From Sinohyriopsis cumingii (taxonomy: Eukaryota; Mollusca; Bivalvia; Unionida; Unionidae): a stretch of 64,000 bases of DNA. Positions within the stretch are counted from its first letter, which is position 1; each line of letters begins with the position of its first letter. Positions 1 to 64,000 of this stretch are shown here, piece after piece. A program made the translations under genes and the position numbers. The stretch is from assembly GCA_028554795.2 (NCBI GenBank), contig CM068828.1:21909436-21973435 (forward strand), in the 5' to 3' direction. The notes beneath the pieces were generated by a model, which saw nothing but the letters and a program-made list of their open reading frames with translations, did no database searches and had not been told where the DNA came from.

Positions 1-1203
1 TGTGTCGTACTTGTGCCAAAAAGTGCAACCAAGACCAACATTGTCAGCACATCCAGGAAGAATGAGCCTTGAGAAGAACGTAGGTGAGCGTGGAATTGTT
101 TAAGGCACTCTACCTGGGATACCATTTGTTAGAGGTGTACGAAATTTATCACTTTCCCAAGACAGAACAATACAACAAGGGTGATGAGAAACATACAAGC
201 ATTTTCGCAGACTACGTGGGTACCTTTTTTGAAACTGAAACAAAATCCAGTGGCTAACCTTCCTGGTGCCAGGATCCCGAAGGCCAGCACGAATTCAAAG
301 AGAAATTCTTGGAGCATGAGGGCATTCCTTTAGACCACAGCGAGATAAACGAAGGAAGGCGATCGTTTGCTAAAGTGATGTTAAATTGTTTTGGGGGTAA
401 AATGGCACAACGACCGTATTTACCCAAGACAGAGTATTCCCTCTACTTCCAGATAATTCACGACAAAACTAAAACCATGAAACACGTGGACGTCCTTCGT
501 GAAGACTTGATCGTAGTCAATTACGAAAAAAACTGAGTTTGTAGAGGCCGACAAATTTGGAAATGTCATCATTGCAGCCTACGTTACAGCCCATGCTCGC
601 TTAAAATTGTACGAGGCCTTACACCAGTAAGGAGATTGTGTGCTGTATTTTGACACGGACAGTTGCATCTACATTGATCACCTGAGTCAACGTCACCCTG
701 ACATCGAAGGAGATCGTTTAGCAGCTTGGGTGGAAAAGCCTCCCGAATACAAGATTCTAAGTTTTGCTAGTGGCGGTCCCAAAAATTACGGCTACGAATA
801 CCGGCACCAACAAGAAGTGCACACCGAGTGTAAAGTGAAAGGATTGACTGTCAAAAAATTATCGCACCAGTCAAGTGGTAAACTTTTGGGTATTGAAAGA
901 AGCCTTGGAGTCTTGAGAAGATCAACATTTTATAGTGACCACCTACGGGCCTCACAAGATTGTACGTTTAGATACACACCAAATCGTCAGTAGACATTTG
1001 AAAAAAACTGTATCAAGTCGTATACCACAAGAGGGTGCTGCTTCCCAACCACTTCACTTTACCTTACGGACACATGGATATTGGTCAGCATATGAAAAAG
1101 AAAACGTCCAAGACCAACAGTTCATTGCGACTACCAGACTGTCATCGACATGGACATCCCCGAAAGATCATTCTGGGAGGGTTCCTGCGTGACTGTACCA
1201 AAT
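1..1203 (+). pseudogene. polB: Protein-primed DNA polymerase B, C-terminal part, broken
   Basis: Family-B protein-primed polymerase that replicates the Polinton genome. The visible part starts in the palm/TPR region (near 100-330), passes the motif-B segment with KVMLNCFGGK (about 375-410) and reaches motif C, YFDTDSCIYI (about 643-672), where the two catalytic Asp of DTD are kept. The C-terminus runs to about 1,203 and includes an LPYGH-type segment shared with copy B. The reading frame changes near 535-640 and again near 900-960, and there are stops in the first 300 bases, so no active enzyme can be made. The exonuclease domain lies outside the window. Confidence 0.9.
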
Positions 1204-1390
1204 AGTGTAGAAACTCTAAGAACATGACAAACTGTCCCTTGGACACCACAGTTTTATTACCAGACATGTTGTACAGTTAATTGTTTATATTCCACTTTGA
1301 TCGTTTTCATATTTATTTTATCGATGTACTTAACTATTTGGCTTTAATGTATTTTTGTCTTTCTTGTTGAGTTTTAAAAATGTAAAAATG

Positions 1391-1401
1391 TTTGAAATAA
1401 A
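1391..1401 (+). promoter_or_regulatory. Probable AATAAA polyadenylation signal
   Basis: GAAATAAACTC lies in the AT-rich spacer between PolB and the ATPase stump. Copy B has GCAATAAACG at the matching place (about 46,781), so the site is conserved and probably ends the preceding transcript. Confidence 0.4.
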
Positions 1402-1448
1402 CTCTTGTCTTGTCCATTCCGTTTCAAAAGTGACATTCCCTGCGCTAT

Positions 1449-1590
1449 GGCTGTCTCTGCTCTCTCTTCCTCCACTTTCAAAGTCATCGTCGAAAACTTT
1501 TGCTAATTGGGAGGCCTTGTATCTTAGCCATCCCTTTAACATGTAAGTTGCTGAACCTAGCGGTTCAGGCAAAACCGAATCTAACCAAAC
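1449..1590 (+). pseudogene. Packaging ATPase stump (A32/FtsK-HerA type), internally deleted
   Basis: The ATG at 1,449 opens a segment matching the start of the copy B ATPase, and the Walker A core GSGKT is still readable near 1,567-1,581. Just after it the sequence jumps to what in copy B lies about 0.8 kb further on (the run ACCAAACGCTTTTTT), so Walker B and the rest of the fold are gone. A stop and a frameshift also precede the P-loop. In viruses of this type the family translocates the genome into capsids. Confidence 0.82.
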
Positions 1591-2330
1591 GCTTTTTTGT
1601 GAGAAACAAAGTAGCATTGACGGAACTAGCAGATCCTCACATAGACACTCAAACTAAATAGCACATCATTTAGAAACCTGGAGTTAGCGGTTCTCTAGGA
1701 AGTATCATCATTCGCTCCCTCTTGAAGTGGGATTTCAATGTCCCTAAGGTCATTCTCAAGACAAAAGCCACCCTCCGACCCAACAAACACATAAGTAAAA
1801 GGGCAGTGGTGTCAAGACCAGGTGACAGCCTCCGAAAAAGAAAAGTCTCCAGTAAAAGAAAAGCCCACAAAAAAAGAAAAAGAAGAGTCCCCGGAAAAAA
1901 GAAAAGCCCCAAGAAAAGACCCCAGAAAGCAGCTTCTACGCTCATTAGAGGCACTGCGGCCAGGAAGCAACCTTACATTCCAAAGCCATGACCTACAGCG
2001 ACGGTGACCGCGTCTCCAGTAGCCTCAGGTTCTTCTACTTTTCAGTTGCTAGTGATGCCAGCCAACCCGAATTTGACACTTGTTCTTCCCCTTTTGGTGC
2101 AAAATATGGAAAACCGTGTCTCCAGAACTTCTGCAGCGGTGACACCCTCCACCTCTTTAGCTGCTACGGCAGCTGCTCACAAAGTAGCTGCCCCAAAAAT
2201 CAAAGTCCTAGAGGGATAGGGTATTTTACAGAGTTTCCTGGACTTATCCAAGCAAGAACTGTCCCGATTTATCGGTTGCAAACCCCTCCACGTCGAGTGA
2301 TGCCTGTCATCAAGTTGATATGACGTAAAG
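1591..2330 (+). pseudogene. PX-like basic protein with Ala/Pro/Lys-rich tail, broken
   Basis: This matches 47,840-48,470 of copy B. The first part carries the end of a PX-type domain (a DPxIDTQT-like segment, then a Gly/hydrophobic patch). The middle is very rich in Lys, Arg, Ser and Pro (about 1,800-1,970), and the tail has an Ala-rich stretch with AAAHK (about 2,160-2,210). Several frames share the coding, which indicates frameshifts. I infer a DNA-condensing or internal virion protein from its basic composition and from its place next to the ATPase. The exact function is unknown. Confidence 0.6.
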
Positions 2331-2348
2331 ACAGTCACAGGGCAAACG

Positions 2349-2780
2349 ATGGATTTCAGCGTTTTTCTGCTTCTGAACACACAAAGATGTCACCCTCCAG
2401 AAGTCATCCCTCTGCTAACCACAAAGGAAAGGAAAGGACTTCCTCCTCGTTTAGCCAAACATTGGGACGTGTTGTCCGTCCTTTGCAGTTACCGTCCAAC
2501 CACACGTAAACAAATCATTCAAACCGCATCTGAAGACGTCGTCGATTCTGTGTGTAAATGTTGCCTGAATGTCTTGAAAGGCACGATACCTTTGTCTCAA
2601 CATCAGAAAGAATGCTTAGCCAAGCATCAACACATTCTTCGCCAAATGGTCCCCACGAAAATACCCGTCTGTCAAAAGAAAAAGATGTTGGTACAACGCG
2701 AAGAATTTTGCTCATATTGTAAAGCCCCTTGCTGAAAGGAGTATTGGCAACAATTCTGGCAGGACTCATGGGAGCAAGAT
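2349..2780 (+). pseudogene. PX core-like small structural protein
   Basis: The ATG at 2,349 opens 128 codons. Residues about 36-110 show the pattern typical of the small conserved Polinton PX protein: a helical stretch, a Cys-rich CKCCLNVLKG segment, LSQHQK, LAKHQH and a KKK run. The expected hydrophobic tail is present but out of frame (about 2,722-2,780, core LLKGVLATILAGLMG), so one frameshift separates it. The family is thought to be a small virion-associated peptide precursor, compared by some authors to adenovirus core pX. Copy A has one unit here, whereas copy B has an array of related units (48,543-49,930). Confidence 0.7.
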
Positions 2781-2851
2781 AAAAATAAAGACCAAGAAGA
2801 TAAATGGGATTTCTGAGGCCAACAGATCTCTTACGTAACCTTTGCAATCCG

Positions 2852-3400
2852 ATGGAGGGACAAAAACTGACTTTAGTGCCTCACAAACGATGGATGGAAT
2901 TCCACCGTTGGCTGGTACAACGGACCCCACATTTACCTCCCAATCATCATTTGATCGAGATGTCCCAGTTACAACACGAATTGCAATCGTTGATGGATCC
3001 CAGCGATTTGTCTGGAACGGAAAAATCCAAACGGTACTGTCAAGTGTTGCAGCGACTTCAACTCTTTCACCAAAAAGCTTTAGACGAAACAGCTCGACAG
3101 ACACTGAAATTTTTTAAGACCCTGATAGAAAGTTTATCACCACCATCGTCAGTGACCAAGACTGATGTAGCCACAACGAGAAGAACTTAAATCTTGAGTA
3201 AAATGAGGATATCCACTCCTCTTTCGACATAAGTAAAAAAGAAAGAAAGGAAACCAGACGTCAAAAAAGAAAGCAAGAGCAAAGCCATCCCGTTACTACC
3301 ACCACCACTCTACTTCTACTCTCGTAGCACGTAGGACACGTAAAGCCGTTTCCAAACTACCATCTCACCGCATCCAAAGTAGCATCCAAGAAGAGTGGGT
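2852..3400 (+). pseudogene. Conserved small Polinton ORF upstream of integrase
   Basis: The ATG at 2,852 opens a frame that stays open to 3,190. It begins with a short region containing LVPHKRW, followed by a helix-rich middle (LQHELQSLMDPSDLSGTEK) and a phenylalanine-containing helix. This matches a small conserved Polinton protein of unknown function that I recognise by pattern only. The homologous C-terminal part in copy B (49,971-50,312) continues into a Lys/Arg-rich tail. In copy A that tail (3,190-3,400) has stops. A structural or regulatory role is possible. Confidence 0.6.
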
Positions 3401-3414
3401 GACATTACAAAATA

Positions 3415-4510
3415 GAGAATGTGTTAGCCAGCATTTACTACTATCCCTCCCATCCTGCGGGATACGGAGGAGTTCAAAAATTGCATAGTTCTGCCAAAAC
3501 CCAACTGAAAAGTGTCCGTTTACCTCAAGTGCAACGATGGATACAAGAACAAGTCACGTACACCTCACAGAAACCCATTCAAAGAAAGTTTTCCAAAAAC
3601 CGCACCTGAGAGGAAGGCATCGATCATCAATGGCAACCCGATTTAGCCGATGTCTCTCATTTGGCCACCTATAATCGTGGCTACAAATATTTGTTTTTTG
3701 TCATCAACGTTATTTGCCTGGGTCGTAGCATTGACTTCCAAATCGAGCACTGAGTTAGCGCGAGCCCTCAATCTGGGGTTGAAACAGAGCTGTTGTCACC
3801 CTCTTCGATAGCAAGCCGACAATGGCACCGAATTTCTGAATCAAGATGTCCAAAAATAATTAAATTAACGAGAGTTTAAGTTATTCACCACCAAGAATCC
3901 CGAAACCAAAGTTAGCATCGTATAACGTTTTCAACGCACCTTAAAAGAACACATGTGAAAATATTTTGCTAATCAGTACACTTTCAAGTAGATCTACGTC
4001 TTACCGCACCTGGTCCAAGCGTAGAACCAATCTTGCCATCTGAGCATATGATGTGCCATCCCCCCCCCAACAAAAATAAAGTGGCTCCTGACAACGAACT
4101 GACCATCCTTGAGCACCCGACTGTGGATACCTCCAAGAAAGGTGGAGTGTTGACGACTGGAGATTGGGTGCGCATTGCCAAATGCACTTTCGACAAAGGT
4201 TACTTACCCAACTGGCCACCGAACACCGAATTGTTTCGTGTAACTAGACGAGTGCGTGGCCGTCATCCTGTCGTCTTTAAATTGGAAGACATGAACGGAG
4301 AAGTATTAAACAGAATGTTTTACTTGCCCGAGTTACAACGAGTGACCAAAAAAGAAGAGAAAGTGTACGACATCGAAAGCATTCGCGATCAAAGAACCCG
4401 TAAAGTGGGAATACGTCGTGTCAAAGAAGTCATAATACGTTGGAGATGATATCCGCCGAGTTTTGACTCTTGGATCGACGCTTTACAAGTCATCGACTAT
4501 AAAAGGAGTT
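3415..4510 (+). pseudogene. Retroviral-type (rve) chromo-integrase, broken
   Basis: DDE integrase of the Polinton type, which inserts the element and makes 6-bp target duplications. Visible in order: the N-terminal SHPAGYGGV segment (about 3,448), the rve core starting with a DHQWQPDLADV segment (3,620-3,650; first Asp), the second Asp in ADNGTEF (about 3,815-3,838), and a C-terminal domain ending in a chromodomain-like VYDIESI... segment with FDSW (4,360-4,480). The third catalytic residue, Glu of an IVERFQR motif in copy B, is a TAA stop here (about 3,920). Further frameshifts lie in the core and just before FDSW. Confidence 0.9.
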
Positions 4511-4516
4511 TCCATC

Positions 4517-4910
4517 ATGCCCTTCAACACACCCTCAACCACCACAGCGAAAAATCCATCACCCAGTTCTTCTCTGCAAGATCTGCAAAAGCAACCCTTG
4601 TGGGTGTGGTGGCTAGAACGTAAATCGTCTTTTTCTGTCAAATCTTTGTGGTATATGGTGTCATCGGTGCTGCCATTGCAGATTTCAGATTTGAGTTTGC
4701 AACAAAGAGACAAACAATTTTTGGACCATTTTACTGAGCAGTTGCATCGTTACCTTCTCCCCAGTTCTTCCATGAAAAAACTCTAACCGTAAGAACGGAG
4801 TCTTGTGGCCAACGTCAGTCAACCTCCCAACAGTCACCCCACAAACAACCACAACAATCCTCTTGTGGACACTCCTCTAACATCCTGTGGCTCCTCTGAC
4901 AGCAGAACTC
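4517..4910 (+). pseudogene. Unidentified ORF between integrase and penton
   Basis: The ATG at 4,517 follows the TATA-like CTATAAAAG (4,497-4,505), which overlaps the end of the integrase. The frame stays open to 4,786 and gives a Ser/Pro-rich N-terminus and a more hydrophobic middle. Copy B keeps the same TATA, ATG and similar but more broken sequence at 51,300-51,720, so this is an element gene rather than a chance ORF. I do not recognise the family. Confidence 0.45.
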
Positions 4911-4917
4911 TGGAATT

Positions 4918-5815
4918 ATGAATAAACAATTTTACTTAACGTTACCCAGTGACAATTCCATGGAAGTGTTTCCCCACAATACTTTGTGCTGTTTCACGGC
5001 CAAATTACCTCAGGCCATCCAATTGGATGACGAAGCCCATTGGGAAGTGGCTTTGATGGAAATGATTCACCCTAAACAAATCTAAAACGTGACTGAAAAT
5101 CAAAATACCTATGAGGTCGAAGCTCTGAACGACCAGGTGCAACAATACTTGAACGAAAACGAAACTGTACCTACCTCTATATTCCCCGGTACTCCACGGT
5201 ATATCTCTCTGTTGAAAATTTCTGCAGACTATTATTTGAATGGTCAACATCTGATGGACCCTATTGCTGCCAGATTCAATGCGCTGTTTGGCAAAGCCTT
5301 GGATTAAACATAACGAAGTGTCACCATAAAGTGGCTCGTCGCCTACTGAAGAAATTTTCGGATGACAAAACTTTTGTCCTGAATTGTTTGACATTTTGGG
5401 TGGAGACCTGAAGATGGTCAAGTGTCGACTCATGCCACCCATCGCCAAACAGCTGAACATTGGCGAGCTTTTTTTAAAAAAAAAAAATCCCATGTAGAAC
5501 TGAACCATGGATTAAATTTGATCTTTGTTTACTACAATGTGGTGTAGTACAACATGGGACACACCGCCGTACCTTTACTGCGTGTCAATTCTTTCAAAGT
5601 GGATTCTGCCACGACCAGTGACCAGGAAGATGGAAACACCTATCACGTTCACCGCGAATTTGTACATCCGCATTATTTACCCGCCAGTAAGTCGTATTTC
5701 GACAGTGTCAACATTGCTAATAAAAGGAGATCTGGGACAAAATATTCCATTCACCAAAGGGAAAGTCACAGTGAAACTCCATTTTCAAAAACGATTATCT
5801 ATTGACTTATAAATT
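4918..5815 (+). pseudogene. Penton-like minor capsid protein, broken
   Basis: The ATG at 4,918 opens a frame whose start has the FYLTLPSDNSMEVFP pattern seen at the N-terminus of the Polinton protein usually taken as the vertex (penton, single jelly-roll) protein. An in-frame stop (TAA, about 5,083) follows a WEVALMEM segment, and open sequence resumes to 5,307. The C-terminal part (about 5,530-5,812) is spread over two frames and holds the FVHPHY segment also found in copy B. At least one deletion or frameshift lies around 5,310-5,530, next to a run of A (5,476-5,487). Confidence 0.72.
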
Positions 5816-5824
5816 AAGTATCAT

Positions 5825-6262
5825 GTGTACCGAGGAGTCGCTCGACAGCGAAGTTATGGTTTAGGATATATATTAAAATCGACGTTTCATTCAGTGGCCC
5901 CCGTTTTGAAACAAATGGAGACACGAGGATTTCACGCATTGAAAGATGCCACTTTGACGCACGGCAAAAATATTTCTTCAAAATGTCATCATCGACAAAC
6001 AAAATTCCAAAGAAGTCTTCTTAAGAGCGGGCAAAAATGTCTTGCTTCAAACTGGCAAAGAGATTTTGGGCTGACGAGAAACACCTATAAATGCCCTGGA
6101 CACTACCGAGTCAGGCATTCCTGCTTCCTTAGCACCATAACAAGGACAAGGTATAAAGAGACGACGAAGAGACCCCTTCAGAGGACTTCACACATCCAGA
6201 GCTACAAAGATTTAGAAAAGAAGAACCGTCTGAGAAATAGAAAAAATGAAAAATGTCAACCA
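5825..6262 (+). pseudogene. pVI-like basic capsid-associated protein, broken
   Basis: The reading begins with a GVARQRSYGLGYIL segment, then a hydrophobic helix (SVAPVLKQM) and a long Lys/Arg-rich tail up to about 6,262. This Gly-rich start plus amphipathic helix plus basic tail is typical of the small protein encoded between penton and major capsid in Polintons, where it is compared with adenovirus pVI. A frameshift near 5,955 moves the middle out of frame. The first codon is GTG, not ATG. Function is inferred from position and composition. Confidence 0.6.
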
Positions 6263-7505
6263 CTATGATGACGATGCAAGAATTCCAATAGGAAGAATTT
6301 CATTTCGTCTCCTTTTTGACGACCTCAGCCCCCATCGAATTTGAAATCAAAGGTCAGCCCGAAGATTACATCTATCTGAATAGCAGTTACTTGTACCTGA
6401 AAGTCAAAGTGATCTTAACGGATTGCACCTCTCCGGGAGCCGATGCTAGAGTATATCCCGTTAACAATGTCATGCATTCCTTGTTCAGCGCGGTGGATTT
6501 GTACTTGAGCTTGTCAACAGCAGCATGGATACCTACCCGTAACAAACCTACCTAGAAAAATTCTTGACGTACGGAAAAGAGGCCAAGAACACTCATATAG
6601 ATACTGGCGTGGTATGGAAACCTGACACAGCAGGTGTAGACAAGTTTAACAGCACAGTCCTAACAGAAGATGACGATCCTCACATTGGGTTTTTAATGAC
6701 CGTCGATAAAAATCATGCAACGAAGTAATTTAGAACTGATGGATCGTTTGCATTTGGACATGTGGTTGTAATAATATTATTTGCTGAACGAGATGGATAT
6801 CCGCCTGAGACTGACTCTCAGCAGTACTGTTTTCCATTTGATGGCTCATGCCAATGAGTAAAAAACCATCATACAGGAAGCCAGACTTTTATTGCGATGC
6901 GTGGAAGTGTTTCCTAAAGTGGGGAACGACATCAACCACACTTTGAGCAGAAAGACCGCCAAGTATCCGATACGATGCGTGGAAGAGAAAACCTTCACCA
7001 TTGCCGCTGAACTCCGATCGAAGATCGAAGATCATCTGTTCCAAGGACAGTTACCCAAACGTTTAATCGTTGGTATCGTCAGCAACGAAGCCCTCAACGG
7101 GCCGTCTCTGCCAATCCTTTCGAGTGTTAGCACTACAGAGTGTCCAAGATCGATTTCAGTCGCGATGCAAAACCTTGTGCACCAGACCCTTCAAACCTAA
7201 GTTTGCCGAGAAGAATTACTTGAGATCGTACTTGTCCCTGTACGATGCCATAGGACAGTTAGGGACCACCAGCAGCCACGGCATTTCGTACGACAATTTT
7301 GCAGGAGGGTACGCTTTGTGGGCTTTTGATTTCACTAAAGATCCAAGGCAATGACGAGGGACATTTCCACCCTATAAAATCTGGTCAACTGCGTGTGGAA
7401 CTTCAGTTTGCAGAAGCTGTAACCAAGACGGTGAACGTCGTCTTGTATGCCGAATTCGACAACACTCTAGAAGTCAACAGTTTGAGAGAAGTCATTCTTG
7501 ACTAG
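6262..7505 (+). pseudogene. Major capsid protein (double jelly-roll), broken
   Basis: This forms the hexon-like capsomers in polintoviruses. Recognisable segments: IEFEIKGQPEDYIYLNSSYL near the start (about 6,336-6,395), a LELMDRLHLD segment (about 6,730), the KYPIRCVEEKTFTI segment (about 6,962-7,003), LFQGQLPKR (about 7,037-7,063), NYLRSYLSLYDA (about 7,213-7,248) and a closing VNVVLYAEFDN (about 7,430-7,463). The last stop is at 7,503-7,505. Stops and frame changes occur near 6,553, 6,720-6,770, 6,860 and 7,100. The copy B counterpart is 53,118-54,453. Confidence 0.88.
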
Positions 7506-7511
7506 TAGAAG

Positions 7512-7645
7512 TTATGGAAGACTTGATCGTGACTCTTCTAGAAACGATGACAAAGTAGATCGATGTTTTTGTGACCAGTATGGATATCTCTTGTCTTTAG
7601 GTAGGAAACGTAGTTTACAACAAAAGGTCCAATGACCTCCATCAC
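7512..7645 (+). pseudogene. Stump of adenain-type protease fused to the start of the small acidic gene
   Basis: After the MCP stop the sequence begins GTTATGGAAGAC, the start of the gene that opens copy B's 54,459 frame. It then jumps at about 7,522 to TTGATCGTGACTCTTC, which in copy B is near 55,398 inside the protease. About 0.93 kb is therefore missing, including the catalytic region. Only the C-terminal CDQYGY segment of the protease remains. Confidence 0.8.
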
Positions 7646-7903
7646 TGAAAGTCTAATTTAACTTCACAACGATGTCAACCTAGTAAAAAATAGTTTTTGA
7701 TATTGTATGAATTGTTATGTTATGTGTTGGTTAATGATTGGTTGAATAAAAATGTTATGAAAAAATAATTGTTGGGGGTTTGTTTAAAAAACACTGTGAA
7801 TATATGCTTTTTTATTTCTCTCTCTATCCCTTACCATGAGGTAAGGTATGGCGTTCCAACCCTAAACTCCGTAGGGATGTTTTCTATCGCGTCTACGCTT
7901 GAG

Positions 7904-7914
7904 CCATATAAAGC
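7904..7914 (+). promoter_or_regulatory. TATA box of gene R1, copy A
   Basis: CCATATAAAGC lies 42 nt before the R1 start codon at 7,955. In copy B this segment is missing because a LINE sits directly upstream of R1. Confidence 0.5.
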
Positions 7915-7954
7915 GATGTCTGTCTATCCATTGTTGTCTCAGCCACCTAGGAAG

Positions 7955-8302
7955 ATGACTTCAAGACTAGCTAAACTGAGTGAAGCCCATGTGAATTTAT
8001 ATCATGTCAGGCAAAGCTTGATACCCAAACGTAATGAGAAAGAGAATGTCAGAATGTTAAATGTAGCCCAAGACCTGATAGAAGAGGTGTTTTAAGACGA
8101 AATCAAGAAGGAGGAAGAAAGATGGACGGAGAAGTACAGACTTCAGGAACAACAACAGTGGCAACAGCAACAGAAGCCAGACAGAGGTTTTGTGGATTGC
8201 CGTGTGGAGACGAAAGAGTTCTCCTTCTCCTTCCGAAGTAGCCGACCCTATCACGAAGAAAACCCTGCAGCCAGACGGGTCACAAAATCTTAGACAATTA
8301 AA
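7955..8302 (+). pseudogene. R1, conserved small Polinton gene with histone-type 3' end
   Basis: The ATG at 7,955 opens a frame that matches copy B R1 (58,544-58,903) along its whole length: an N-terminal helix with VRQSLIPK, an acidic/basic coiled segment (DLIEEVF, WTEKYRLQ), a Gln run, and a conserved tail with EFSFSFR and an Arg-rich end. One nonsense codon (TAA at 8,093-8,095) interrupts it in frame, and the last codons have shifted. The family is unknown to me. The gene is followed by a histone-like stem-loop at 8,330. Confidence 0.65.
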
Positions 8303-8329
8303 AGATTGCTATAACCCCGTTAACAAAAC

Positions 8330-8370
8330 AGCCCGTTTCAGGGCTACCGCCAATCATCTGGAAAAGAGAT
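8330..8370 (+). terminator. Histone-type 3' stem-loop plus purine element (copy A, R1)
   Basis: AGCCCG-TTTC-AGGGCT (8,330-8,345) forms a 6-bp stem position set with one G:A mismatch next to a four-base TTTC loop. ACCGCC follows, then CTGGAAAAGAGAT (8,358-8,370). This is the same arrangement as the perfect copy at 60,699 and as metazoan histone mRNA 3' ends (stem-loop, ACCCA-like flank, then a purine-rich element that pairs with U7 snRNA). Confidence 0.7.
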
Positions 8371-8433
8371 ACTAGTCAAATTACCAAGCTATTTGTCGGT
8401 CTTTGTGTTTGTTAGTTTAATAAAAGAAGTGCG

Positions 8434-8448
8434 CCTATAAACACTTCG
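8434..8448 (+). promoter_or_regulatory. TATA-like promoter after R1
   Basis: CTATAAACACTTCG is nearly identical to CTATAAGCACTTCG at 59,032-59,045 in copy B, where it precedes gene R2. It marks the start of the next transcription unit, whose coding part in copy A has been replaced by repeats. Confidence 0.5.
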
Positions 8449-8471
8449 TTTCTCTGGCTTTGTAAGATAGC

Positions 8472-8547
8472 GTGTTTTTGTATAGGTGTGTATGTGTGCT
8501 TGTTTTCTTCCCTTATCCAAAAATAAACCTTTCCCCTAACATAAAGG

Positions 8548-8591
<44 letters not shown>

Positions 8592-9290
8592 TGTGTGTGT
8601 GTTTGTTTGTTTTCTTCCCTTAACAAAAAATTATCCCTTAACAAAACAAAACTCGTGTGTGTGTATGTATGTGTTTGTGTGCGTTCGCGTACGATTGTAT
8701 GTGTGTTTGTTTGTTTTATTCCCTAAGCAAAAATCGTATCCCTTCACAAAAAAGTGCTTGCATGTGTGTGTTGTGTGTGTTTGTATGTGTTTGTGCGCGT
8801 TCACGTACGTTTGTATGTGTGTTTGTTTTATTCCCTTAGCAACAAAACTTATCCCTTAATAAAACAGTGTTTGTATGTGTGTGTGTTTGTATGTTTGTGT
8901 GCATTAGCGTACGCTTGTGTGTGTTTTTGTGTATGTATGTGTGTTTGTTTTCTTACTTTAATAAAAAGCTTATCCCATAACAAAAAAGTGTGTATATGTT
9001 TTTGCATGCACCGGTCTGTGTGTTTGTGTGTGTATGTGTGTGCGTACGATTGTATGTGTTTATGTGAGCTTTTTCCCTTAACAAAAAGAGTATCCCTTAA
9101 CAAAAACGTGTGTGCGTGCGTACGTCTGTATGTGTTTGTGTGTTTGTGTTTGTTTTTTCCTTTAACAAAAAGAGTATTCCTTAGCAAAAAAGTGTGTGTG
9201 TATGTCTGCGCACGTACGTTTGTATGTGTTTGTGTGTTTGTTTTTTCCCTTAGCAAATAAAACCTTGTCCTTGCTCAATATGTTTGTTCT
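8472..9290. repeat. GT-rich variable tandem repeat, roughly 100-bp units
   Basis: About eight imperfect units, each with a (GT)n-rich part including GCGTACG, a TTTGTTTT/TTCCC part and a paired TTAACAAAAA...TCCCTTA part. Open frames on both strands exist only because of the simple composition. In copy B a related GT-rich repeat lies at the same relative place (59,830-60,220), so this is a length-variable segment of the element. Confidence 0.85.
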
Positions 9291-9400
9291 GTGTGAATGT
9301 GGAGTAGTGTGTCTATAACCACTAACTCTTTTGCTGAGGTGATTGTAGGTAATGGTGTGTTTTGTAGATTTAAAAAAAATCCTTCACCACAATATATTGA

Positions 9401-9667
9401 GGGGCCCCGAGTGGCCGAGTTGTCTAAAGCGCTCTCCGTTACGGATCACTGCCATTTCACCTCTGTCTGCGTGGGTTCGAGTCACGGATTCGGCTAAAGT
9501 GGGTATGTGAGAAAGCTTGCCAGTAGCTTCTCGTGGGTCGGTATTTTTTTCTGGGTTTTTTTCCGGGTTCTTCCTCCACCATTAATACTGGCCGCCATGT
9601 ATAGCCTGGCCCTATCGTATGCTGAAAAATGCCGTTAAACACTACAACAACTACAACAACAACAACT
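9401..9667 (+). mobile_element. tRNA-derived SINE, family B, inside copy A
   Basis: The head has a tRNA-like A box (GTGGCCGAGTTGTCTAAAGC) and B box (GGGTTCGAGTC). A body with GAGAAAGCTTGCCAGTAGC and TGGCCGCCATGTATAG follows, and it ends in ACAAC repeats. Flanks ACAATATATTGA (to 9,400) and ACAATGTATTGA (9,668-9,679) look like a 12-bp target duplication with one mismatch. Two relatives lie at 36,250-36,463 (-) and 37,001-37,228 (+). Confidence 0.85.
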
Positions 9668-9794
9668 ACAATGTATTGATAGCAAATAACCTGGATTTTG
9701 TTAGTATGAATGTATTGTTTTGTATAAAAATGTAGTTTAGATTAGCACTCTCATCACTATGGATTGATAAGTAGGTGATTCTATATCTATAAAG

Positions 9795-10433
9795 CTATAT
9801 GTCCCGCCCCGCCAGACGTTATAGATTTTTTTCCGCTGTCACTGTTTTGCCCGATTGAGGTCAGCCACTTGCAACATTGTTGTCAATGTCCAGTACCGTG
9901 GCGTCACTTCACCTGTTCCATTCCTATTGCCCCTATACAGACCCAATATTTTTTTTTTTTTGTCGCTGTACAGGCCCAATATTCCCATGTTAATGTCCCA
10001 TTGTCTCCAAAGCTGCCTACGACCTTTTTGACTGGGATTTCCATTGTCCGTGAATAGTCGTGAAAAGCTATAAAACTTGGCGGGGTGGGACATAGAACTT
10101 TATATAACGCCTGTTGGAGCGGGACATGTAACTTTATATAACGTCTGGCGGACATTGTGTCCAATGTCCAGTACCATGACGTCATCATTCTTATTGTCCT
10201 TATACAGTCCTAATCCATTGTCGCTATACATCCCTATGTTCAATTCCCGTTGACACTAAACAGACCCAATAGTTTTTGTCGCTAGACATCCCCACTATTT
10301 TTTGTCGCTAGACAGGTCCAGTATTTCCCCATGTTAAAGTCCCCTTGTCGCCAGAGTTGCCCACGACTTTTTGGACTGAGATTTCCATTGAAGCTAGGGT
10401 ACCCTAATCGCTAGAGTGCCCCACTTCACTAAT
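9795..10433. repeat. Right terminal region of Polinton copy A
   Basis: This matches the right end of copy B (about 60,785-61,106): shared GTCCCGCCCCGCCA-like, CGCTGTCACTGTTT and GATTGAGGTCAGCC segments, and the closing GTGCC...CTTCACT. It is longer than in copy B because parts are duplicated and inverted. TATAACGTCTGGCGG at about 10,136 is the inverse of the motif at 9,799-9,823, with two more inverted copies between 10,075 and 10,130. Several TTGTCGCTAGACA-type subrepeats (10,210-10,320) resemble decayed TTGTCCGTA units of copy B. Confidence 0.75.
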
Positions 10434-10592
10434 GTCATGTGTAAAACTCATCCTTCTTGTTTGTATACTTGCTCCTTCATCGGTTCTATCTTAGTTAGGG
10501 TCCAACACCTTGAAGAAGCTGAATTCAACAAGAGGTATAGGACTATTACCTGACTATAACCATACTGAAGGCGTGTTTGTGACAAATCTCTT

Positions 10593-10649
<57 letters not shown>

Positions 10650-12360
10650 CAATGTGGATTAAAATATCGAGAGTTTGTCAAAATTACTGTTTCTGCGTAG
10701 CCTCATTTTGTGATTAAAATCAAACACCCCTTAGCATTTCAGTCTTACTTTGACACCAAGCTTTTGCCCCTCCCCCCCCCCCAACCCATTCGTTTACGTA
10801 AAAATATAAATATTAATGACTCGTACAAATATTCGGCATCGCAGTATGTACCGGAAAGCAACTTCTGTTCATCCGCCTATTTTCTCGATAGTTTGGGACC
10901 GTAGTTGCAAAATGCATACTTGCTGGGCAGATACAGTCATATGTGAAGACAATTTGTATATGTATTAGGACTTCTTACGGCTACCTTGCTTTTAAAAAAA
11001 TGTTAATTATCCAAATAATTCAATCCAAATGATAAGTACTTGAGATATTTTAGATACAAACAGGCGGTATTAAAATCAACACTTCATAAAAAAGATGGGT
11101 CTAGTGAAATTTCAAATCCGTATTTTTTCTGTATGAAATTTGTCCATAAATACCTTGAAATGAAACAGAAGTACCCTGTGAAGTAAACGTTAAATGTCAC
11201 AACTTAAGAATGTATTCTGTTGATGTTATGAGATGTGGAATCTTTGCAGATTTACATTTCTAAGGTATTTGTTTGTAATGATGTCGTCCCGGACATTTTA
11301 GTCTAATCCCAATGTTTCTCCTTGTCAAGGTAAGTTTCAACAAATAACTCAACTCCCACATAATAAATTACAGTCAAGTTTTAACCAACTCAGAAAACGT
11401 CAACCTTTGTATGACATTTCTCAAGTAGGCAAATGTTTGTTTCAAAATGCACCGATAAATAATTTTTCTTGCATGCAATTCATTTCTTCACATTCTCTAC
11501 TTTGTTGTTTTTCCTTTTCTAAATAAATGCCGTAAAAGTATTTTTATGTGGGTATAATTTCTTTTTGCAGAAGTCATGATATTAATTAGCCGCGAAATAA
11601 TTTGCTTGTAGAAAAGTTCAAGAATAGCAGATCCGCGAAATAAATCAACTGTGAAATAGTTGGACATAGGAAAACCGCTAAAATAATTTACCGCGAGGAA
11701 ACTTAGGTTTAACATATAGGATAAGATTTTCCTTGAACTCGTCACGGAGGCCTAATTTTGGTCAGTCCTTTGAACAAGACAAAAAAGTATAGACATTGCA
11801 CCTATTAATATTTTCTGAGAAGATTTTTTTTGTAGCTATGTGCAAATTACTTTGTCCGAAATTAAACGCTATCATGTGTAAACATAAATGCTTATTAAGT
11901 CCTTCAGAAACTGTTACTTCAATTCTTTACCAGTTTTGCATAAGTCTCTCTCTCTCTGTCTCTCTCTCTCTCGTCCAATTCTTCAGAAAGGTCAAACTTC
12001 TCCGATTCAATGTCCGGCTAGTTAAGAAATTGTGGGCGCTTCCTTGTTTTTCACAACCATCTGACGGATACCGAGATTCGTGTTATTGACATTCTGCCAT
12101 GTATATGCTCATTGTCTGAGTTGATCAGGGGATAGTTCTCACCATAGCGGTAGGCTGGTAAGGGTATAGTCCTCACCTGAGCGGTTGGCTGGTCGGTGGA
12201 TAGTCCTCGCCAAGGCTGTAAGTTGGTCTTTGCATTCTCACAGAATAAGCAGTGGATTGGTCAGTGTATTCTAAGTCGCAGATTGGTCAACGTCTGGTTC
12301 TCATCAAAGCTGTAGGTTGGCTGGCTTGAGCGGTAGGTTGGTCAATATATGCAATTTAGA
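10434..12360. other. No recognised gene; AT-rich spacer with (CT)n tracts
   Basis: Apart from (CT)n at about 10,599-10,645 and a shorter one at 11,945-11,973, I see only AT-rich unique-looking sequence. Short open frames such as 10,710-10,904 have no protein-like features. Confidence 0.6.
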
Positions 12361-12378
12361 GAAAGTGTGTGTGTGTGT

Positions 12379-12422
<44 letters not shown>

Positions 12423-12655
12423 TTTAGATTTAAGAATTTTAGTCACATCGCTACGATGTCTGCAGTGTGGCAGTTTGTAGTGATGTCTAGCACTGGGGCA
12501 TCATGCCGCAGACGTAGCATTATGTCCCACCCAGTCATATTATCCTAACACCAGGCCGACAAGTCATAACACAAACATAAGTCTTTGATATGATTCGGCC
12601 GGTGTTCGAACCCGCGACCTCCCGCATAGGAGGCGGACGCTGTAACCACTTAGTG
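12361..12655 (-). mobile_element. tRNA-derived SINE, family A, minus strand
   Basis: Read on the minus strand it starts with a tRNA-like head (B box GGGTTCGAACAC at about 12,605-12,617) and continues through a body with GGCCTGGTGTTAGGATAAT, CTGCGGCATGATGCC and GTGCTAGACATCACTAC. It ends in a (CA)n tail, seen as (GT)n at 12,365-12,420. The same family is at 22,511, 23,748 and 34,922 on the plus strand. Confidence 0.88.
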
Positions 12656-12714
12656 GTGAGTGTTAACAAAGGTAAGACAATACAACACAATTGTTTGCAC
12701 ATGCATTTCTATCA

Positions 12715-13590
12715 GCAATAATACCGTAGTTAACAAGTGAAAGGTGCTTTAAAATTAAATGTTACATATCCGTGTCTGCCAGTATTAATACGATGGTTAA
12801 ATTAAGTGCATCGTTATTTTAAATTAAATGTAACATATCTGTGTCCGTCAGTAATAATACCGTAGTGAACTAAACAAGTTCAACGTGCTATTAAGTTAAA
12901 TATAATATCTATGTGTCTGTCAGTAATAATACGATAATTAAGTTATAGGCATCGTGATTTTAAATTAAATATAACATATCTGTGTCTGTCAGTAATAATA
13001 CGATAATTAAGTTAAAGGCATCGTGATTTTAAATTAAATGTAACATATCTGTGTCTGTCAGTAATAATACGATAATTAAGTTAAAGGCATCGTGATTTTA
13101 AATTAAATGTAACATATCTGTGTCTGTCAGTAATAATACGATAATTAAGTTAAAGGCATCGTGATTTTGAATTAAATGTAACATATCTGTGTCTGTCAGT
13201 AATAATAATATAATTAAGTTAAAGGCATCGTGATTTTAAATTAAATGTAACATATATGTGTCTGTCAGTAATAATACGATAGTTAAGTTAAAGGCATCGT
13301 GATTTTAAATTAAATGTAACATATCTGTGTCTGTCAGTAATAATACGATAATTAAGTTAAAGGCATCGTGATTTTGAATTAAATGTAACATATCTGTGTC
13401 TGTCAGTAATAATAATATAATTAAGTTAAAGGCATCGTGATTTTAAATTAAATGTAACATATCTGTGTCTGTCAGTAATAATACGATAGTTAAGTTAAAG
13501 GCATCGTGATTTTAAATTAAATATAGCATATCCACTTTTGCCAGTAACAATACGGTAGTTAAGTGCAACTTGCTTTTTGGTTATGTGGAA
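12715..13590. repeat. 69-bp AT-rich tandem array
   Basis: About 12 units with the core GGCATCGTGATTTTAAATTA and TGTCTGTCAGTAATAATA. Central units (12,960-13,500) are nearly identical and the edges are diverged, as in unequal-crossover arrays. No coding potential. Confidence 0.92.
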
Positions 13591-13661
13591 TATATCCATG
13601 TCTTTGAAAAAGAAGTTAGCACAGGACTGTCTTTCCTTGCATATGCTAACTGTTTAGTCGT

Positions 13662-13696
<35 letters not shown>

Positions 13697-14243
13697 GCCA
13701 TGCACATACCTACTGTGTAAAGAAAGCGATATAAGATATTACTCGTCATGATAGCCGTGTCTTGCCCTGTACGTACATCATGACTTGACACTGACAGATT
13801 AAACCTTTAGTAAATAAAATCTCCCCCGCACTCTAAACGATAGCACCAAAAATAAAACAGTTTCATCTATTTGCCACACCATGTCGTTGAAACATATAAA
13901 CAACGAGAATGTATAAATTGAATTCAAATTGCGCATTTTACGTGTACTTAGTCTACACCTAAGTATGCGGCAAATGCAAACAAGAGTCTATTTTTAAGCC
14001 AAAAATGTGACCGCTACTATCCTTTTTGTGTAGATATAAGTTTTGAATTGCGTAAGACTGTGTGTGCAAGAGACATTTGTTTGATGGTTTCAAAACTTCA
14101 TTTTCAACACATTATTGGTTACAACATCCCAAAGAAATGGGCGTTAAGTGCCTCTCCCAAAGACAGGCTGACCTGGGTTGGTATTAACCCTAGGAACCTT
14201 GTATTGCAATTCATACGTGCAACTAACTAATGTACCTCGATTC

Positions 14244-14245
<2 letters not shown>
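13591..14245. other. No gene seen; (CT)n tract at 13,664-13,694
   Basis: Unique AT-rich sequence around a CT microsatellite. The 60-codon frame at 14,048-14,230 runs into the following GT repeat and shows no domain. Confidence 0.55.
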
Positions 14246-14288
<43 letters not shown>

Positions 14289-14294
14289 TGTGTG

Positions 14295-14352
<58 letters not shown>

Positions 14353-14353
14353 T
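14246..14353. repeat. (GT)n(GA)n compound microsatellite
   Basis: Long GT run with a few interruptions, followed directly by GAGAGA. Confidence 0.97.
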
Positions 14354-14609
14354 TGCTTAGCTGACGCATACTTTGTCATGGAAGAATTTGATCGACATTA
14401 AATTTTTAATGCGTCTTCAAAAACCATCACAGCACAATGACACCGTGACTGTACAGTTAAAAAAATATGGTGTACCTCCAACCATCCGTGGACCCAAAGA
14501 AAGCTAAATATGTCACTCGTCAGATTGCAATTTACCCGATTAGATGCAAATTTACCTTCGTGTCATTTTGTTATCGTTTTCAAGCCTTTAAATATAGTTG
14601 AGAAACAAG

Positions 14610-14880
14610 ACGGTATTTTGGTCTTCGTATTTAACAATAGCCTACTTTCACGACCATTGAAAATGTAACCACCTTCAACCCTTACAATAAATAGCCTGCT
14701 TAAACGACCTTTGAAAATGTAACCACCTTTAACCCTAACAATAGCCTGCTTAGACGACCATTGCAAATGTAACGACCTTTAACCCTAAAAATAGCCTGTA
14801 TTCACGACCATTGAAAATATAACCACCTTTAACCTTAACAATAGCCTGCTTTTACGACCACTGAAAATGTGAAACCTTTA
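14610..14880. repeat. About 50-bp tandem array
   Basis: Five imperfect units with ACGACCATTGAAAATGTAAC and ACCTTTAACCCTAACAATAG. A second weak tandem with ATTTAAGTATATAAAA and AACTGAGTTCAAA lies at 15,080-15,240. Confidence 0.85.
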
Positions 14881-15439
14881 TGAAAATTGTGCTAAAAGTT
14901 GCAAAATTCATGTATTTTGAACATTGTTTTACTGCAGAGAACGACGCCTAACGATTACATTTTTTAAGAGTCACATTTTTACCATCAGTTTAATTTTCAG
15001 ATATAATCAAAGCAGGACATATGGACGATATTATTTTAAGTATTACGTATTTATTTACTGAACAAGTGAAGTAACAAATACCACTGAGTTCAAAAATTAA
15101 ATCAACTGAATTCAATGATTTAAGTATATAAAAATAATTGAGTTAAAAAGTTTCAAAAATAAAATCAACTGAGTTCAAACATTTAAGTATATAAAAACAA
15201 CTGGGTTGAAACATTTAAGTGTATAATGATAACTGAATAAAAAAATAGGCATTAATACACCACTTTTTCAGATAGCCAACAGATAGACAGGCAAACAGAC
15301 TGAAGCGCCATCAGACAGACGAACAAACATACAGGTAAGTAGAACCATTCAAATGTAAACATTTTTTTTTATTAATAGCTAGTTGGATTAAAACACTACT
15401 GTACGCCAAGTTGCTTTGATATTAGTATTGAACCATATT

Positions 15440-15715
15440 TTATACTAATATACTTGTAGATACAACAATATATGGTTGTTGTTGTGATTGATAGTAATGC
15501 GTAGGTACATAGATAAATTGTAAATTGGTTGTTGTTGTGTTTTTAATGTAACATTTAATACATTATTCGCTACGTTATCTCGAGGAAATGAGAGCGAATT
15601 GCCTTTGATAGGAAAACTGATGCAGCCGATCATGGCAGGCCTGGGCGGATATTGAACCTGCGAGTCTTGTATTAAGAGTTAGACGTTCTAACAACTGAGT
15701 TACCGCGGCTTCCAG
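15440..15715 (-). mobile_element. tRNA-derived SINE, family C, minus strand
   Basis: The minus strand shows a tRNA-like head with GCGGTAACTCAGTTGTTAGA (A box) and GCAGGTTCAATATCC (B box) between 15,640 and 15,712, followed by a body and an ACAACAACCA-type tail near 15,470-15,540. A tRNA-like head of the same type occurs at 38,415-38,490. Confidence 0.65.
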
Positions 15716-16454
15716 ATAAATAGGTAGTCCCACGATAGTACACACGCTTTTGTTTTACAAATGGCAAGTTTACATTTACAAAGAAAACGACAAAACAAAA
15801 AAGCTGTATATGTCATATTGTGTTAGTTTGAACACGAACATCACGTTTCATGCTAACACTGCGATCCCTATGCAGCGACACTTATTACTTGCGTATTTTT
15901 GTAAGCTACTGCAACATTAATCATTAAGGTGTCAATTCGTGCTGAGATGCACAAGTGTTTAGCTTATGTCAACCCCTGCGAACTAGACATCACCCTGTGC
16001 ATCTTTCATAGACAGAACTGACACATTCTTCGTTCTCGACTCCCACACCATAGTAAAAGAAGTGGAAATTCTACTTATCCCAGTTTCGTGATGTTTTAAG
16101 AATCTACATGGGTTTAGAAGTTGTATTTATAAATGAAAGCCGTACGCACCACGATTGGCTTCTTATGGTACAGTGCTTCCAACAACCTAGTAAAACTTAA
16201 CATTTGCACCCCTGGAGTCCCTGCATCGATTGCCGGTGCCTTTTGCATCAGAATTAGTTTTATCAAGTATTCGTACATTCCGGTTGTGTCCCTCGCGAGC
16301 AATAAGATCGAAATTATAAAATTGTTGTGTAATGCTAGTGAAATGGGTGACAATACCGATAATTTTGAAGCTTTTGCTGGTAGTGAAATGGATGAAAATT
16401 CCCTTAATTTGAAGAAAGCATAATCAATGGAATACAGCAAGAATTTTTATAAGC
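15716..16454. other. No recognised gene
   Basis: The two overlapping frames at 16,114-16,440 (both strands, about 100 codons) are open but have no signal peptide, domain or homology I can name. I leave them unannotated. Confidence 0.5.
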
Positions 16455-17515
16455 CAATTTCTCTCTGAGTGTATTTATCTAAACGAATTTCTCCCTGAAT
16501 ATATTTATGTACACCAATTTCTTCCTGAGTGTATTTATCTACACCAATTTCTCCCTTAATGTATTGATTTAAACCAATTTCTCCCTGAGTGTATTTATGT
16601 ACACCAAATTAACCCTGAATGTATGTATCTACACCAATTCCTCCCTGAGTGTATTTGTCTACACCTGTTCCTCCCTGAGTGTATTTATCTACACCAATTT
16701 CTCCACGAGTATATTCATCTACACCCATTTCTCCCTGAGTGTATTTATCTACACCCATTTCTCTCTGAGTGTATTTATGTACACCAATTTCTCCCTGAAT
16801 TTATTTGATTACACCAATTTCTCTCTAAGTGTATTTATCTACACCAATTTCTCCATGAGTGTATTCATCTACACCAATTTCTCCCTGAGTGTATTTATCT
16901 ACACCCATTTCTCTCTGAGTGTATTTATGTACACCAATTTCTCCCTGAATTTATTTGATTACACCAAATTCCTCCCTGAGTGTATTTATGTTCACCAATT
17001 TCTCTTTGAGTGTATTTATGTTCACCAGTTTCTCTCTGAGTGTATTTATCTACACCCATTTCTCCCTGAGTGTATTTATCTACACCAATTTCTCTCTGAG
17101 TGTATTTATGTACACCAATTTCTCCCTGAATTTATTTGATTACACCAATTCCTCCCTGAGTGTGTTTATGTTCACCAATTTCTCTCTGAGTATTTATGTT
17201 CACCAATTTCTCTCTAAGTGTATTTATGTTCACCAATTTCTCTCTGAGTTTATTTATCTACACCAATTTCTCTACGAGTGTATTTATAGACGCCAATATC
17301 TTTCTGAGTGTATTTATCTTCACCAATTTCTCCTGGAGTGTATTGATCTAAACCAGTATCTCTCTGAGTGTATTTATCTACACCAATTTCTATCCGTGTG
17401 TATTTATCATAACCAGTTTCTCCATGAGTGTATTTATCTACACCAATTTCTCCCTGAGTGTAATTATCTACACCAGTTTATCTCTGAGTGTATTTATAGA
17501 CACCAGTTTCTCTGA
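16455..17515. repeat. 30-bp minisatellite, about 35 units
   Basis: The unit core is GTGTATTTATCTACACCAAT plus TTCTCCCTGA. Because 30 is a multiple of three, frames stay open for up to 180 codons with a 10-residue repeat (VFIYTNFSLS-like). There is no start context or signal peptide, and three frames are open, which argues against a real protein. Confidence 0.93.
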
Positions 17516-18150
17516 ATGATGCATTCTGGACATAAATTGTATGTTGCAATTACTTCTAGAAACGTGGCACCTTTTAGTCTATGTGCATATGTATACAAGC
17601 TTGGATGGGATTACAGTTGAGAGCTAGATGTGTTCAAGACATTATGGGATCATATCATAGTGATTCTTCTGTACTGTTGATACATCAGTACGATACAGGC
17701 CATCATTCGGAATACCATTTGAACTATTTTGGAGTACTCGATACTTTTATATACTTGATAGAACTTTTAGGAATGTTTAGGATTTCATTCACAATACTCT
17801 AAATTATTTTATTCTTCACTTTCTAGTTTAGGGAAATAAATTATATTTTCAATTATACAAAACTTGTTGGTTTTCGCTTTTTCTTGTTACTTATTATAAG
17901 ACCATGATGTCGTAGCGATGCAGATATCTACATTGAATTTAATGATGATATGGAAATAATAGCAATAATTTTTAAAGTAAAATGGTGAAAATAGTGCAGT
18001 ATGAATATGGAATAAATTACGTACATTATAACTTGAAGATCAAGTACATTATACAAGTTCATTCGTCAACGGTGGTACAAATTTTACAATGTCATTCTCC
18101 AACAGTTTTACAAAAAGAGGTATATGATTTGTGGAGAACAAAGTTCGATA
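17516..18150. other. No recognised gene
   Basis: AT-rich spacer between two arrays. Short frames at 17,581-17,802 and 17,982-18,221 show nothing recognisable. Confidence 0.5.
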
Positions 18151-20350
18151 TAAAACAGTGCATGATCACTCTGCATAGGATGCTGTGGTGCTTGAAAACA
18201 GTGCATGATCACTCCGTATAGAATGTAACTGTATCTAAAATAGTTCTTCTTCAGGATGTAGCGATATTTAAAATAGTTCTATGGTCACTCCGGTTAGGAT
18301 CATGAGCTATTTAAAATAGTTGTATGGCCACTCCATATAGGATGTAGCGGTATTTAAAATAGTTGTATGGTCACTCCGCATAGGATGCAATGGTATTAAA
18401 ATAATTGTTTGGTCACTCCATATAGGATGTAGCTATATTTAAAATAGTTGTATGGTCACTCCGTATAAGATGTAGCGATATTTAAAATAGCTGTATGGTC
18501 ACTCCGTATAGGATGTAGCTGTATTTAAAATAGTTGTATGGTCACTCCGTATAGGATGCAATGGTATTAAAATAATTGTTTGGTCACTCCATATAGGATG
18601 TAGCTATATTTAAAATAGTTGTATGGTCACTCCGTATAAGATGTAGCGATATTTAAAATAGCTGTATGGTCACTCCGTATAGGATGTAGCTGTATTTAAA
18701 ATAGTTGTATGGTCACTCCGTATAAGATGTAGCGATATTTAAAATAGCTGTATGGTCACTCCGTATAGGATGTAGCTGTATTTAAAATAGTTGTATGGTC
18801 ACTCCGTATAAGATGTAGCGATATTTAAAATAGCTGTATGGTCACTCCGTATAGGATGTATCTGTATTTAAAATAGTTGTATGGTCACTCCGTATAGGAT
18901 GCAATGGTATTAAAATAATTGTTTGGTCACTCCATATAGGATGTAGCTATATTTAAAATAGTTGTATGGTCACTCCGTATAAGATGTAGCGATATTTAAA
19001 ATAGTTGTATGGTCACTCCGTATAAGATGTAGCGATATTTAAAATAGTTGTATGGTCACTCCGTATAAGATGTAGCGATATTTAAAATAGTTGTATGGTC
19101 ACTCCGTATAAGATGTAGCGATATTTAAAATAGTTGTATGGTCACTCCGTATAGGATGTAGCTGTATTTAAAATAGTTGTATGGTCACTCCGTATAAGAT
19201 GTAGCGATATTTAAAATAGTTGTATGGTCACTCCGTATAAGATGTAGCGATATTTAAAATAGTTGTATGGTCACTCCGCATAGGATGTAGCTGTATTTAA
19301 AATAGTTGTATGGTCACTCCGCATAGGATGTAGCTGTATTTAAAATAGTTGTATGGTCACTCCGTATAAGATGTAGCGATATTTAAAATAGTTGTATGGT
19401 CACTCCGTATAAGATGTAGCGATATTTAAAATAGTTGTATGGTCACTCCGTATAAGATGTAGCGATATTTAAAATAGTTGTATGGTCACTCCGTATAAGA
19501 TGTAGCGATATTTAAAATAGTTGTATGGTCACTCCGTATAGGATGTAGCTGTATTTAAAATAGTTGTATGGTCACTCCGTATAGGATGTAGCTGGATTTA
19601 AAATAGTTGTATGGTCACCCCGTATAGAATGGAGCTGGATTTAAAATAGTTGTATGGTCACTCCGTATAAGATGTAGCGATATTTAAAATAGTTGTATGG
19701 TCACTCCGCATAGGATGTAGCTGTATTTAAAATAGTTGTATGGTCACTCCGCATAAGATGTAGCGATATTTAAAATAGTTGTATGGTCACTCCGTATAAG
19801 ATGTAGCGATATTTAAAATAGTTGTATGGTCACTCCGTATAAGATGTAGCGATATGGTCACTCCGCATAAGATGTAGCGATATTTAAAATAGTTGTATGG
19901 TCACTCCGTATGAGATGTAGCGATATTTAAAATAATTGTATGGTCACTCCGTATAAGATGTAGCGATATTTAAAATAGTTGTATGCTCGCTCCGTATAGG
20001 ATGTAGCTGTATTTAAAATAGTTGTATGGTCACCCCATATAGAATGGAGCTGGATTTAAAATAGTTGTATGTTCACTCCGTATAGGATGGAGCTGGATTT
20101 AAAATAGTTGTATGGTCACTCCGCATAGGATGCAATGGTATTAAAATAATTGTTTGGTCACTCCATATAGGATGTAGCTATATTTAAAATAGTTGTATGG
20201 TCACTCCGTATAGGATGTAGCTGTATTTAAAATAGTTGTATGGTCACTCCGTATAGGATGTAGCTGGATTTAAAATAGTTGTATGGTCACTCTGTATTGG
20301 ATGTATCGATATTTAAAATAGTATATGGTCACTCAGTAGAAGATATAGTG
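18150..20350. repeat. 43-bp satellite, about 50 units, with higher-order pattern
   Basis: The unit is built from ATTTAAAATAGTTGTATGGT, CACTCCGTATAAGATG and TAGCGAT. Two main unit types (AAGATGTAGCGAT and AGGATGTAGCTGT) alternate in runs. A rarer variant with GCAATGGTATTAAAATAATT recurs near 18,388, 18,560, 18,900 and 20,130, which indicates multi-unit duplications. Confidence 0.95.
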
Positions 20351-20719
20351 GCATTTAGATTGAACTATATAAATGGCAAAAGTTGTCAGATATGTAATAA
20401 TTAGCCAATTTGAAAGGAATGAAGAAGGGTTGTTAATTTATCGAACGCAAATTATTCCCCGGATGTTTGAATACCGTTTTAAATTACGGACGTATACAAA
20501 GTTTCAATATAAGACAAAGGTATTTAACACATTTTTGGTATTCTTATGGTGTCAGTTAAGTTTTAGTGAACAGTTTTAAAGCTGACACTAAACTGCTTAC
20601 ATTGCTTTACAGAATGGATCCAAGTACTCTCGTCCGTTTTTGCATAATAGCTTCGTTGTATCAATAAAGGATTATACACAATTTGTTTCAACTTGTATGC
20701 TCAGAATGGTAATAAAATT

Positions 20720-21185
20720 CCATTATAGTTAGACTTGTATTCGTGATTAGTGGTGACCAATAAAGGAACTACTTTATCATTAGACTTGTATGCATGATTA
20801 GAGGTGACCAATAAAGGTACTACTTTATTATTAGACTTGTATTCATGATTAGAGGTGACCAATAAAGGTATTACTTTATCATTAGACTTGTATTCATGAT
20901 TAGAGGTGACCAATAAAGGTACTACTTTATTATTAGACTTGTATTCATGATTAGAGGTGACCAATAAAGGCACTACTTTATCATTAGACTTGTATGCATG
21001 ATTAGTGGTTACCAATAAAGGCACTACTTTATCATTAGACTTGTATGCATGATTAGAGGTGACCAATAAAGGAACTACTTTATCATTAGACTTGTATGCA
21101 TGATTATAGGTGACCAATAAAGGTATTACTTTATCATTAGACTTGTATTCATGATTAGAGGTGACCAATAAAGGCACTACTTTAT
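20720..21185. repeat. 51-bp minisatellite, about 9 units
   Basis: The unit contains TTAGACTTGTATTCATGATT and GGTGACCAATAAAGG. At 51 bp (17 codons) the minus strand stays open for 158 codons. The reading is a pure consequence of the repeat, with no start or signal features. Confidence 0.93.
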
Positions 21186-21800
21186 CCCTGAGCCCACAAA
21201 AGGAGTATCAATGCTCTTTTCGTTTTCAGGAAAGAAAAGCTTTATATCTGGAATCTGGAAGAAAATAATATTTAATTACCTGAACAAAATAATAAAGGAT
21301 CCCTAATATCATTTAAAAGGTCTAGATAGAAACCAAGCAGCAAGATTAAATTTGCTTAGCTTTTGAGATGATAGAAACTGGAAAGCAAGACAACAAAATG
21401 GAAAACATTTGCTTCCGGAACGATAAAATCGCCTTCGAATCTATCACAAGAAACGTCAAATTGAAAGTTTTAGTATATTTTGTTGTCAAGAGTGGACAAT
21501 GAATGCGCTCACTGAAAACTAGTGAAGTTGGGAATTTAAGGAAAAGCGCGTGTTCGTACAAGATATCCGTGCTGTGAGGAAAAGCAAGTTTCATGCAATT
21601 TTAGATGTGGGGATTGGGGGTGGGGTAGGGGGAATATAAAGTAGTTAGAGGGCCAGAGAGAGATATATATAAGGCCAGTGAATCCACAAGACAGTCATTC
21701 TGGCCGGAGTAGGTGAAAGTTTAAAATGTGAGCATGGAAAACAAAGGTATTGTGTTGAATTATGGAACAAGCAATTAGTAATGAATTGTGACCAAGCAAA
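21186..21800. other. No recognised gene
   Basis: Unique-looking sequence with a G-rich patch (21,605-21,635). No supported feature. Confidence 0.5.
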
Positions 21801-21804
21801 GATG

Positions 21805-22005
21805 ATAATTTTTGTTGAATACGTACGGGTGATAATTCGTGTTGAATACGTATGGGTGATAATTCGTGTTGAATACGTACGGGTGATAATTCGTGTTGAA
21901 TACGTATGGGTGATAATTCGTGTTGAATACGTATGGGTGATAATTCGTGTTGAATACGCAAGGGCGATAATTCGTGTTGAATACGTATGGGTGATAAACT
22001 TTGTA
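21805..22005. repeat. 27-bp minisatellite, about 7 units
   Basis: Units of GATAATTCGTGTTGAATACG plus a TAYGGGT step. They give nine-codon repeats on both strands. Confidence 0.92.
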
Positions 22006-22510
22006 AACTTAATGGCTTGAATCCTTGTTTGGTATAGGTATCAAGATTTGCGTGGGAAAATTGGATATTGGTGAGTTCCAGTTACATCGAAACAACAGAA
22101 CTGAACAATATAAAAGGGGTCGAATAATTGGAATGAAATTAGTTTTTATTTTTTCATATCATTTCCTTATTCATTTCATTATTATCATGAGAGGTAGTGC
22201 TAGTTTGAATGTGTGAGTGTGTGCAATATTAGTTTTACATTTGATTAAAATGTTATATTATTTTGCGTAGTTGGCACTGCTTGTCTTCGTTCTCTGAGTG
22301 CTTTTTGCACGACCAAAACAATAACCTTCCTCATTCTCAAATATCAGAATCAATAGCTCAAGATGTAAATGACAAGTTGAAAAACTGATTTATTTTTAGG
22401 ACTACATTACGACGATGAACTTTAGCGACATAGCAGCCAAACTAACAGTAACAAATCTCACACTTAAATCTCATAGAATGGATTTAATAGAGTGACTTAT
22501 ACTGTATACG

Positions 22511-22820
22511 ACCGCTCTGGTAGTTTAGTGGTTAGAGCGTCTGCCTCGGATTCGGGAGGTCGCAGGTTCGAACCTCGGCCAAATAGTATCAAAGTTTTAT
22601 AAAAATGGTATTAACAGTTGCCTCGCTTGGCGCTCAGCATTAAGAGGTTAGTGTTAGGATAATGTGTCTGGGTGGGACGTCATGCTACATGTCTGCGGCA
22701 TGATGCCCCTTGCTAGACATCACCATAAAATGCCACACTGCAGATATCGTTGGGATATGACTGAAAAATTGTTAAAGCTACGTTAAAAATCCAAATCATC
22801 CGCACACAGACACTCGCACT
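22511..22820 (+). mobile_element. tRNA-derived SINE, family A
   Basis: Head with TAGTTTAGTGGTTAGAGCG (A box) and GCAGGTTCGAACCTC (B box), then a body with TGTCTGCGGCATGATGCC and GATATGACTGAAAAATTGTT, ending in a short CACA-rich tail. This copy lacks the GGACTGGTCGGCCTGGTGTC block present in its relatives. Confidence 0.9.
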
Positions 22821-23747
22821 ATTTTTGCAGTGTAATTAGAGCTATTCTGAAAGGTTGGATTACTCAGCAATAGGAAATATATCAGTAACTGTAAATTTTG
22901 GGCTTAATTCAACTGTACAAGCTTAGCAATAGAGTGATCTGATGTTGATAAGGGAATATATATCTCGTCAACAAAAGGCGAGTTTCAACCCACACTGCCT
23001 TGTTCATTTTGCATATTGCATGACCTTAACACATTCATTTCTTGGTATTTTGTTTCATCTGATTAAATAAGCAATCTTAGTACATACCAAATATTACATT
23101 CTTTATGATCTTAAATATTTCAATTCCTTTGCAGATTTTCTATTCATATTTGTTTCATTTGAATGGCACGAGGTTTAATCTTGATCCAAAATATCTATGT
23201 AATTGCTGATCCGATTAGATATGGTTTTATTCATTTGCAATACACCAAAACATGTTGTACCTTGGAAAATAATGTCGAAATATTTGATGTTCTTTGTCAT
23301 GTTATTACGACTCTATGGTCTTAAAATATGCAATAGAAAAGAGTGACAAGCAACAGGCTTAGTAAAATTCGGCAAATAATGTATTTATTTCTCTGGAATA
23401 CAAAGGGAAAAATGTAAAAAAAAATTAGAACGTACGGTATTGCGAATTAAGCCCAAATCAAATAATCCTAGAATTACAGACACAAGTCCTAATAATTAAA
23501 GTTCTGAATAAATTTTAGTGGAAATTAAAAAATTAAATCCAATGTCGAAAGTGTTGATATGCCTGTGGTGGCCCGTGTCGTGTTGAAATACAAAGTTTTT
23601 GTTGAAACACAATAATATCATCCAAGAATTACATTCTTTTTTTTAAATTTGAGCATAACTTCAAGTCTTTGTATTTCCAGAGAATAATCACTTGAATTAA
23701 ATAACTTGGCTAAATAAAATTCCAGCGCAAATGAATTTCTGGACACA
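22821..23747. other. No gene; possible interspersed repeat at 23,300-23,560
   Basis: A stretch starting TTACGACTCTATGGTCTTAA (about 23,305) and continuing through GGCAAATAATGTATTTATTT resembles 37,350-37,560, which starts TTACGACTATATGGTCGTAA. The two may be copies of one unclassified repeat. The rest is AT-rich and featureless. Confidence 0.35.
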
Positions 23748-24053
23748 ACCGCTCATGTAGCCATTGAGGCTAAAGCTTCCGCCTCGGGTGCGGGAGGTTG
23801 ATGGCTCGAACCCCGGGCCGAGTCATACAAGAGACTTATAAAATAGTACTAGTAGCTGCCTCGCTCGGCGCTCAGTATTAAGAGGTTATTGTTAGGACTG
23901 GTCGGCCTGGTGTCAGGATAATGTGACTAGATGAGAAATCATACTACATGTCTGCGGCATGATGCCTCAGTGCTAGACATCACTGCAAACTTCTACACTG
24001 CGAATATCGTAGCGATATGACTGAAAATTCTTTAAAGTTACGTTACAAATCCA

Positions 24054-24081
<28 letters not shown>
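23748..24081 (+). mobile_element. tRNA-derived SINE, family A
   Basis: Same structure as 34,922: tRNA-like head (B box GGCTCGAACCCCGG), GGACTGGTCGGCCTGGTGTC, CTGCGGCATGATGCC, GATATGACTGAAAATTC, then a clean (CA)n tail (24,055-24,081). The A box is mutated. Confidence 0.9.
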
Positions 24082-24084
<3 letters not shown>

Positions 24085-26490
24085 TGTAATATGTCCGGTA
24101 GTCTGGAGTAGCTCCTGACATTGCATCAATTATATAAACTAGTACATGATACAGGGACTCGAGGGTATTTTTATTTTACTAAATATGAGTGGCGCAGAAA
24201 GCTTAGAAAATCTATGTAATGGAGAATAATGGAATTAGAATTTATTGATGAATTTTCTTTCTCTATGTTGTACAGCTAAAGCACTGAAAATTCAAATTTC
24301 AAAATAATATATAGTCTGTAAATACAATGAACTGACTCTATGAAAAATAATTGTGAAAAGCTAGGATGGAACTGCGCTTGACAGTATGCAAATCAGCGGT
24401 TGATTAAAACTTTAGCTTCCAGGCAAATTAAATTTCTAGCTTGGCAAAGCAAGATGAAACTAACTTTCCTAAGACTTAATTAAAAGATTATTTACATCAT
24501 CCTTTGTACATATTGACTAATATATGTGGGGTGTTACCGGCATATAACAGGAACCATTTAACATCGCCAGGTGCAATATTGTGTGAGTACCGTATAGTAA
24601 TCGATATGCTTCTTTTGGATTAGTATGTTTGCATCATATTTGACAGAGTTATGAACCTTGTTTATCAATTATAGATGCTCACTAATGGACGGTGCTTGTA
24701 ATCAGCATCTATTAGGAACTGGTCAATATATTTCTATCATATCATACTACGTGAACACAGTCTCCTAGAAATAGTTACACCTACTAGAATATCCATTTTT
24801 TTTTTCTTTTCCATTTTGACAGAGTTAGTGCCTTTGTCGAATGATTCGATATTCACACACTCGAGGTAGCAGGATCATTTTCTCTTCAGCTTCATATCTG
24901 ACAGTTTTGACTTTTTAAAATTTTTTGCTTTAATGCTTCGTATCTAACAGTTTGTTTTTTTTAATGAAAAATTTGTTTCATTGCGGAATCCTTCAAGATT
25001 ATGTTAGCCTTTCAAGTTTAAACAATGTTGACATTACGGAGCTATTAAGTGCAGACATACATGATCGAAAATCAAGGATGGATGTAAATGATATACGAAC
25101 TACATCAATGATACAAGATATTTAACATTTCAGAGAAAAATTACCAGAAAGCAGAGATTAAATCTTAACGCACGTGATATTCAGAAGAAAAAGTGAGTGG
25201 GTCTTGGCAATTACATGCATACATGCCCAATATAATTTTGATGTTTGTACAGCAGACTTTGTTTGTTACACAAATGGACACCCTGCTCAGATGAATCTGC
25301 CTTGTAAAATACAGCTCAGCGTGTACAGGCATTATTACTGACATTATTGCAAGAGTCTGTAGCAGTACGAGTACTTGCCAAGTACATGTGTTCAAACACG
25401 TAGTTTATCATTTACCATTGCAGACGACATAAGATCGACAATTCATGATCGCCTCCGCGTGTGGTATATTAAGCCATCGTGGCGAAGATGAAGTCAAGAT
25501 TTCAAATAGGGTCGCGTCATCGCTCATTCATCAGCATTGTTTCTCCTGTACGGATGTCACAAGTGCATGGTAACTATGTAGAGTTGGGCCTCAGCCGCGG
25601 AGATGTTTTGGCATTATCGTTTATCAACCTGCCCAAAAATTTCGTCAGTCGTTATGTAATTGGATTTATATTAGTCTACTGGAACGTGCAGCCGTCACAT
25701 TCTGTTACAAAAAGTATAACTCTATGAAAATGATATGCACGCCGGAAACATCACTTTCCAAGTTCTTGCTGATTCCTCAAGAAATTACATGCTACGTGTC
25801 CCGCTGTTAACAAGAACAAAATAATTTTGTTCATGCCCGTAATGAAGTTAACGTTAGCGTCTGTTGGTTCGCGTGCCATCATTTTTGGAATATCTGGCAG
25901 GAATATTATTCTGTACGAAATTCTACGCCATTGAAAAGTTCTCTGGGACTAATATGCTATCAGACTTGTTTGCTGTATATTATAGCTAAAAGGTATTTAG
26001 ACACCTATAAAGGTGTCGGAATCTGCACTGATAGCTTACCTATCATCATTGCGTTTTGGCATGTCAGCCGATAAAATGTCTGATTGACTGACTCGAAGTG
26101 GACGTCAATGCAAATGAAATTCTAATAGCCTAAAAAACGATATAACATAAGTATTGACTGATTATGTACAATTTATGTTTTTGTTACTTTAGTCATTTCG
26201 CAATAGGTTCCTTATACATCTGAAACTAATGAAATATTTTTGAAAGGCGGAAGCACACATTCGTCCGTAATAAAGCATTTCGTGCGTCAGAGTCGTCATT
26301 AATTTATGTAACAAATGTCCACGTAAATTCTTTGACCGAATAATAGAACTCGCAATAGCTGATATAAAACAATGAATTTATTTTTTATTATTTTGAAGAA
26401 TAGTTTTCATTAATGCTTGAGTGTGTGGGCTTTTCAACATACAGGTCTAGGTTTCAAAGGCAAAGCTCCTCCAACGATTCCCATTCCCAC
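24082..26490. other. No recognised gene
   Basis: About 2.4 kb of AT-rich unique-looking sequence. The frames at 25,165-25,395 (-) and 25,479-25,727 (+) are short and show no domain. I see no splice-consistent exon that I could defend. Confidence 0.5.
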
Positions 26491-26493
26491 AAT

Positions 26494-26496
<3 letters not shown>

Positions 26497-26529
<33 letters not shown>
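26497..26529. repeat. (AG)n microsatellite
   Basis: Pure GA run of about 33 bases. Confidence 0.95.
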
Positions 26530-26531
<2 letters not shown>

Positions 26532-26659
26532 AGCAATTGTCACTGTAATTTCCATTTGGGACTTAAAGTCCCAGTGTCCATCAAGGAAATATGTTTTTGA
26601 TTAATGTTTAGAAGTTGTTTGGATATAATGGATCAGTAGGTTTAGAAATCGAAGGATAT

Positions 26660-26870
26660 GAGACTACTGAATTAAAAATTCGCTGCCAACCTGCATGTCG
26701 TAAAAGACGACTAATGGAGTCAACCTTATTGCCCTTGAGTGAGTCCTATGGTGATTTTCTTACTGAGAAGGTCTTGCACAATTTTAAGTTTGTGCTATTT
26801 ATATTGATCCTATCCCTTTGTATTTAATGATTTGCCCTTTGATCTCTGTCCTAAAAAAATAAAATAATAC
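26660..26870. repeat. Possible SINE-like or other interspersed repeat
   Basis: CCTGCATGTCGTAAAAGACG (26,689-26,708) resembles a motif I associate with interspersed repeats in mollusc genomes, and the stretch ends in AAATAAAATAATACAAC. No boundaries or target duplication can be fixed. Confidence 0.3.
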
Positions 26871-26929
26871 AACAAAATAGAGACAAACAGTCATACATAT
26901 AATTATATTGTTATAAAGGATATACAATA

Positions 26930-27480
26930 TATCAATTTAAAAAAAAATTATACAATTTTATATAGCGCATTGTCATGAAGGTCATTAGGGTACAAAGTAT
27001 CGAACTTATGAATCCAATAAGTTTCTTTTATGAGTCTATTCAGGTCACCATGCACAATATCTATTGTCATGAAAGAAACATCGAGTAGAGAGTGATTATT
27101 AGTGTTAAAAGATGTCGAAATATTAGAGGAAAACTGAGGATCTCTCTCTATTTTTATTAAAAGTAATAAACATCAATTTTTGAAAGCATATAATTTTCGA
27201 CGACTGTGTTTATTTTGTATCCCAATGTCCTAAAAATGTCACATTTATGCACCAAATGTTCTTATATTTCCTCCGAATATTCTTGTTTTGATTGTAGATG
27301 TAGACCAGTGATGAGATGTGTATCTCTATAGGTTATTGATATCACCTTATACAACTGTAGCACTTGTGGAATTCTCACATGACGCCTATATGTGGTCTGA
27401 TGTTTACTTTCATTACTAAAGTTTTCTTCTGCTCGGTTCTGTTACGTTGTGTTCAGTAGTCCTGTCAAGAGCTTGTCTTT
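26930..27480 (-). pseudogene. Possible Penelope-like retroelement C-terminal remnant
   Basis: On the minus strand, 26,960-27,050 reads RLIKETYWIHKFDTLYPN, which resembles the tail after the GIY-YIG endonuclease in Penelope-like elements. Upstream (to about 27,480) broken frames include an LHLQSKQ segment. Reverse transcriptase motifs are not visible, so the call rests on one short segment. Confidence 0.35.
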
Positions 27481-28089
27481 CCGAGTGGGGTCATCTAGAC
27501 AAATTACATGTATATACTAATTATGCATCATGACATTGGTAAGTCAATATATATATATATGATGGGCCTGCTTTACTCTCACGAAAGAATTGGTTGCACT
27601 CATTTCGGGTAATTAAACATATACCTTTTTAATTATCACTATACTTACTATGAGGTTTAATTTCAGAGTGAATGGTTAAGTTACGCTACGAGGACTCATA
27701 TATCATTGTCAGGGTGTCCCTGGTTTCGTCAGATGAATGTAACTTTGTCTGGTGTTCTTGCTTTGCAAGTTGTCCTCATTTCTATTGATACCGCGACGGA
27801 AGATATTTATTTCTGTAATTAATTCTGGTTTTTACGAGTGTCCGTTATTTTCGGGTGTCTGCTGGGACAGCGTTTACTTTAATACAAATTCTTCACTATT
27901 GATTGCAACTTTGTGAATTATTCCACACCAAATTCAGAATTAGCATTATCTTCCTTATAAAATTGTGGTTTCCATTTAATGTAGAAAACAACAACCCCCC
28001 CACCCCCCCCAAAAAAAGACCCTAACACAAAAAAAGAAGAAAAAAAGAAGTAACTCTAAAAGTTGCAAATTCTGCAGTCTATAATCCAT

Positions 28090-28815
28090 TTAATTTTGAA
28101 TACATTCTTGTTGAATGATTCCGGGTCCAGGAAATTCTTGCTGAGTCCATGAAATTCTGGCTGAATGCATCGGAGTCCAGGAAATTTTTGTTGAATGAAG
28201 TTGAATACATCGGAGTCCATGAAATTCTTGTTGAATGTCTCGGAATCCATGAAATTCTTGTTAAATGTAGTTCAGTGCATTGGAGTCGAGGAAATTCTTG
28301 TTGAATGTCTCGGAGTCAAGGACATTCTTGTTCAATGCCGCACAGTCCGGCAAACTCTTGTTGATTACATCGGAATTCATGAAATTCTTGTTGAATACTT
28401 CGGAGTCTAGGAAATTCTTGTTGGATACATCGGGGTCCAGGAAATTCTTGTTGAATGCAGTTGAATGCATCGGAGTCGAGGAAATTCTTGTTGAATGCCT
28501 CGGAGTCCAGGACATTTTTGTTGAATGAAGTTGAATACACCGGAGTCCATGAAATTCTTGTTGAATGTCTCGGAATCCATGAAATTCTTGTTAAATGTAG
28601 TTCAGTGCATTGGAGTCGAGGAAATGCTTGTTGAATGTCTCGGAGTCAAGGGCATTCTTGTTCAATGCCGCACAGTCCGGCAAATTCTTGTTGAATACAT
28701 CAGAATCCATGAAATTCTTGTTGAATACTTCGGAGTCTAGGAAATTCTTGTTGGATACATCGGGGTCCAGGAAATTCTTGTTGATTGTCTCGCAGTCTAG
28801 GAATTTCTTGTTCAA
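28090..28815. repeat. 30-bp minisatellite with 330-bp higher-order repeat
   Basis: The unit is GAAATTCTTGTTGAATGTCT plus CGGAGTCCAG with variants. The block 28,195-28,524 is repeated almost unchanged from 28,525, giving a higher-order period of 330 bp (11 units). Frames on both strands stay open as an artefact of the 30-bp period. Confidence 0.93.
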
Positions 28816-28869
28816 TGCACCGATCGAGGAAAATCCAGTAGATTCATCAGATATACACCAATACTCTTT

Positions 28870-31800
28870 TCAAAACAATTAAATGTACAACGACAGACAT
28901 GTACTTCAATGTACAACGACATACACGTAATTCAAAATACGATGACAGACATGTTATTCAATGTACAACGACAGACATGTAATTCAATATACGATGAGAC
29001 ATGTTATTCAATCTACAACGACATACATGCAATTCAATATACAATGACAGACATGTAATTCAATGTACGACGACATAATCGCAATTCAATATACGATGAC
29101 AGATATGTAATTCAATATACAATGACAGACATATAATTCAATATACGATGACAGACGTGTAATTCAATGTAAAACGACAGACATGTAATTCACTATACGA
29201 TGACATACATATAATTAAATGTACAACTACAAATATTAAATTCAATATACGATGACAGACATGTAAATAAATATACGATGACAGATATGTAATTCAATAT
29301 ACGATGAAAGAAATGTAATTCAATATAAGATGACAGACATGCAGTTCAATATACGATGACAGACATGTAATTCAATATGCAATGACAGACACGCAATTCA
29401 GCATACGATGACAGACATGTAATTCAATGTATAACGACAGACATCTAAATCAATATAGGATGACAGGTATGTAATTCAATGCATAACGACAGACATGTAA
29501 TTCAATATACAACGACAGACATGTAATTCATTGTACGACGACAGAATCGCAATTCAATAAACGATGACAGACATCTAATTCAAGGTGCAACGACATACAA
29601 GTAATTCAATATACGACGACAGACTTGCAAATCAACATACGATGACAAATATGTATAATTCAATGTATAACGACATACATCTAAATCAATATAGGATGAC
29701 AGGTATGTAATTAAATGCATAACGACAGACATATAATTCAATATACAACGACAGACATGTAATTCATTGTACGACGACAGAATCGCAATTCAATAAACGA
29801 TGACAGACATCTAATTCAAGGTGCAACGACATACAAGTAATTCAATATACGACGACAGACTGGCAAATCAACATACGATGACAGATATGTAAATCAATGT
29901 GTAACGACATACATGTAATTAAATGTACGACGACAGAATCGCAATTCAATATACGATGACAGACATGTTATTCAAGGTACAACGACAGATATGCAATTCA
30001 ATGTACAACGACAGAAACGCAATTCAATATACAATGACAGAAACGTAATTCAATGTACAACGACAAACATTTAATGCAATATCCGATGACGGAAATGTAA
30101 TTAAGAGTACAACCACATAAATGTAGTTGAATATTCGACATGGACATGTAATTCAATATACAACGACGGACACGTAATTCAATATACGATGACAGAGAAG
30201 TAATTCAATATACGATGACAGAGAAGTAATTCAACATAAGATGACAGACTTGTAATTCAATATACGATGACAGACATGTAATTCAAGATACGATGACAGA
30301 GAAGTAATTCAACATAAGATGACAGACTTGTAATTCAATATACGATGACAAACACGTAACTTAATATACGCCGACAGACTTGCAATTCAATATACGATGA
30401 CAGACATGCAATTCAATATACGATGACAGAGAAGTAATTCAACATAAGACGACAGACTTGTAATTCAATATACGATGACAAACACGTAACTCAATATACG
30501 CCGACAGACTTGCAATTCATTATACGATGACAGACATGCAATTCAATATACGATGACAGACATGTAATTCAATGTACGACGACAGAATCGCAATTCAGTA
30601 TATGATGACAGGCATGTAATTCAATGTACATCGACAGAATTGCAATTCAATATATGATGACAGGCATGTAATACAATGTACAACGACAGACATGTAATTC
30701 AATGAACAACGACAGGCATGTAATTCAATGTACAACGACAGACATGTAATTCAATATACGACGACAGAATCGCAATTCAGTATACGATTACAGACATGTA
30801 ATTCAATATTCGATGACAGACATGTAATTCAATGTACAGCGACAGACATGTAATTCAATATACGGTGACAGTCATGCAATTCAATGTACAAAGACAGACG
30901 TTGAATTCAATGTACAACGGCAGACATGTACTTCAATGTACGACGACAGAATCGCAATTCAGTATACAATGACAGACATGTAACTACAGGCATGTAATTC
31001 AATATACAACTACAGACATGTAATTCAGTGTACAACGACAGACATGTAATTCAATATACGATGACAGACGTAATTCGATATACAACTACAGACATGTAAT
31101 TCAATGTACAACAACAGACATATAATTCAATAGACGATGACAGACATGTAATTCAATATACGATGACAGACATTCAATTCAGTGTACGACGACAGAATCG
31201 CAATTCAATATCCAATGACAGACATGTTATTCAATGTACAACGACAGAATCGCAATTGAATATGTAATGACAGACATGTAATACAATGTACGATGACAGA
31301 CATATAATTCAATGTACGACGACATATATGTAATTCAATATACGATGACGGACATGTAATTCAATGTACGACGACAGTATCGCAATTCAGTATACGATGA
31401 CAGACATGTAATTAAATGTGCAGCGACAGAATCGTAATTCAATATACGATATGTAATGCAATGTACAACGTCAGAATCGCAATTTAATATACGATGTCAG
31501 ACATTTAATTCAATGTACAATGACAGAATCGCAATTGAATATACGATGATAGACATTTAATTCAATATACAAAGACAGAATCGCAATTCATTATACAATG
31601 ACAGACATCTAATTTCAATGCACAACGGCAGAATCGCAATTCAATATACGATGACAGACATGCAATTAAATGTATCACGCCAGAATCGCAATTCAATATA
31701 CGATGACAGACATGCAATTAAATGTATCACGCCAGAATCGCAATTCAATATACGATGACAGACATGCAATTAAATGTATCACGCCAGAATCGCAATTCAA

Positions 31801-31900
31801 TATACGATGACAGACATGCAATTAAATGTATCACGCCAGAATCGCAATTCAATATACGATGACAGACACGATGCTATACTTGTAATTCAAGATACGGTGA
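28870..31900. repeat. 26-bp satellite, over 100 units
   Basis: The unit alternates forms around ACGATGACAGACATGTAATT plus CAATAT, and AATCGCAATTCAATAT. The end (31,640-31,860) holds a recent 59-bp sub-array with GCAATTAAATGTATCACGCC repeated four times. No coding frame survives. Confidence 0.94.
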
Positions 31901-33369
31901 CAAACATGTAATGTTTTATACTTGCGTAATTCAGTGAAGTAAGTAAACACGGATAAGCCTAAGTATGAAGGCTTCTAGCCCCCACCCCTAAATAATAGTC
32001 AGCGCGCATAACAGTTACGTATTGCGACTAATTATTACTGTATTTTATACTCGTGGACCACTGTGGGGAGTATAAAGACTAAGGAGGTTCTATCGGATAC
32101 TATGCAACCTTTTGGAGTAGGCTGTTTCAGGCTGTCTCGTTAGTCTCTGTGCTTTACCATTTCCATGGGTTACATTTGAGATTTTCAAATATCCACATGC
32201 GCACGTCCAGTATTTGTAATGAGGGTTGTATTTTGAGAAGTTGCTTACTTTGCTTTTGTTATTAACAAGTGTCCAATGTTACCTAGAAAGCCCCCTGCTT
32301 CCGAAAAAATTTCACCTGTGATCTAAATCAATCATGCCAGTATAGCTATGCACACCATTTGGACGTAGGGCACATCCCATGATCAGTCATACCTTAGGAA
32401 TCATAAAATGACGTAGTCCGTCTCACAGCATCAAACTAGTAGATTAACAAGTCACACATAATTTGCAGTCATGATTGATTGTTTGGCAAGGTGGGGAATT
32501 AATACGCATGTTTGGTACAATACAATGCACCCCGGCATACTGCTGCAAACTGCTGTGCACCGCACAGTTGTGTGCTTTGTTTGCATCGTGTCAAAAAAAT
32601 TTAATCTTCTTTTTTTATACCTCATTCCTATCCAATTTAGTGCGTGGGAAGTAAGTTGAACATTAATTAGAGTATGACATCTCGTCAGCGGTTCCCCTAT
32701 TGCTACAACAAGCACGTATTAGTCATTCATCTAGCTATTAACCATTTTACTACCTTGCAAACATATACAGTTTACATAGGTTTTGCCTTTGTGCATCTGG
32801 TATACTTAACACTTCGTTAGAGATGGCTGCCCGTAGTGCGTACCTAACTTTAAGCGGATGGTATATAGTGGATCAGGATTTTGACACTATTTCGATGTCT
32901 GAACTCGCCGTTGATGATCACCTGTGTCTTGCACAAGAAAAATATTTGCTGAACCGCTCTATTGTTATCAAGCGCTTTTGTAGGGTCAAATGAAACATTC
33001 AGGATGATTTTTATTTGAACAAAACGCGTGGCCCTGGTTAGGGTCAGTATTACAATTTTAAAGGAACTACAATGAGGATTATACCTGTGCACTATTATAT
33101 TCTCGTGGTGGGCACTATTTTTCATCTCGTAGGAATATTGATGGTCGTTGCTGTGCGTAGAGAAAACCGTTGTATGCGGCACTACTATGTGGAAACAATC
33201 AGGCACCCAACACGAGACTGTGAAACGCAAGTAAGTCAAGTTTTAACGATGCATCTTTCTGTCAAAATAATCTATATTCATTTTGAGTAAATTAAGTTTG
33301 TTTCACAATATTGAGAGGTATTTTACCAGTGTCTCAAAAAGATTATTGTCCTTCGGTAGTGGGAATAGA
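31901..33369. other. No recognised gene
   Basis: Unique-looking sequence. Frames at 32,452-32,715 (-), 32,850-33,239 (-) and 33,072-33,290 (+) are open by chance as far as I can tell. The last has one hydrophobic stretch but no further support. Confidence 0.45.
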
Positions 33370-33625
33370 GCCTAAATTACTTTAATTTTCTAGAAGCAAG
33401 ATGTGATTGGTCTTTCAACAGACTGATTCCACCTTCTGTAGTTTCTTTTAAGATGAAATTACATATCATGAAATTTCCGCCCTTCGATTGCTTTGTAACT
33501 TTTCCCATGTTGGATGCCAAGGACATATAACTGCAGTTAAGGGTATCTATTCCTATGGCAAGTTTCAAACCAGCATCCTACTGATAGCGAGACTGACATG
33601 CTGACCACTAAACCAGCGCGATCGT
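33370..33625 (-). mobile_element. tRNA-derived SINE, minus strand
   Basis: On the minus strand GCTGGTTTAGTGGTCAGCAT (A box, about 33,595-33,614) and GATGCTGGTTTGAAAC (B box, about 33,563-33,578) form a tRNA-like head, followed by a body of about 190 bp that I do not recognise. Family assignment is uncertain. Confidence 0.5.
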
Positions 33626-33721
33626 CACAAGCTGTCAAAAAAATTACAAATGTAAGTGACCTAAAATGTTTAATTCATAACTATGAAAATCACAATTTAT
33701 AAAGGAAATATAAGGTAATGT

Positions 33722-34440
33722 AAGTTGATACGTATTACGCCATCATTTTAAAGTATGGTGTTTATTGGTATTGTATCACATCATTTTAAAGTATGGTGTT
33801 TATTAGTATTGTATCACAACATTTCGATGTATGGTGTTTATTGGCATTGTCTCACATCATTTTAAACTATGGTGTTTATTGGTATTGTATCACATCACTT
33901 TGAAGTATGGTGTTTATTGGCATTGTATCACATCATTTTAAAGTATGGTGTTTATTGGTATTGTATCACAGCATTTTAAAGTATTGTATTTATTGGGATT
34001 GTATCACAGCATTTTAACGTATGGTGTTTATGGGTATTATATCACTCATATCATTTTGAAGTATGGTGTTTATTGGTAATGTATCACAGGATTTTGAAGT
34101 GTGGTGTTTATTGGTATTTGTATCACATCATTTTGAAATATGGTGTTTATGGGTATTGTATCACTCATAGCATTTTGAAGTATGTTATATATTTGGTATT
34201 GTATCACAACATTTTGAAGTGTGGTGTTTATTGGTATTTGTATCACAGCATTTTGAAGTATGGTGTTTATTGGTATTGTATCACAGCATTTTGAAGTATG
34301 GTGTTTATTGATATTGTATTACAGCATTTTGAAGTATGGTGTTTATTGATATTGTATCACAGCATTTTGAAGTATGGTGTAAATGGATATTATATCAAAG
34401 CATTTGAACGTATGGTGGTTATGGATAGTGTATCACATCA
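33722..34440. repeat. 38-bp minisatellite, about 19 units
   Basis: Units with CATTTTGAAGTATGGTGTTT and ATTGGTATTGTATCACAG. A G-run (34,456-34,465) follows the array. Confidence 0.93.
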
Positions 34441-34860
34441 TTATTAAAACATGGGGGGGGGGGCTTATTGTAAATAAAAGAGGGAAAACCATATAAACAA
34501 TTCACTGGCTAATTTTGATATTTTCAAAATAATTTCAGGTACCCAGGACTAATGGTATCAAATATGTCATTGTGTTATTTTAATTACAATAAAGTAAGAA
34601 ATATGCAAGTGACATTTTTTGCTAATGTTTGATGCATGAAATTAGAAAATAGATTTGGTGTAAGCATAACCTCATGTCTCTCATTCAAGGATACTGAGCT
34701 TGAGCCGTATGCTATACAAATATTTAGAATTCGGAGTTAGATGCTCAAATTAGGGCTTAACATATTTGATCTAGTTTGGTTTAAATAGGGGACTGCCATT
34801 TCCTGGTATTGTCATGTTCCGGAGTTAATCTATCTTAAATTGAACATTCACTCACACCAG
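34441..34860. other. No recognised gene
   Basis: AT-rich spacer between a 38-bp and a 42-bp array. Confidence 0.5.
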
Positions 34861-35800
34861 GATGTATTTACCGATTATTACAAGGGTTCCAAGGAACATT
34901 CACTCACACCAGGATGTATTAACCGCTCCGGTGGCCTTTTGGTTAGAGCGTCCGCCTCGGATGCGGTAGGTCGCGGGTTCGAACCCCGACCGAATCATAC
35001 CAAAGACTTATAAAAATGGTACTTACAGCTGCCTCGCTAGGCGCTCAGCATTCAGGGGTTATTGTTAGGACTGGTCGGCCTGGTGTCAGGATAATGTGAA
35101 TGGGTGGGAGAGGATGCTACATGTCTGTGGCTTAATGCCCCCGGTGCTAGACATCACTATAAACTGCCACACTGCAGACATGGTGGCGATATGACTGAAA
35201 AATTGTTAAAGCTACGTTAAAAGTCCAAAATCACACACACGCTCACACCAAGATGTATTATCGAGAATTCTGTTCTTAAAGGGGCTTCTACTAGGGTGTG
35301 TTATCAGATATCCTATTCTTACAAGGGTTCTACTAGCATGTGTTATCAGATATTTTGTTCTTACAAGGTTTCCACTAGCATGTGTTATCGGATATCCTGT
35401 TCTTACAAGGGTTCCACTAGGTTGTGTTATCAGATATTCTATTCTTTCAAGGGTTCCACTAGGATGTGTTATCGGCGATCCTTTTCTTACAAGGGTTCCA
35501 CTAGGATATTTTATCAGATATCCTACTCTTACAAGGGTTCCACTAGCATGTGTTATCAGATATCCTATTCTTACAAGGGTTCCACTAGCATATGTTATCA
35601 GATATCTTATTCTTACAAGGGTTCCACTAGGTTGTATTATCAGTTATCCTATTCTTACAAGGATTCCACTAGGATTTGTTATCGGCGATCCTGTTCTTAC
35701 AAGGGTTCCACTAGGGTATTTTATCAGAGATCTATTTCATACAAGGGTTCCACTAGGATATTTTATCAGAGATCCTACTCTTTACAAGGGTTCCAAGGAA
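34855..35800. repeat. 42-bp minisatellite interrupted by a SINE
   Basis: Main array at 35,265-35,795 (about 13 units, core TACAAGGGTTCCACTAGGAT plus GTGTTATCAGATATCCTAT), with diverged units at 34,855-34,920. At 42 bp (14 codons) one frame stays open for 169 codons (CYQISYSYKGSTR-like repeat). I regard this as an artefact. Confidence 0.9.
34922..35245 (+). mobile_element. tRNA-derived SINE, family A, inside the 42-bp array
   Basis: Well-preserved copy: GGTTAGAGCGTCCGCCTCGG head, B box GCGGGTTCGAACCCC, GGACTGGTCGGCCTGGTGTC block, GTGCTAGACATCACTAT, short CA-rich tail. CTCACACCAGGATGTATTA before it and CTCACACCAAGATGTATTA after it look like a 19-bp target duplication with one mismatch, though they could also be array units. 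Confidence 0.92.
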
Positions 35801-36025
35801 CATAACGTCCAACATTATTGGCATCTACTATGTTTATGTTGGTTATTATAAAATGAGTTTTCAGGTCAAGTAAGTACACACATGGATAAAGGATAGGGAT
35901 CCCAGGGAGATAGTCTTCAAGAAGAAGGAAAAGACCCAGGGGCGAATGTTGCCTGTATAAATGACTTGGCCATTATATGCCTTTTCTTTAAGTATTCTAC
36001 TCGCAGATAATTTCCACAAAATACT

Positions 36026-36223
<198 letters not shown>

Positions 36224-36249
36224 AAGATATACGTTCACGTCATTTTTTT

Positions 36250-36463
36250 AGCACATGATATGCTATTATGACGGCATGTGTATTTGATGGAGGAAGAAAC
36301 CATGAAATCCCCGAGAAAAACTATCAACCCACGGAAAGCTACTGGTAAGCTTTCTCAATAACCACGATCGCAGAGCCGAGACTCGAAGCCACACGGGCAG
36401 AGATGGGATGTCAGTGATCTGTAAAGGCGAGCGCCTTTGATCACTCGGTCAGACGGGGCCGAT
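36250..36463 (-). mobile_element. tRNA-derived SINE, family B, minus strand
   Basis: The minus strand shows CGGCCCCGTCTGACCGAGTG (head), TGGCTTCGAGTCTCGG (B box) and GAGAAAGCTTACCAGTAGC (family B body), and ends in TTCTTCCTCCATCAAATAC. It is the same family as 9,401 and 37,001, lying directly next to the TA microsatellite. Confidence 0.85.
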
Positions 36464-36480
36464 ATGGAGTTAATCAGGGG

Positions 36481-37000
36481 CCCCCTAAGGAGTTGGAGAA
36501 ACGTGTTGTCGGTCTTTATATGAACAATTATTTTAAATTATCTAGCATAATATAATGTTATTCCCCAAAAGGCGCGCTGTGTCTGTGTGTACGCGTTTTG
36601 TGGTGAATCTCCTGAAATCCCAAGTATTTCCCCTATCAGACAAAATTTGTTCAAAGTATATTTATATTTTTGTAGTGTACTTTGAAACAAATTTGGAGCA
36701 AGTCGTGTTCTTTCCATTCCTACCTAAATGTAGTGGAATTGAGCTGGACAAACAATATTTTCAACTGTTAAGCTGTTGGTGAGACTGATACAAACGTTTA
36801 TGTATTCGGGATTATAATACTCCTTAATTTCTACATATTTTGATATAATTCTATGCACATTTTTAATTTTTTTTTAGAAAACAGTGCACTTTCTTGTTTC
36901 ACTGTCAATGCTATTCCGGTGACGCCCATTGTTCTGTCCTTATTCCCTCTGGTCCAGACATATCATTTGTGGTTAATATCAAGGGGTTTATATTCGAGGT
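36481..37000. other. No recognised gene
   Basis: Spacer between two family B SINEs. The frame at 36,555-36,782 has no recognisable features. Confidence 0.5.
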
Positions 37001-37228
37001 GGGGTCCCAGTTAGCCGGTGGTCTAAAACGCTCCCCTTTACAGATCACTGACATCTCACCTCCTTCAGCGTGGATTCGAGTATCGGGCTCGGCCAATATG
37101 GATATGTGAGAAAGCTTACCAGCGGGTCGGTGGTTCTCTTCGGGGTTTTCCCCGGTTCTTCTCACACCAAATACACTAGCCGCCATGTATAGATTATCAT
37201 ATGCTGAGAAATAGCGGTAAACTCCACA
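37001..37228 (+). mobile_element. tRNA-derived SINE, family B
   Basis: GGGTCCCAGTTAGCCGGTGG head, GTGGATTCGAGTATCGGGC (B box), GAGAAAGCTTACCAGCGGG body and TAGCCGCCATGTATAG near the end. It matches 9,401-9,667 over most of its length. Confidence 0.87.
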
Positions 37229-38384
37229 AAATATCCACCCTCCACCCATCCCAAATCATCGGCTTTGTAACAACTCATATTATATAAATTGGGCCATTTG
37301 GTCAACTCACCATCACCAGTTACATTACTTGCCTGAAAAGACGTAACATTTCACTATGTTACGACTATATGGTCGTAAGCTAATTAACAGAAAGAAGCAA
37401 AACTAATATGTTTTGTAAAACTTAACAAATAATTTGATTATCAAAGTTATGAAATGAGAATGAAAGAGGAAGTTACCATATAAAGAATTGAATCCAAAGT
37501 AATCTTAAAAATTTCTATTCAGGTCCAAAAAGAATCGAATATTCCGAATTAATTTCAGATCCTTGAATATACGTATCACAATGGCATTGTCCAGAATTCC
37601 TTTGAACGATTCACAGTGGTACCAGAATAATATTCTAGTCCAATGTGCACTTTGTATTTCGAATGAATACTCCTAAATGTCAACTCTCAATGATTTAAAC
37701 ACAACATCAAGCACATCTGCAGTCTGATTTAACATATCAAACAAGAATCAGAAATAGGAATGAATCCAAAATAGGAGTGAATCTGACTGCTCAGTTCTCT
37801 CCTTATATACACATTTAAGTGTCTGCTGCGACTATATTTCGCAATATACCCCACGTGACAGATCTTACTACTGAATCTATAATTTCAAAATACCTATCCA
37901 TGGGACCTAACACATCATGTGGGAGATAAATTCTTCTATAAACCCTCCTGTCCATATTGAAACAACCCTAAAGTGGTAAACAGGTCTTATTATTAATAAT
38001 ATTATTAATGGTCGTAATCACATACGTCAACAGCCATTTATAGATCCTATACAATCTACACTCTTAATATCTTAAAATAGAATTATATACCTGCATACAA
38101 AAATTAACTGTCTAATATCTTGATTATAGATGATCAATACAATTTATAGTCATGAATAAACACTACACACAATATAGACTCAATCATGTTCCAATGGTTA
38201 AAAGAAATATAGGTATACATAACAACTAATTGTTTCTATAAGATAAAAGCATGTCGCGCATATAGTGGCCCTACGTCAAACCATATAGAATCATGCAACA
38301 CAGAAATCATAAGTAGAATCATACATGCCGAGATGTATGTTTTTAGTTATTTGCTTAGTTTTTAAACGCTACTGTCAACACTTC
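37229..38384. other. No gene; possible interspersed repeat at 37,350-37,560
   Basis: TTACGACTATATGGTCGTAA (about 37,359-37,378) is a near-perfect inverted repeat and starts a stretch resembling 23,300-23,560. The rest is AT-rich without features. Confidence 0.35.
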
Positions 38385-38490
38385 ATATGGATATGCCTAG
38401 GCAGCTGGCCCAAGCCGGGCTGAACGGGTATCGAACTCGCAATTCTTGTATTACAGGTCCGACGTTCTACCAACTGGGCTACGTCGGTTC
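38385..38490 (-). mobile_element. tRNA-like SINE head, family C, minus strand
   Basis: The minus strand reads GACGTAGCCCAGTTGGTAGA (A box) and GCGAGTTCGATACCCG (B box), spaced as in a tRNA. The downstream body is short or too diverged to delimit. It matches the head at 15,640-15,712 better than any functional tRNA. Confidence 0.6.
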
Positions 38491-39712
38491 GATTTATTCT
38501 TTTCATCTAATTTGAAACAAAGGACCAAAAACACGTAGAAACTTGAGTTTCTTGGTTGCCGTTTTTCATGTTATTTTTTTTTTTTTTTTTAAGTATTCCT
38601 TGCACACCATCTATTAAAGTTGTTAAAAACTGTTTTGAGTATATCTAAAAAAAATTCTAATTTATTGAACTTTCTGTCATCTTTATAAATTTGGTTTATA
38701 CCTAAGGCTAACCATCTTTACGACGTCAATTCCATGTACACAATATTACGTGTTTGTGTTAATTGCCGTTCCAGTAAAACGAACACTGGCTGTGTGAAGA
38801 TGCAGACTACATGCTACATTATTTAAAACAACTGATATATACTTTGCCATTTAGTCTTCATTTTTCAGAGACAAGTCTTCATCACTCAAATATTTATTTA
38901 GGTGTGCATACTTGAAACTTGAAGTAATTCACTAAAGTTTAATGCTACACCTAACGTTAATAATCCTATGTTTTATACATCAGTTTCCCAAACACACCCT
39001 CTAAATATCCTCATGTTGTATCCGTCTGTAACCTTCTGGCACCTGCTTCATTCCGCTAAATCTCAGTTAACCAGCGTGTATCACGATACACTGTACCTAC
39101 GATGTGATGGAATTCTAGTGGCGAGGACGACATTTGATGAATGACATTTGAGTGACCTGCAGTGACCTCATCTCGTCTGTTACGATTGACAAGTACGGGA
39201 GTCGCGTGTAAATTAAATACCAACACGGAAGTTTAATATCGTAATACATTATGCTATTCGTGTCTTGAGCAAATGTTATAACATCAATCATTCAGTCTGT
39301 GTCCAACGCTTTAAAAAATCTCTATCTTAGCACAAAGCAAAGAGAAAAAAGAATAATATAGTCCTGATTAATATCATCTTGACGTATGCATTTCCTATCG
39401 CAATTCTCTTCAACCGAGAAAAGCAAGTGAAACCTTTTGGTCCAATCCGTCAAGATGTCTCTCTCATAAGTCCTTGATCATTTTTATACGTTAGTTTAGT
39501 ATAGTTATTGCACTTTGCGAGCGCACAAATCAGATTAAACGAGTAAATGTAAATTTGTCTCGAATAGTTTCTTTTAATTTAGACAAAGCATCATCGACAT
39601 TGTCATCATAATTTTTATCATAATCTTAGATGTATGCATCATTATCATCGTTATCACTATCAGTCATTTACCACCATTAGCATTGTTGTTAGACTGGTCA
39701 TACTCATCGTCT
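38491..39712. other. No recognised gene
   Basis: AT-rich, with a T run at 38,572-38,590. Confidence 0.5.
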
Positions 39713-39733
39713 TCATTATTATTATTATTATTA

Positions 39734-39779
<46 letters not shown>

Positions 39780-39787
39780 CATTATTA

Positions 39788-39874
<87 letters not shown>

Positions 39875-39880
39875 GTACTA
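39713..39880. repeat. (ATT)n microsatellite
   Basis: Long ATT run with a few ATC units, giving poly-Ile, poly-Leu or poly-Asn frames that are not genes. Confidence 0.98.
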
Positions 39881-40811
<931 letters not shown>

Positions 40812-41089
40812 TTATTTATTTGCTGACGATAAGGCTCGAAAACAAAGACAGTATAAATGTACAATATAATTAGCATGTATGTACATGTACATAAGCGCCA
40901 TTATTAACTTTTCGTTCCAGAAGGACGAATATAATTACCGTCTTTTTCGCTTATACGTTGGATCCTGCTATAAACTGCACAAACCCAGAACATCGTATAA
41001 TGTACTGCAGATATGTGTCTATGCAGTTTGATAGGACTTTTCAATAGATTAAACAACAAAGACCCTGATGTACTGGCACATCGATATGT

Positions 41090-41095
41090 TACACG
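41090..41095. repeat. Left target-site duplication of Polinton copy B
   Basis: TACACG, repeated exactly at 61,107-61,112. Six bases is the usual Polinton duplication length. Confidence 0.88.
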
Positions 41096-41230
41096 AGTAG
41101 TGAAGGGGGCATTTTACGGACAATGGGAATTACCATTACAAGAACCCTTGAAAACGTTTACGGACAAGATTTCTACGGACAATAGGTTGGGCCTGTATAC
41201 GGACAAGAGAAAGTTAGGTTTTGTATAGGG
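41096..41230. repeat. Left terminal inverted repeat with iteron-like subrepeats
   Basis: This is the inverse of 60,972-61,106. It contains four TACGGACAA-like subrepeats at 41,115, 41,159, 41,174 and 41,198 (19, 63, 78 and 102 bases from the end), mirrored at the right end. Such subrepeats could bind the terminal protein/PolB complex or integrase (inference). Confidence 0.9.
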
Positions 41231-41285
41231 ACAGTAGGAGTCAAATACAAATACAAATAGTAAATACAGCAGAGACTTAAACATA

Positions 41286-41331
41286 GGCACATACATACAT
41301 ACATACATACATACATACATACATACATACA

Positions 41332-41362
<31 letters not shown>
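41286..41362. repeat. (CATA)n microsatellite inside Polinton copy B
   Basis: About 19 CATA units just inside the left terminal repeat. Confidence 0.97.
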
Positions 41363-41457
41363 TGATGAATATCAATCTATCACACCTAAAATATAAAATC
41401 GTCTAAAAATGTTTAGGCAAGAGAGCAAATCTTTTTTTTTTGGTTAACACCAATCCG

Positions 41458-41778
41458 TTAACATAGAGGGCATCTCATAGGTCTTCTTCTCTTCCTCAAA
41501 CGTCTTCTGATTTCTGGACCGTAGATGAGGGCTCTCTTCAAACAGCCTTGTCTCTCCGCATAGATCCTTCTTTTCCAAACGCTCATATCGGTGATTGTCC
41601 AGGATGATTTGACACATACATGGGTAAGTCCGTACGGAACAGCATCTGCGATACAAGAGTGGAGGGGCAGATCGAAACGAATTGTTTTTTTTTTCTCACC
41701 AATCCCAATATGTGTTCCAAATTCAGTCACAGGGCGAAGTCTGTCTTCCAATTCGAAGAGAGCTGCCTGTGACGTCAC
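41458..41778 (-). pseudogene. L1, leftmost minus-strand gene candidate
   Basis: The minus-strand frame runs 106 codons from just below the TATA at 41,782-41,794 to 41,458. The product is Arg/Lys-rich towards its end (RRRLRKRRR). The frame opens with GTG; the nearest ATG is followed at once by TGA, so the true start may be lost. A parallel frame (41,444-41,656) gives an acidic/basic helical stretch, which suggests a frameshift. Position next to the TIR and the shared TATA support a real but decayed gene. I do not recognise a family. Confidence 0.4.
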
Positions 41779-41781
41779 ATT

Positions 41782-41794
41782 CCTTATATAGATG
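41782..41794. promoter_or_regulatory. Bidirectional TATA between L1 and L2
   Basis: CCTTATATAGATG reads as TATATAG on the plus strand and CTATATAAGG on the minus strand. L2 starts 68 nt downstream on the plus strand, and the L1 frame starts directly on the other side. Confidence 0.45.
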
Positions 41795-41861
41795 CGCTAG
41801 TGTTTGTACGTAGCGAATCGATTCGACAGAGTTTTCAAACGTGACGGAAACTAAGAAGACG

Positions 41862-42478
41862 ATGAATTGGCGTGCACCGGCCATGGAGACGAGAAGCGAT
41901 GACATAGAAGCGGCTACCTAAGTCAGCACGGTCCTACTTCCAGAAGAGACCAACTGTAATTGGGATTTAGTGGATTTTCTCTCTTCTTGGCAAGAATTTG
42001 TTCCGGTATCAGCACCATGGCCACCTTCTCCTTCCTTACCACACGTCGAGGATTTTAAACAGAGACATAAAGAAGAATTGGAACAATTTTTACAGCAGCA
42101 AAAACAAGCAGAACAAGCTTTTCTCCTTCAACAGCAACACTGAGAAGAAAAAGAGGCAAGAAGAAGGAAACGACAAGAAAAAGAAGCAGCATAGAAGAAA
42201 CAAAGTCTAGGAGAGAAGGAGGACAGTGAAAGTCAGACAGTGACATTACACGGAGACAATTTGGAAGAGTTAAGGAGTATGAGACAAATTATCAGACTTC
42301 TTTATTACGACCCAAGAGAAAAAGACCTTCCCGAGCCAAACAGTCCAATCCTGTTACTACGCCTGAGATACCAGCCCTTGTGATTTCTTCCAAATCAGCG
42401 ACAGGAGCAAGTCCAGAAGTAGGCTTTGGCCGTGGCAAAGGCTTACGGCAGTTAAAGTTGATTGCTTTCCATTCCTGA
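41862..42478 (+). pseudogene. L2, Glu/Gln-rich accessory gene with histone-type 3' end
   Basis: The ATG at 41,862 starts about 200 codons: an N-terminal part with WDLVDFLSSWQEF, a coiled-coil-like Glu/Gln/Lys stretch (about 42,055-42,200), then a basic segment (RPKRKRPSRAK) and a Gly-rich end (VGFGRGKG). Stops at 41,919, about 42,141 and about 42,192, plus a frameshift near 42,290, break it. It stops at 42,476-42,478, and 30 nt later a histone-like stem-loop follows. No known family recognised. Coiled-coil composition resembles R1-R3 at the other end of the element. Confidence 0.55.
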
Positions 42479-42508
42479 GTTTGTATTCTTTAAAAAAAAA
42501 CACTCAAC

Positions 42509-42547
42509 GGTCATTTTCAGGGCCAACCGCTTCTCTCGAAAAGATAG
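42509..42547 (+). terminator. Histone-type 3' stem-loop plus purine element (L2)
   Basis: GGTCAT-TTTC-AGGGCC (42,509-42,524): stem with one G:T wobble and one mismatch and the canonical TTTC loop. AACCGC and then TTCTCTCGAAAAGATAG (42,531-42,547) follow. The purine element is nearly identical to that at 60,724-60,736. Confidence 0.72.
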
Positions 42548-42776
42548 TATTCATTTTGCCAAAATCAATTAAAACTCAAAATTCCTTGTTTGCCCCATGA
42601 TGAATGTGTGTGTGAGTGCGTGAGTGTAGGTCCTTATTCTAAAAAATCAAAACCAAGAGACACTAAATGTTTTCTGTCTGGTCTATTCTGGTACAAATTT
42701 TACAATCCAATTCACAAAGCAACACTTTAAAAAGTTCAAGGACTGTTTCTGTGTCTTTGTTCACTCTCTCTGGTTT

Positions 42777-43325
42777 TTAAAAAAATTCTTTACATTCAAA
42801 GGTTTTTCCTCTTCTTCCTCTCTTTCTCCTCGTTTTCTTTTGTTCTTTTTGCTTCTCAATCTGGACGTATCGGGGTTCCTCCTTTTGTGAGGGTACCTCT
42901 TCTTCCTGTTCGTAACCTCTCTCTTCCTCTTGCTCCTGTTGTTTCGTAGGGCAGTCTAAAGACCAATGTCCTTTCACTTGACAATGATAACAGGTATCTT
43001 GGCCTTTGTCTCTTCTGACACTTGTCTTGCTTTTTTGAGGGCTGGACATTCTGTAGCCCATTGCCCCTTCTTCTGACAGATATGTCAAGTATCTTGACTT
43101 ATATCTCGAAAGGAGGGAGAGTAGTCCGTCCGCTTGTCTGAAGAAATCTTTCGTATGACACCTCGCGAAGTTCTGATCAGATGTTCGATCTGTGTTGGCT
43201 CTCCTATAGTTCTGGAAGGCTTGAGAGTTAAATGAATACTGGAAGGAAAGACGCTGACCCTTTATATAGGGAAGACACTGGCCTGACATTGATATAGGGG
43301 CCCATAGCATTTCAAATGTAGTCAT
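42777..43325 (-). CDS. CCHC zinc-knuckle protein, accessory
   Basis: Intact minus-strand frame of 182 codons from the ATG at 43,325. A zinc knuckle C-X2-C-X4-H-X4-C (CYHCQVKGHWSLDC, about 42,950-42,992) is complete. It is preceded by a Ser/Arg/Tyr-rich part and followed by a long acidic then basic tail (EEEVPSQKEE, RRKRGRRGK). Such knuckles bind single-stranded nucleic acid, as in retroviral nucleocapsids and CNBP-type proteins. A canonical TATA (CCTATATAAAGGG, 43,258-43,270) lies inside the frame, so translation may instead start at the ATG at 43,061. It runs opposite to PolB and shares its upstream region. The absence of stops contrasts with its neighbours. It may be a captured host or retroelement gene. 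Confidence 0.65.
   Translation of the reverse strand: MTTFEMLWAPISMSGQCLPYIKGQRLSFQYSFNSQAFQNYRRANTDRTSDQNFARCHTKDFFRQADGLLSLLSRYKSRYLTYLSEEGAMGYRMSSPQKSKTSVRRDKGQDTCYHCQVKGHWSLDCPTKQQEQEEERGYEQEEEVPSQKEEPRYVQIEKQKEQKKTRRKRGRRGKTFECKEFF
43258..43270 (-). promoter_or_regulatory. TATA box for the zinc-knuckle gene
   Basis: On the minus strand CCTATATAAAGGG, a strong TATA match. It implies a start of transcription near 43,235 and translation from the ATG at 43,061. Confidence 0.5.
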
Positions 43326-43345
43326 TTGACATTTTGCAGCCAAGA

Positions 43346-44935
43346 TGAAACGATTGTTTCATTTCGTGGAGAAAGGAGAATAAAGCAAGAGGAAGAAACA
43401 TGACCTATGGCTTCGCACAATAGTTGAAGACTTGGCTCAAAGTCATACCAGCGATTTTGATGATGGCATGAGTGAGCCAGAATCCAGGCCCAGAGATTCT
43501 ACACCAAACCAACGTCCAACACCACTAGAAAACGTCCGAAAGTGACTATGAACGGAGCCAAAATCATTTCCATGGAAGTGAGACAAGTACAGTTTAAAGT
43601 GTCGATGAGTTACTTGGCCATGCCTTTGAGCCAAATGGCTAAACTTGTGGAATGACAGAAATGATCAAAGGCTATTTCGCACACTTTTTCAATACCGAAG
43701 CCAATCAAAATTCTATTCTGCCCAATTTGTTTGAGGGTCATTACTACTACCCAGACAACATGCGCAACGAAAAACGAGAAGCTTTCTACGCCTGGTACCA
43801 CACTCACGCATCGAACCCTTCGACTTTCAAGAAGACATGCTAAATTATTGTCGTTCCGACGTGGACATTTTATGGTGTTGCCGTGGAGAATTTCGAGAAC
43901 TGTTCATGGAGCACGGAGGGATCGATCCTTTCGAAGAAGTCTGCACAATTGCCAAAGCGTGTTTCTTACTATACCGCCAACGATTCATGCCCGAAAACAC
44001 CCTGGATGTCATCCACCCTCAAACGACCAATTTTGACAAACGTGAAAACTCGGTCAAAGCCCTACGCTGGTTACATTACTTGTGTGACAAGGAAGAAAAA
44101 TGGAAGGCATCCCTTTAGGCCACGTGGAGAAAAACGAAGGAAGGCGATCGTTTGCCAAAGTGATGTTGAATTGCTCGTGGAGCAAAATGGTACAACGACC
44201 ATGTTTACCCAAGACAGAGTATTTGACAGAACCTTCCCGCTAATTCAAGATGTTTCACGACAAAACCAAACACATGAAACACGTGGACGTCCTTCGTGAG
44301 GACTTGATCCTGGTCAGTTATGAAGAAGAAGTGGACTTTGTACAAGCCGACCAATTTGGAAATGTCATCATTGCGGCTTACGTGATAGCCCATGTTCACT
44401 TAAAATTGTACGAAGTGTTAGAACTGTTAGGAGAACGTGTCGTATATTTTGACACGGACAGTTGCATCTACATCGATCGCCTGGGTCACTGTTACACTAC
44501 AATTGAAGGAAACCGTTTAGGAACCTGGCCTAGCACCCCAACGATAAGATTCTAAGTTTTTCTAGTGGTGGACCTAAAAATTACGGCTACGAAATATCAA
44601 CAAGGAGAAGTGCACACCGAGTGTAGAGGGAAAGGATTGACTCTCAATTATCGTACCAGTCAAGTGGTGAAATTTGGGGTCTTGAAAAGAGCCTTGCAGG
44701 CTGTAAATAATCAAGATTTTAAAGTGACCACCTACGAACGTCACAAGATTGTACATTTTTCCACACACCAAATCGTCAGTCGGCCTCTAGAAAAAAGTGT
44801 ATCAAATCGTGTAGCAGAAGCGAGTGCGGCTTCCCAATCACTTCACTTTGCCGTATGGACATGCTGATATAGAAAATGGTTCCAAGACGATGGCCACCAG
44901 CAAGAAGGATGCCTTCGACACAGCAAGAATTGAGT
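43346..44935 (+). pseudogene. polB: Protein-primed DNA polymerase B, broken by internal deletion
   Basis: Divergent from the zinc-knuckle gene. Visible: an Exo II-type stretch with NGAKIISMEV (about 43,550-43,580), KGYFAHFFNTEANQN (about 43,664-43,708), the Exo III motif YCRSDVDIL (about 43,842-43,868), SVKALRWLHYL (about 44,053-44,085), then after a junction at about 44,103 the motif B region, motif C YFDTDSCIYI (about 44,446-44,475), and a C-terminus with LPYGHADI ending near 44,935. Several hundred codons between exonuclease and motif B are missing, including the motif A region that copy A partly retains (1-320). Frameshifts lie near 43,650, 43,830, 44,240, 44,555 and 44,840. Confidence 0.9.
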
Positions 44936-44939
44936 GAGA

Positions 44940-45239
44940 GACCCACTGCGAACTCCAAGTTCAAACCATACCATTTTCCTGTCTTCTTGCCTGACTACTG
45001 TGCTTGCGCCTGTCGATTGATAACGTTTAAAAGATGGCCCACGGTTAGGAAAGAATTGCCTACTTTGACTGATTTAGCTAGAACAGGATTTGTCTACTTG
45101 AGACCTGAGACTGGATTGGGATACGAAAACAATGTTTCATTTGTGGTTTGAAGTTGCGAATGGATCGATGTATCTATAAAGATTCATTCATTATGGAATA
45201 TACTCGATGGTCTCTGCACTGTCCTTACCTTTCTATGGC
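44940..45239 (+). pseudogene. BIR domain 1 (IAP-like), degenerate
   Basis: The reading ITFKRWP (about 45,017), LTDLARTGFVYL (about 45,066-45,101), then after a one-base frame change CFICGLKL (about 45,131) and EYTRWSLHCPYL (about 45,199-45,234) follows the BIR fold in order. The CxxC zinc ligands are present. The His of the usual EHARW is Tyr here, and the final Cys remains. BIR domains inhibit caspases or other cell-death proteins. Not found in copy A. Confidence 0.72.
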
Positions 45240-45379
45240 CCTTACACCCATTACACTACGCTACAGGTATGAGGGTACCTCAGAGTAGGTAGTACCATTG
45301 TCCAGGAGGAAGAAAAAGAAGTATTCCAAAATTAGGCATAAAAAAGGAACGATGTACAAGCTCAAGACTTCATTAAGAC

Positions 45380-45391
45380 TAGTATAAAAAG
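45380..45391 (+). promoter_or_regulatory. TATA box of the BIR gene
   Basis: AGTATAAAAAGTG is followed by GTCCAAGACCGATAGTTC. Copy A keeps this last segment (GTCCAAGACCAACAGTTC at about 1,107) directly after PolB, although it lacks the BIR sequence. Confidence 0.5.
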
Positions 45392-45580
45392 TGACAAAGT
45401 CCAAGACCGATAGTTCATTTTAACTACCATTGCCAAGCGAGAAATTTGAATTCTTTTAAACAGACCACACCATTCAATTTCGGTGATTGTCAAGTGGAGT
45501 GCGATGCTGTACCTTGCGATTACAGGGATGCCGTATGCTGTGACTTCATTGATTCAGTACCACATCATTGGAACTTTGAT

Positions 45581-46495
45581 ATGACTACTACTACTACCAC
45601 TACAGCTACCATGGAAGGTGATGTTGTGCGTGTCAAACCTGACGGATGCGAAAGCGATGTCATTCGTTATTGTGCACTCTTTACTGGTTTTCATGGTCAA
45701 TGTCATCCTCCACGTGAAACTTTGCGGCTACCACCCTACGGATGTCATCCAACACTACGCAAACTTCTGCGGATTTCACCGTACTGTAATCGAAATGAGC
45801 ATGTGAAAGACGAATATTCGTTCCCTGTGCGTTTGCCTGAATCCTGTTACTTTGAAAGTAGATTCCAAACCTTTCCAGGAAAATGGCCTAAATATCTGGG
45901 AGGACCTACCCCCGAAGAATTAGCCAGAGCCAGATTTATCTACTTGGGCGAAAGGGACAAAGACAAGTACTTCAGTTGCGGTTTGTCATTTCATGAGTCT
46001 GAGCATAAGGATTTGGCTTACCTTGAACATGCTCGATGGTCTGCGGTTTGTCACTACCTCCCTTTAGTGGGACGACCTCAGTGGTCTCTGAATGGATACT
46101 TTCCAAGAAAACATTCGTGGTTTGCCTGTGGTGTTGAGAGAACGCATTTACCGAGAGTTTGTCAAAATACAAGAGAAACGCAAAGAACAACTGCATTCGT
46201 TACGTCACAAATGTTGGAACCACTGGTCTTAGTGACTTTCTTTCTGGGATTTAGTTTATCAGCCGATTCCTTGTGGGCTCAAAACATGAAAGTGGTACCT
46301 TTAAATGTCCACGAGAGACTCATTCTGTTAAAAGCCTTGCGCTTTCATCTCGATACTTCTCGATCTCCACGGGGAAAAAGGATTCTTCAACTTTTAGGTA
46401 CTGAAGATGTGTACGACGATGTATATGTAGCTTGTGACTTACACCCTCACTGGACAGATATGCGACTTTTGGGCTTTGGGGATCGGACAAAATAA
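45581..46495 (+). CDS. BIR-domain (IAP-like) protein
   Basis: Open frame of 304 codons from the ATG at 45,581; the frame extends upstream to 45,446 but only with a TTG. The BIR domain spans about 45,855-46,065: FPGKWPKY, PTPEELARARFIYLG, a YFSCGLSF zinc-ligand segment, EHARWSAVC. Of the four ligands, the first Cys is Tyr, while the second Cys, the His and the last Cys remain. A Cys/Tyr-rich N-terminal region has a motif DVIxxYAxFxGFH twice (about 45,655 and 45,741), the second copy in another frame, so compensating shifts are likely. After the domain a helical RERIYREFVKIQEK segment is also out of frame. Viral IAPs block apoptosis of infected cells; that role is inferred. Confidence 0.72.
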   Translation: MTTTTTTTATMEGDVVRVKPDGCESDVIRYCALFTGFHGQCHPPRETLRLPPYGCHPTLRKLLRISPYCNRNEHVKDEYSFPVRLPESCYFESRFQTFPGKWPKYLGGPTPEELARARFIYLGERDKDKYFSCGLSFHESEHKDLAYLEHARWSAVCHYLPLVGRPQWSLNGYFPRKHSWFACGVERTHLPRVCQNTRETQRTTAFVTSQMLEPLVLVTFFLGFSLSADSLWAQNMKVVPLNVHERLILLKALRFHLDTSRSPRGKRILQLLGTEDVYDDVYVACDLHPHWTDMRLLGFGDRTK

Positions 46496-46780
46496 TTGGC
46501 ACACTATGTCAAAGGTGTGTTATTCTGACTTCAAACGTCCAGTGAAACAAGTAATTTTTAAACCTGTTTTAACTGCAGTGTGAGAAAAAGAACCATTCAC
46601 GGAGGAAAACCACTCCATTCAGGATAGGACGGTTATGGACACTATACATTCGTCAAAACAAATGTTGTACAGAGACTTGCTTATATTCTACTTTGATCGT
46701 TGTGATGTGTATTTTATCGCTGTACCTAACCATTTGGCTTTTATATATTTTTATTTTTCGTGTTGTACCATTTTAATTTG

Positions 46781-46812
46781 CAATAAACGTGTCCTGAAAA
46801 GAGTATAAAGAA
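46781..46812 (+). promoter_or_regulatory. Polyadenylation signal followed by ATPase TATA box
   Basis: GCAATAAACG (46,781-46,790) probably ends the BIR transcript. GAGTATAAAGAAAC (from 46,800) is 55 nt before the ATPase ATG at 46,860. Confidence 0.5.
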
Positions 46813-46859
46813 ACTCTAGTCTTGTCTGTCTTTCGTGTTAAAAGTGAAATTCCCTACAC

Positions 46860-47574
46860 TATGGTTACAGCTGATGTCTCTGCTCCCTCTTCCCCTACTT
46901 TCAAAGTCATCGACGAAAACTTAGATCGTACCAGTTGGTAGGCCTTGTATCTTCGCCATCCCTTTAACATCTTAATTGCCGTACCCAGTGGTTCAGGCAA
47001 AACCGATTTTGTTAAAAGTTTGTTCGAACATAAACATCACTTGATCGATCGTCCACCTCAGCATATCGTGTGGTGTTACAAAGAGTGGCAATCGGCTAAC
47101 AGTCTCCTGCGAGAAAACCAAGACGATTCCATCGTGTTTGTGGAAGGCATTCCTGGAGAAGACGACGGGATCGTGTCTGACCCCAGTCAAACCCATCTGG
47201 TCATCTTGGACGACATGTTAGGAGAAGACGAAGAATAAATTAAGCTATGGGCATCATCGAAATGCCAATGTCATTTACATCACTCAAATTCTTTTCCCTC
47301 AGTAAAATAAAGCCTATCGCACCATCAGTCTCAATGCTCGTTACGTGATAGTGTTTAATTTAAAAGCCCTAGAGATAAATAGCAAGTGCAAGTCTTAGCC
47401 AAACAGTTAGGAATGCTATGGCTGACTCATGCGTACGACGATGCCACTAAAATCCTACACGCCACTTTACTCATGAATTTAAAACCCACCACGCCCGATT
47501 ATTTGCGATTTTGTATCCATCTGTTTCACCACTGGTGCCAAGACAGAGAGCCTATTATCTACACGTCCCCGTAG
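46860..47574 (+). pseudogene. Packaging ATPase (A32/FtsK-HerA type)
   Basis: The ATG at 46,860 starts the gene. Walker A is AVPSGSGKT (about 46,978-47,004) and Walker B is HLVILDDM (about 47,195-47,218), both complete. A conserved HRNANVIYITQILFP segment (47,257-47,300, motif III/sensor-type) and a C-terminal part with LKPTTPD and PIIYTSP ending at 47,574 follow. Lesions: one in-frame TAG before the P-loop (about 46,940), a frame change near 47,238, a TAA near 47,304, and a frame change near 47,380. Length is usual for the family (about 230-240 residues). The enzyme would drive DNA packaging into the capsid. Confidence 0.92.
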
Positions 47575-47651
47575 TCGACTTAGCAACAACAACAACAAAA
47601 ATATATGTTAAAAACCCGGACACTTTGGTTCTGTCTTACACAATGTCAACA

Positions 47652-48472
47652 TGACGTCCCTTCAGCTTCATCTTCCCGTCAATTTGATTCGTGCCTTGTA
47701 CGGCATCAGTCGCGAAAAAATCCACAAATACGTGCTCGTGTCTTAGAAGCCAGTCCTTCGATGGTTTACGGTGACAGCACGTCAATTACTACAAGGCATC
47801 ATTCACATCCCAAACCAAACCAAACGCTTTTTTTGAGAAAAAGAAAGAAGCCTTGAAGCAACTGGCCGATCCTCGCATCGACACTCAAACCAAAAAGCAA
47901 ATCATTTTGAAACCTGGATTTAACGGTTCTCTAGGAGGTGTCATCATTCGCTCCCTCTTAAAATGGGATTCCAATGCCCCCAAAGTCCTCCCCAAGAACA
48001 AACCACTCCCAAACGTACCCCGAAGAAGAAAAAGAGCAACGGTGTCAAGACCAGATCACAGGTTCAGAAAAAGAAAAGTCCCCAGACAAAACCGCAGAAA
48101 ACAAGTTCTTTCCGCAAAAGAGCCACTTCGGCAAGGACGCAAGCTTACAGTCGCAAACCACGACCTGCAGCGACGGTGACGGCGTCTCCAGTAGCCTCAG
48201 GTTCTTCCACTTTTCCGTTGCTGGTGATGCCTGCCAAACCCAATTTGACAGCCGTTCTAACTAACTTGATGAAACAATGGAAACCCTTGTCTCCAAGAAC
48301 TCCTCCAGCGGTGACACCCTCTTCCTCTTTAGCTGAAGTGGCAGCTGCTCACAAAGTACTTGCCCCCAAAATAAAAGTCCAAGAGAGATCTGGCTTGTTA
48401 TAGAGTTTGCTGGATTTATCCAAGCAAGAACTGCCCCAATTTAGTCCTTTGCGAACCCTTCATAAAGTGTGA
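47652..48472 (+). pseudogene. PX-like domain plus basic Ala/Pro-rich protein
   Basis: The ATG at 47,652 starts a PX-type domain: NLIRALYGIS, then a KQLADPRIDTQTKKQII segment and GFNGSLGG (47,850-47,945). A single stop (about 47,736) and a frameshift at a T-run (about 47,830) break it. Downstream, two frames share a Lys/Arg/Pro-rich stretch (47,980-48,180) and an Ala/Ser-rich part with AEVAAAHKV (about 48,330-48,360), ending in SKQELPQFSPL (to about 48,470). I cannot tell whether it is one gene or two. A DNA-condensing or internal virion role is inferred from composition. Confidence 0.6.
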
Positions 48473-48542
48473 TGCCTGTCATCAAGTTGATACGACGTAA
48501 AGGCTATCAGTGGCGACGCATTCCAGTATAAAAAAGACACGA

Positions 48543-49930
48543 GGCAAACGATGGGTATAAGTGTTGTTGTTAGTTGGATTAACGTGGTTTTCGTACTCTT
48601 GTACATGTACCACGGATGGGTATAAGTGTTTTTGTGCTCCTGAACGCCCAATGATGCCCCCTCAAAGAAGAGCACACCGTCACCAACGTCGTTCTCCTGT
48701 CGAAGAATGAAAAGGAAAACGAAAGAACAGTCTCGTCGACGGAAGAAAAAAAACGCTTAGCCAACCATCGACGTTACCTCCAGAAAAGACACAGTCGTCC
48801 AAAGAAAAGGAGAAGCCATCAAAGGGGTGGATTTTTTGGCAAAAAGAATATAAAAGGATGCGTGTAAAACCATGGATTTCAGTGTATTTTTGTGTGTGCA
48901 CCTGAACGCCCAAATATGTCCCTCAAGGAAGTGGTGGACACCGTCAACATCTTCATTCTCCTGTGTAGAAAGGAAACAAGAAAAGGACACTCTCGTCATC
49001 CAAAGAAAACGCGTAACTAAGAATCGACGTTTACCCCTGAAAAGACACAGTCGTCCACAGTAAAAGAGGAGAAACCAAAAAAGTGAGGATTTTTTCTTTC
49101 AAACCGTATCAGACAAATAAGATAAAGGACGCATGTCAGAGTCATGGACTTAGGTGCATTTGTATGTATGGGTGTGTGTGTGCGTGTGTGTGCTCCTGAA
49201 CGACCAAAGCTGTCCCCTCAAAGAAGTGCACACCGTCACGATAATCGATCTCATGTTCAAAAAGGAAAAAGAAGAAAGTAAGGACAGTATCGTCATCCGA
49301 AAAAAAACGCTTGTCCAAGCATCGACGTCTACCTCTCATAAGACGCAGTCTTCCAAGGTAAAAGAGGAGCAACCAAAAGGGAGGATTTTTTCTTTCAAAC
49401 CTTATCAGACAAATAAGATAAAAAGACGCTTGTCAAGCCATGGATTTCAGTGCATTTGCATATGTGCATGTGTCCTCCTGAACGCTCAAAGATGTCCACT
49501 CAAAGAAGTGCACACTATCACCATCGTTGTTCTCCTGTCCAAAAAGATAAAGGAAAAAGAAAAGAACAGTCTCGTCATCCGACGAAGCCCTTAGCCATGC
49601 ATCGACGTTTACCCCGGAAAATACGCAGTCTTCCAAAGAAAAAGAGGAGCAAGCAAAGGGGAGGATTCTTTGGCGATTTTGGAAAACAAATCCTCACCTT
49701 TTCGACGAGGCGATAGACCGAGAAAAAAGATACAAGGGCGTGTGCCAAGTCATCGACGTCAGTGTATTTTTAGTGTATACTCCGGAGCCAACAAACAAAC
49801 AAAGATGTCACTCCCTAGAAGATAACCTTCTTCACCCCCTAGGGAAAGAAAAGGAATGGACTACCGTCTCGTTTAGTCAAACATGGGGACATGTTGTCCG
49901 TCCTGTCCAACCTCCGTCACCACCACCATC
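48543..49930 (+). repeat. Tandem array of PX-tail gene units, about 270-310 bp each
   Basis: Units start near 48,606, 48,870, 49,143, 49,438 and 49,750, plus a stub at 48,543. Each has CATGGATTTCAGTG, a GT-rich patch, CTCCTGAACGCCCAAAG, ATGTCCCCTCAAAGAAGTGC, a basic coding part and a Gly-rich GGATTTTTT end. The encoded part reads as an LAxHRRxL, KKxRS, QRGGFF pattern, matching the C-terminal half of the PX core protein. The fourth unit (49,450-49,716) is open for 88 codons and ends RGGFFGDFGKQ; the others have a stop or shift. Copy A has only one unit at this place. Confidence 0.8.
49450..49716 (+). CDS. PX-tail basic peptide, best preserved array unit
   Basis: The frame is open for 88 codons; its likely ATG is at 49,492 in the context AAAGATGTCCACTCAAAG. 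The product of about 74 residues is strongly basic (KKKRSKQR), rich in His/Arg near the start, with a GGFFG segment near the end. GG-containing sites of this kind are typical of adenain substrates, and copy B has an intact adenain-type protease. I infer a protamine-like virion peptide made as a precursor. The evidence is pattern only. Confidence 0.5.
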   Translation: MHLHMCMCPPERSKMSTQRSAHYHHRCSPVQKDKGKRKEQSRHPTKPLAMHRRLPRKIRSLPKKKRSKQRGGFFGDFGKQILTFSTRR

Positions 49931-49970
49931 ACCACCACATTTTGCAGTCTAGACAGACGTAGTCCCAAAG

Positions 49971-50312
49971 ATGTCTGAGGAAGAAGATGTACGAGTAGTC
50001 TTTCAAACACAGTCAGCAGTTCCCATCCCTAGTAAAATTGCAGCGTCCTTGTTGAACCATTCCCCCACCCCTCAACGAGAAGAACTCAGAGCTTGGGTTA
50101 AAATGATGATGTCCACTCCCCCTTTGAAAGAAGTGAAAAAGAAAGAAGGGAAACCAGAAGTGAAAAAGAAAAGACGACCAAAGCCATCCCATTACCACCC
50201 ACCAGTGCCACCACTACCCTCGACTTCAGCTCCCGTGACAGGTCGACATGTAAAGCCGTTTCCAAATTACCATCTCGCCACATCCAAAATAGCATCAGTG
50301 AAGAGTGGGTGA
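49971..50312 (+). CDS. Small basic ORF upstream of integrase
   Basis: ATG at 49,971, 113 codons, intact. An N-terminal helix-forming part is followed by a Lys/Arg block (EVKKKEGKPEVKKKRRPKP) and a Pro/Ser-rich end. Its second half aligns with 3,160-3,400 of copy A, the tail of the LVPHKRW-containing gene, whose N-terminal domain seems to be missing here. It ends 16 bases before the integrase ATG. Function unknown. Confidence 0.55.
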   Translation: MSEEEDVRVVFQTQSAVPIPSKIAASLLNHSPTPQREELRAWVKMMMSTPPLKEVKKKEGKPEVKKKRRPKPSHYHPPVPPLPSTSAPVTGRHVKPFPNYHLATSKIASVKSG

Positions 50313-50327
50313 CTTATTAACAAAAAA

Positions 50328-51317
50328 ATGGAGAATGTGTTAGCCAGCATTTACTACGAACCATCCCATCCTGCAGGTTACGGAGGAGTTTAGAAATTGT
50401 ATCATGCTGCCAAAACCCGTCTGAAAAGTGTCCGTTTATCTCAAGTGCAACGATGGTTAAAATAACAAGCCACGAAGTCGCACCTGAGTGGAAGGCACCG
50501 ATCATCAATCACAAGCCGATTTAGCCGATGTCTCTCATTTGGTCACTTACAATCGTGGCTACACATATTTGTTCTTTTATCATCGACGTCTTTTCCAAAT
50601 TTGCCCGTGTCGTGCCATTGACTTCCAAATCGAGCAGTGAGTTGGTGCAAGTCCTCATACTGGTGTTGAAACAAAGTGGTCGTCACCCTCTTCGACGACA
50701 AAACGACAAAGGCCCCGAATTTCTGAACCACGCTTTCTAAAAAGAATTGAAGAAACGTGACATTCATGTTTTCACCACCGAGAATCCCGAAACCAAAGCC
50801 AACATCGTGGAACGTTTTCAACGCATCTTAAAAGAACACATGTTGAAATATTTTACTCTTCAATACACTCTTAAGTACATTGACGTCTTACCGGACTGGT
50901 CCAAGCGTACAACCAATCTTACCATCGAAGCATCGAATGTGCCTCCCAAGAAGTAACCCACGACAACGAAGTGACTATTTTTGGCAAAACAAAACACACT
51001 TTCAACAGAGGTTACTTATACAATTGGACCACTGAGTTGTTTCGTGTCATACGACAAGTGCGTGGCCGTCATCCTGCGGTCTATAAATTGGAAGACATGA
51101 ACGAGGAAGTTTTAAAGGAACGTTTTCCTTGACCGAGTTACAACGCGTGACCAACAAAGAAGAGGAAGTATACGACATCGAAAGCATTCTCGATCGAAGA
51201 ACCCGAAAAGTGGGAAAACGACTTGTCAAAGAAGTCAAAGTACGTTCGCAAGGATATCCTCCCACTTTTGACTCTTGGATCAACGCTTTGCAAGTCATGG
51301 ACTATAAAATGAAGTGA
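50328..51317 (+). pseudogene. Chromo-integrase (rve type), broken but catalytic motifs readable
   Basis: ATG at 50,328. N-terminal SHPAGYGGV (about 50,363), rve core with DLADVSHLVTYNRG (about 50,519), IIDVFSKFARVVPLTSKS (about 50,580-50,633), NDKGPEF carrying the second Asp (50,705-50,725), and NIVERFQR with the catalytic Glu (about 50,801-50,824). A C-terminal part with a chromodomain-like VYDIESILDRR...GYPPTFDSW (51,170-51,282) ends in MDYKMK at 51,317. All three acidic positions can be read, but stops and frame changes (near 50,390, 50,460, 50,560, 50,740 and 50,955-51,130) prevent one polypeptide. Confidence 0.92.
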
Positions 51318-51323
51318 CTATCA

Positions 51324-51735
51324 TGACCTTCAAACACAGCCTTAACCACTACCACCACAGTGATCACTCCTTTCCCGAGTTTTGTCTGTACAAGATCTAC
51401 AAAAACAACCACTTTGGGTGTGGTGTGGAGAACGTGTGCCTAAAACGCAAATCGTCATTTTCTGCCAGATCTTTGTGGTGTATTGTGTCATCAGCTCTGC
51501 CATTGACAATTAGAGTTTCCAACAAGGAGACGAACAATTGTGGACCATTTTACTGAGCTTTAGCATCGGTTAATTTCTTCCCAATCCGTCCCTGAAATAC
51601 TCTTCTAGCGGAAACAACTAGAGTCTTGCGTCCAACGTCAGTCCCGCTCCCAACGGTCACCACCAAAACAACAATCCTCTTTCAGACACTCCACTGACCT
51701 TCAGTGACCCCTCGGACAGCAGGACTCTAGAGTTA
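51324..51735 (+). pseudogene. Unidentified ORF between integrase and penton
   Basis: Counterpart of 4,517-4,910 in copy A: TATA-like CTATAAAATG overlapping the integrase end, ATG at 51,324, then about 75 codons before a stop at 51,556. Homologous sequence continues in other frames. Conserved between copies, family unknown. Confidence 0.42.
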
Positions 51736-52658
51736 TGAACAACAACAACTAATTTTAGTTAACGTTACCAAGTGACAGTTCCATGGAGGTGTTTCCCACA
51801 AACATGTTATGCTGTTACACGGCCAAATTACCTCAGGCCATCCAATTAGTTCACGAATCCCATAGGGAAGTGGCTTTTGGTGGAAATGATTCACCCTACA
51901 CATATTCAAAACATCACTGAAACGCAAAACCGTTCCATGTCGAAATCCTGAACGACCAATTGCAACAAGAGATGAGTAATATGAACTTTTCAGGTGACAT
52001 AAATCCAGCAAAAAACAATCCATTAGTCAGCATCTACACTGTGAACATTTCGTCAGGCTATTACTTTAGCGGTCAACATTTGGTGGACACAGTTGCTGGC
52101 AGGTTCGAGGAAGCGTTTGGCAAAGTCCTGCCGAGAGACAAAAAAGTGTTAAGATTGAGTACGATAAAGTGTCTCGTCGCCTAATGATGAAATTTCAGGA
52201 TACGGAAACGTTGGCTATTACCTTTTAAATGGTAGTTTGTTTTAAAGTTTGGGTGGATCTCCACAGATGATACCACAGAATCGGATCCTGATGATCAACA
52301 GCAACATGGATGTTTGCAGGGCTTTCGGATCCCCTATAGAACTGAACAAAGGATTCTATTTGATTTTTGTGTACTCCGATGTGGTGGAGTACAACGTGGT
52401 GGGACACACCTCCGTACGGCAACTGCGTGTCATTCCTTTGAAAGTGGATTCTACCACGGTCACTGACGAGGAAGGTGGAAACACCTTTCACGTTCACCGA
52501 AACTTTGTACATCCTCACTATTTGGCCGTCGGTAAGTCATATTTCGGCACTGTCAACATTGCTATAAATTGAGATCCGGGACAAAATATTCCATCCTCCA
52601 AATGGAAAGTCAAGGTAAAACTCCATTTTCGAAACCGGTTCTCTAACGAGTTGTAAGT
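51736..52658 (+). pseudogene. Penton-like minor capsid protein, broken
   Basis: Starts at the ATG at 51,736 with an LTLPSDSSMEVFP pattern. Frame changes break the first third. 51,960-52,184 is open and contains the GQHLVDTVAGRF segment shared with copy A. 52,249-52,572 is open and holds the C-terminal region: LIFVYSDVVEYNVVGHTSV, LRVIPLKVDS and FVHPHYLAVGKSYFGTVNI. Ends near 52,658. In Polintons this protein is taken as the vertex capsomer, next to pVI-like and MCP genes as here. Confidence 0.75.
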
Positions 52659-52669
52659 CATTTATCCAG

Positions 52670-53115
52670 TGTACCTAGGAGTCGCTCGATAGCGAGGACA
52701 TAGATTAGGAGATATGTTGAAATCGGCCTTTCTTTCGGTGGCCCCCGTTTTGAAACCGATGATGACACGAGGATACCAGGCATTGAAAGACACCGCATTT
52801 GAAGCACAGCAAAGAATTTCTCCAAAATGTCATCATCGACAAACAAGCCCCCAAAGAAGCTTTCCTGAGAGCAGGCAAAGTGTCTTGCTTCAAACGGGCA
52901 AAGAGATTTTGTTCCGTCGAGAAACTCCTATAAATGCCCTGGACTCTGCTGAGTCAGGCATTCCTGCTTCCCTGACGTCACAGCAAGGACAAGGCAGAAA
53001 GAGACAACGAAGACACCTCTCCAGACGACTTCACACCTCCAGTACTAGAAAAACCAAGAAAAGAAGAACCGTCAGAGACTTAGACATTTTTGATTATTAC
53101 AGAGAGAAAAAATAG
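52670..53115 (+). pseudogene. pVI-like basic capsid-associated protein
   Basis: One TAG (about 52,690) lies in the Gly/Arg-rich start. From the ATG at 52,714 the frame is open for 133 codons: a hydrophobic amphipathic helix (LSVAPVLKPM), a middle part that seems frameshifted relative to copy A, then a Lys/Arg-rich tail (RKRQRR, TKKRRTVRDL) ending YYREKK. Position between penton and MCP and composition fit the pVI-like protein of Polintons. A membrane-lytic or DNA-bridging role is inferred. Confidence 0.62.
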
Positions 53116-53117
53116 AA

Positions 53118-54453
53118 AATGATGCACCGAGAGTTTGCGCCTGTTCCAAGTCGGAACTGGATCTCTTTGCCATGCCACCCACCATGATGACGATGCAAGA
53201 AACCCAATGGCTAGAGTTTTATCCCGTCTCCTCTTTGACGGATTCAGCTCCAATTGAGTTTAAAATCAAAGGACAGCCCGAAGATTACATCGATCTGAAT
53301 AGCAGTTTCTTGTACCTAAAAGTCTAAGTGAAAAAAGCGGCGGACAACACCAATCCGAGAGACAATGACAGGATAGTTTCCGTCAACAATTTCTTGCATT
53401 CCTTGTCCAGCATTGTAGATTTATACTTGAATAACAAACTAGTCAGCAGCAGCATGGATACTTACCCTTACCGAGCCAACCAGTACAATCTCTTGATGTG
53501 CGGAAAAGAGGCAAGGAACACTGATCTGGATGCTTGTTTGGTATGGAAACCAGACCCAGCGTGTGAGAACACGTTTAACGACACAACAAACGCGCTAGAA
53601 GACGACAATATTCACAATGCCAGATATATCGCTCGCCGAGAGAAAATCAAGAAAGGACGTTGTTTAGAACTGATGGATCGCTTGCATTTGGACTTGTGGT
53701 TACAAGAGAAGTATTTGCTTAACGAAGTGAATGTCCGCCTGAGACTGAATCGCAGCAGTGCCACATTCCATTTAATGGTTGCAGGTGATATCATTTACAA
53801 AACGGTCATCCAAGAAGCCAAATTTTACGTGCGATGCGTGGAAGTGATGCTTATAGTGGGAAACCACATCAATCACATTTTGAGCAGAACGTGCGCCAAG
53901 TAATCGATACGCCGCCTGGAAGTGAAAACTTTCGCCATTCCCGCTGGACATCAATCCATGATCGAAGATTATCTGTTCCAAGGACAGTTACCCAATCGTT
54001 TAGTCATTGGCATCGTCAAGAATTCAGCCTGCAATGGATCCTACAAAGAATATCCTTTCGAGTTTAAACGTTACAAAGTGATCAAGATCGAAGTCAGTCG
54101 TATTTAAAAACCTCGTGCACTAGACCCTTCGAACCTATGTTTGGTGGTAACGAGAAGAATTACTTGAAAACGTACTTGTCCCTGTAGAAGCTACCGGACA
54201 GTTAGGGACCAACACCAGTCACGGAAGTACATTTGAGGATTATGCAGGAGGCTACACATTGTGGGGTTTGGTTTCAAGCCAGACCAAGGCAGCGACGAGG
54301 GACATTTCAACCCTTTAATATTCGGCCAACTTCGTGTAGAAATTCAAATTGCAAACCCACCTCCAGACCACACAGTGAACATCATCTTGTATGCCTAAGT
54401 TCATAATATGATAGCAATCAACAGTTTGAAAAGAAGTCATCCTAGACTATTAG
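53118..54453 (+). pseudogene. Major capsid protein (double jelly-roll), lightly broken
   Basis: The best-preserved MCP of the window. Start near 53,118, with PPTMMTMQETQWLEFYPVSS (about 53,175-53,235). An IEFKIKGQPEDYIDLNSSFL segment, then TAA at 53,325, then 191 open codons (53,328-53,903) including FLHSLSSIVDLYL, TYPYRANQYNLL, LELMDRLHLDLWLQ and VNVRLRLNRSSATFHLM. Next come a TAA at 53,901, KTFAIPAGHQSMIEDYLFQG, a TAA at about 54,105, frame changes, and an HTVNIILYA segment near the end at 54,453. It would form pseudo-hexameric capsomers. Few lesions suggest recent inactivation. Confidence 0.92.
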
Positions 54454-54458
54454 AAGCT

Positions 54459-54930
54459 ATGGAAGACACGTATCCCTCTTTGAATGATGAAGAAACTATG
54501 GAAATGGAATGGGAAGCAGAAATGTAATGGAGAGCAGAATACAAAGACAAAGACGAAGAGGTCATATTGATGAGGTCCAAATGGCCAGAACAAGAACAAA
54601 ATTTAGTCTCCTGTTTTGCCAAACACCTGACAGAAAAAGTTATGGAATTGATCAAGGAAGATTGCTATGGATATCAAAACAATCATCCCAGTCAAATTGA
54701 ACACGATAAATGTCTGATGATGAGTCAAGAAGAAAAATTGGACGAGTATCTGGAGGACGCTTGGGGTCTCCTCTCAGAAGAAAGCATTGTTGCCTCAATG
54801 GTATAAAGACTTGCGTGATCATTCCTCTCCTCCATTGATTGTTCTATAGATCCATCACATCGGAGCTCTCTTGGTTCAGAGTATTGAGAAGAAGCGAAGA
54901 AACAGTTACTTTTCAGAGATTCTTTAGCAG
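54459..54930 (+). pseudogene. Small acidic Polinton gene between MCP and protease
   Basis: ATG at 54,459. One in-frame TAA (54,525-54,527), then the same frame continues to 54,806 with CFAKHLTEKVMELIKEDCYG, HPSQIEHDKCLMMSQEE and LDEYLEDAWGLLSEES. Homologous-looking sequence (WYKDLRDH) continues in another frame to about 54,930. Rich in Glu, with a Cys/His cluster. It recalls an uncharacterised conserved Polinton protein. In copy A only its first codons remain. Function unknown. Confidence 0.55.
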
Positions 54931-55002
54931 AAATTCAGGATTGAATTGATGACCTGTCATTACTCTGAAAAAAAAACCCAAGAAAAAATAACAGAACAAA
55001 AG

Positions 55003-55500
55003 ATGGATACCTGGGAACTTTATTACCTTTTGAACAACAATTCGTACACCACTACTTGGAATCCTGTCGTGTATGCTAAAGATGAACTGCCTCATCGCAA
55101 ACCTCAAGGCCACCAAGCCTACGTCATCAACACGGGCGATAGTCATCTCCCAGGAACCCACTGGGTAGCCTTCTTCTTCCCTAAAGAGGGATGCGTGGAA
55201 ACATTTGATTCGTATTCGTTTGGATTAACACCTTTTGGAAGACGACATCATAGCTTTATGAGAAGAAATGTCCAGACCACACGATTCAATATTGTGAAAT
55301 TACAAGGCACATATTCCATGGTGTGTGGACAATATGGTGTGTATTTTCGTTATCGACGCAGTCTTGGATATCATTTAGAACATGTATTCATTCATCTTGA
55401 TCGTGACTCTTCTAGAAACGTTGAAAAAGTAGAGCGATGGTTTTGTGACCAGTATGGCTACTTTTTGTCTTTAGATAGGAAACGTAGTATGTGTCAGTGA
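55003..55500 (+). CDS. Adenain-type cysteine protease, apparently intact
   Basis: Uninterrupted frame. The ATG at 55,003 (MDTWELYYLL) gives 165 residues; the upstream ATG at 54,949 would give 183. The catalytic set of the adenovirus protease family is present in order: His in GTHWVAF (about 55,156-55,176), an acidic residue in ETFDSYSFG (about 55,198-55,224), Gln in LQGTYS (about 55,300-55,317) and Cys in CGQYGVYF (about 55,324-55,347). Length is slightly below adenain (about 200). It would mature capsid precursors. Two AATAAA signals follow (55,505 and 55,601). It is the only core gene of either copy without a lesion. Confidence 0.93.
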   Translation: MDTWELYYLLNNNSYTTTWNPVVYAKDELPHRKPQGHQAYVINTGDSHLPGTHWVAFFFPKEGCVETFDSYSFGLTPFGRRHHSFMRRNVQTTRFNIVKLQGTYSMVCGQYGVYFRYRRSLGYHLEHVFIHLDRDSSRNVEKVERWFCDQYGYFLSLDRKRSMCQ

Positions 55501-55503
55501 CCC

Positions 55504-55607
55504 AATAAATTCCATTCGTGGAAGTCTAACTTCACTTCACAATGTTGTCAACCTTGTCAAAAATAATTTGATTGTTTTATTGTTTATTGTTTGTTGTTTG
55601 AATAAAA
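55504..55607 (+). promoter_or_regulatory. Polyadenylation signals after the protease
   Basis: CCAATAAATTCC (about 55,502) and GAATAAAAAATG (about 55,600). Copy A keeps the second (GAATAAAAATG, about 7,745). No histone-type stem-loop is present here, unlike at the accessory genes. Confidence 0.5.
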
Positions 55608-55639
55608 AATGTTGTAATTTGAAAAAATAGTGTTGCAAA

Positions 55640-58506
55640 ATTTTAAAGTATGTACTATGACCAACACCTCTCATGGAATCATCACATCACCGAATTACTA
55701 GGAAAATGTAACGGAGACCTTAATCTCCTGAAAAACATCAAAGGTTTACAATAGGGTGCAGACCAAAACACATTGTTAACACTCTAAAGGGCCTTAATTA
55801 GATCCAAACTGGATTATGGATGTCAGATATATGCATCTGCCAAACCATCAAGTCTTAAATACCTTGACATAATCCAAGCAAAAGCTCTACAGGCACACTC
55901 CAAAATACCTATAAAGAAGAAATACAGATCCTAACAGGCGAAACATCTTTATTATTAAGAAGAGAAGAATTAACATTAAGATATGCAGCTAGAAGTTCCA
56001 TACTCAACCTCAGCCATCCCACAAGGGACATCATTAATAAACGCAACAACCCATTTAGCCGGAGACTTCTCCCTCATCCACCATCTAGGAAAAAGATCCA
56101 CTCGTTATGTAAAGAACTACAACTCGACTGCCTTCGTGCAGAATCAACACGATATCCAGACCCTACATCATTGACAAGGAAAAAACCTAATATCAACACC
56201 ATAGCAATAACTTTCGGATCCATAGAAGAACAACCATTAGAAATAAGATCAAAGATCCTGACTATATTAGGAATTCGTCAAAATATACACAGATGAATCA
56301 AAATCGAACAACCCGGACAGAACTGCTGCAGCACTCACTATCCCGGAATAGAATAAGGAAATAGGAAGCAGACTCCCGGATAATTGTTCAATATACACAG
56401 CAGATTTCTGGGCTATACTTGAAGCAGTGAAGACAGCATACCAACAGAAATTCCAGAAAACACTAATACTAAGCAACTCACTGATAGGGCTAAAATCCTT
56501 GGAAACAGGCAAACAAAGGGGCGTGAAAACCTCATAAAAGAAACAAACTTGCTACTTAACAAAATGGAAAACAAGACCAAATTGTAGAATTCATGTAGGT
56601 CCCGTCGCATATAAACATCCCAGGTAACGACAAGGCCGACCTTGTAGCAAAGAACGCACTAAGCGAACCAGAATCGGCCCACATCGATTACAGCGTGCCA
56701 GAATTATACAGCATGATATCCAAAAAATGGCCTCTAAATGGCAAACCCATTGGGATATATTCCCCAAAGGACGTACGCTGTACTCGATACAAAAATCAGT
56801 GCGTCACAAAACCAAAACACCAAAAACCAATATCAAAGACCATCAACGGATCATTAACCGAATTAATACAGGAAAAACCCTACTTGTAAGTAATATGGGG
56901 AAACATGTCCTGGCTAATTGTGGAAATGGAGCAAAATGCCCAACTGCGTTGATGATGAAGATCTCCCGCACGTTTTTAACATATGCCCGAGATATGACAA
57001 ACAAAGGACAAAACTTAACCACCATGTCAAAGAAAATTGGCTCATCATATACCTACCCCGAACTACTTTATCAATCTAATCCCAACCCCAATCAAATAAA
57101 TAATGCCATATTGATCTTCCTCAAGGAGATTGACAAAGTCGACAAGACATAACCCAACCAATTATATTCAGACCGGCTTGACATCTCATAAATCCTATAT
57201 ATAATTACAATTAGCCACTTACTCAAGCCAATCATCCATCCACTAGTTTCATGCATTGAAACATGTGGGGAAGTGGATGCGGAGGTAGTATACGGTTTAC
57301 CGCCCAAGTAGGGTCTTGTACCGCGAAACGTGGGCTGATGCTGTACCTGCACCCATCACCCACTACGGCACCCTGAGTGGTTATACAGGTAATGCAGTTT
57401 AGTGACAGATTCAGAAGTAGGACATAGCCCAATACCCAGTTATACAATATCTGATTACTACATCACCGGACAACCTTCTTGGAGTGACTGAGTGGGAAAT
57501 TAGGGACGGGGTTAGCATACGGTTTACCGCCCAAGTAGGGGTGTGTTCCTCGAAATGCGGGCAGATGCTGCACCTGGACCTATCACCCACTTAGCACCCT
57601 GAGTCGTCCAAATGTATAATCAATTAAGCAATGCAAAAGGTGATCGGTAATTAATTTAACCATCAATATTCATACTAACAACTATCTATTCTATCCTACA
57701 ACTTTAGGCATGATGAATCGTCTAAAATACACGAATTAAAACTGGCCAATAAACCTATATATTATAAGGTGGCTTAAATCCCAGCCATCAAGGCCAGCTG
57801 CACAATGCGGCAACGAATCGATTTATAAACTTGTTAGAAATTAAAGTAAGAACCCAAAATTAGACCTATAAGGTAGCTAATAACCCAGAACCATCAGGAC
57901 CAGCTACACAATGTGGCACCAAATTTGCATAAGTAGGAAATATGTCCTAAATATTTAGAACTATAATGTGACTACACCACAGTCATCAGTCCCCCCACCG
58001 CACAAGGCGGAAACACTAATTATTAGAATAGAAACCCAAAATATTATTCGATTAAACGAATTTCCCCTAAATAGACTGGGATATTCATCATGTCATCTCT
58101 ATCTTATTCTACAAACAGCACAAATGATTTTCCAAATTACAAATACGGCAAAAAGACGCCATTTACTATTAAGAAAATGGAGAAAAAGAAAACAAAAAAC
58201 AAAAAAGAACGATCCTGGATGTAGGGCGCATCCCTTCCTCGGGGTCCGATATACCTTTTCCAGACATGTACCATATAAGTGAGTGCGTATGGGCCATTCC
58301 CACTCACCATGTGTCCCGTGAGACATCAATGTCTCGAAATCGGACTAATCAAATAGCACTTCTTAAGTGCATTAATGCGTTGGGGGAAGTGGCACTATTC
58401 TTTCCCCCTCGTAAACATCAAATAGCCCCAAACGGGGCACTAACTAGTCGTAAATGCCCATATGGGCGCAAAACGACTCTAATTAAAATGACTGACTGAC
58501 TGACCA
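55640..58506 (+). mobile_element. 5'-truncated non-LTR retrotransposon (LINE with RNase H)
   Basis: Absent at the same place in copy A, so it inserted into copy B. It starts inside the C-terminal part of the reverse transcriptase (ALIRSKLDYGCQIY, about 55,795-55,836). An RNase H domain follows (KIYTDESKSN near 56,279; YTADFWAILEAVKTAY at about 56,393-56,440; an HVGPV and NDKADLVAKNAL-like end near 56,596-56,660), then a C-terminal domain to 57,152. Frames are broken by many stops. The 3' end is an ACTGACTGACTG-type tail (58,488-58,502). RNase H points to the I superclade (I, Nimb, Ingi, R1/LOA and relatives). Clade assignment needs a tree. Confidence 0.85.
57260..57610. repeat. Duplicated block in the LINE 3' region
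   Basis: 57,267-57,373 and 57,490-57,606 share TATACGGTTTACCGCCCAAG, GGGC(T/A)GATGCTG and CACCC...CACCCTGAG. They are two copies of a roughly 110-bp block spaced by about 225 bp, within the 3' untranslated part of the LINE. Confidence 0.75.
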
Positions 58507-58543
58507 GTCTGACCATCCATTGTTGACTCGTCAAGCTGTGAAA

Positions 58544-58903
58544 ATGCCTTCTAATTTAGCTAAACTAAACGAAGCCTACTTGCATTTGCACCCTGTGAGG
58601 CAAAGCCTGATACCTAAGTCGGAAGAGATAGAGAATGTCAGGGTGCTGAAGGTGGCAGAAGACCTGATAGAAGAGGTTTTCAGAGAGGAAATCAAGAAAG
58701 ATAAAGAAGAATGGACGGAGAAGTACAGACTTCAGAAGCAGAGAGAGCAGCACCAACAGTAGCAGCAACAACAGCAGGAACCAGACAGATGTTTTGTCGA
58801 CTGCCGTGTGGACAGGAAAGAGTTCTCATTCTCTTTCCGAAGAAGTAGACCCTATTCTGTGGGAAAGCCTGCCGCCAGACGGGGAGGCAGTCTTAGACGA
58901 TAA
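58544..58903 (+). pseudogene. R1, conserved small Polinton gene, one nonsense codon
   Basis: ATG at 58,544. 119 codons are conserved with copy A: LAKLNEAYLHLHPVRQSLIP start, DLIEEVFREEIKKD and WTEKYRLQ coiled segment, a Gln run, then a C-terminal FVDCRV, EFSFSFRRSRPYSVG and RRGGSLRR end. The only lesion is TAG at 58,760-58,762 in the Gln run; the frame then continues to the true stop TAA at 58,901-58,903. The LINE ends about 38 bases upstream and removed the TATA box seen in copy A. A histone-type stem-loop starts 31 nt after the stop. Family unknown. The basic RRGGSLRR tail suggests nucleic acid or protein contact. Confidence 0.68.
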
Positions 58904-58933
58904 AAGATTGCTATAATCCCCGTCCACAAAATC

Positions 58934-58971
58934 AGCCCCTTTCAAGGCTACCCAATTCTCTAGAAAAGAGA
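58934..58971 (+). terminator. Histone-type 3' stem-loop plus purine element (R1)
   Basis: AGCCCC-TTTC-AAGGCT (58,934-58,949): four outer pairs intact, two inner mismatches, canonical TTTC loop and an ACCCA flank. TCTCTAGAAAAGAGA (58,957-58,971) follows. Confidence 0.7.
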
Positions 58972-59031
58972 TACTAGTAAGATGCCAAAACACTTGCAAT
59001 TGTGTTTGTACGTTAAAAAATAGAACTGTGT

Positions 59032-59045
59032 CTATAAGCACTTCG
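59032..59045 (+). promoter_or_regulatory. TATA box of R2
   Basis: CTATAAGCACTTCG, matching 8,434-8,448 of copy A. Confidence 0.5.
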
Positions 59046-59160
59046 TTTACCTAGCTTGTCAAATAGTCTATGTGTTTGTGTCTGTAAATGCTAAGTTTGT
59101 AAGTAAAACAATTAGTGTTTCGCGTTCGTCAGTCTAGCTACCCAACGGTGAGGTATCAAC

Positions 59161-59732
59161 GTTGAGAAGATTAGCAGAATTGCCAAACTCTTAGAGCTTC
59201 AGATGCACTTGGAGTATGCCAGGCGCATTCTTGATGAGCTGGCTATGGAGGCCATAGCCGAAGCTGCCAGACTTGAAGAAGAGGATGAAGAGGAGAAAGG
59301 AAGGAAGAGGAGAAGGAAACGAAGAAAGGGATCCTGCCTCACCTCATGCTGAGACTTTTGTGTGAGGTCAAGCCTGAGGTGAGAGCACATTAACGACCAG
59401 TAGCAGCACCACAACCAGTAGCAGCACCAAAACCACTACCAGCACCACAGCAACGTAAACAATAGCCACAACAACAACCGCAACTACTACTACCAATACA
59501 AGTACCAGAGATAAGTAGACTTCATAATCCCCGATTGCAAAATAGAAGACAGAGGGAAGTCTTCACTATCCCACAAAGTGAAGACTGGGATGATGAAGCC
59601 GCTCAATCCGCCTTTGCGCACCCAGGAACAAATGTAAATTGGGAGCAGGACTGGAGTACAAGATGTATCTGTGGTGCCCGGCCTGGGAGGTGCCAGCATT
59701 TAGCTGGTGCAACTGAAGTTCTAAAAAACTAG
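59161..59732 (+). pseudogene. R2, accessory gene with acidic/basic coil
   Basis: The first segment (59,161-59,352) reads a helical LELQMHLEYARRILDELAME part, then an acidic EEEDEEEK run and a basic RKRRRKRRKG run, ending in TGA. A low-complexity Thr/Gln/Asn-type CAACAC repeat follows. A second open segment (59,535-59,732) has QREVFTIPQSEDWDDEAAQ and a Cys-rich end; its stop TAG coincides with the first bases of the stem-loop at 59,731. Frameshifts join or separate these parts. No family recognised. Confidence 0.5.
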
Positions 59733-59768
59733 CCCTTCTTAGGGCTACCCAGATCTCTAGAAAAGAGA
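59731..59768 (+). terminator. Histone-type 3' stem-loop plus purine element (R2), perfect stem
   Basis: AGCCCT-TCTT-AGGGCT (59,731-59,746): six perfect pairs, loop TCTT which fits the UHUH loop rule, ACCCA flank as in histone genes, then TCTCTAGAAAAGAGA (59,754-59,768). Confidence 0.82.
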
Positions 59769-59810
59769 CTGTTCAAGTTGCCAATTGGTATGAGTGTGGA
59801 GTAGTTTGAG

Positions 59811-60260
59811 TATAAACATTCACTCATTTCCTGATGTGATTATATGTGAGTGTGTGTTTGTGTGCTTGTATGCGTTCGCGTACGTTTGTGTGTATTTGTG
59901 TTGTGTTTGTATGCTTGCACGTACGTTGTGTGGATAGTATATTCTGGGGTTTGTATGCGTGCTTGGACGTTGTGTGGATAGAATATTTTGGTTTTCTTTC
60001 CTCTTCCCGTATGTGAATAGTGGACTTTGGGGTTTGTATTTTGCACCTTCCCGTGCGTGGATGATAGATAATGTTTTTTTTCCCCTATTCCAGTGTGTGG
60101 ACAGTAGATTTTGGGGTTTGTTGTTTGCTCCTTCCCGTCTGTGGATAATGGATAGTTGATAGTGGGTTTGTTTTTCCTCTTTCCGTGTGTGGATAGTAGA
60201 TAATATGTGAAGGTATTGTAAAAGATGATTTCCTTCAAGTTCGTATTTCAAGTATATAAA
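59811..60260 (+). promoter_or_regulatory. Promoter region of R3 with GT-rich repeats
   Basis: GTATAAACATTCAC at 59,810 matches the spacing pattern after other stem-loops. About 370 bp of degenerate repeats follow (59,840-60,220; units with GTGTGTGGATAGTAGATAAT and CTTTGGGGTTTGT). A strong TATA (AGTATATAAAGC, 60,251-60,262) lies 47 nt before the R3 ATG at 60,309. The GT-rich segment corresponds to the larger variable repeat of copy A. Confidence 0.5.
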
Positions 60261-60308
60261 GCATAGGTTTCACTGGTCACGCTATACAACATTGAATGAT
60301 CAAAGAAG

Positions 60309-60690
60309 ATGACTTTGAACCAGATTGACGTGATGAAGACCTTGCAAGAGGATATAGACGAATTTGAAATCGTGGAGGAATTCATCATGAAATTAGAGTA
60401 TTTTGTCTATGCTATTCACAGAGTCAAGATGGAGACAAACAATGTAAACAAGACGAAGGAGAGATTGAGAGAGCTGCTGCAAAAAAGTAAAGGAGGATGA
60501 AGAAGACAGAATAAGAGTGAGAGAGTGGAATGAAAAACTTAAAAAAGAAGAAGAGAACGAAAAAAGAATAAAGAGGAGGAGGAGGTGGAGGAGGAGGAGA
60601 AACAAGAGAAAGAGAACAAGAAGAAGAAAATAAAGAAGAAAATAGGAAAGAAAATAAATGTTGGTGGAGGAAAAGAAGATATTAGAAGAA
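60309..60690 (+). pseudogene. R3, charged coiled-coil accessory gene
   Basis: ATG at 60,309 opens 63 codons (MTLNQIDVMKTLQEDIDEFE start, then NKTKERLRELLQKSK) to a TGA at 60,498. A frame change at an A-run (about 60,484) leads on into a Lys/Glu/Arg-rich stretch to about 60,690. Coiled-coil with strong charge, like L2 and the start of R2. Followed by the perfect stem-loop at 60,699. Function unknown. Confidence 0.55.
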
Positions 60691-60698
60691 AAACCAAG

Positions 60699-60736
60699 GG
60701 CCCTTTTCAGGGCCACTCATATGTCTCGAAAAGATA
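60699..60736 (+). terminator. Histone-type 3' stem-loop plus purine element (R3), full consensus
   Basis: GGCCCT-TTTC-AGGGCC (60,699-60,714) fits the metazoan histone stem-loop consensus GGYYYU-UHUH-ARRRCC at every position. It is preceded by CCAAG and followed by ACTCA. TCTCGAAAAGATA lies at 60,724-60,736, about 10 nt after the stem, within the usual distance of a histone downstream element. Confidence 0.88.
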
Positions 60737-60971
60737 TGTTCTCTTGCATAAATCTATGTATGTGTCCTATGTCTGTGTTCCACCAGTTCCGCCCCGCCAA
60801 GCGTTATTATTCGTATAGTTCAGGAACTAGTTGAACTGACCCGACACCCGCTACCCGCTTTTTCCCCCGCTGTCACTGTTTGCTGTTTGGTCCGATTGAG
60901 GTCAGCCCCTTGCAACATTCTTGCCAATTTCCAGTACCATGACGCCACCTAACCTGTTCCATTCGTATTAA

Positions 60972-61106
60972 CCCTATTAAAAATCCCTACCTTTTCTTGT
61001 CCTTATATAGGCCCAACCTCTTGTCCGTATAAATCTTATCCGTAAACGTTTTCAAGGGTCTTGTAATGGTAATTCGCATTGTCCGTAAAGTGCCCCCTTC
61101 ACTACT
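60972..61106. repeat. Right terminal inverted repeat of Polinton copy B
   Basis: Inverse of 41,096-41,230. Subrepeats CTTGTCCTTA (60,996), CTTGTCCGTA (61,020), CTTATCCGTA (61,035) and ATTGTCCGTA (61,078) lie 101, 77, 62 and 19 bases from the end, the same spacing as at the left. Further right-end sequence (60,785-60,970) is shared with copy A but not with the left end. Confidence 0.92.
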
Positions 61107-61112
61107 TACACG
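61107..61112. repeat. Right target-site duplication of Polinton copy B
   Basis: TACACG, identical to 41,090-41,095. Confidence 0.88.
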
Positions 61113-61740
61113 CGAAGACAGTATAATGTATGATACATTGATTTAGTTATGTTGTTTGCAATACGTCGTAGAGAACTACTGTAAAGATTATGTCGTCGCT
61201 GTCGTAGTTTGGAAAAATATCGTTTTTCGCTAACTGGATGCTTCCTGATGTTGCAATTTACCTCTATTTTCATTTTGTTTCAAGCAAGCCGTAATAATAA
61301 ATGAGCCTCGATTGCCGTCGCCCATCCATCCGTCCACGGCTGTCACCATATTGTTTTTTTTTGTGGTCAATTCGCATCTGTTTCCTAATTCCAGCTGGGC
61401 AGTCCCTAAACTGTCGCTAAAGATGTGTCACATATCCGATTCCAATATTACCGAGTTATAAAGTTTCTTATTTGGTAATTTCATTTCTTTTTGTGTACTA
61501 AGTGTACTTTTTTGTTGTCCGGAAAATGATCCGAATGAGGTTGGCTGAGGAGGGCCATGTAATTTTGTGATCGTTTGTTTTCTCGACGCCGTTAGTTCAA
61601 TCAAGCAGCTTGTCAATCAGGTTTCTTTTCAGGGCAACCAGTTTTCATCTGAAGAGAGTTTCCTAGGAATCATAATGGAATCCCTTTTTAATAATGACGT
61701 GGGTGTATTTGTGCCATATTGGGAAGTGTGCTATAGTTGG
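61113..61740. other. No recognised gene
   Basis: Flanking host sequence. The frame 61,567-61,803 runs into the following microsatellite. Confidence 0.5.
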
Positions 61741-61762
61741 TTTGTTGTTGTTGTTGTTGTTG

Positions 61763-61799
<37 letters not shown>
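61741..61799. repeat. (GTT)n(GT)n microsatellite
   Basis: Compound simple repeat. Confidence 0.97.
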
Positions 61800-62194
61800 A
61801 TGACTGGTTGTTGTTTATTTATGTGTGCTATAATTTTTGTTTGTTTTAATTAAAGAATATTCTACTAAAGACCTAATCATTTTCGCTGTTTTATTATTTA
61901 ATTTGTTCGAAATTCAATACATTAAACAAATTAAATACTCAAATTATATGAAAGACAGTACTTGGGTATACTCTTAAATTTGTCATGTTTTCACTTTCGG
62001 CTACAGTGTTATAGCCTTTCTTTCTTCAAAGATTGCATTAAAGAGATTGAAATAAGGTAAGGGAGATAACCTTAAGCTTATATGTTTTCTAACGTAACAG
62101 ATTTAATGTTCTTGTACATGAATTTGTTCCTGTTTCGAAGTGAAGGAAAGAAAATCTATTTACTTATATTACGAACAAAAATGTAGACACTACT

Positions 62195-62234
<40 letters not shown>

Positions 62235-62415
62235 GCAGCTTGACGATTCTCTGTTATTTCATATGTTTCAGTTCAAATCTAAATTGTAACAAAGACGAGG
62301 TCTCATTTGGACTCGCTTTCAGTGGACTTCAATTACGCTCTTATCTTTATTCATTTGTCTGATTGCAACACTGGCGATTCATCACATTTCTTCTACTGAT
62401 GCATCCTTAAAGTAA
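61800..62415. other. No gene; (CT)n at 62,197-62,229
   Basis: AT-rich, with a CT microsatellite. AAGGGAGATAACC (about 62,060) resembles a short motif I associate with mollusc repeats. Confidence 0.4.
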
Positions 62416-62424
62416 TGTTTCAAT

Positions 62425-63105
62425 ACAAATCAGTACGTACACATAACGTTTCAGTACGTACACATCAATACATGCACATCAATACGTACACATCACTACA
62501 TACACATCAATACACACATATCATCACTACATACACATCACTACATACACATCAGTATATACACATCATCAATACGTGCACATCATCATTACATACACAT
62601 CATCAATACATACACATCATCAATACATATACATCAATACATACACATCAGCAATACACATGATTACATACACATCATCAATACATACACATCATCAATA
62701 CATACACATCATCAATACATACACATCAATACATACACATCAGCAATACACATCATTACAATTACATACAGATCATCAAGACATGCACATCATTAATACA
62801 TATATATCATTACATACACATCGTCAATACATACACATCATCAATATACACATATCAATACATACACATCAATACATACACATCAGCAATACATACATAT
62901 CAATACACACACATCATCAATACATACACATCAATACATACACATCATCAATACATACATATCAATAAATACACATCATCAATACATACATATCAATAAA
63001 TACACATCATCAATACATACACATCAATACACACACATCATCAATACATACACATCAATACATACATATCATTACATACACATCAATACATGCACATCAA
63101 TAATG
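62425..63105. repeat. ACATCAATACAT-type minisatellite, 12-15-bp units
   Basis: Units of ATACATACACATCA and ATCAATACATACAC, with CATCATCA variants. The Ile/His/Thr/Tyr-rich frames over it are artefacts. Confidence 0.95.
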
Positions 63106-64000
63106 TGGCGTTTGGTAGGGTTGGGGAGGGGTGCTCCCAATATATTATTTAAATTACCATAAAAGTCCCACCCCGGGCTCAATTTTGTAGGGAGTGAAAT
63201 TAGTGATAGAGGGAGGTAAGGCTCCGAGCCCTCAGTCAGCAATGCCGACAGTTAAATTATTGAGAACACAAAAGGTGAAATTCAAAAGAATAACAATTTA
63301 AAACAATTCAATATTTAAATGATAATAATTTCCCAATCACTCTTCTTCCTCTCGACCTTGTTATTTTGCCAAATCTGAAATTTTGATTTCGATTATCTAT
63401 GTCAGCTCCAATGTTTTAAATGTTTGTTGGTCAGAAAGTTGCGTTGTTACACAGGCAACGATTTCCTAGAGATTTGTTTTCTTTATAATTTGGAACAATG
63501 TTCCTATTAACAAAACTGCAGTGTTTGCACATATTTTAGTCAGATTTATCCAGCGGTTTAATTTTGGCAAAGTAAGACAGACACAAGTTATTATTTTTTG
63601 CTTAATTTTACCTAGTTTCATGTATGGATATGCAACTTCACGCGTACATTCACATTTTCACATTTTCCACTTATGACCTGTAAAACGTAAATTGTGGCTG
63701 TAAAGACCAACATTTTTTGCTCAAATGGCCTTGTTTTTTGATTATGTAGTGTAACAGCGAAGCAGGCCAGACATCAGTCAACTAAATTTCCTGTTGGTAA
63801 ACATACCATTAACTTTTGTATCCAACTATAAGCATGAAAGAAGAGAAAAATCATTAATTATGATTGATCTCATAAATGGGAAACAGTAATAGGTGTTTCA
63901 TGCAATATTTTACCGATGTTCGTATTGGTACATTTTATAAAGAAGCAATTCTATTTTTGTGTTAAACACTCATTTGACATCAACAATACAGTTATGAAAC
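63106..64000. other. No recognised gene
   Basis: AT-rich unique-looking sequence up to the window end. Confidence 0.5.

Follow-up and report, generated by a model that had tools for sequence, protein, structure and literature searches.

Histone-type stem-loop and box signals behind the accessory genes of a Polinton-type element in Sinohyriopsis cumingii

Results

A Polinton-type element with accessory genes near both ends

The stretch of Sinohyriopsis cumingii DNA analysed here (64,000 nucleotides, hereafter the window) holds a complete Polinton-type element and, to its left, a partial and broken copy of it (Table 1). Polinton/Maverick elements are marked by terminal inverted repeats (TIRs), a 6-bp target-site duplication and a length of about 15-20 kb, and the right copy showed all three. 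Its 20-kb size, TIRs and 6-bp duplication are shared with Polintons/Mavericks and adintoviruses (Preplasmiviricota). Fragments resembling four proteins typical of such elements were also seen, namely protein-primed DNA polymerase B (DNA_pol_B_2, E 0.0061), rve integrase (rve, 1.4e-4), A32-type packaging ATPase (Pox_A32, 6.9e-4) and adenain (Peptidase_C5, 0.02). All four scored below the Pfam cut-offs, probably because their reading frames are broken, and no protein relatives of a DNA polymerase fragment were found. The ORF at 53328-53903, which had no relevant Pfam match, is a candidate double jelly-roll capsid protein.

Several further features were seen inside the element and around it. An ORF of 304 aa (45581-46495) encoded a BIR (inhibitor of apoptosis) domain with a score over the cut-off (E 2.3e-11), and a CCHC zinc knuckle ORF lay on the minus strand (42777-43325) between gene A and the polymerase fragments. 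Positions 48633-49674 consisted of about four tandem copies of a unit of about 280 nt, 73-79% alike, with repeated ORF pieces. The segment 55570-58506 (about 2.9 kb) had no match in the left copy, where positions 7696 and 7918 correspond to 55569 and 58507 of the right copy. Since its ORFs look like a retroelement RNase H region, the segment is probably a nested insertion. Long tandem arrays with units of 30, 43, 26, 38 and 42 nt occupied 16321-17550, 18267-20300, 28893-31300, 33657-34485 and 35199-35866, respectively, between the two element copies (right limits approximate).

Table 1. Positions of the element copies, accessory genes and 3'-end signals in the window
Feature	Position	Strand	Remarks
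Complete Polinton-type element, 20,011 bp	41096..61106	+	TIRs and flanking TACACG duplication
Left TIR	41096..41230	+	137 aligned columns, 89.8% to reversed 60972-61106
Right TIR	60972..61106	-	
Target-site duplication TACACG, left	41090..41095		
Target-site duplication TACACG, right	61107..61112		
Left element copy, partial and broken	318..9936	+	by blastn to right element; its left part lies beyond the window
Adenain-like protease ORF	54949..55500	+	Peptidase_C5 E 0.02 (below cut-off); relatives at 70-73%; AATAAA 3 nt past stop
Remnant of 3' part of accessory gene A'	about 41425..41560	-	by-eye comparison with relative L105
Accessory gene A	41862..42478	+	broken here; stop 30 nt before stem; intact in relatives, e.g. 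196 aa in L108
Gene A stem-loop	42509..42524	+	one pair broken; R2 34.9 bits, RF00032 12.2 bits
Gene A GAAAAGA box	42538..42544	+	
Accessory gene B, right copy	58544..58903	+	one in-frame stop; protein homologues exist
Gene B stem-loop, right copy	58934..58949	+	two loop-side pairs broken; R2 37.1 bits; no Rfam match
Gene B GAAAAGA box, right copy	58963..58969	+	
Accessory gene C region, frame broken	59152..59732	+	by blastn to relatives
Gene C stem-loop	59731..59746	+	intact, first pair A-U; RF00032 24.3 bits, below cut-off
Gene C GAAAAGA box	59760..59766	+	
Accessory gene D region, frame broken	60309..60683	+	TATATAAA at 60253-60260
Gene D stem-loop GGCCCT-TTTC-AGGGCC	60699..60714	+	intact 6 bp, loop TTTC; RF00032 35.1 bits
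Gene D GAAAAGA box (HDE-like)	60728..60734	+	29 nt from stem start, spacing as in host histone genes
Gene B, left copy	7955..8293	+	one in-frame stop
Gene B stem-loop, left partial copy	8330..8345	+	closing pair broken; R2 27.1 bits; no Rfam Histone3 match
Gene B GAAAAGA box, left copy	8361..8367	+	31 nt from stem start

Accessory genes A' and A were located at the left end of the element, with A' adjoining A on the minus strand and pointing outward to the left end, and genes B, C and D at the right end. Gene B had eight homologues in public sequence sets (73-80% identity), seven of them 112-126 aa long and one of 86 aa; one of the longer seven (P0005) deviated at its C-terminus. Between the two window copies of gene B, dN/dS was 0.16 (NG86) or 0.34 (YN00) over 106 codons, and the differences by codon position numbered 22, 12 and 38. 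Stop-free ORFs of the A, A' and D types were read directly in relatives. We conclude that the accessory genes are real. Pfam detected no histone domain in the accessory ORFs scanned and pointed to no credible function for their proteins; matches of accessory proteins to LEF-11 (E 0.0044) and POP1_N (E 0.0032) were below the cut-off and were taken as noise.

Contigs of 1-8.5 kb from public sequence sets carried relatives of adenain and gene B with 70-80% identity (P0001-P0011), so that the element has close relatives elsewhere. One of them (P0009) had no match in phage or plasmid records. In one relative within the same genome (L103, G000:C4:100898607-100901652), an internal deletion seems to join adenain in-frame to an ORF of the gene D type, which ends 23 nt before a stem-loop.

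A stem-loop and a GAAAAGA box follow the accessory genes

The Rfam family RF00032 (Histone3) describes the 3' UTR stem-loop of replication-dependent histone genes together with the histone downstream element (HDE); its hallmarks are a 6-bp stem whose second pair is G-C and a 4-nt loop with U in the first and third places. The original prediction had pointed to such a stem-loop at 60,699, GGCCCT-TTTC-AGGGCC, and to a GAAAAGA element downstream of it; both were present behind gene D, but the gap between them was 13 nt rather than the predicted 10. Four further copies had been placed at 8,330, 42,509, 58,934 and 59,731, and all were found there on the plus strand, each with its GAAAAGA. The right copy thus has four of the stem-loops, at the ends of genes A, B, C and D, and the left copy has the fifth, behind its gene B. 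No R2 match was obtained for a gene A' stem-loop in the window copy.

The box began 29 nt from the stem start at four of the five sites and 31 nt from it at 8,330. All five copies carried U1 and U3 in the loop, the A after the loop and a G-C second pair, the last also found in 72 of 73 distinct relatives. The full 6-bp stem was retained in two copies, and damage in the other three was confined to the two pairs nearest the loop, which fits decay of the element copies.

Both strands of the 64-kb window were searched with 4227 Rfam families. The interval 60,694-60,739 matched RF00032 at 35.1 bits (E 1.9e-6), over the gathering cut-off of 34 bits, and 59,726-59,770 matched at 24.3 bits (E 0.021). 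Searches of small regions gave 12.2 bits (E 2.5) for 42,504-42,550 and no Histone3 match at 8,330 or at 58,934, so that one of the five window sites passed the cut-off. A covariance model built from only the two best window copies, 60,699 and 59,731 (model R2), recovered the other three at 37.1, 34.9 and 27.1 bits, with the next best place in the window at 15.3.

The single parts of the signal were not rare in the window. The stem-loop consensus with at most one mismatch occurred 8 times against 3.55 expected (8 was reached in 3 of 100 shuffles), and GAAAAGA occurred 29 times against 13.2 expected. The combined stem-loop and box pattern, which was defined post hoc, was found four times (59,731 was missed) and in none of 200 first-order simulations; the recurrence was not due to chance. 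The ends of genes A-D were alike only over about 48 nt around the stem-loop, where mean pairwise identity was 0.66, compared with 0.26 at random places (largest of 5000 draws, 0.41). Taken by themselves, the five window copies gave a weak pairing test, their covariation score being reached by 46 of 500 shuffles.

The signal recurs with the element across the genome

The assembly of the same genome (2.90 Gb) contained 589,472 RF00032 candidates; 75 of them were scored and all exceeded the cut-off (34.5-45.6 bits), which makes 75 a lower bound. Element sequence was detected within 1.5 kb of each of these 75 scored loci (30/30, 17/17 and 28/28; blastn E 1e-4 or better). It does not follow that such signals are confined to the element, since the ranking by score favours intact copies, and the 60,699 site and the host histone ends were over the cut-off yet not among the 75. 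At one locus (L141) the blastn match covered the terminal-repeat region only, and at some of the 75 it covered a neighbouring gene rather than the one bearing the stem-loop.

In the first two of these groups (30 + 17, together 47 loci), R2 identified 93 stem-loops, of which 46 were independent of the choice of loci. All were classed by blastn of the 450 nt upstream: 27 belonged to class A, 30 to A', 16 to C and 20 to D. None was of class B in these loci, which extend only 1.5 kb either side, and the gene B stem-loop was known only from the two damaged window copies. The expectations that a covariance model would rise above background and that relatives of the element would bear the signal at their accessory ORF ends were both borne out.

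A search with the stem-loop pattern across 84,980 bacterial and archaeal species, each represented by a single genome, yielded 68 stretches, which we took as chance occurrences. Together with three IMG/VR contigs that had the stem-loop pattern, these stretches formed a control set of 71 loci (528 kb), all picked for a chance stem-loop, in which R2 had no match at E<=0.01. The fetched stretches of the three IMG/VR contigs contained no RF00032 match over the cut-off, and nothing among the IMG/VR viral contigs was related to the element by protein or by the stem-loop-plus-box pattern. RF00032 exceeded its cut-off in none of 14 control genomes and gave any match in one (Lactococcus lactis).

The cassette is conserved in pairing, spacing and place

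The core read GGCCCTTTTCAGGGCC in 65 of the 93 stem-loops and AGCCCTTTTCAGGGCT in 11 of them, and both the TTTC loop and the ACCCA flank were near-invariant. The first stem pair was G-C in 73, A-U in 15 and other in 5. The box read exactly GAAAAGA in 79 of the 93, and its core was located at 29 nt in 89 and at 30 nt in 2, the AAAAG core being absent in the remaining 2. The distance from stop to stem was determined for the 76 stem-loops that had an ORF of 50 residues or more, the stop included (17 of the 93 were left out), and was 19-27 nt in class A (n=24), 7-24 in A' (n=27), 25-36 in C (n=7) and 15-66 in D (n=18, 14 of them at 15-30). It fell within 15-35 nt in 69 of the 76.

Mean pairwise identity in the stem window was 0.95-0.98 in all four classes, with flank minima of 0.43-0.61. 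In classes D and A', the stem stood at 0.97-0.98 and the flanks dropped to 0.43-0.45. Two flank parts were as conserved as the stem, namely -80 to -20 in class A (0.95-0.98) and +60 to +80 in class C (0.96). The 93 copies reduced to 73 distinct rows, in which 97.5% of pair cells were standard; on these rows, none of 500 shuffles reached the observed pairing on three measures including the covariation score, the alignment being fitted to the model. Two-sided change occurred at one pair only, the first (A-U/G-C), a number matched by 497 of 500 shuffles.

Host histone genes end in the same way

PF00125 gave 662 candidate places; of the 150 that were scored, most belonged to an approximately 8.3-kb tandem repeat present on C14 and on numerous small contigs. 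In one such repeat (L150), R2 matched five places only at E<=1 (53.2-32.3 bits), and RF00032 agreed on all of them with scores of 35.0-39.4 bits, over its cut-off. These were the ends of H3, H4, H2B, H2A and H1. Pfam assigned a core histone domain to three of the ORFs (one with an H2A C-terminus) and a linker histone domain to H1, and the H4 ORF matched only CENP-T_C; H3, H4 and H2B were named by the look of their sequences. The stems of the five genes began 28, 27, 34, 35 and 38 nt after the stop, and the boxes 29, 29, 29, 30 and 30 nt from the stem start. The box was GAAAAGA in four genes and GAAAAGG in H2A; CTAGAAAAGA was found in H1, H2B, H3 and H4. AATAAA occurred within 150 nt at H4 among the five ends. 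Residence of the elements in the host histone cluster was also considered and rejected, as the histone genes were found in the tandem repeat elsewhere.

Poly(A) signals and the core genes

AATAAA was present within 150 nt downstream of 10 of the 93 element stem-loops against 18.9 expected (sd 3.3) and was thus depleted; AATAAA or ATTAAA was present at 20, against 32.4 expected. In the window, AATAAA followed left gene B at 8,419 and ATTAAA followed gene A at 42,568, and neither occurred within 200 nt of right-copy genes B, C and D.

R2 had no match in the core region of the window and nothing above 13.7 bits in three 9.9-kb core stretches from three relatives. Two of these relatives (L119, 5405; L120, 6346) had AATAAA 7 and 12 nt past a conserved core ORF that begins MSVPGKNG, which makes it a candidate poly(A) site of the ordinary kind for core genes. 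Most core ORFs listed in the three relatives had neither AATAAA nor ATTAAA within 250 nt.

Discussion

The original observation was confirmed and proved stronger than first seen. The sequences directly establish the presence, position, spacing and conservation of the signal, one compensatory pair, its likeness to host histone ends, and its absence from the core regions examined. The element's ends agree with the RF00032 ends of host H1, H2A, H2B, H3 and H4 in stem and loop, in the 3' flank, in the box and its spacing, and in their place after the stop; unlike histone genes, the genes in front of them are non-histone by Pfam and reside in a mobile virus-like element. As parts, order and spacing are those of host histone ends, the most economical interpretation is that the element uses the histone pathway. 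Judged from sequence, it is very probable that in this element lineage the non-histone accessory genes rely on the 3'-end pathway of host histones, and that the stem-loops and boxes are true replication-dependent-histone processing signals. The earlier proposal of histone-type processing of accessory mRNAs is hence supported.

During processing of known histone messages, the stem-loop is recognised by SLBP and U7 snRNA base-pairs with the downstream element; cleavage leaves an mRNA that is not polyadenylated, and active machinery is found in S phase (PMC9756948, PMC5011920). Histone mRNAs of a bivalve are described as having the stem-loop close to the stop and purine-rich elements in some genes only (PMC6210712). 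Each of the short accessory genes has its own stop followed, mostly after 15-35 nt, by a 6-bp stem with a 4-nt loop, 13 nt and a GAAAAGA-type box. By analogy, host SLBP would bind the stem-loop, the U7 snRNP would pair with the box, and CPSF73 would cut between the two. The resulting mRNA would stop behind the stem-loop and lack poly(A). It would mostly be produced, and be stable, during S phase, at a time when the element's own DNA could be replicated, which may be of benefit to the element. We lean, at somewhat better than even chances, towards a split of expression in which the core replication and virion genes have other, ordinary ends and the accessory genes near the two ends of the element make up a regulon of S phase run through the host histone 3'-end machinery.

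Other explanations were weighed against pathway use. That a GC hairpin merely happened to lie near A-rich sequence has a negligible chance of being right: the single parts are not rare in the window, but the Rfam E-value, the genome-wide recurrence, the likeness to host histone ends and the absence of matches from all 71 control loci speak against it. A captured histone end or a duplicated terminator might also have been carried along and kept by descent without function. The copies are indeed relatives, parts of the class A and C flanks match the conservation of the stem, and the cassettes of A, A' and D versus that of C seem to be two subtypes that differ in their first pair (G-C or A-U), which makes copying among the genes likely. 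Nevertheless, the cassette is the sole common part of otherwise unlike gene ends, it remains beside stop codons with its spacing fixed in 91 of 93, its first pair shows A-U/G-C compensation, and the stems of classes D and A' are held while their flanks drift, so that we regard functionless descent as highly improbable. We would give equally little credit to the view that the stem-loops, instead of ending their own mRNAs, mainly bind and titrate host SLBP or U7 factors or bring the element to histone locus bodies, a role that can coexist with processing. Each element has several signals, at least 75 genomic sites exceed the cut-off, and the best of the element stem-loops outscore the host's five on RF00032 (up to 45.6 versus 35.0-39.4 bits); yet placement directly after stops in the mRNA sense is a requirement of processing, and a decoy needs neither stop nor box.

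A further alternative is that use of the signal is confined to S phase, with the majority of transcripts ending at ordinary poly(A) sites further downstream, as in some histone genes. A human H2A gene uses both end types (PMC9756948), and poly(A) signals do occur near host H4, left gene B, window gene A and a minority of the 93 stem-loops (10 with AATAAA, 20 with either hexamer). Both counts are below expectation, however, and the right-copy genes B, C and D lack such signals within 200 nt; dual ends therefore seem unlikely as the main mode. Our confidences in the several explanations sum to more than one because dual ends and decoy action overlap with histone-type processing, which we prefer.

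Non-polyadenylated stem-loop ends are treated as a mark of replication-dependent histone messages. Among the open-licence papers listed, titles and abstract beginnings contained no description of histone-type 3' ends in Polintons and none of viral use of the histone stem-loop signal, and the text of PMC11071296, on animal viruses including adintoviruses, is without the terms 'stem-loop', 'polyadenyl' and 'SLBP'. The adomavirus 'Histoid' genes described in the same paper likewise link small DNA viruses to histones; there the protein is histone-like, whereas in this element the mRNA end alone is.

If pathway use is true, the histone 3'-end pathway is open to takeover, with the same signal placed on several unrelated non-histone genes and in dozens of genomic copies. 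Histone-type ends would be a simple way to couple viral gene expression to host DNA replication. If the split of expression is also true, accessory messages would be timed, exported, translated and destroyed like histone ones, perhaps at histone locus bodies, and would escape poly(A)-based control. Given pathway use, RNA-seq with poly(A) selection would miss the accessory transcripts of such elements, which may partly account for why Polinton activity is rarely seen.
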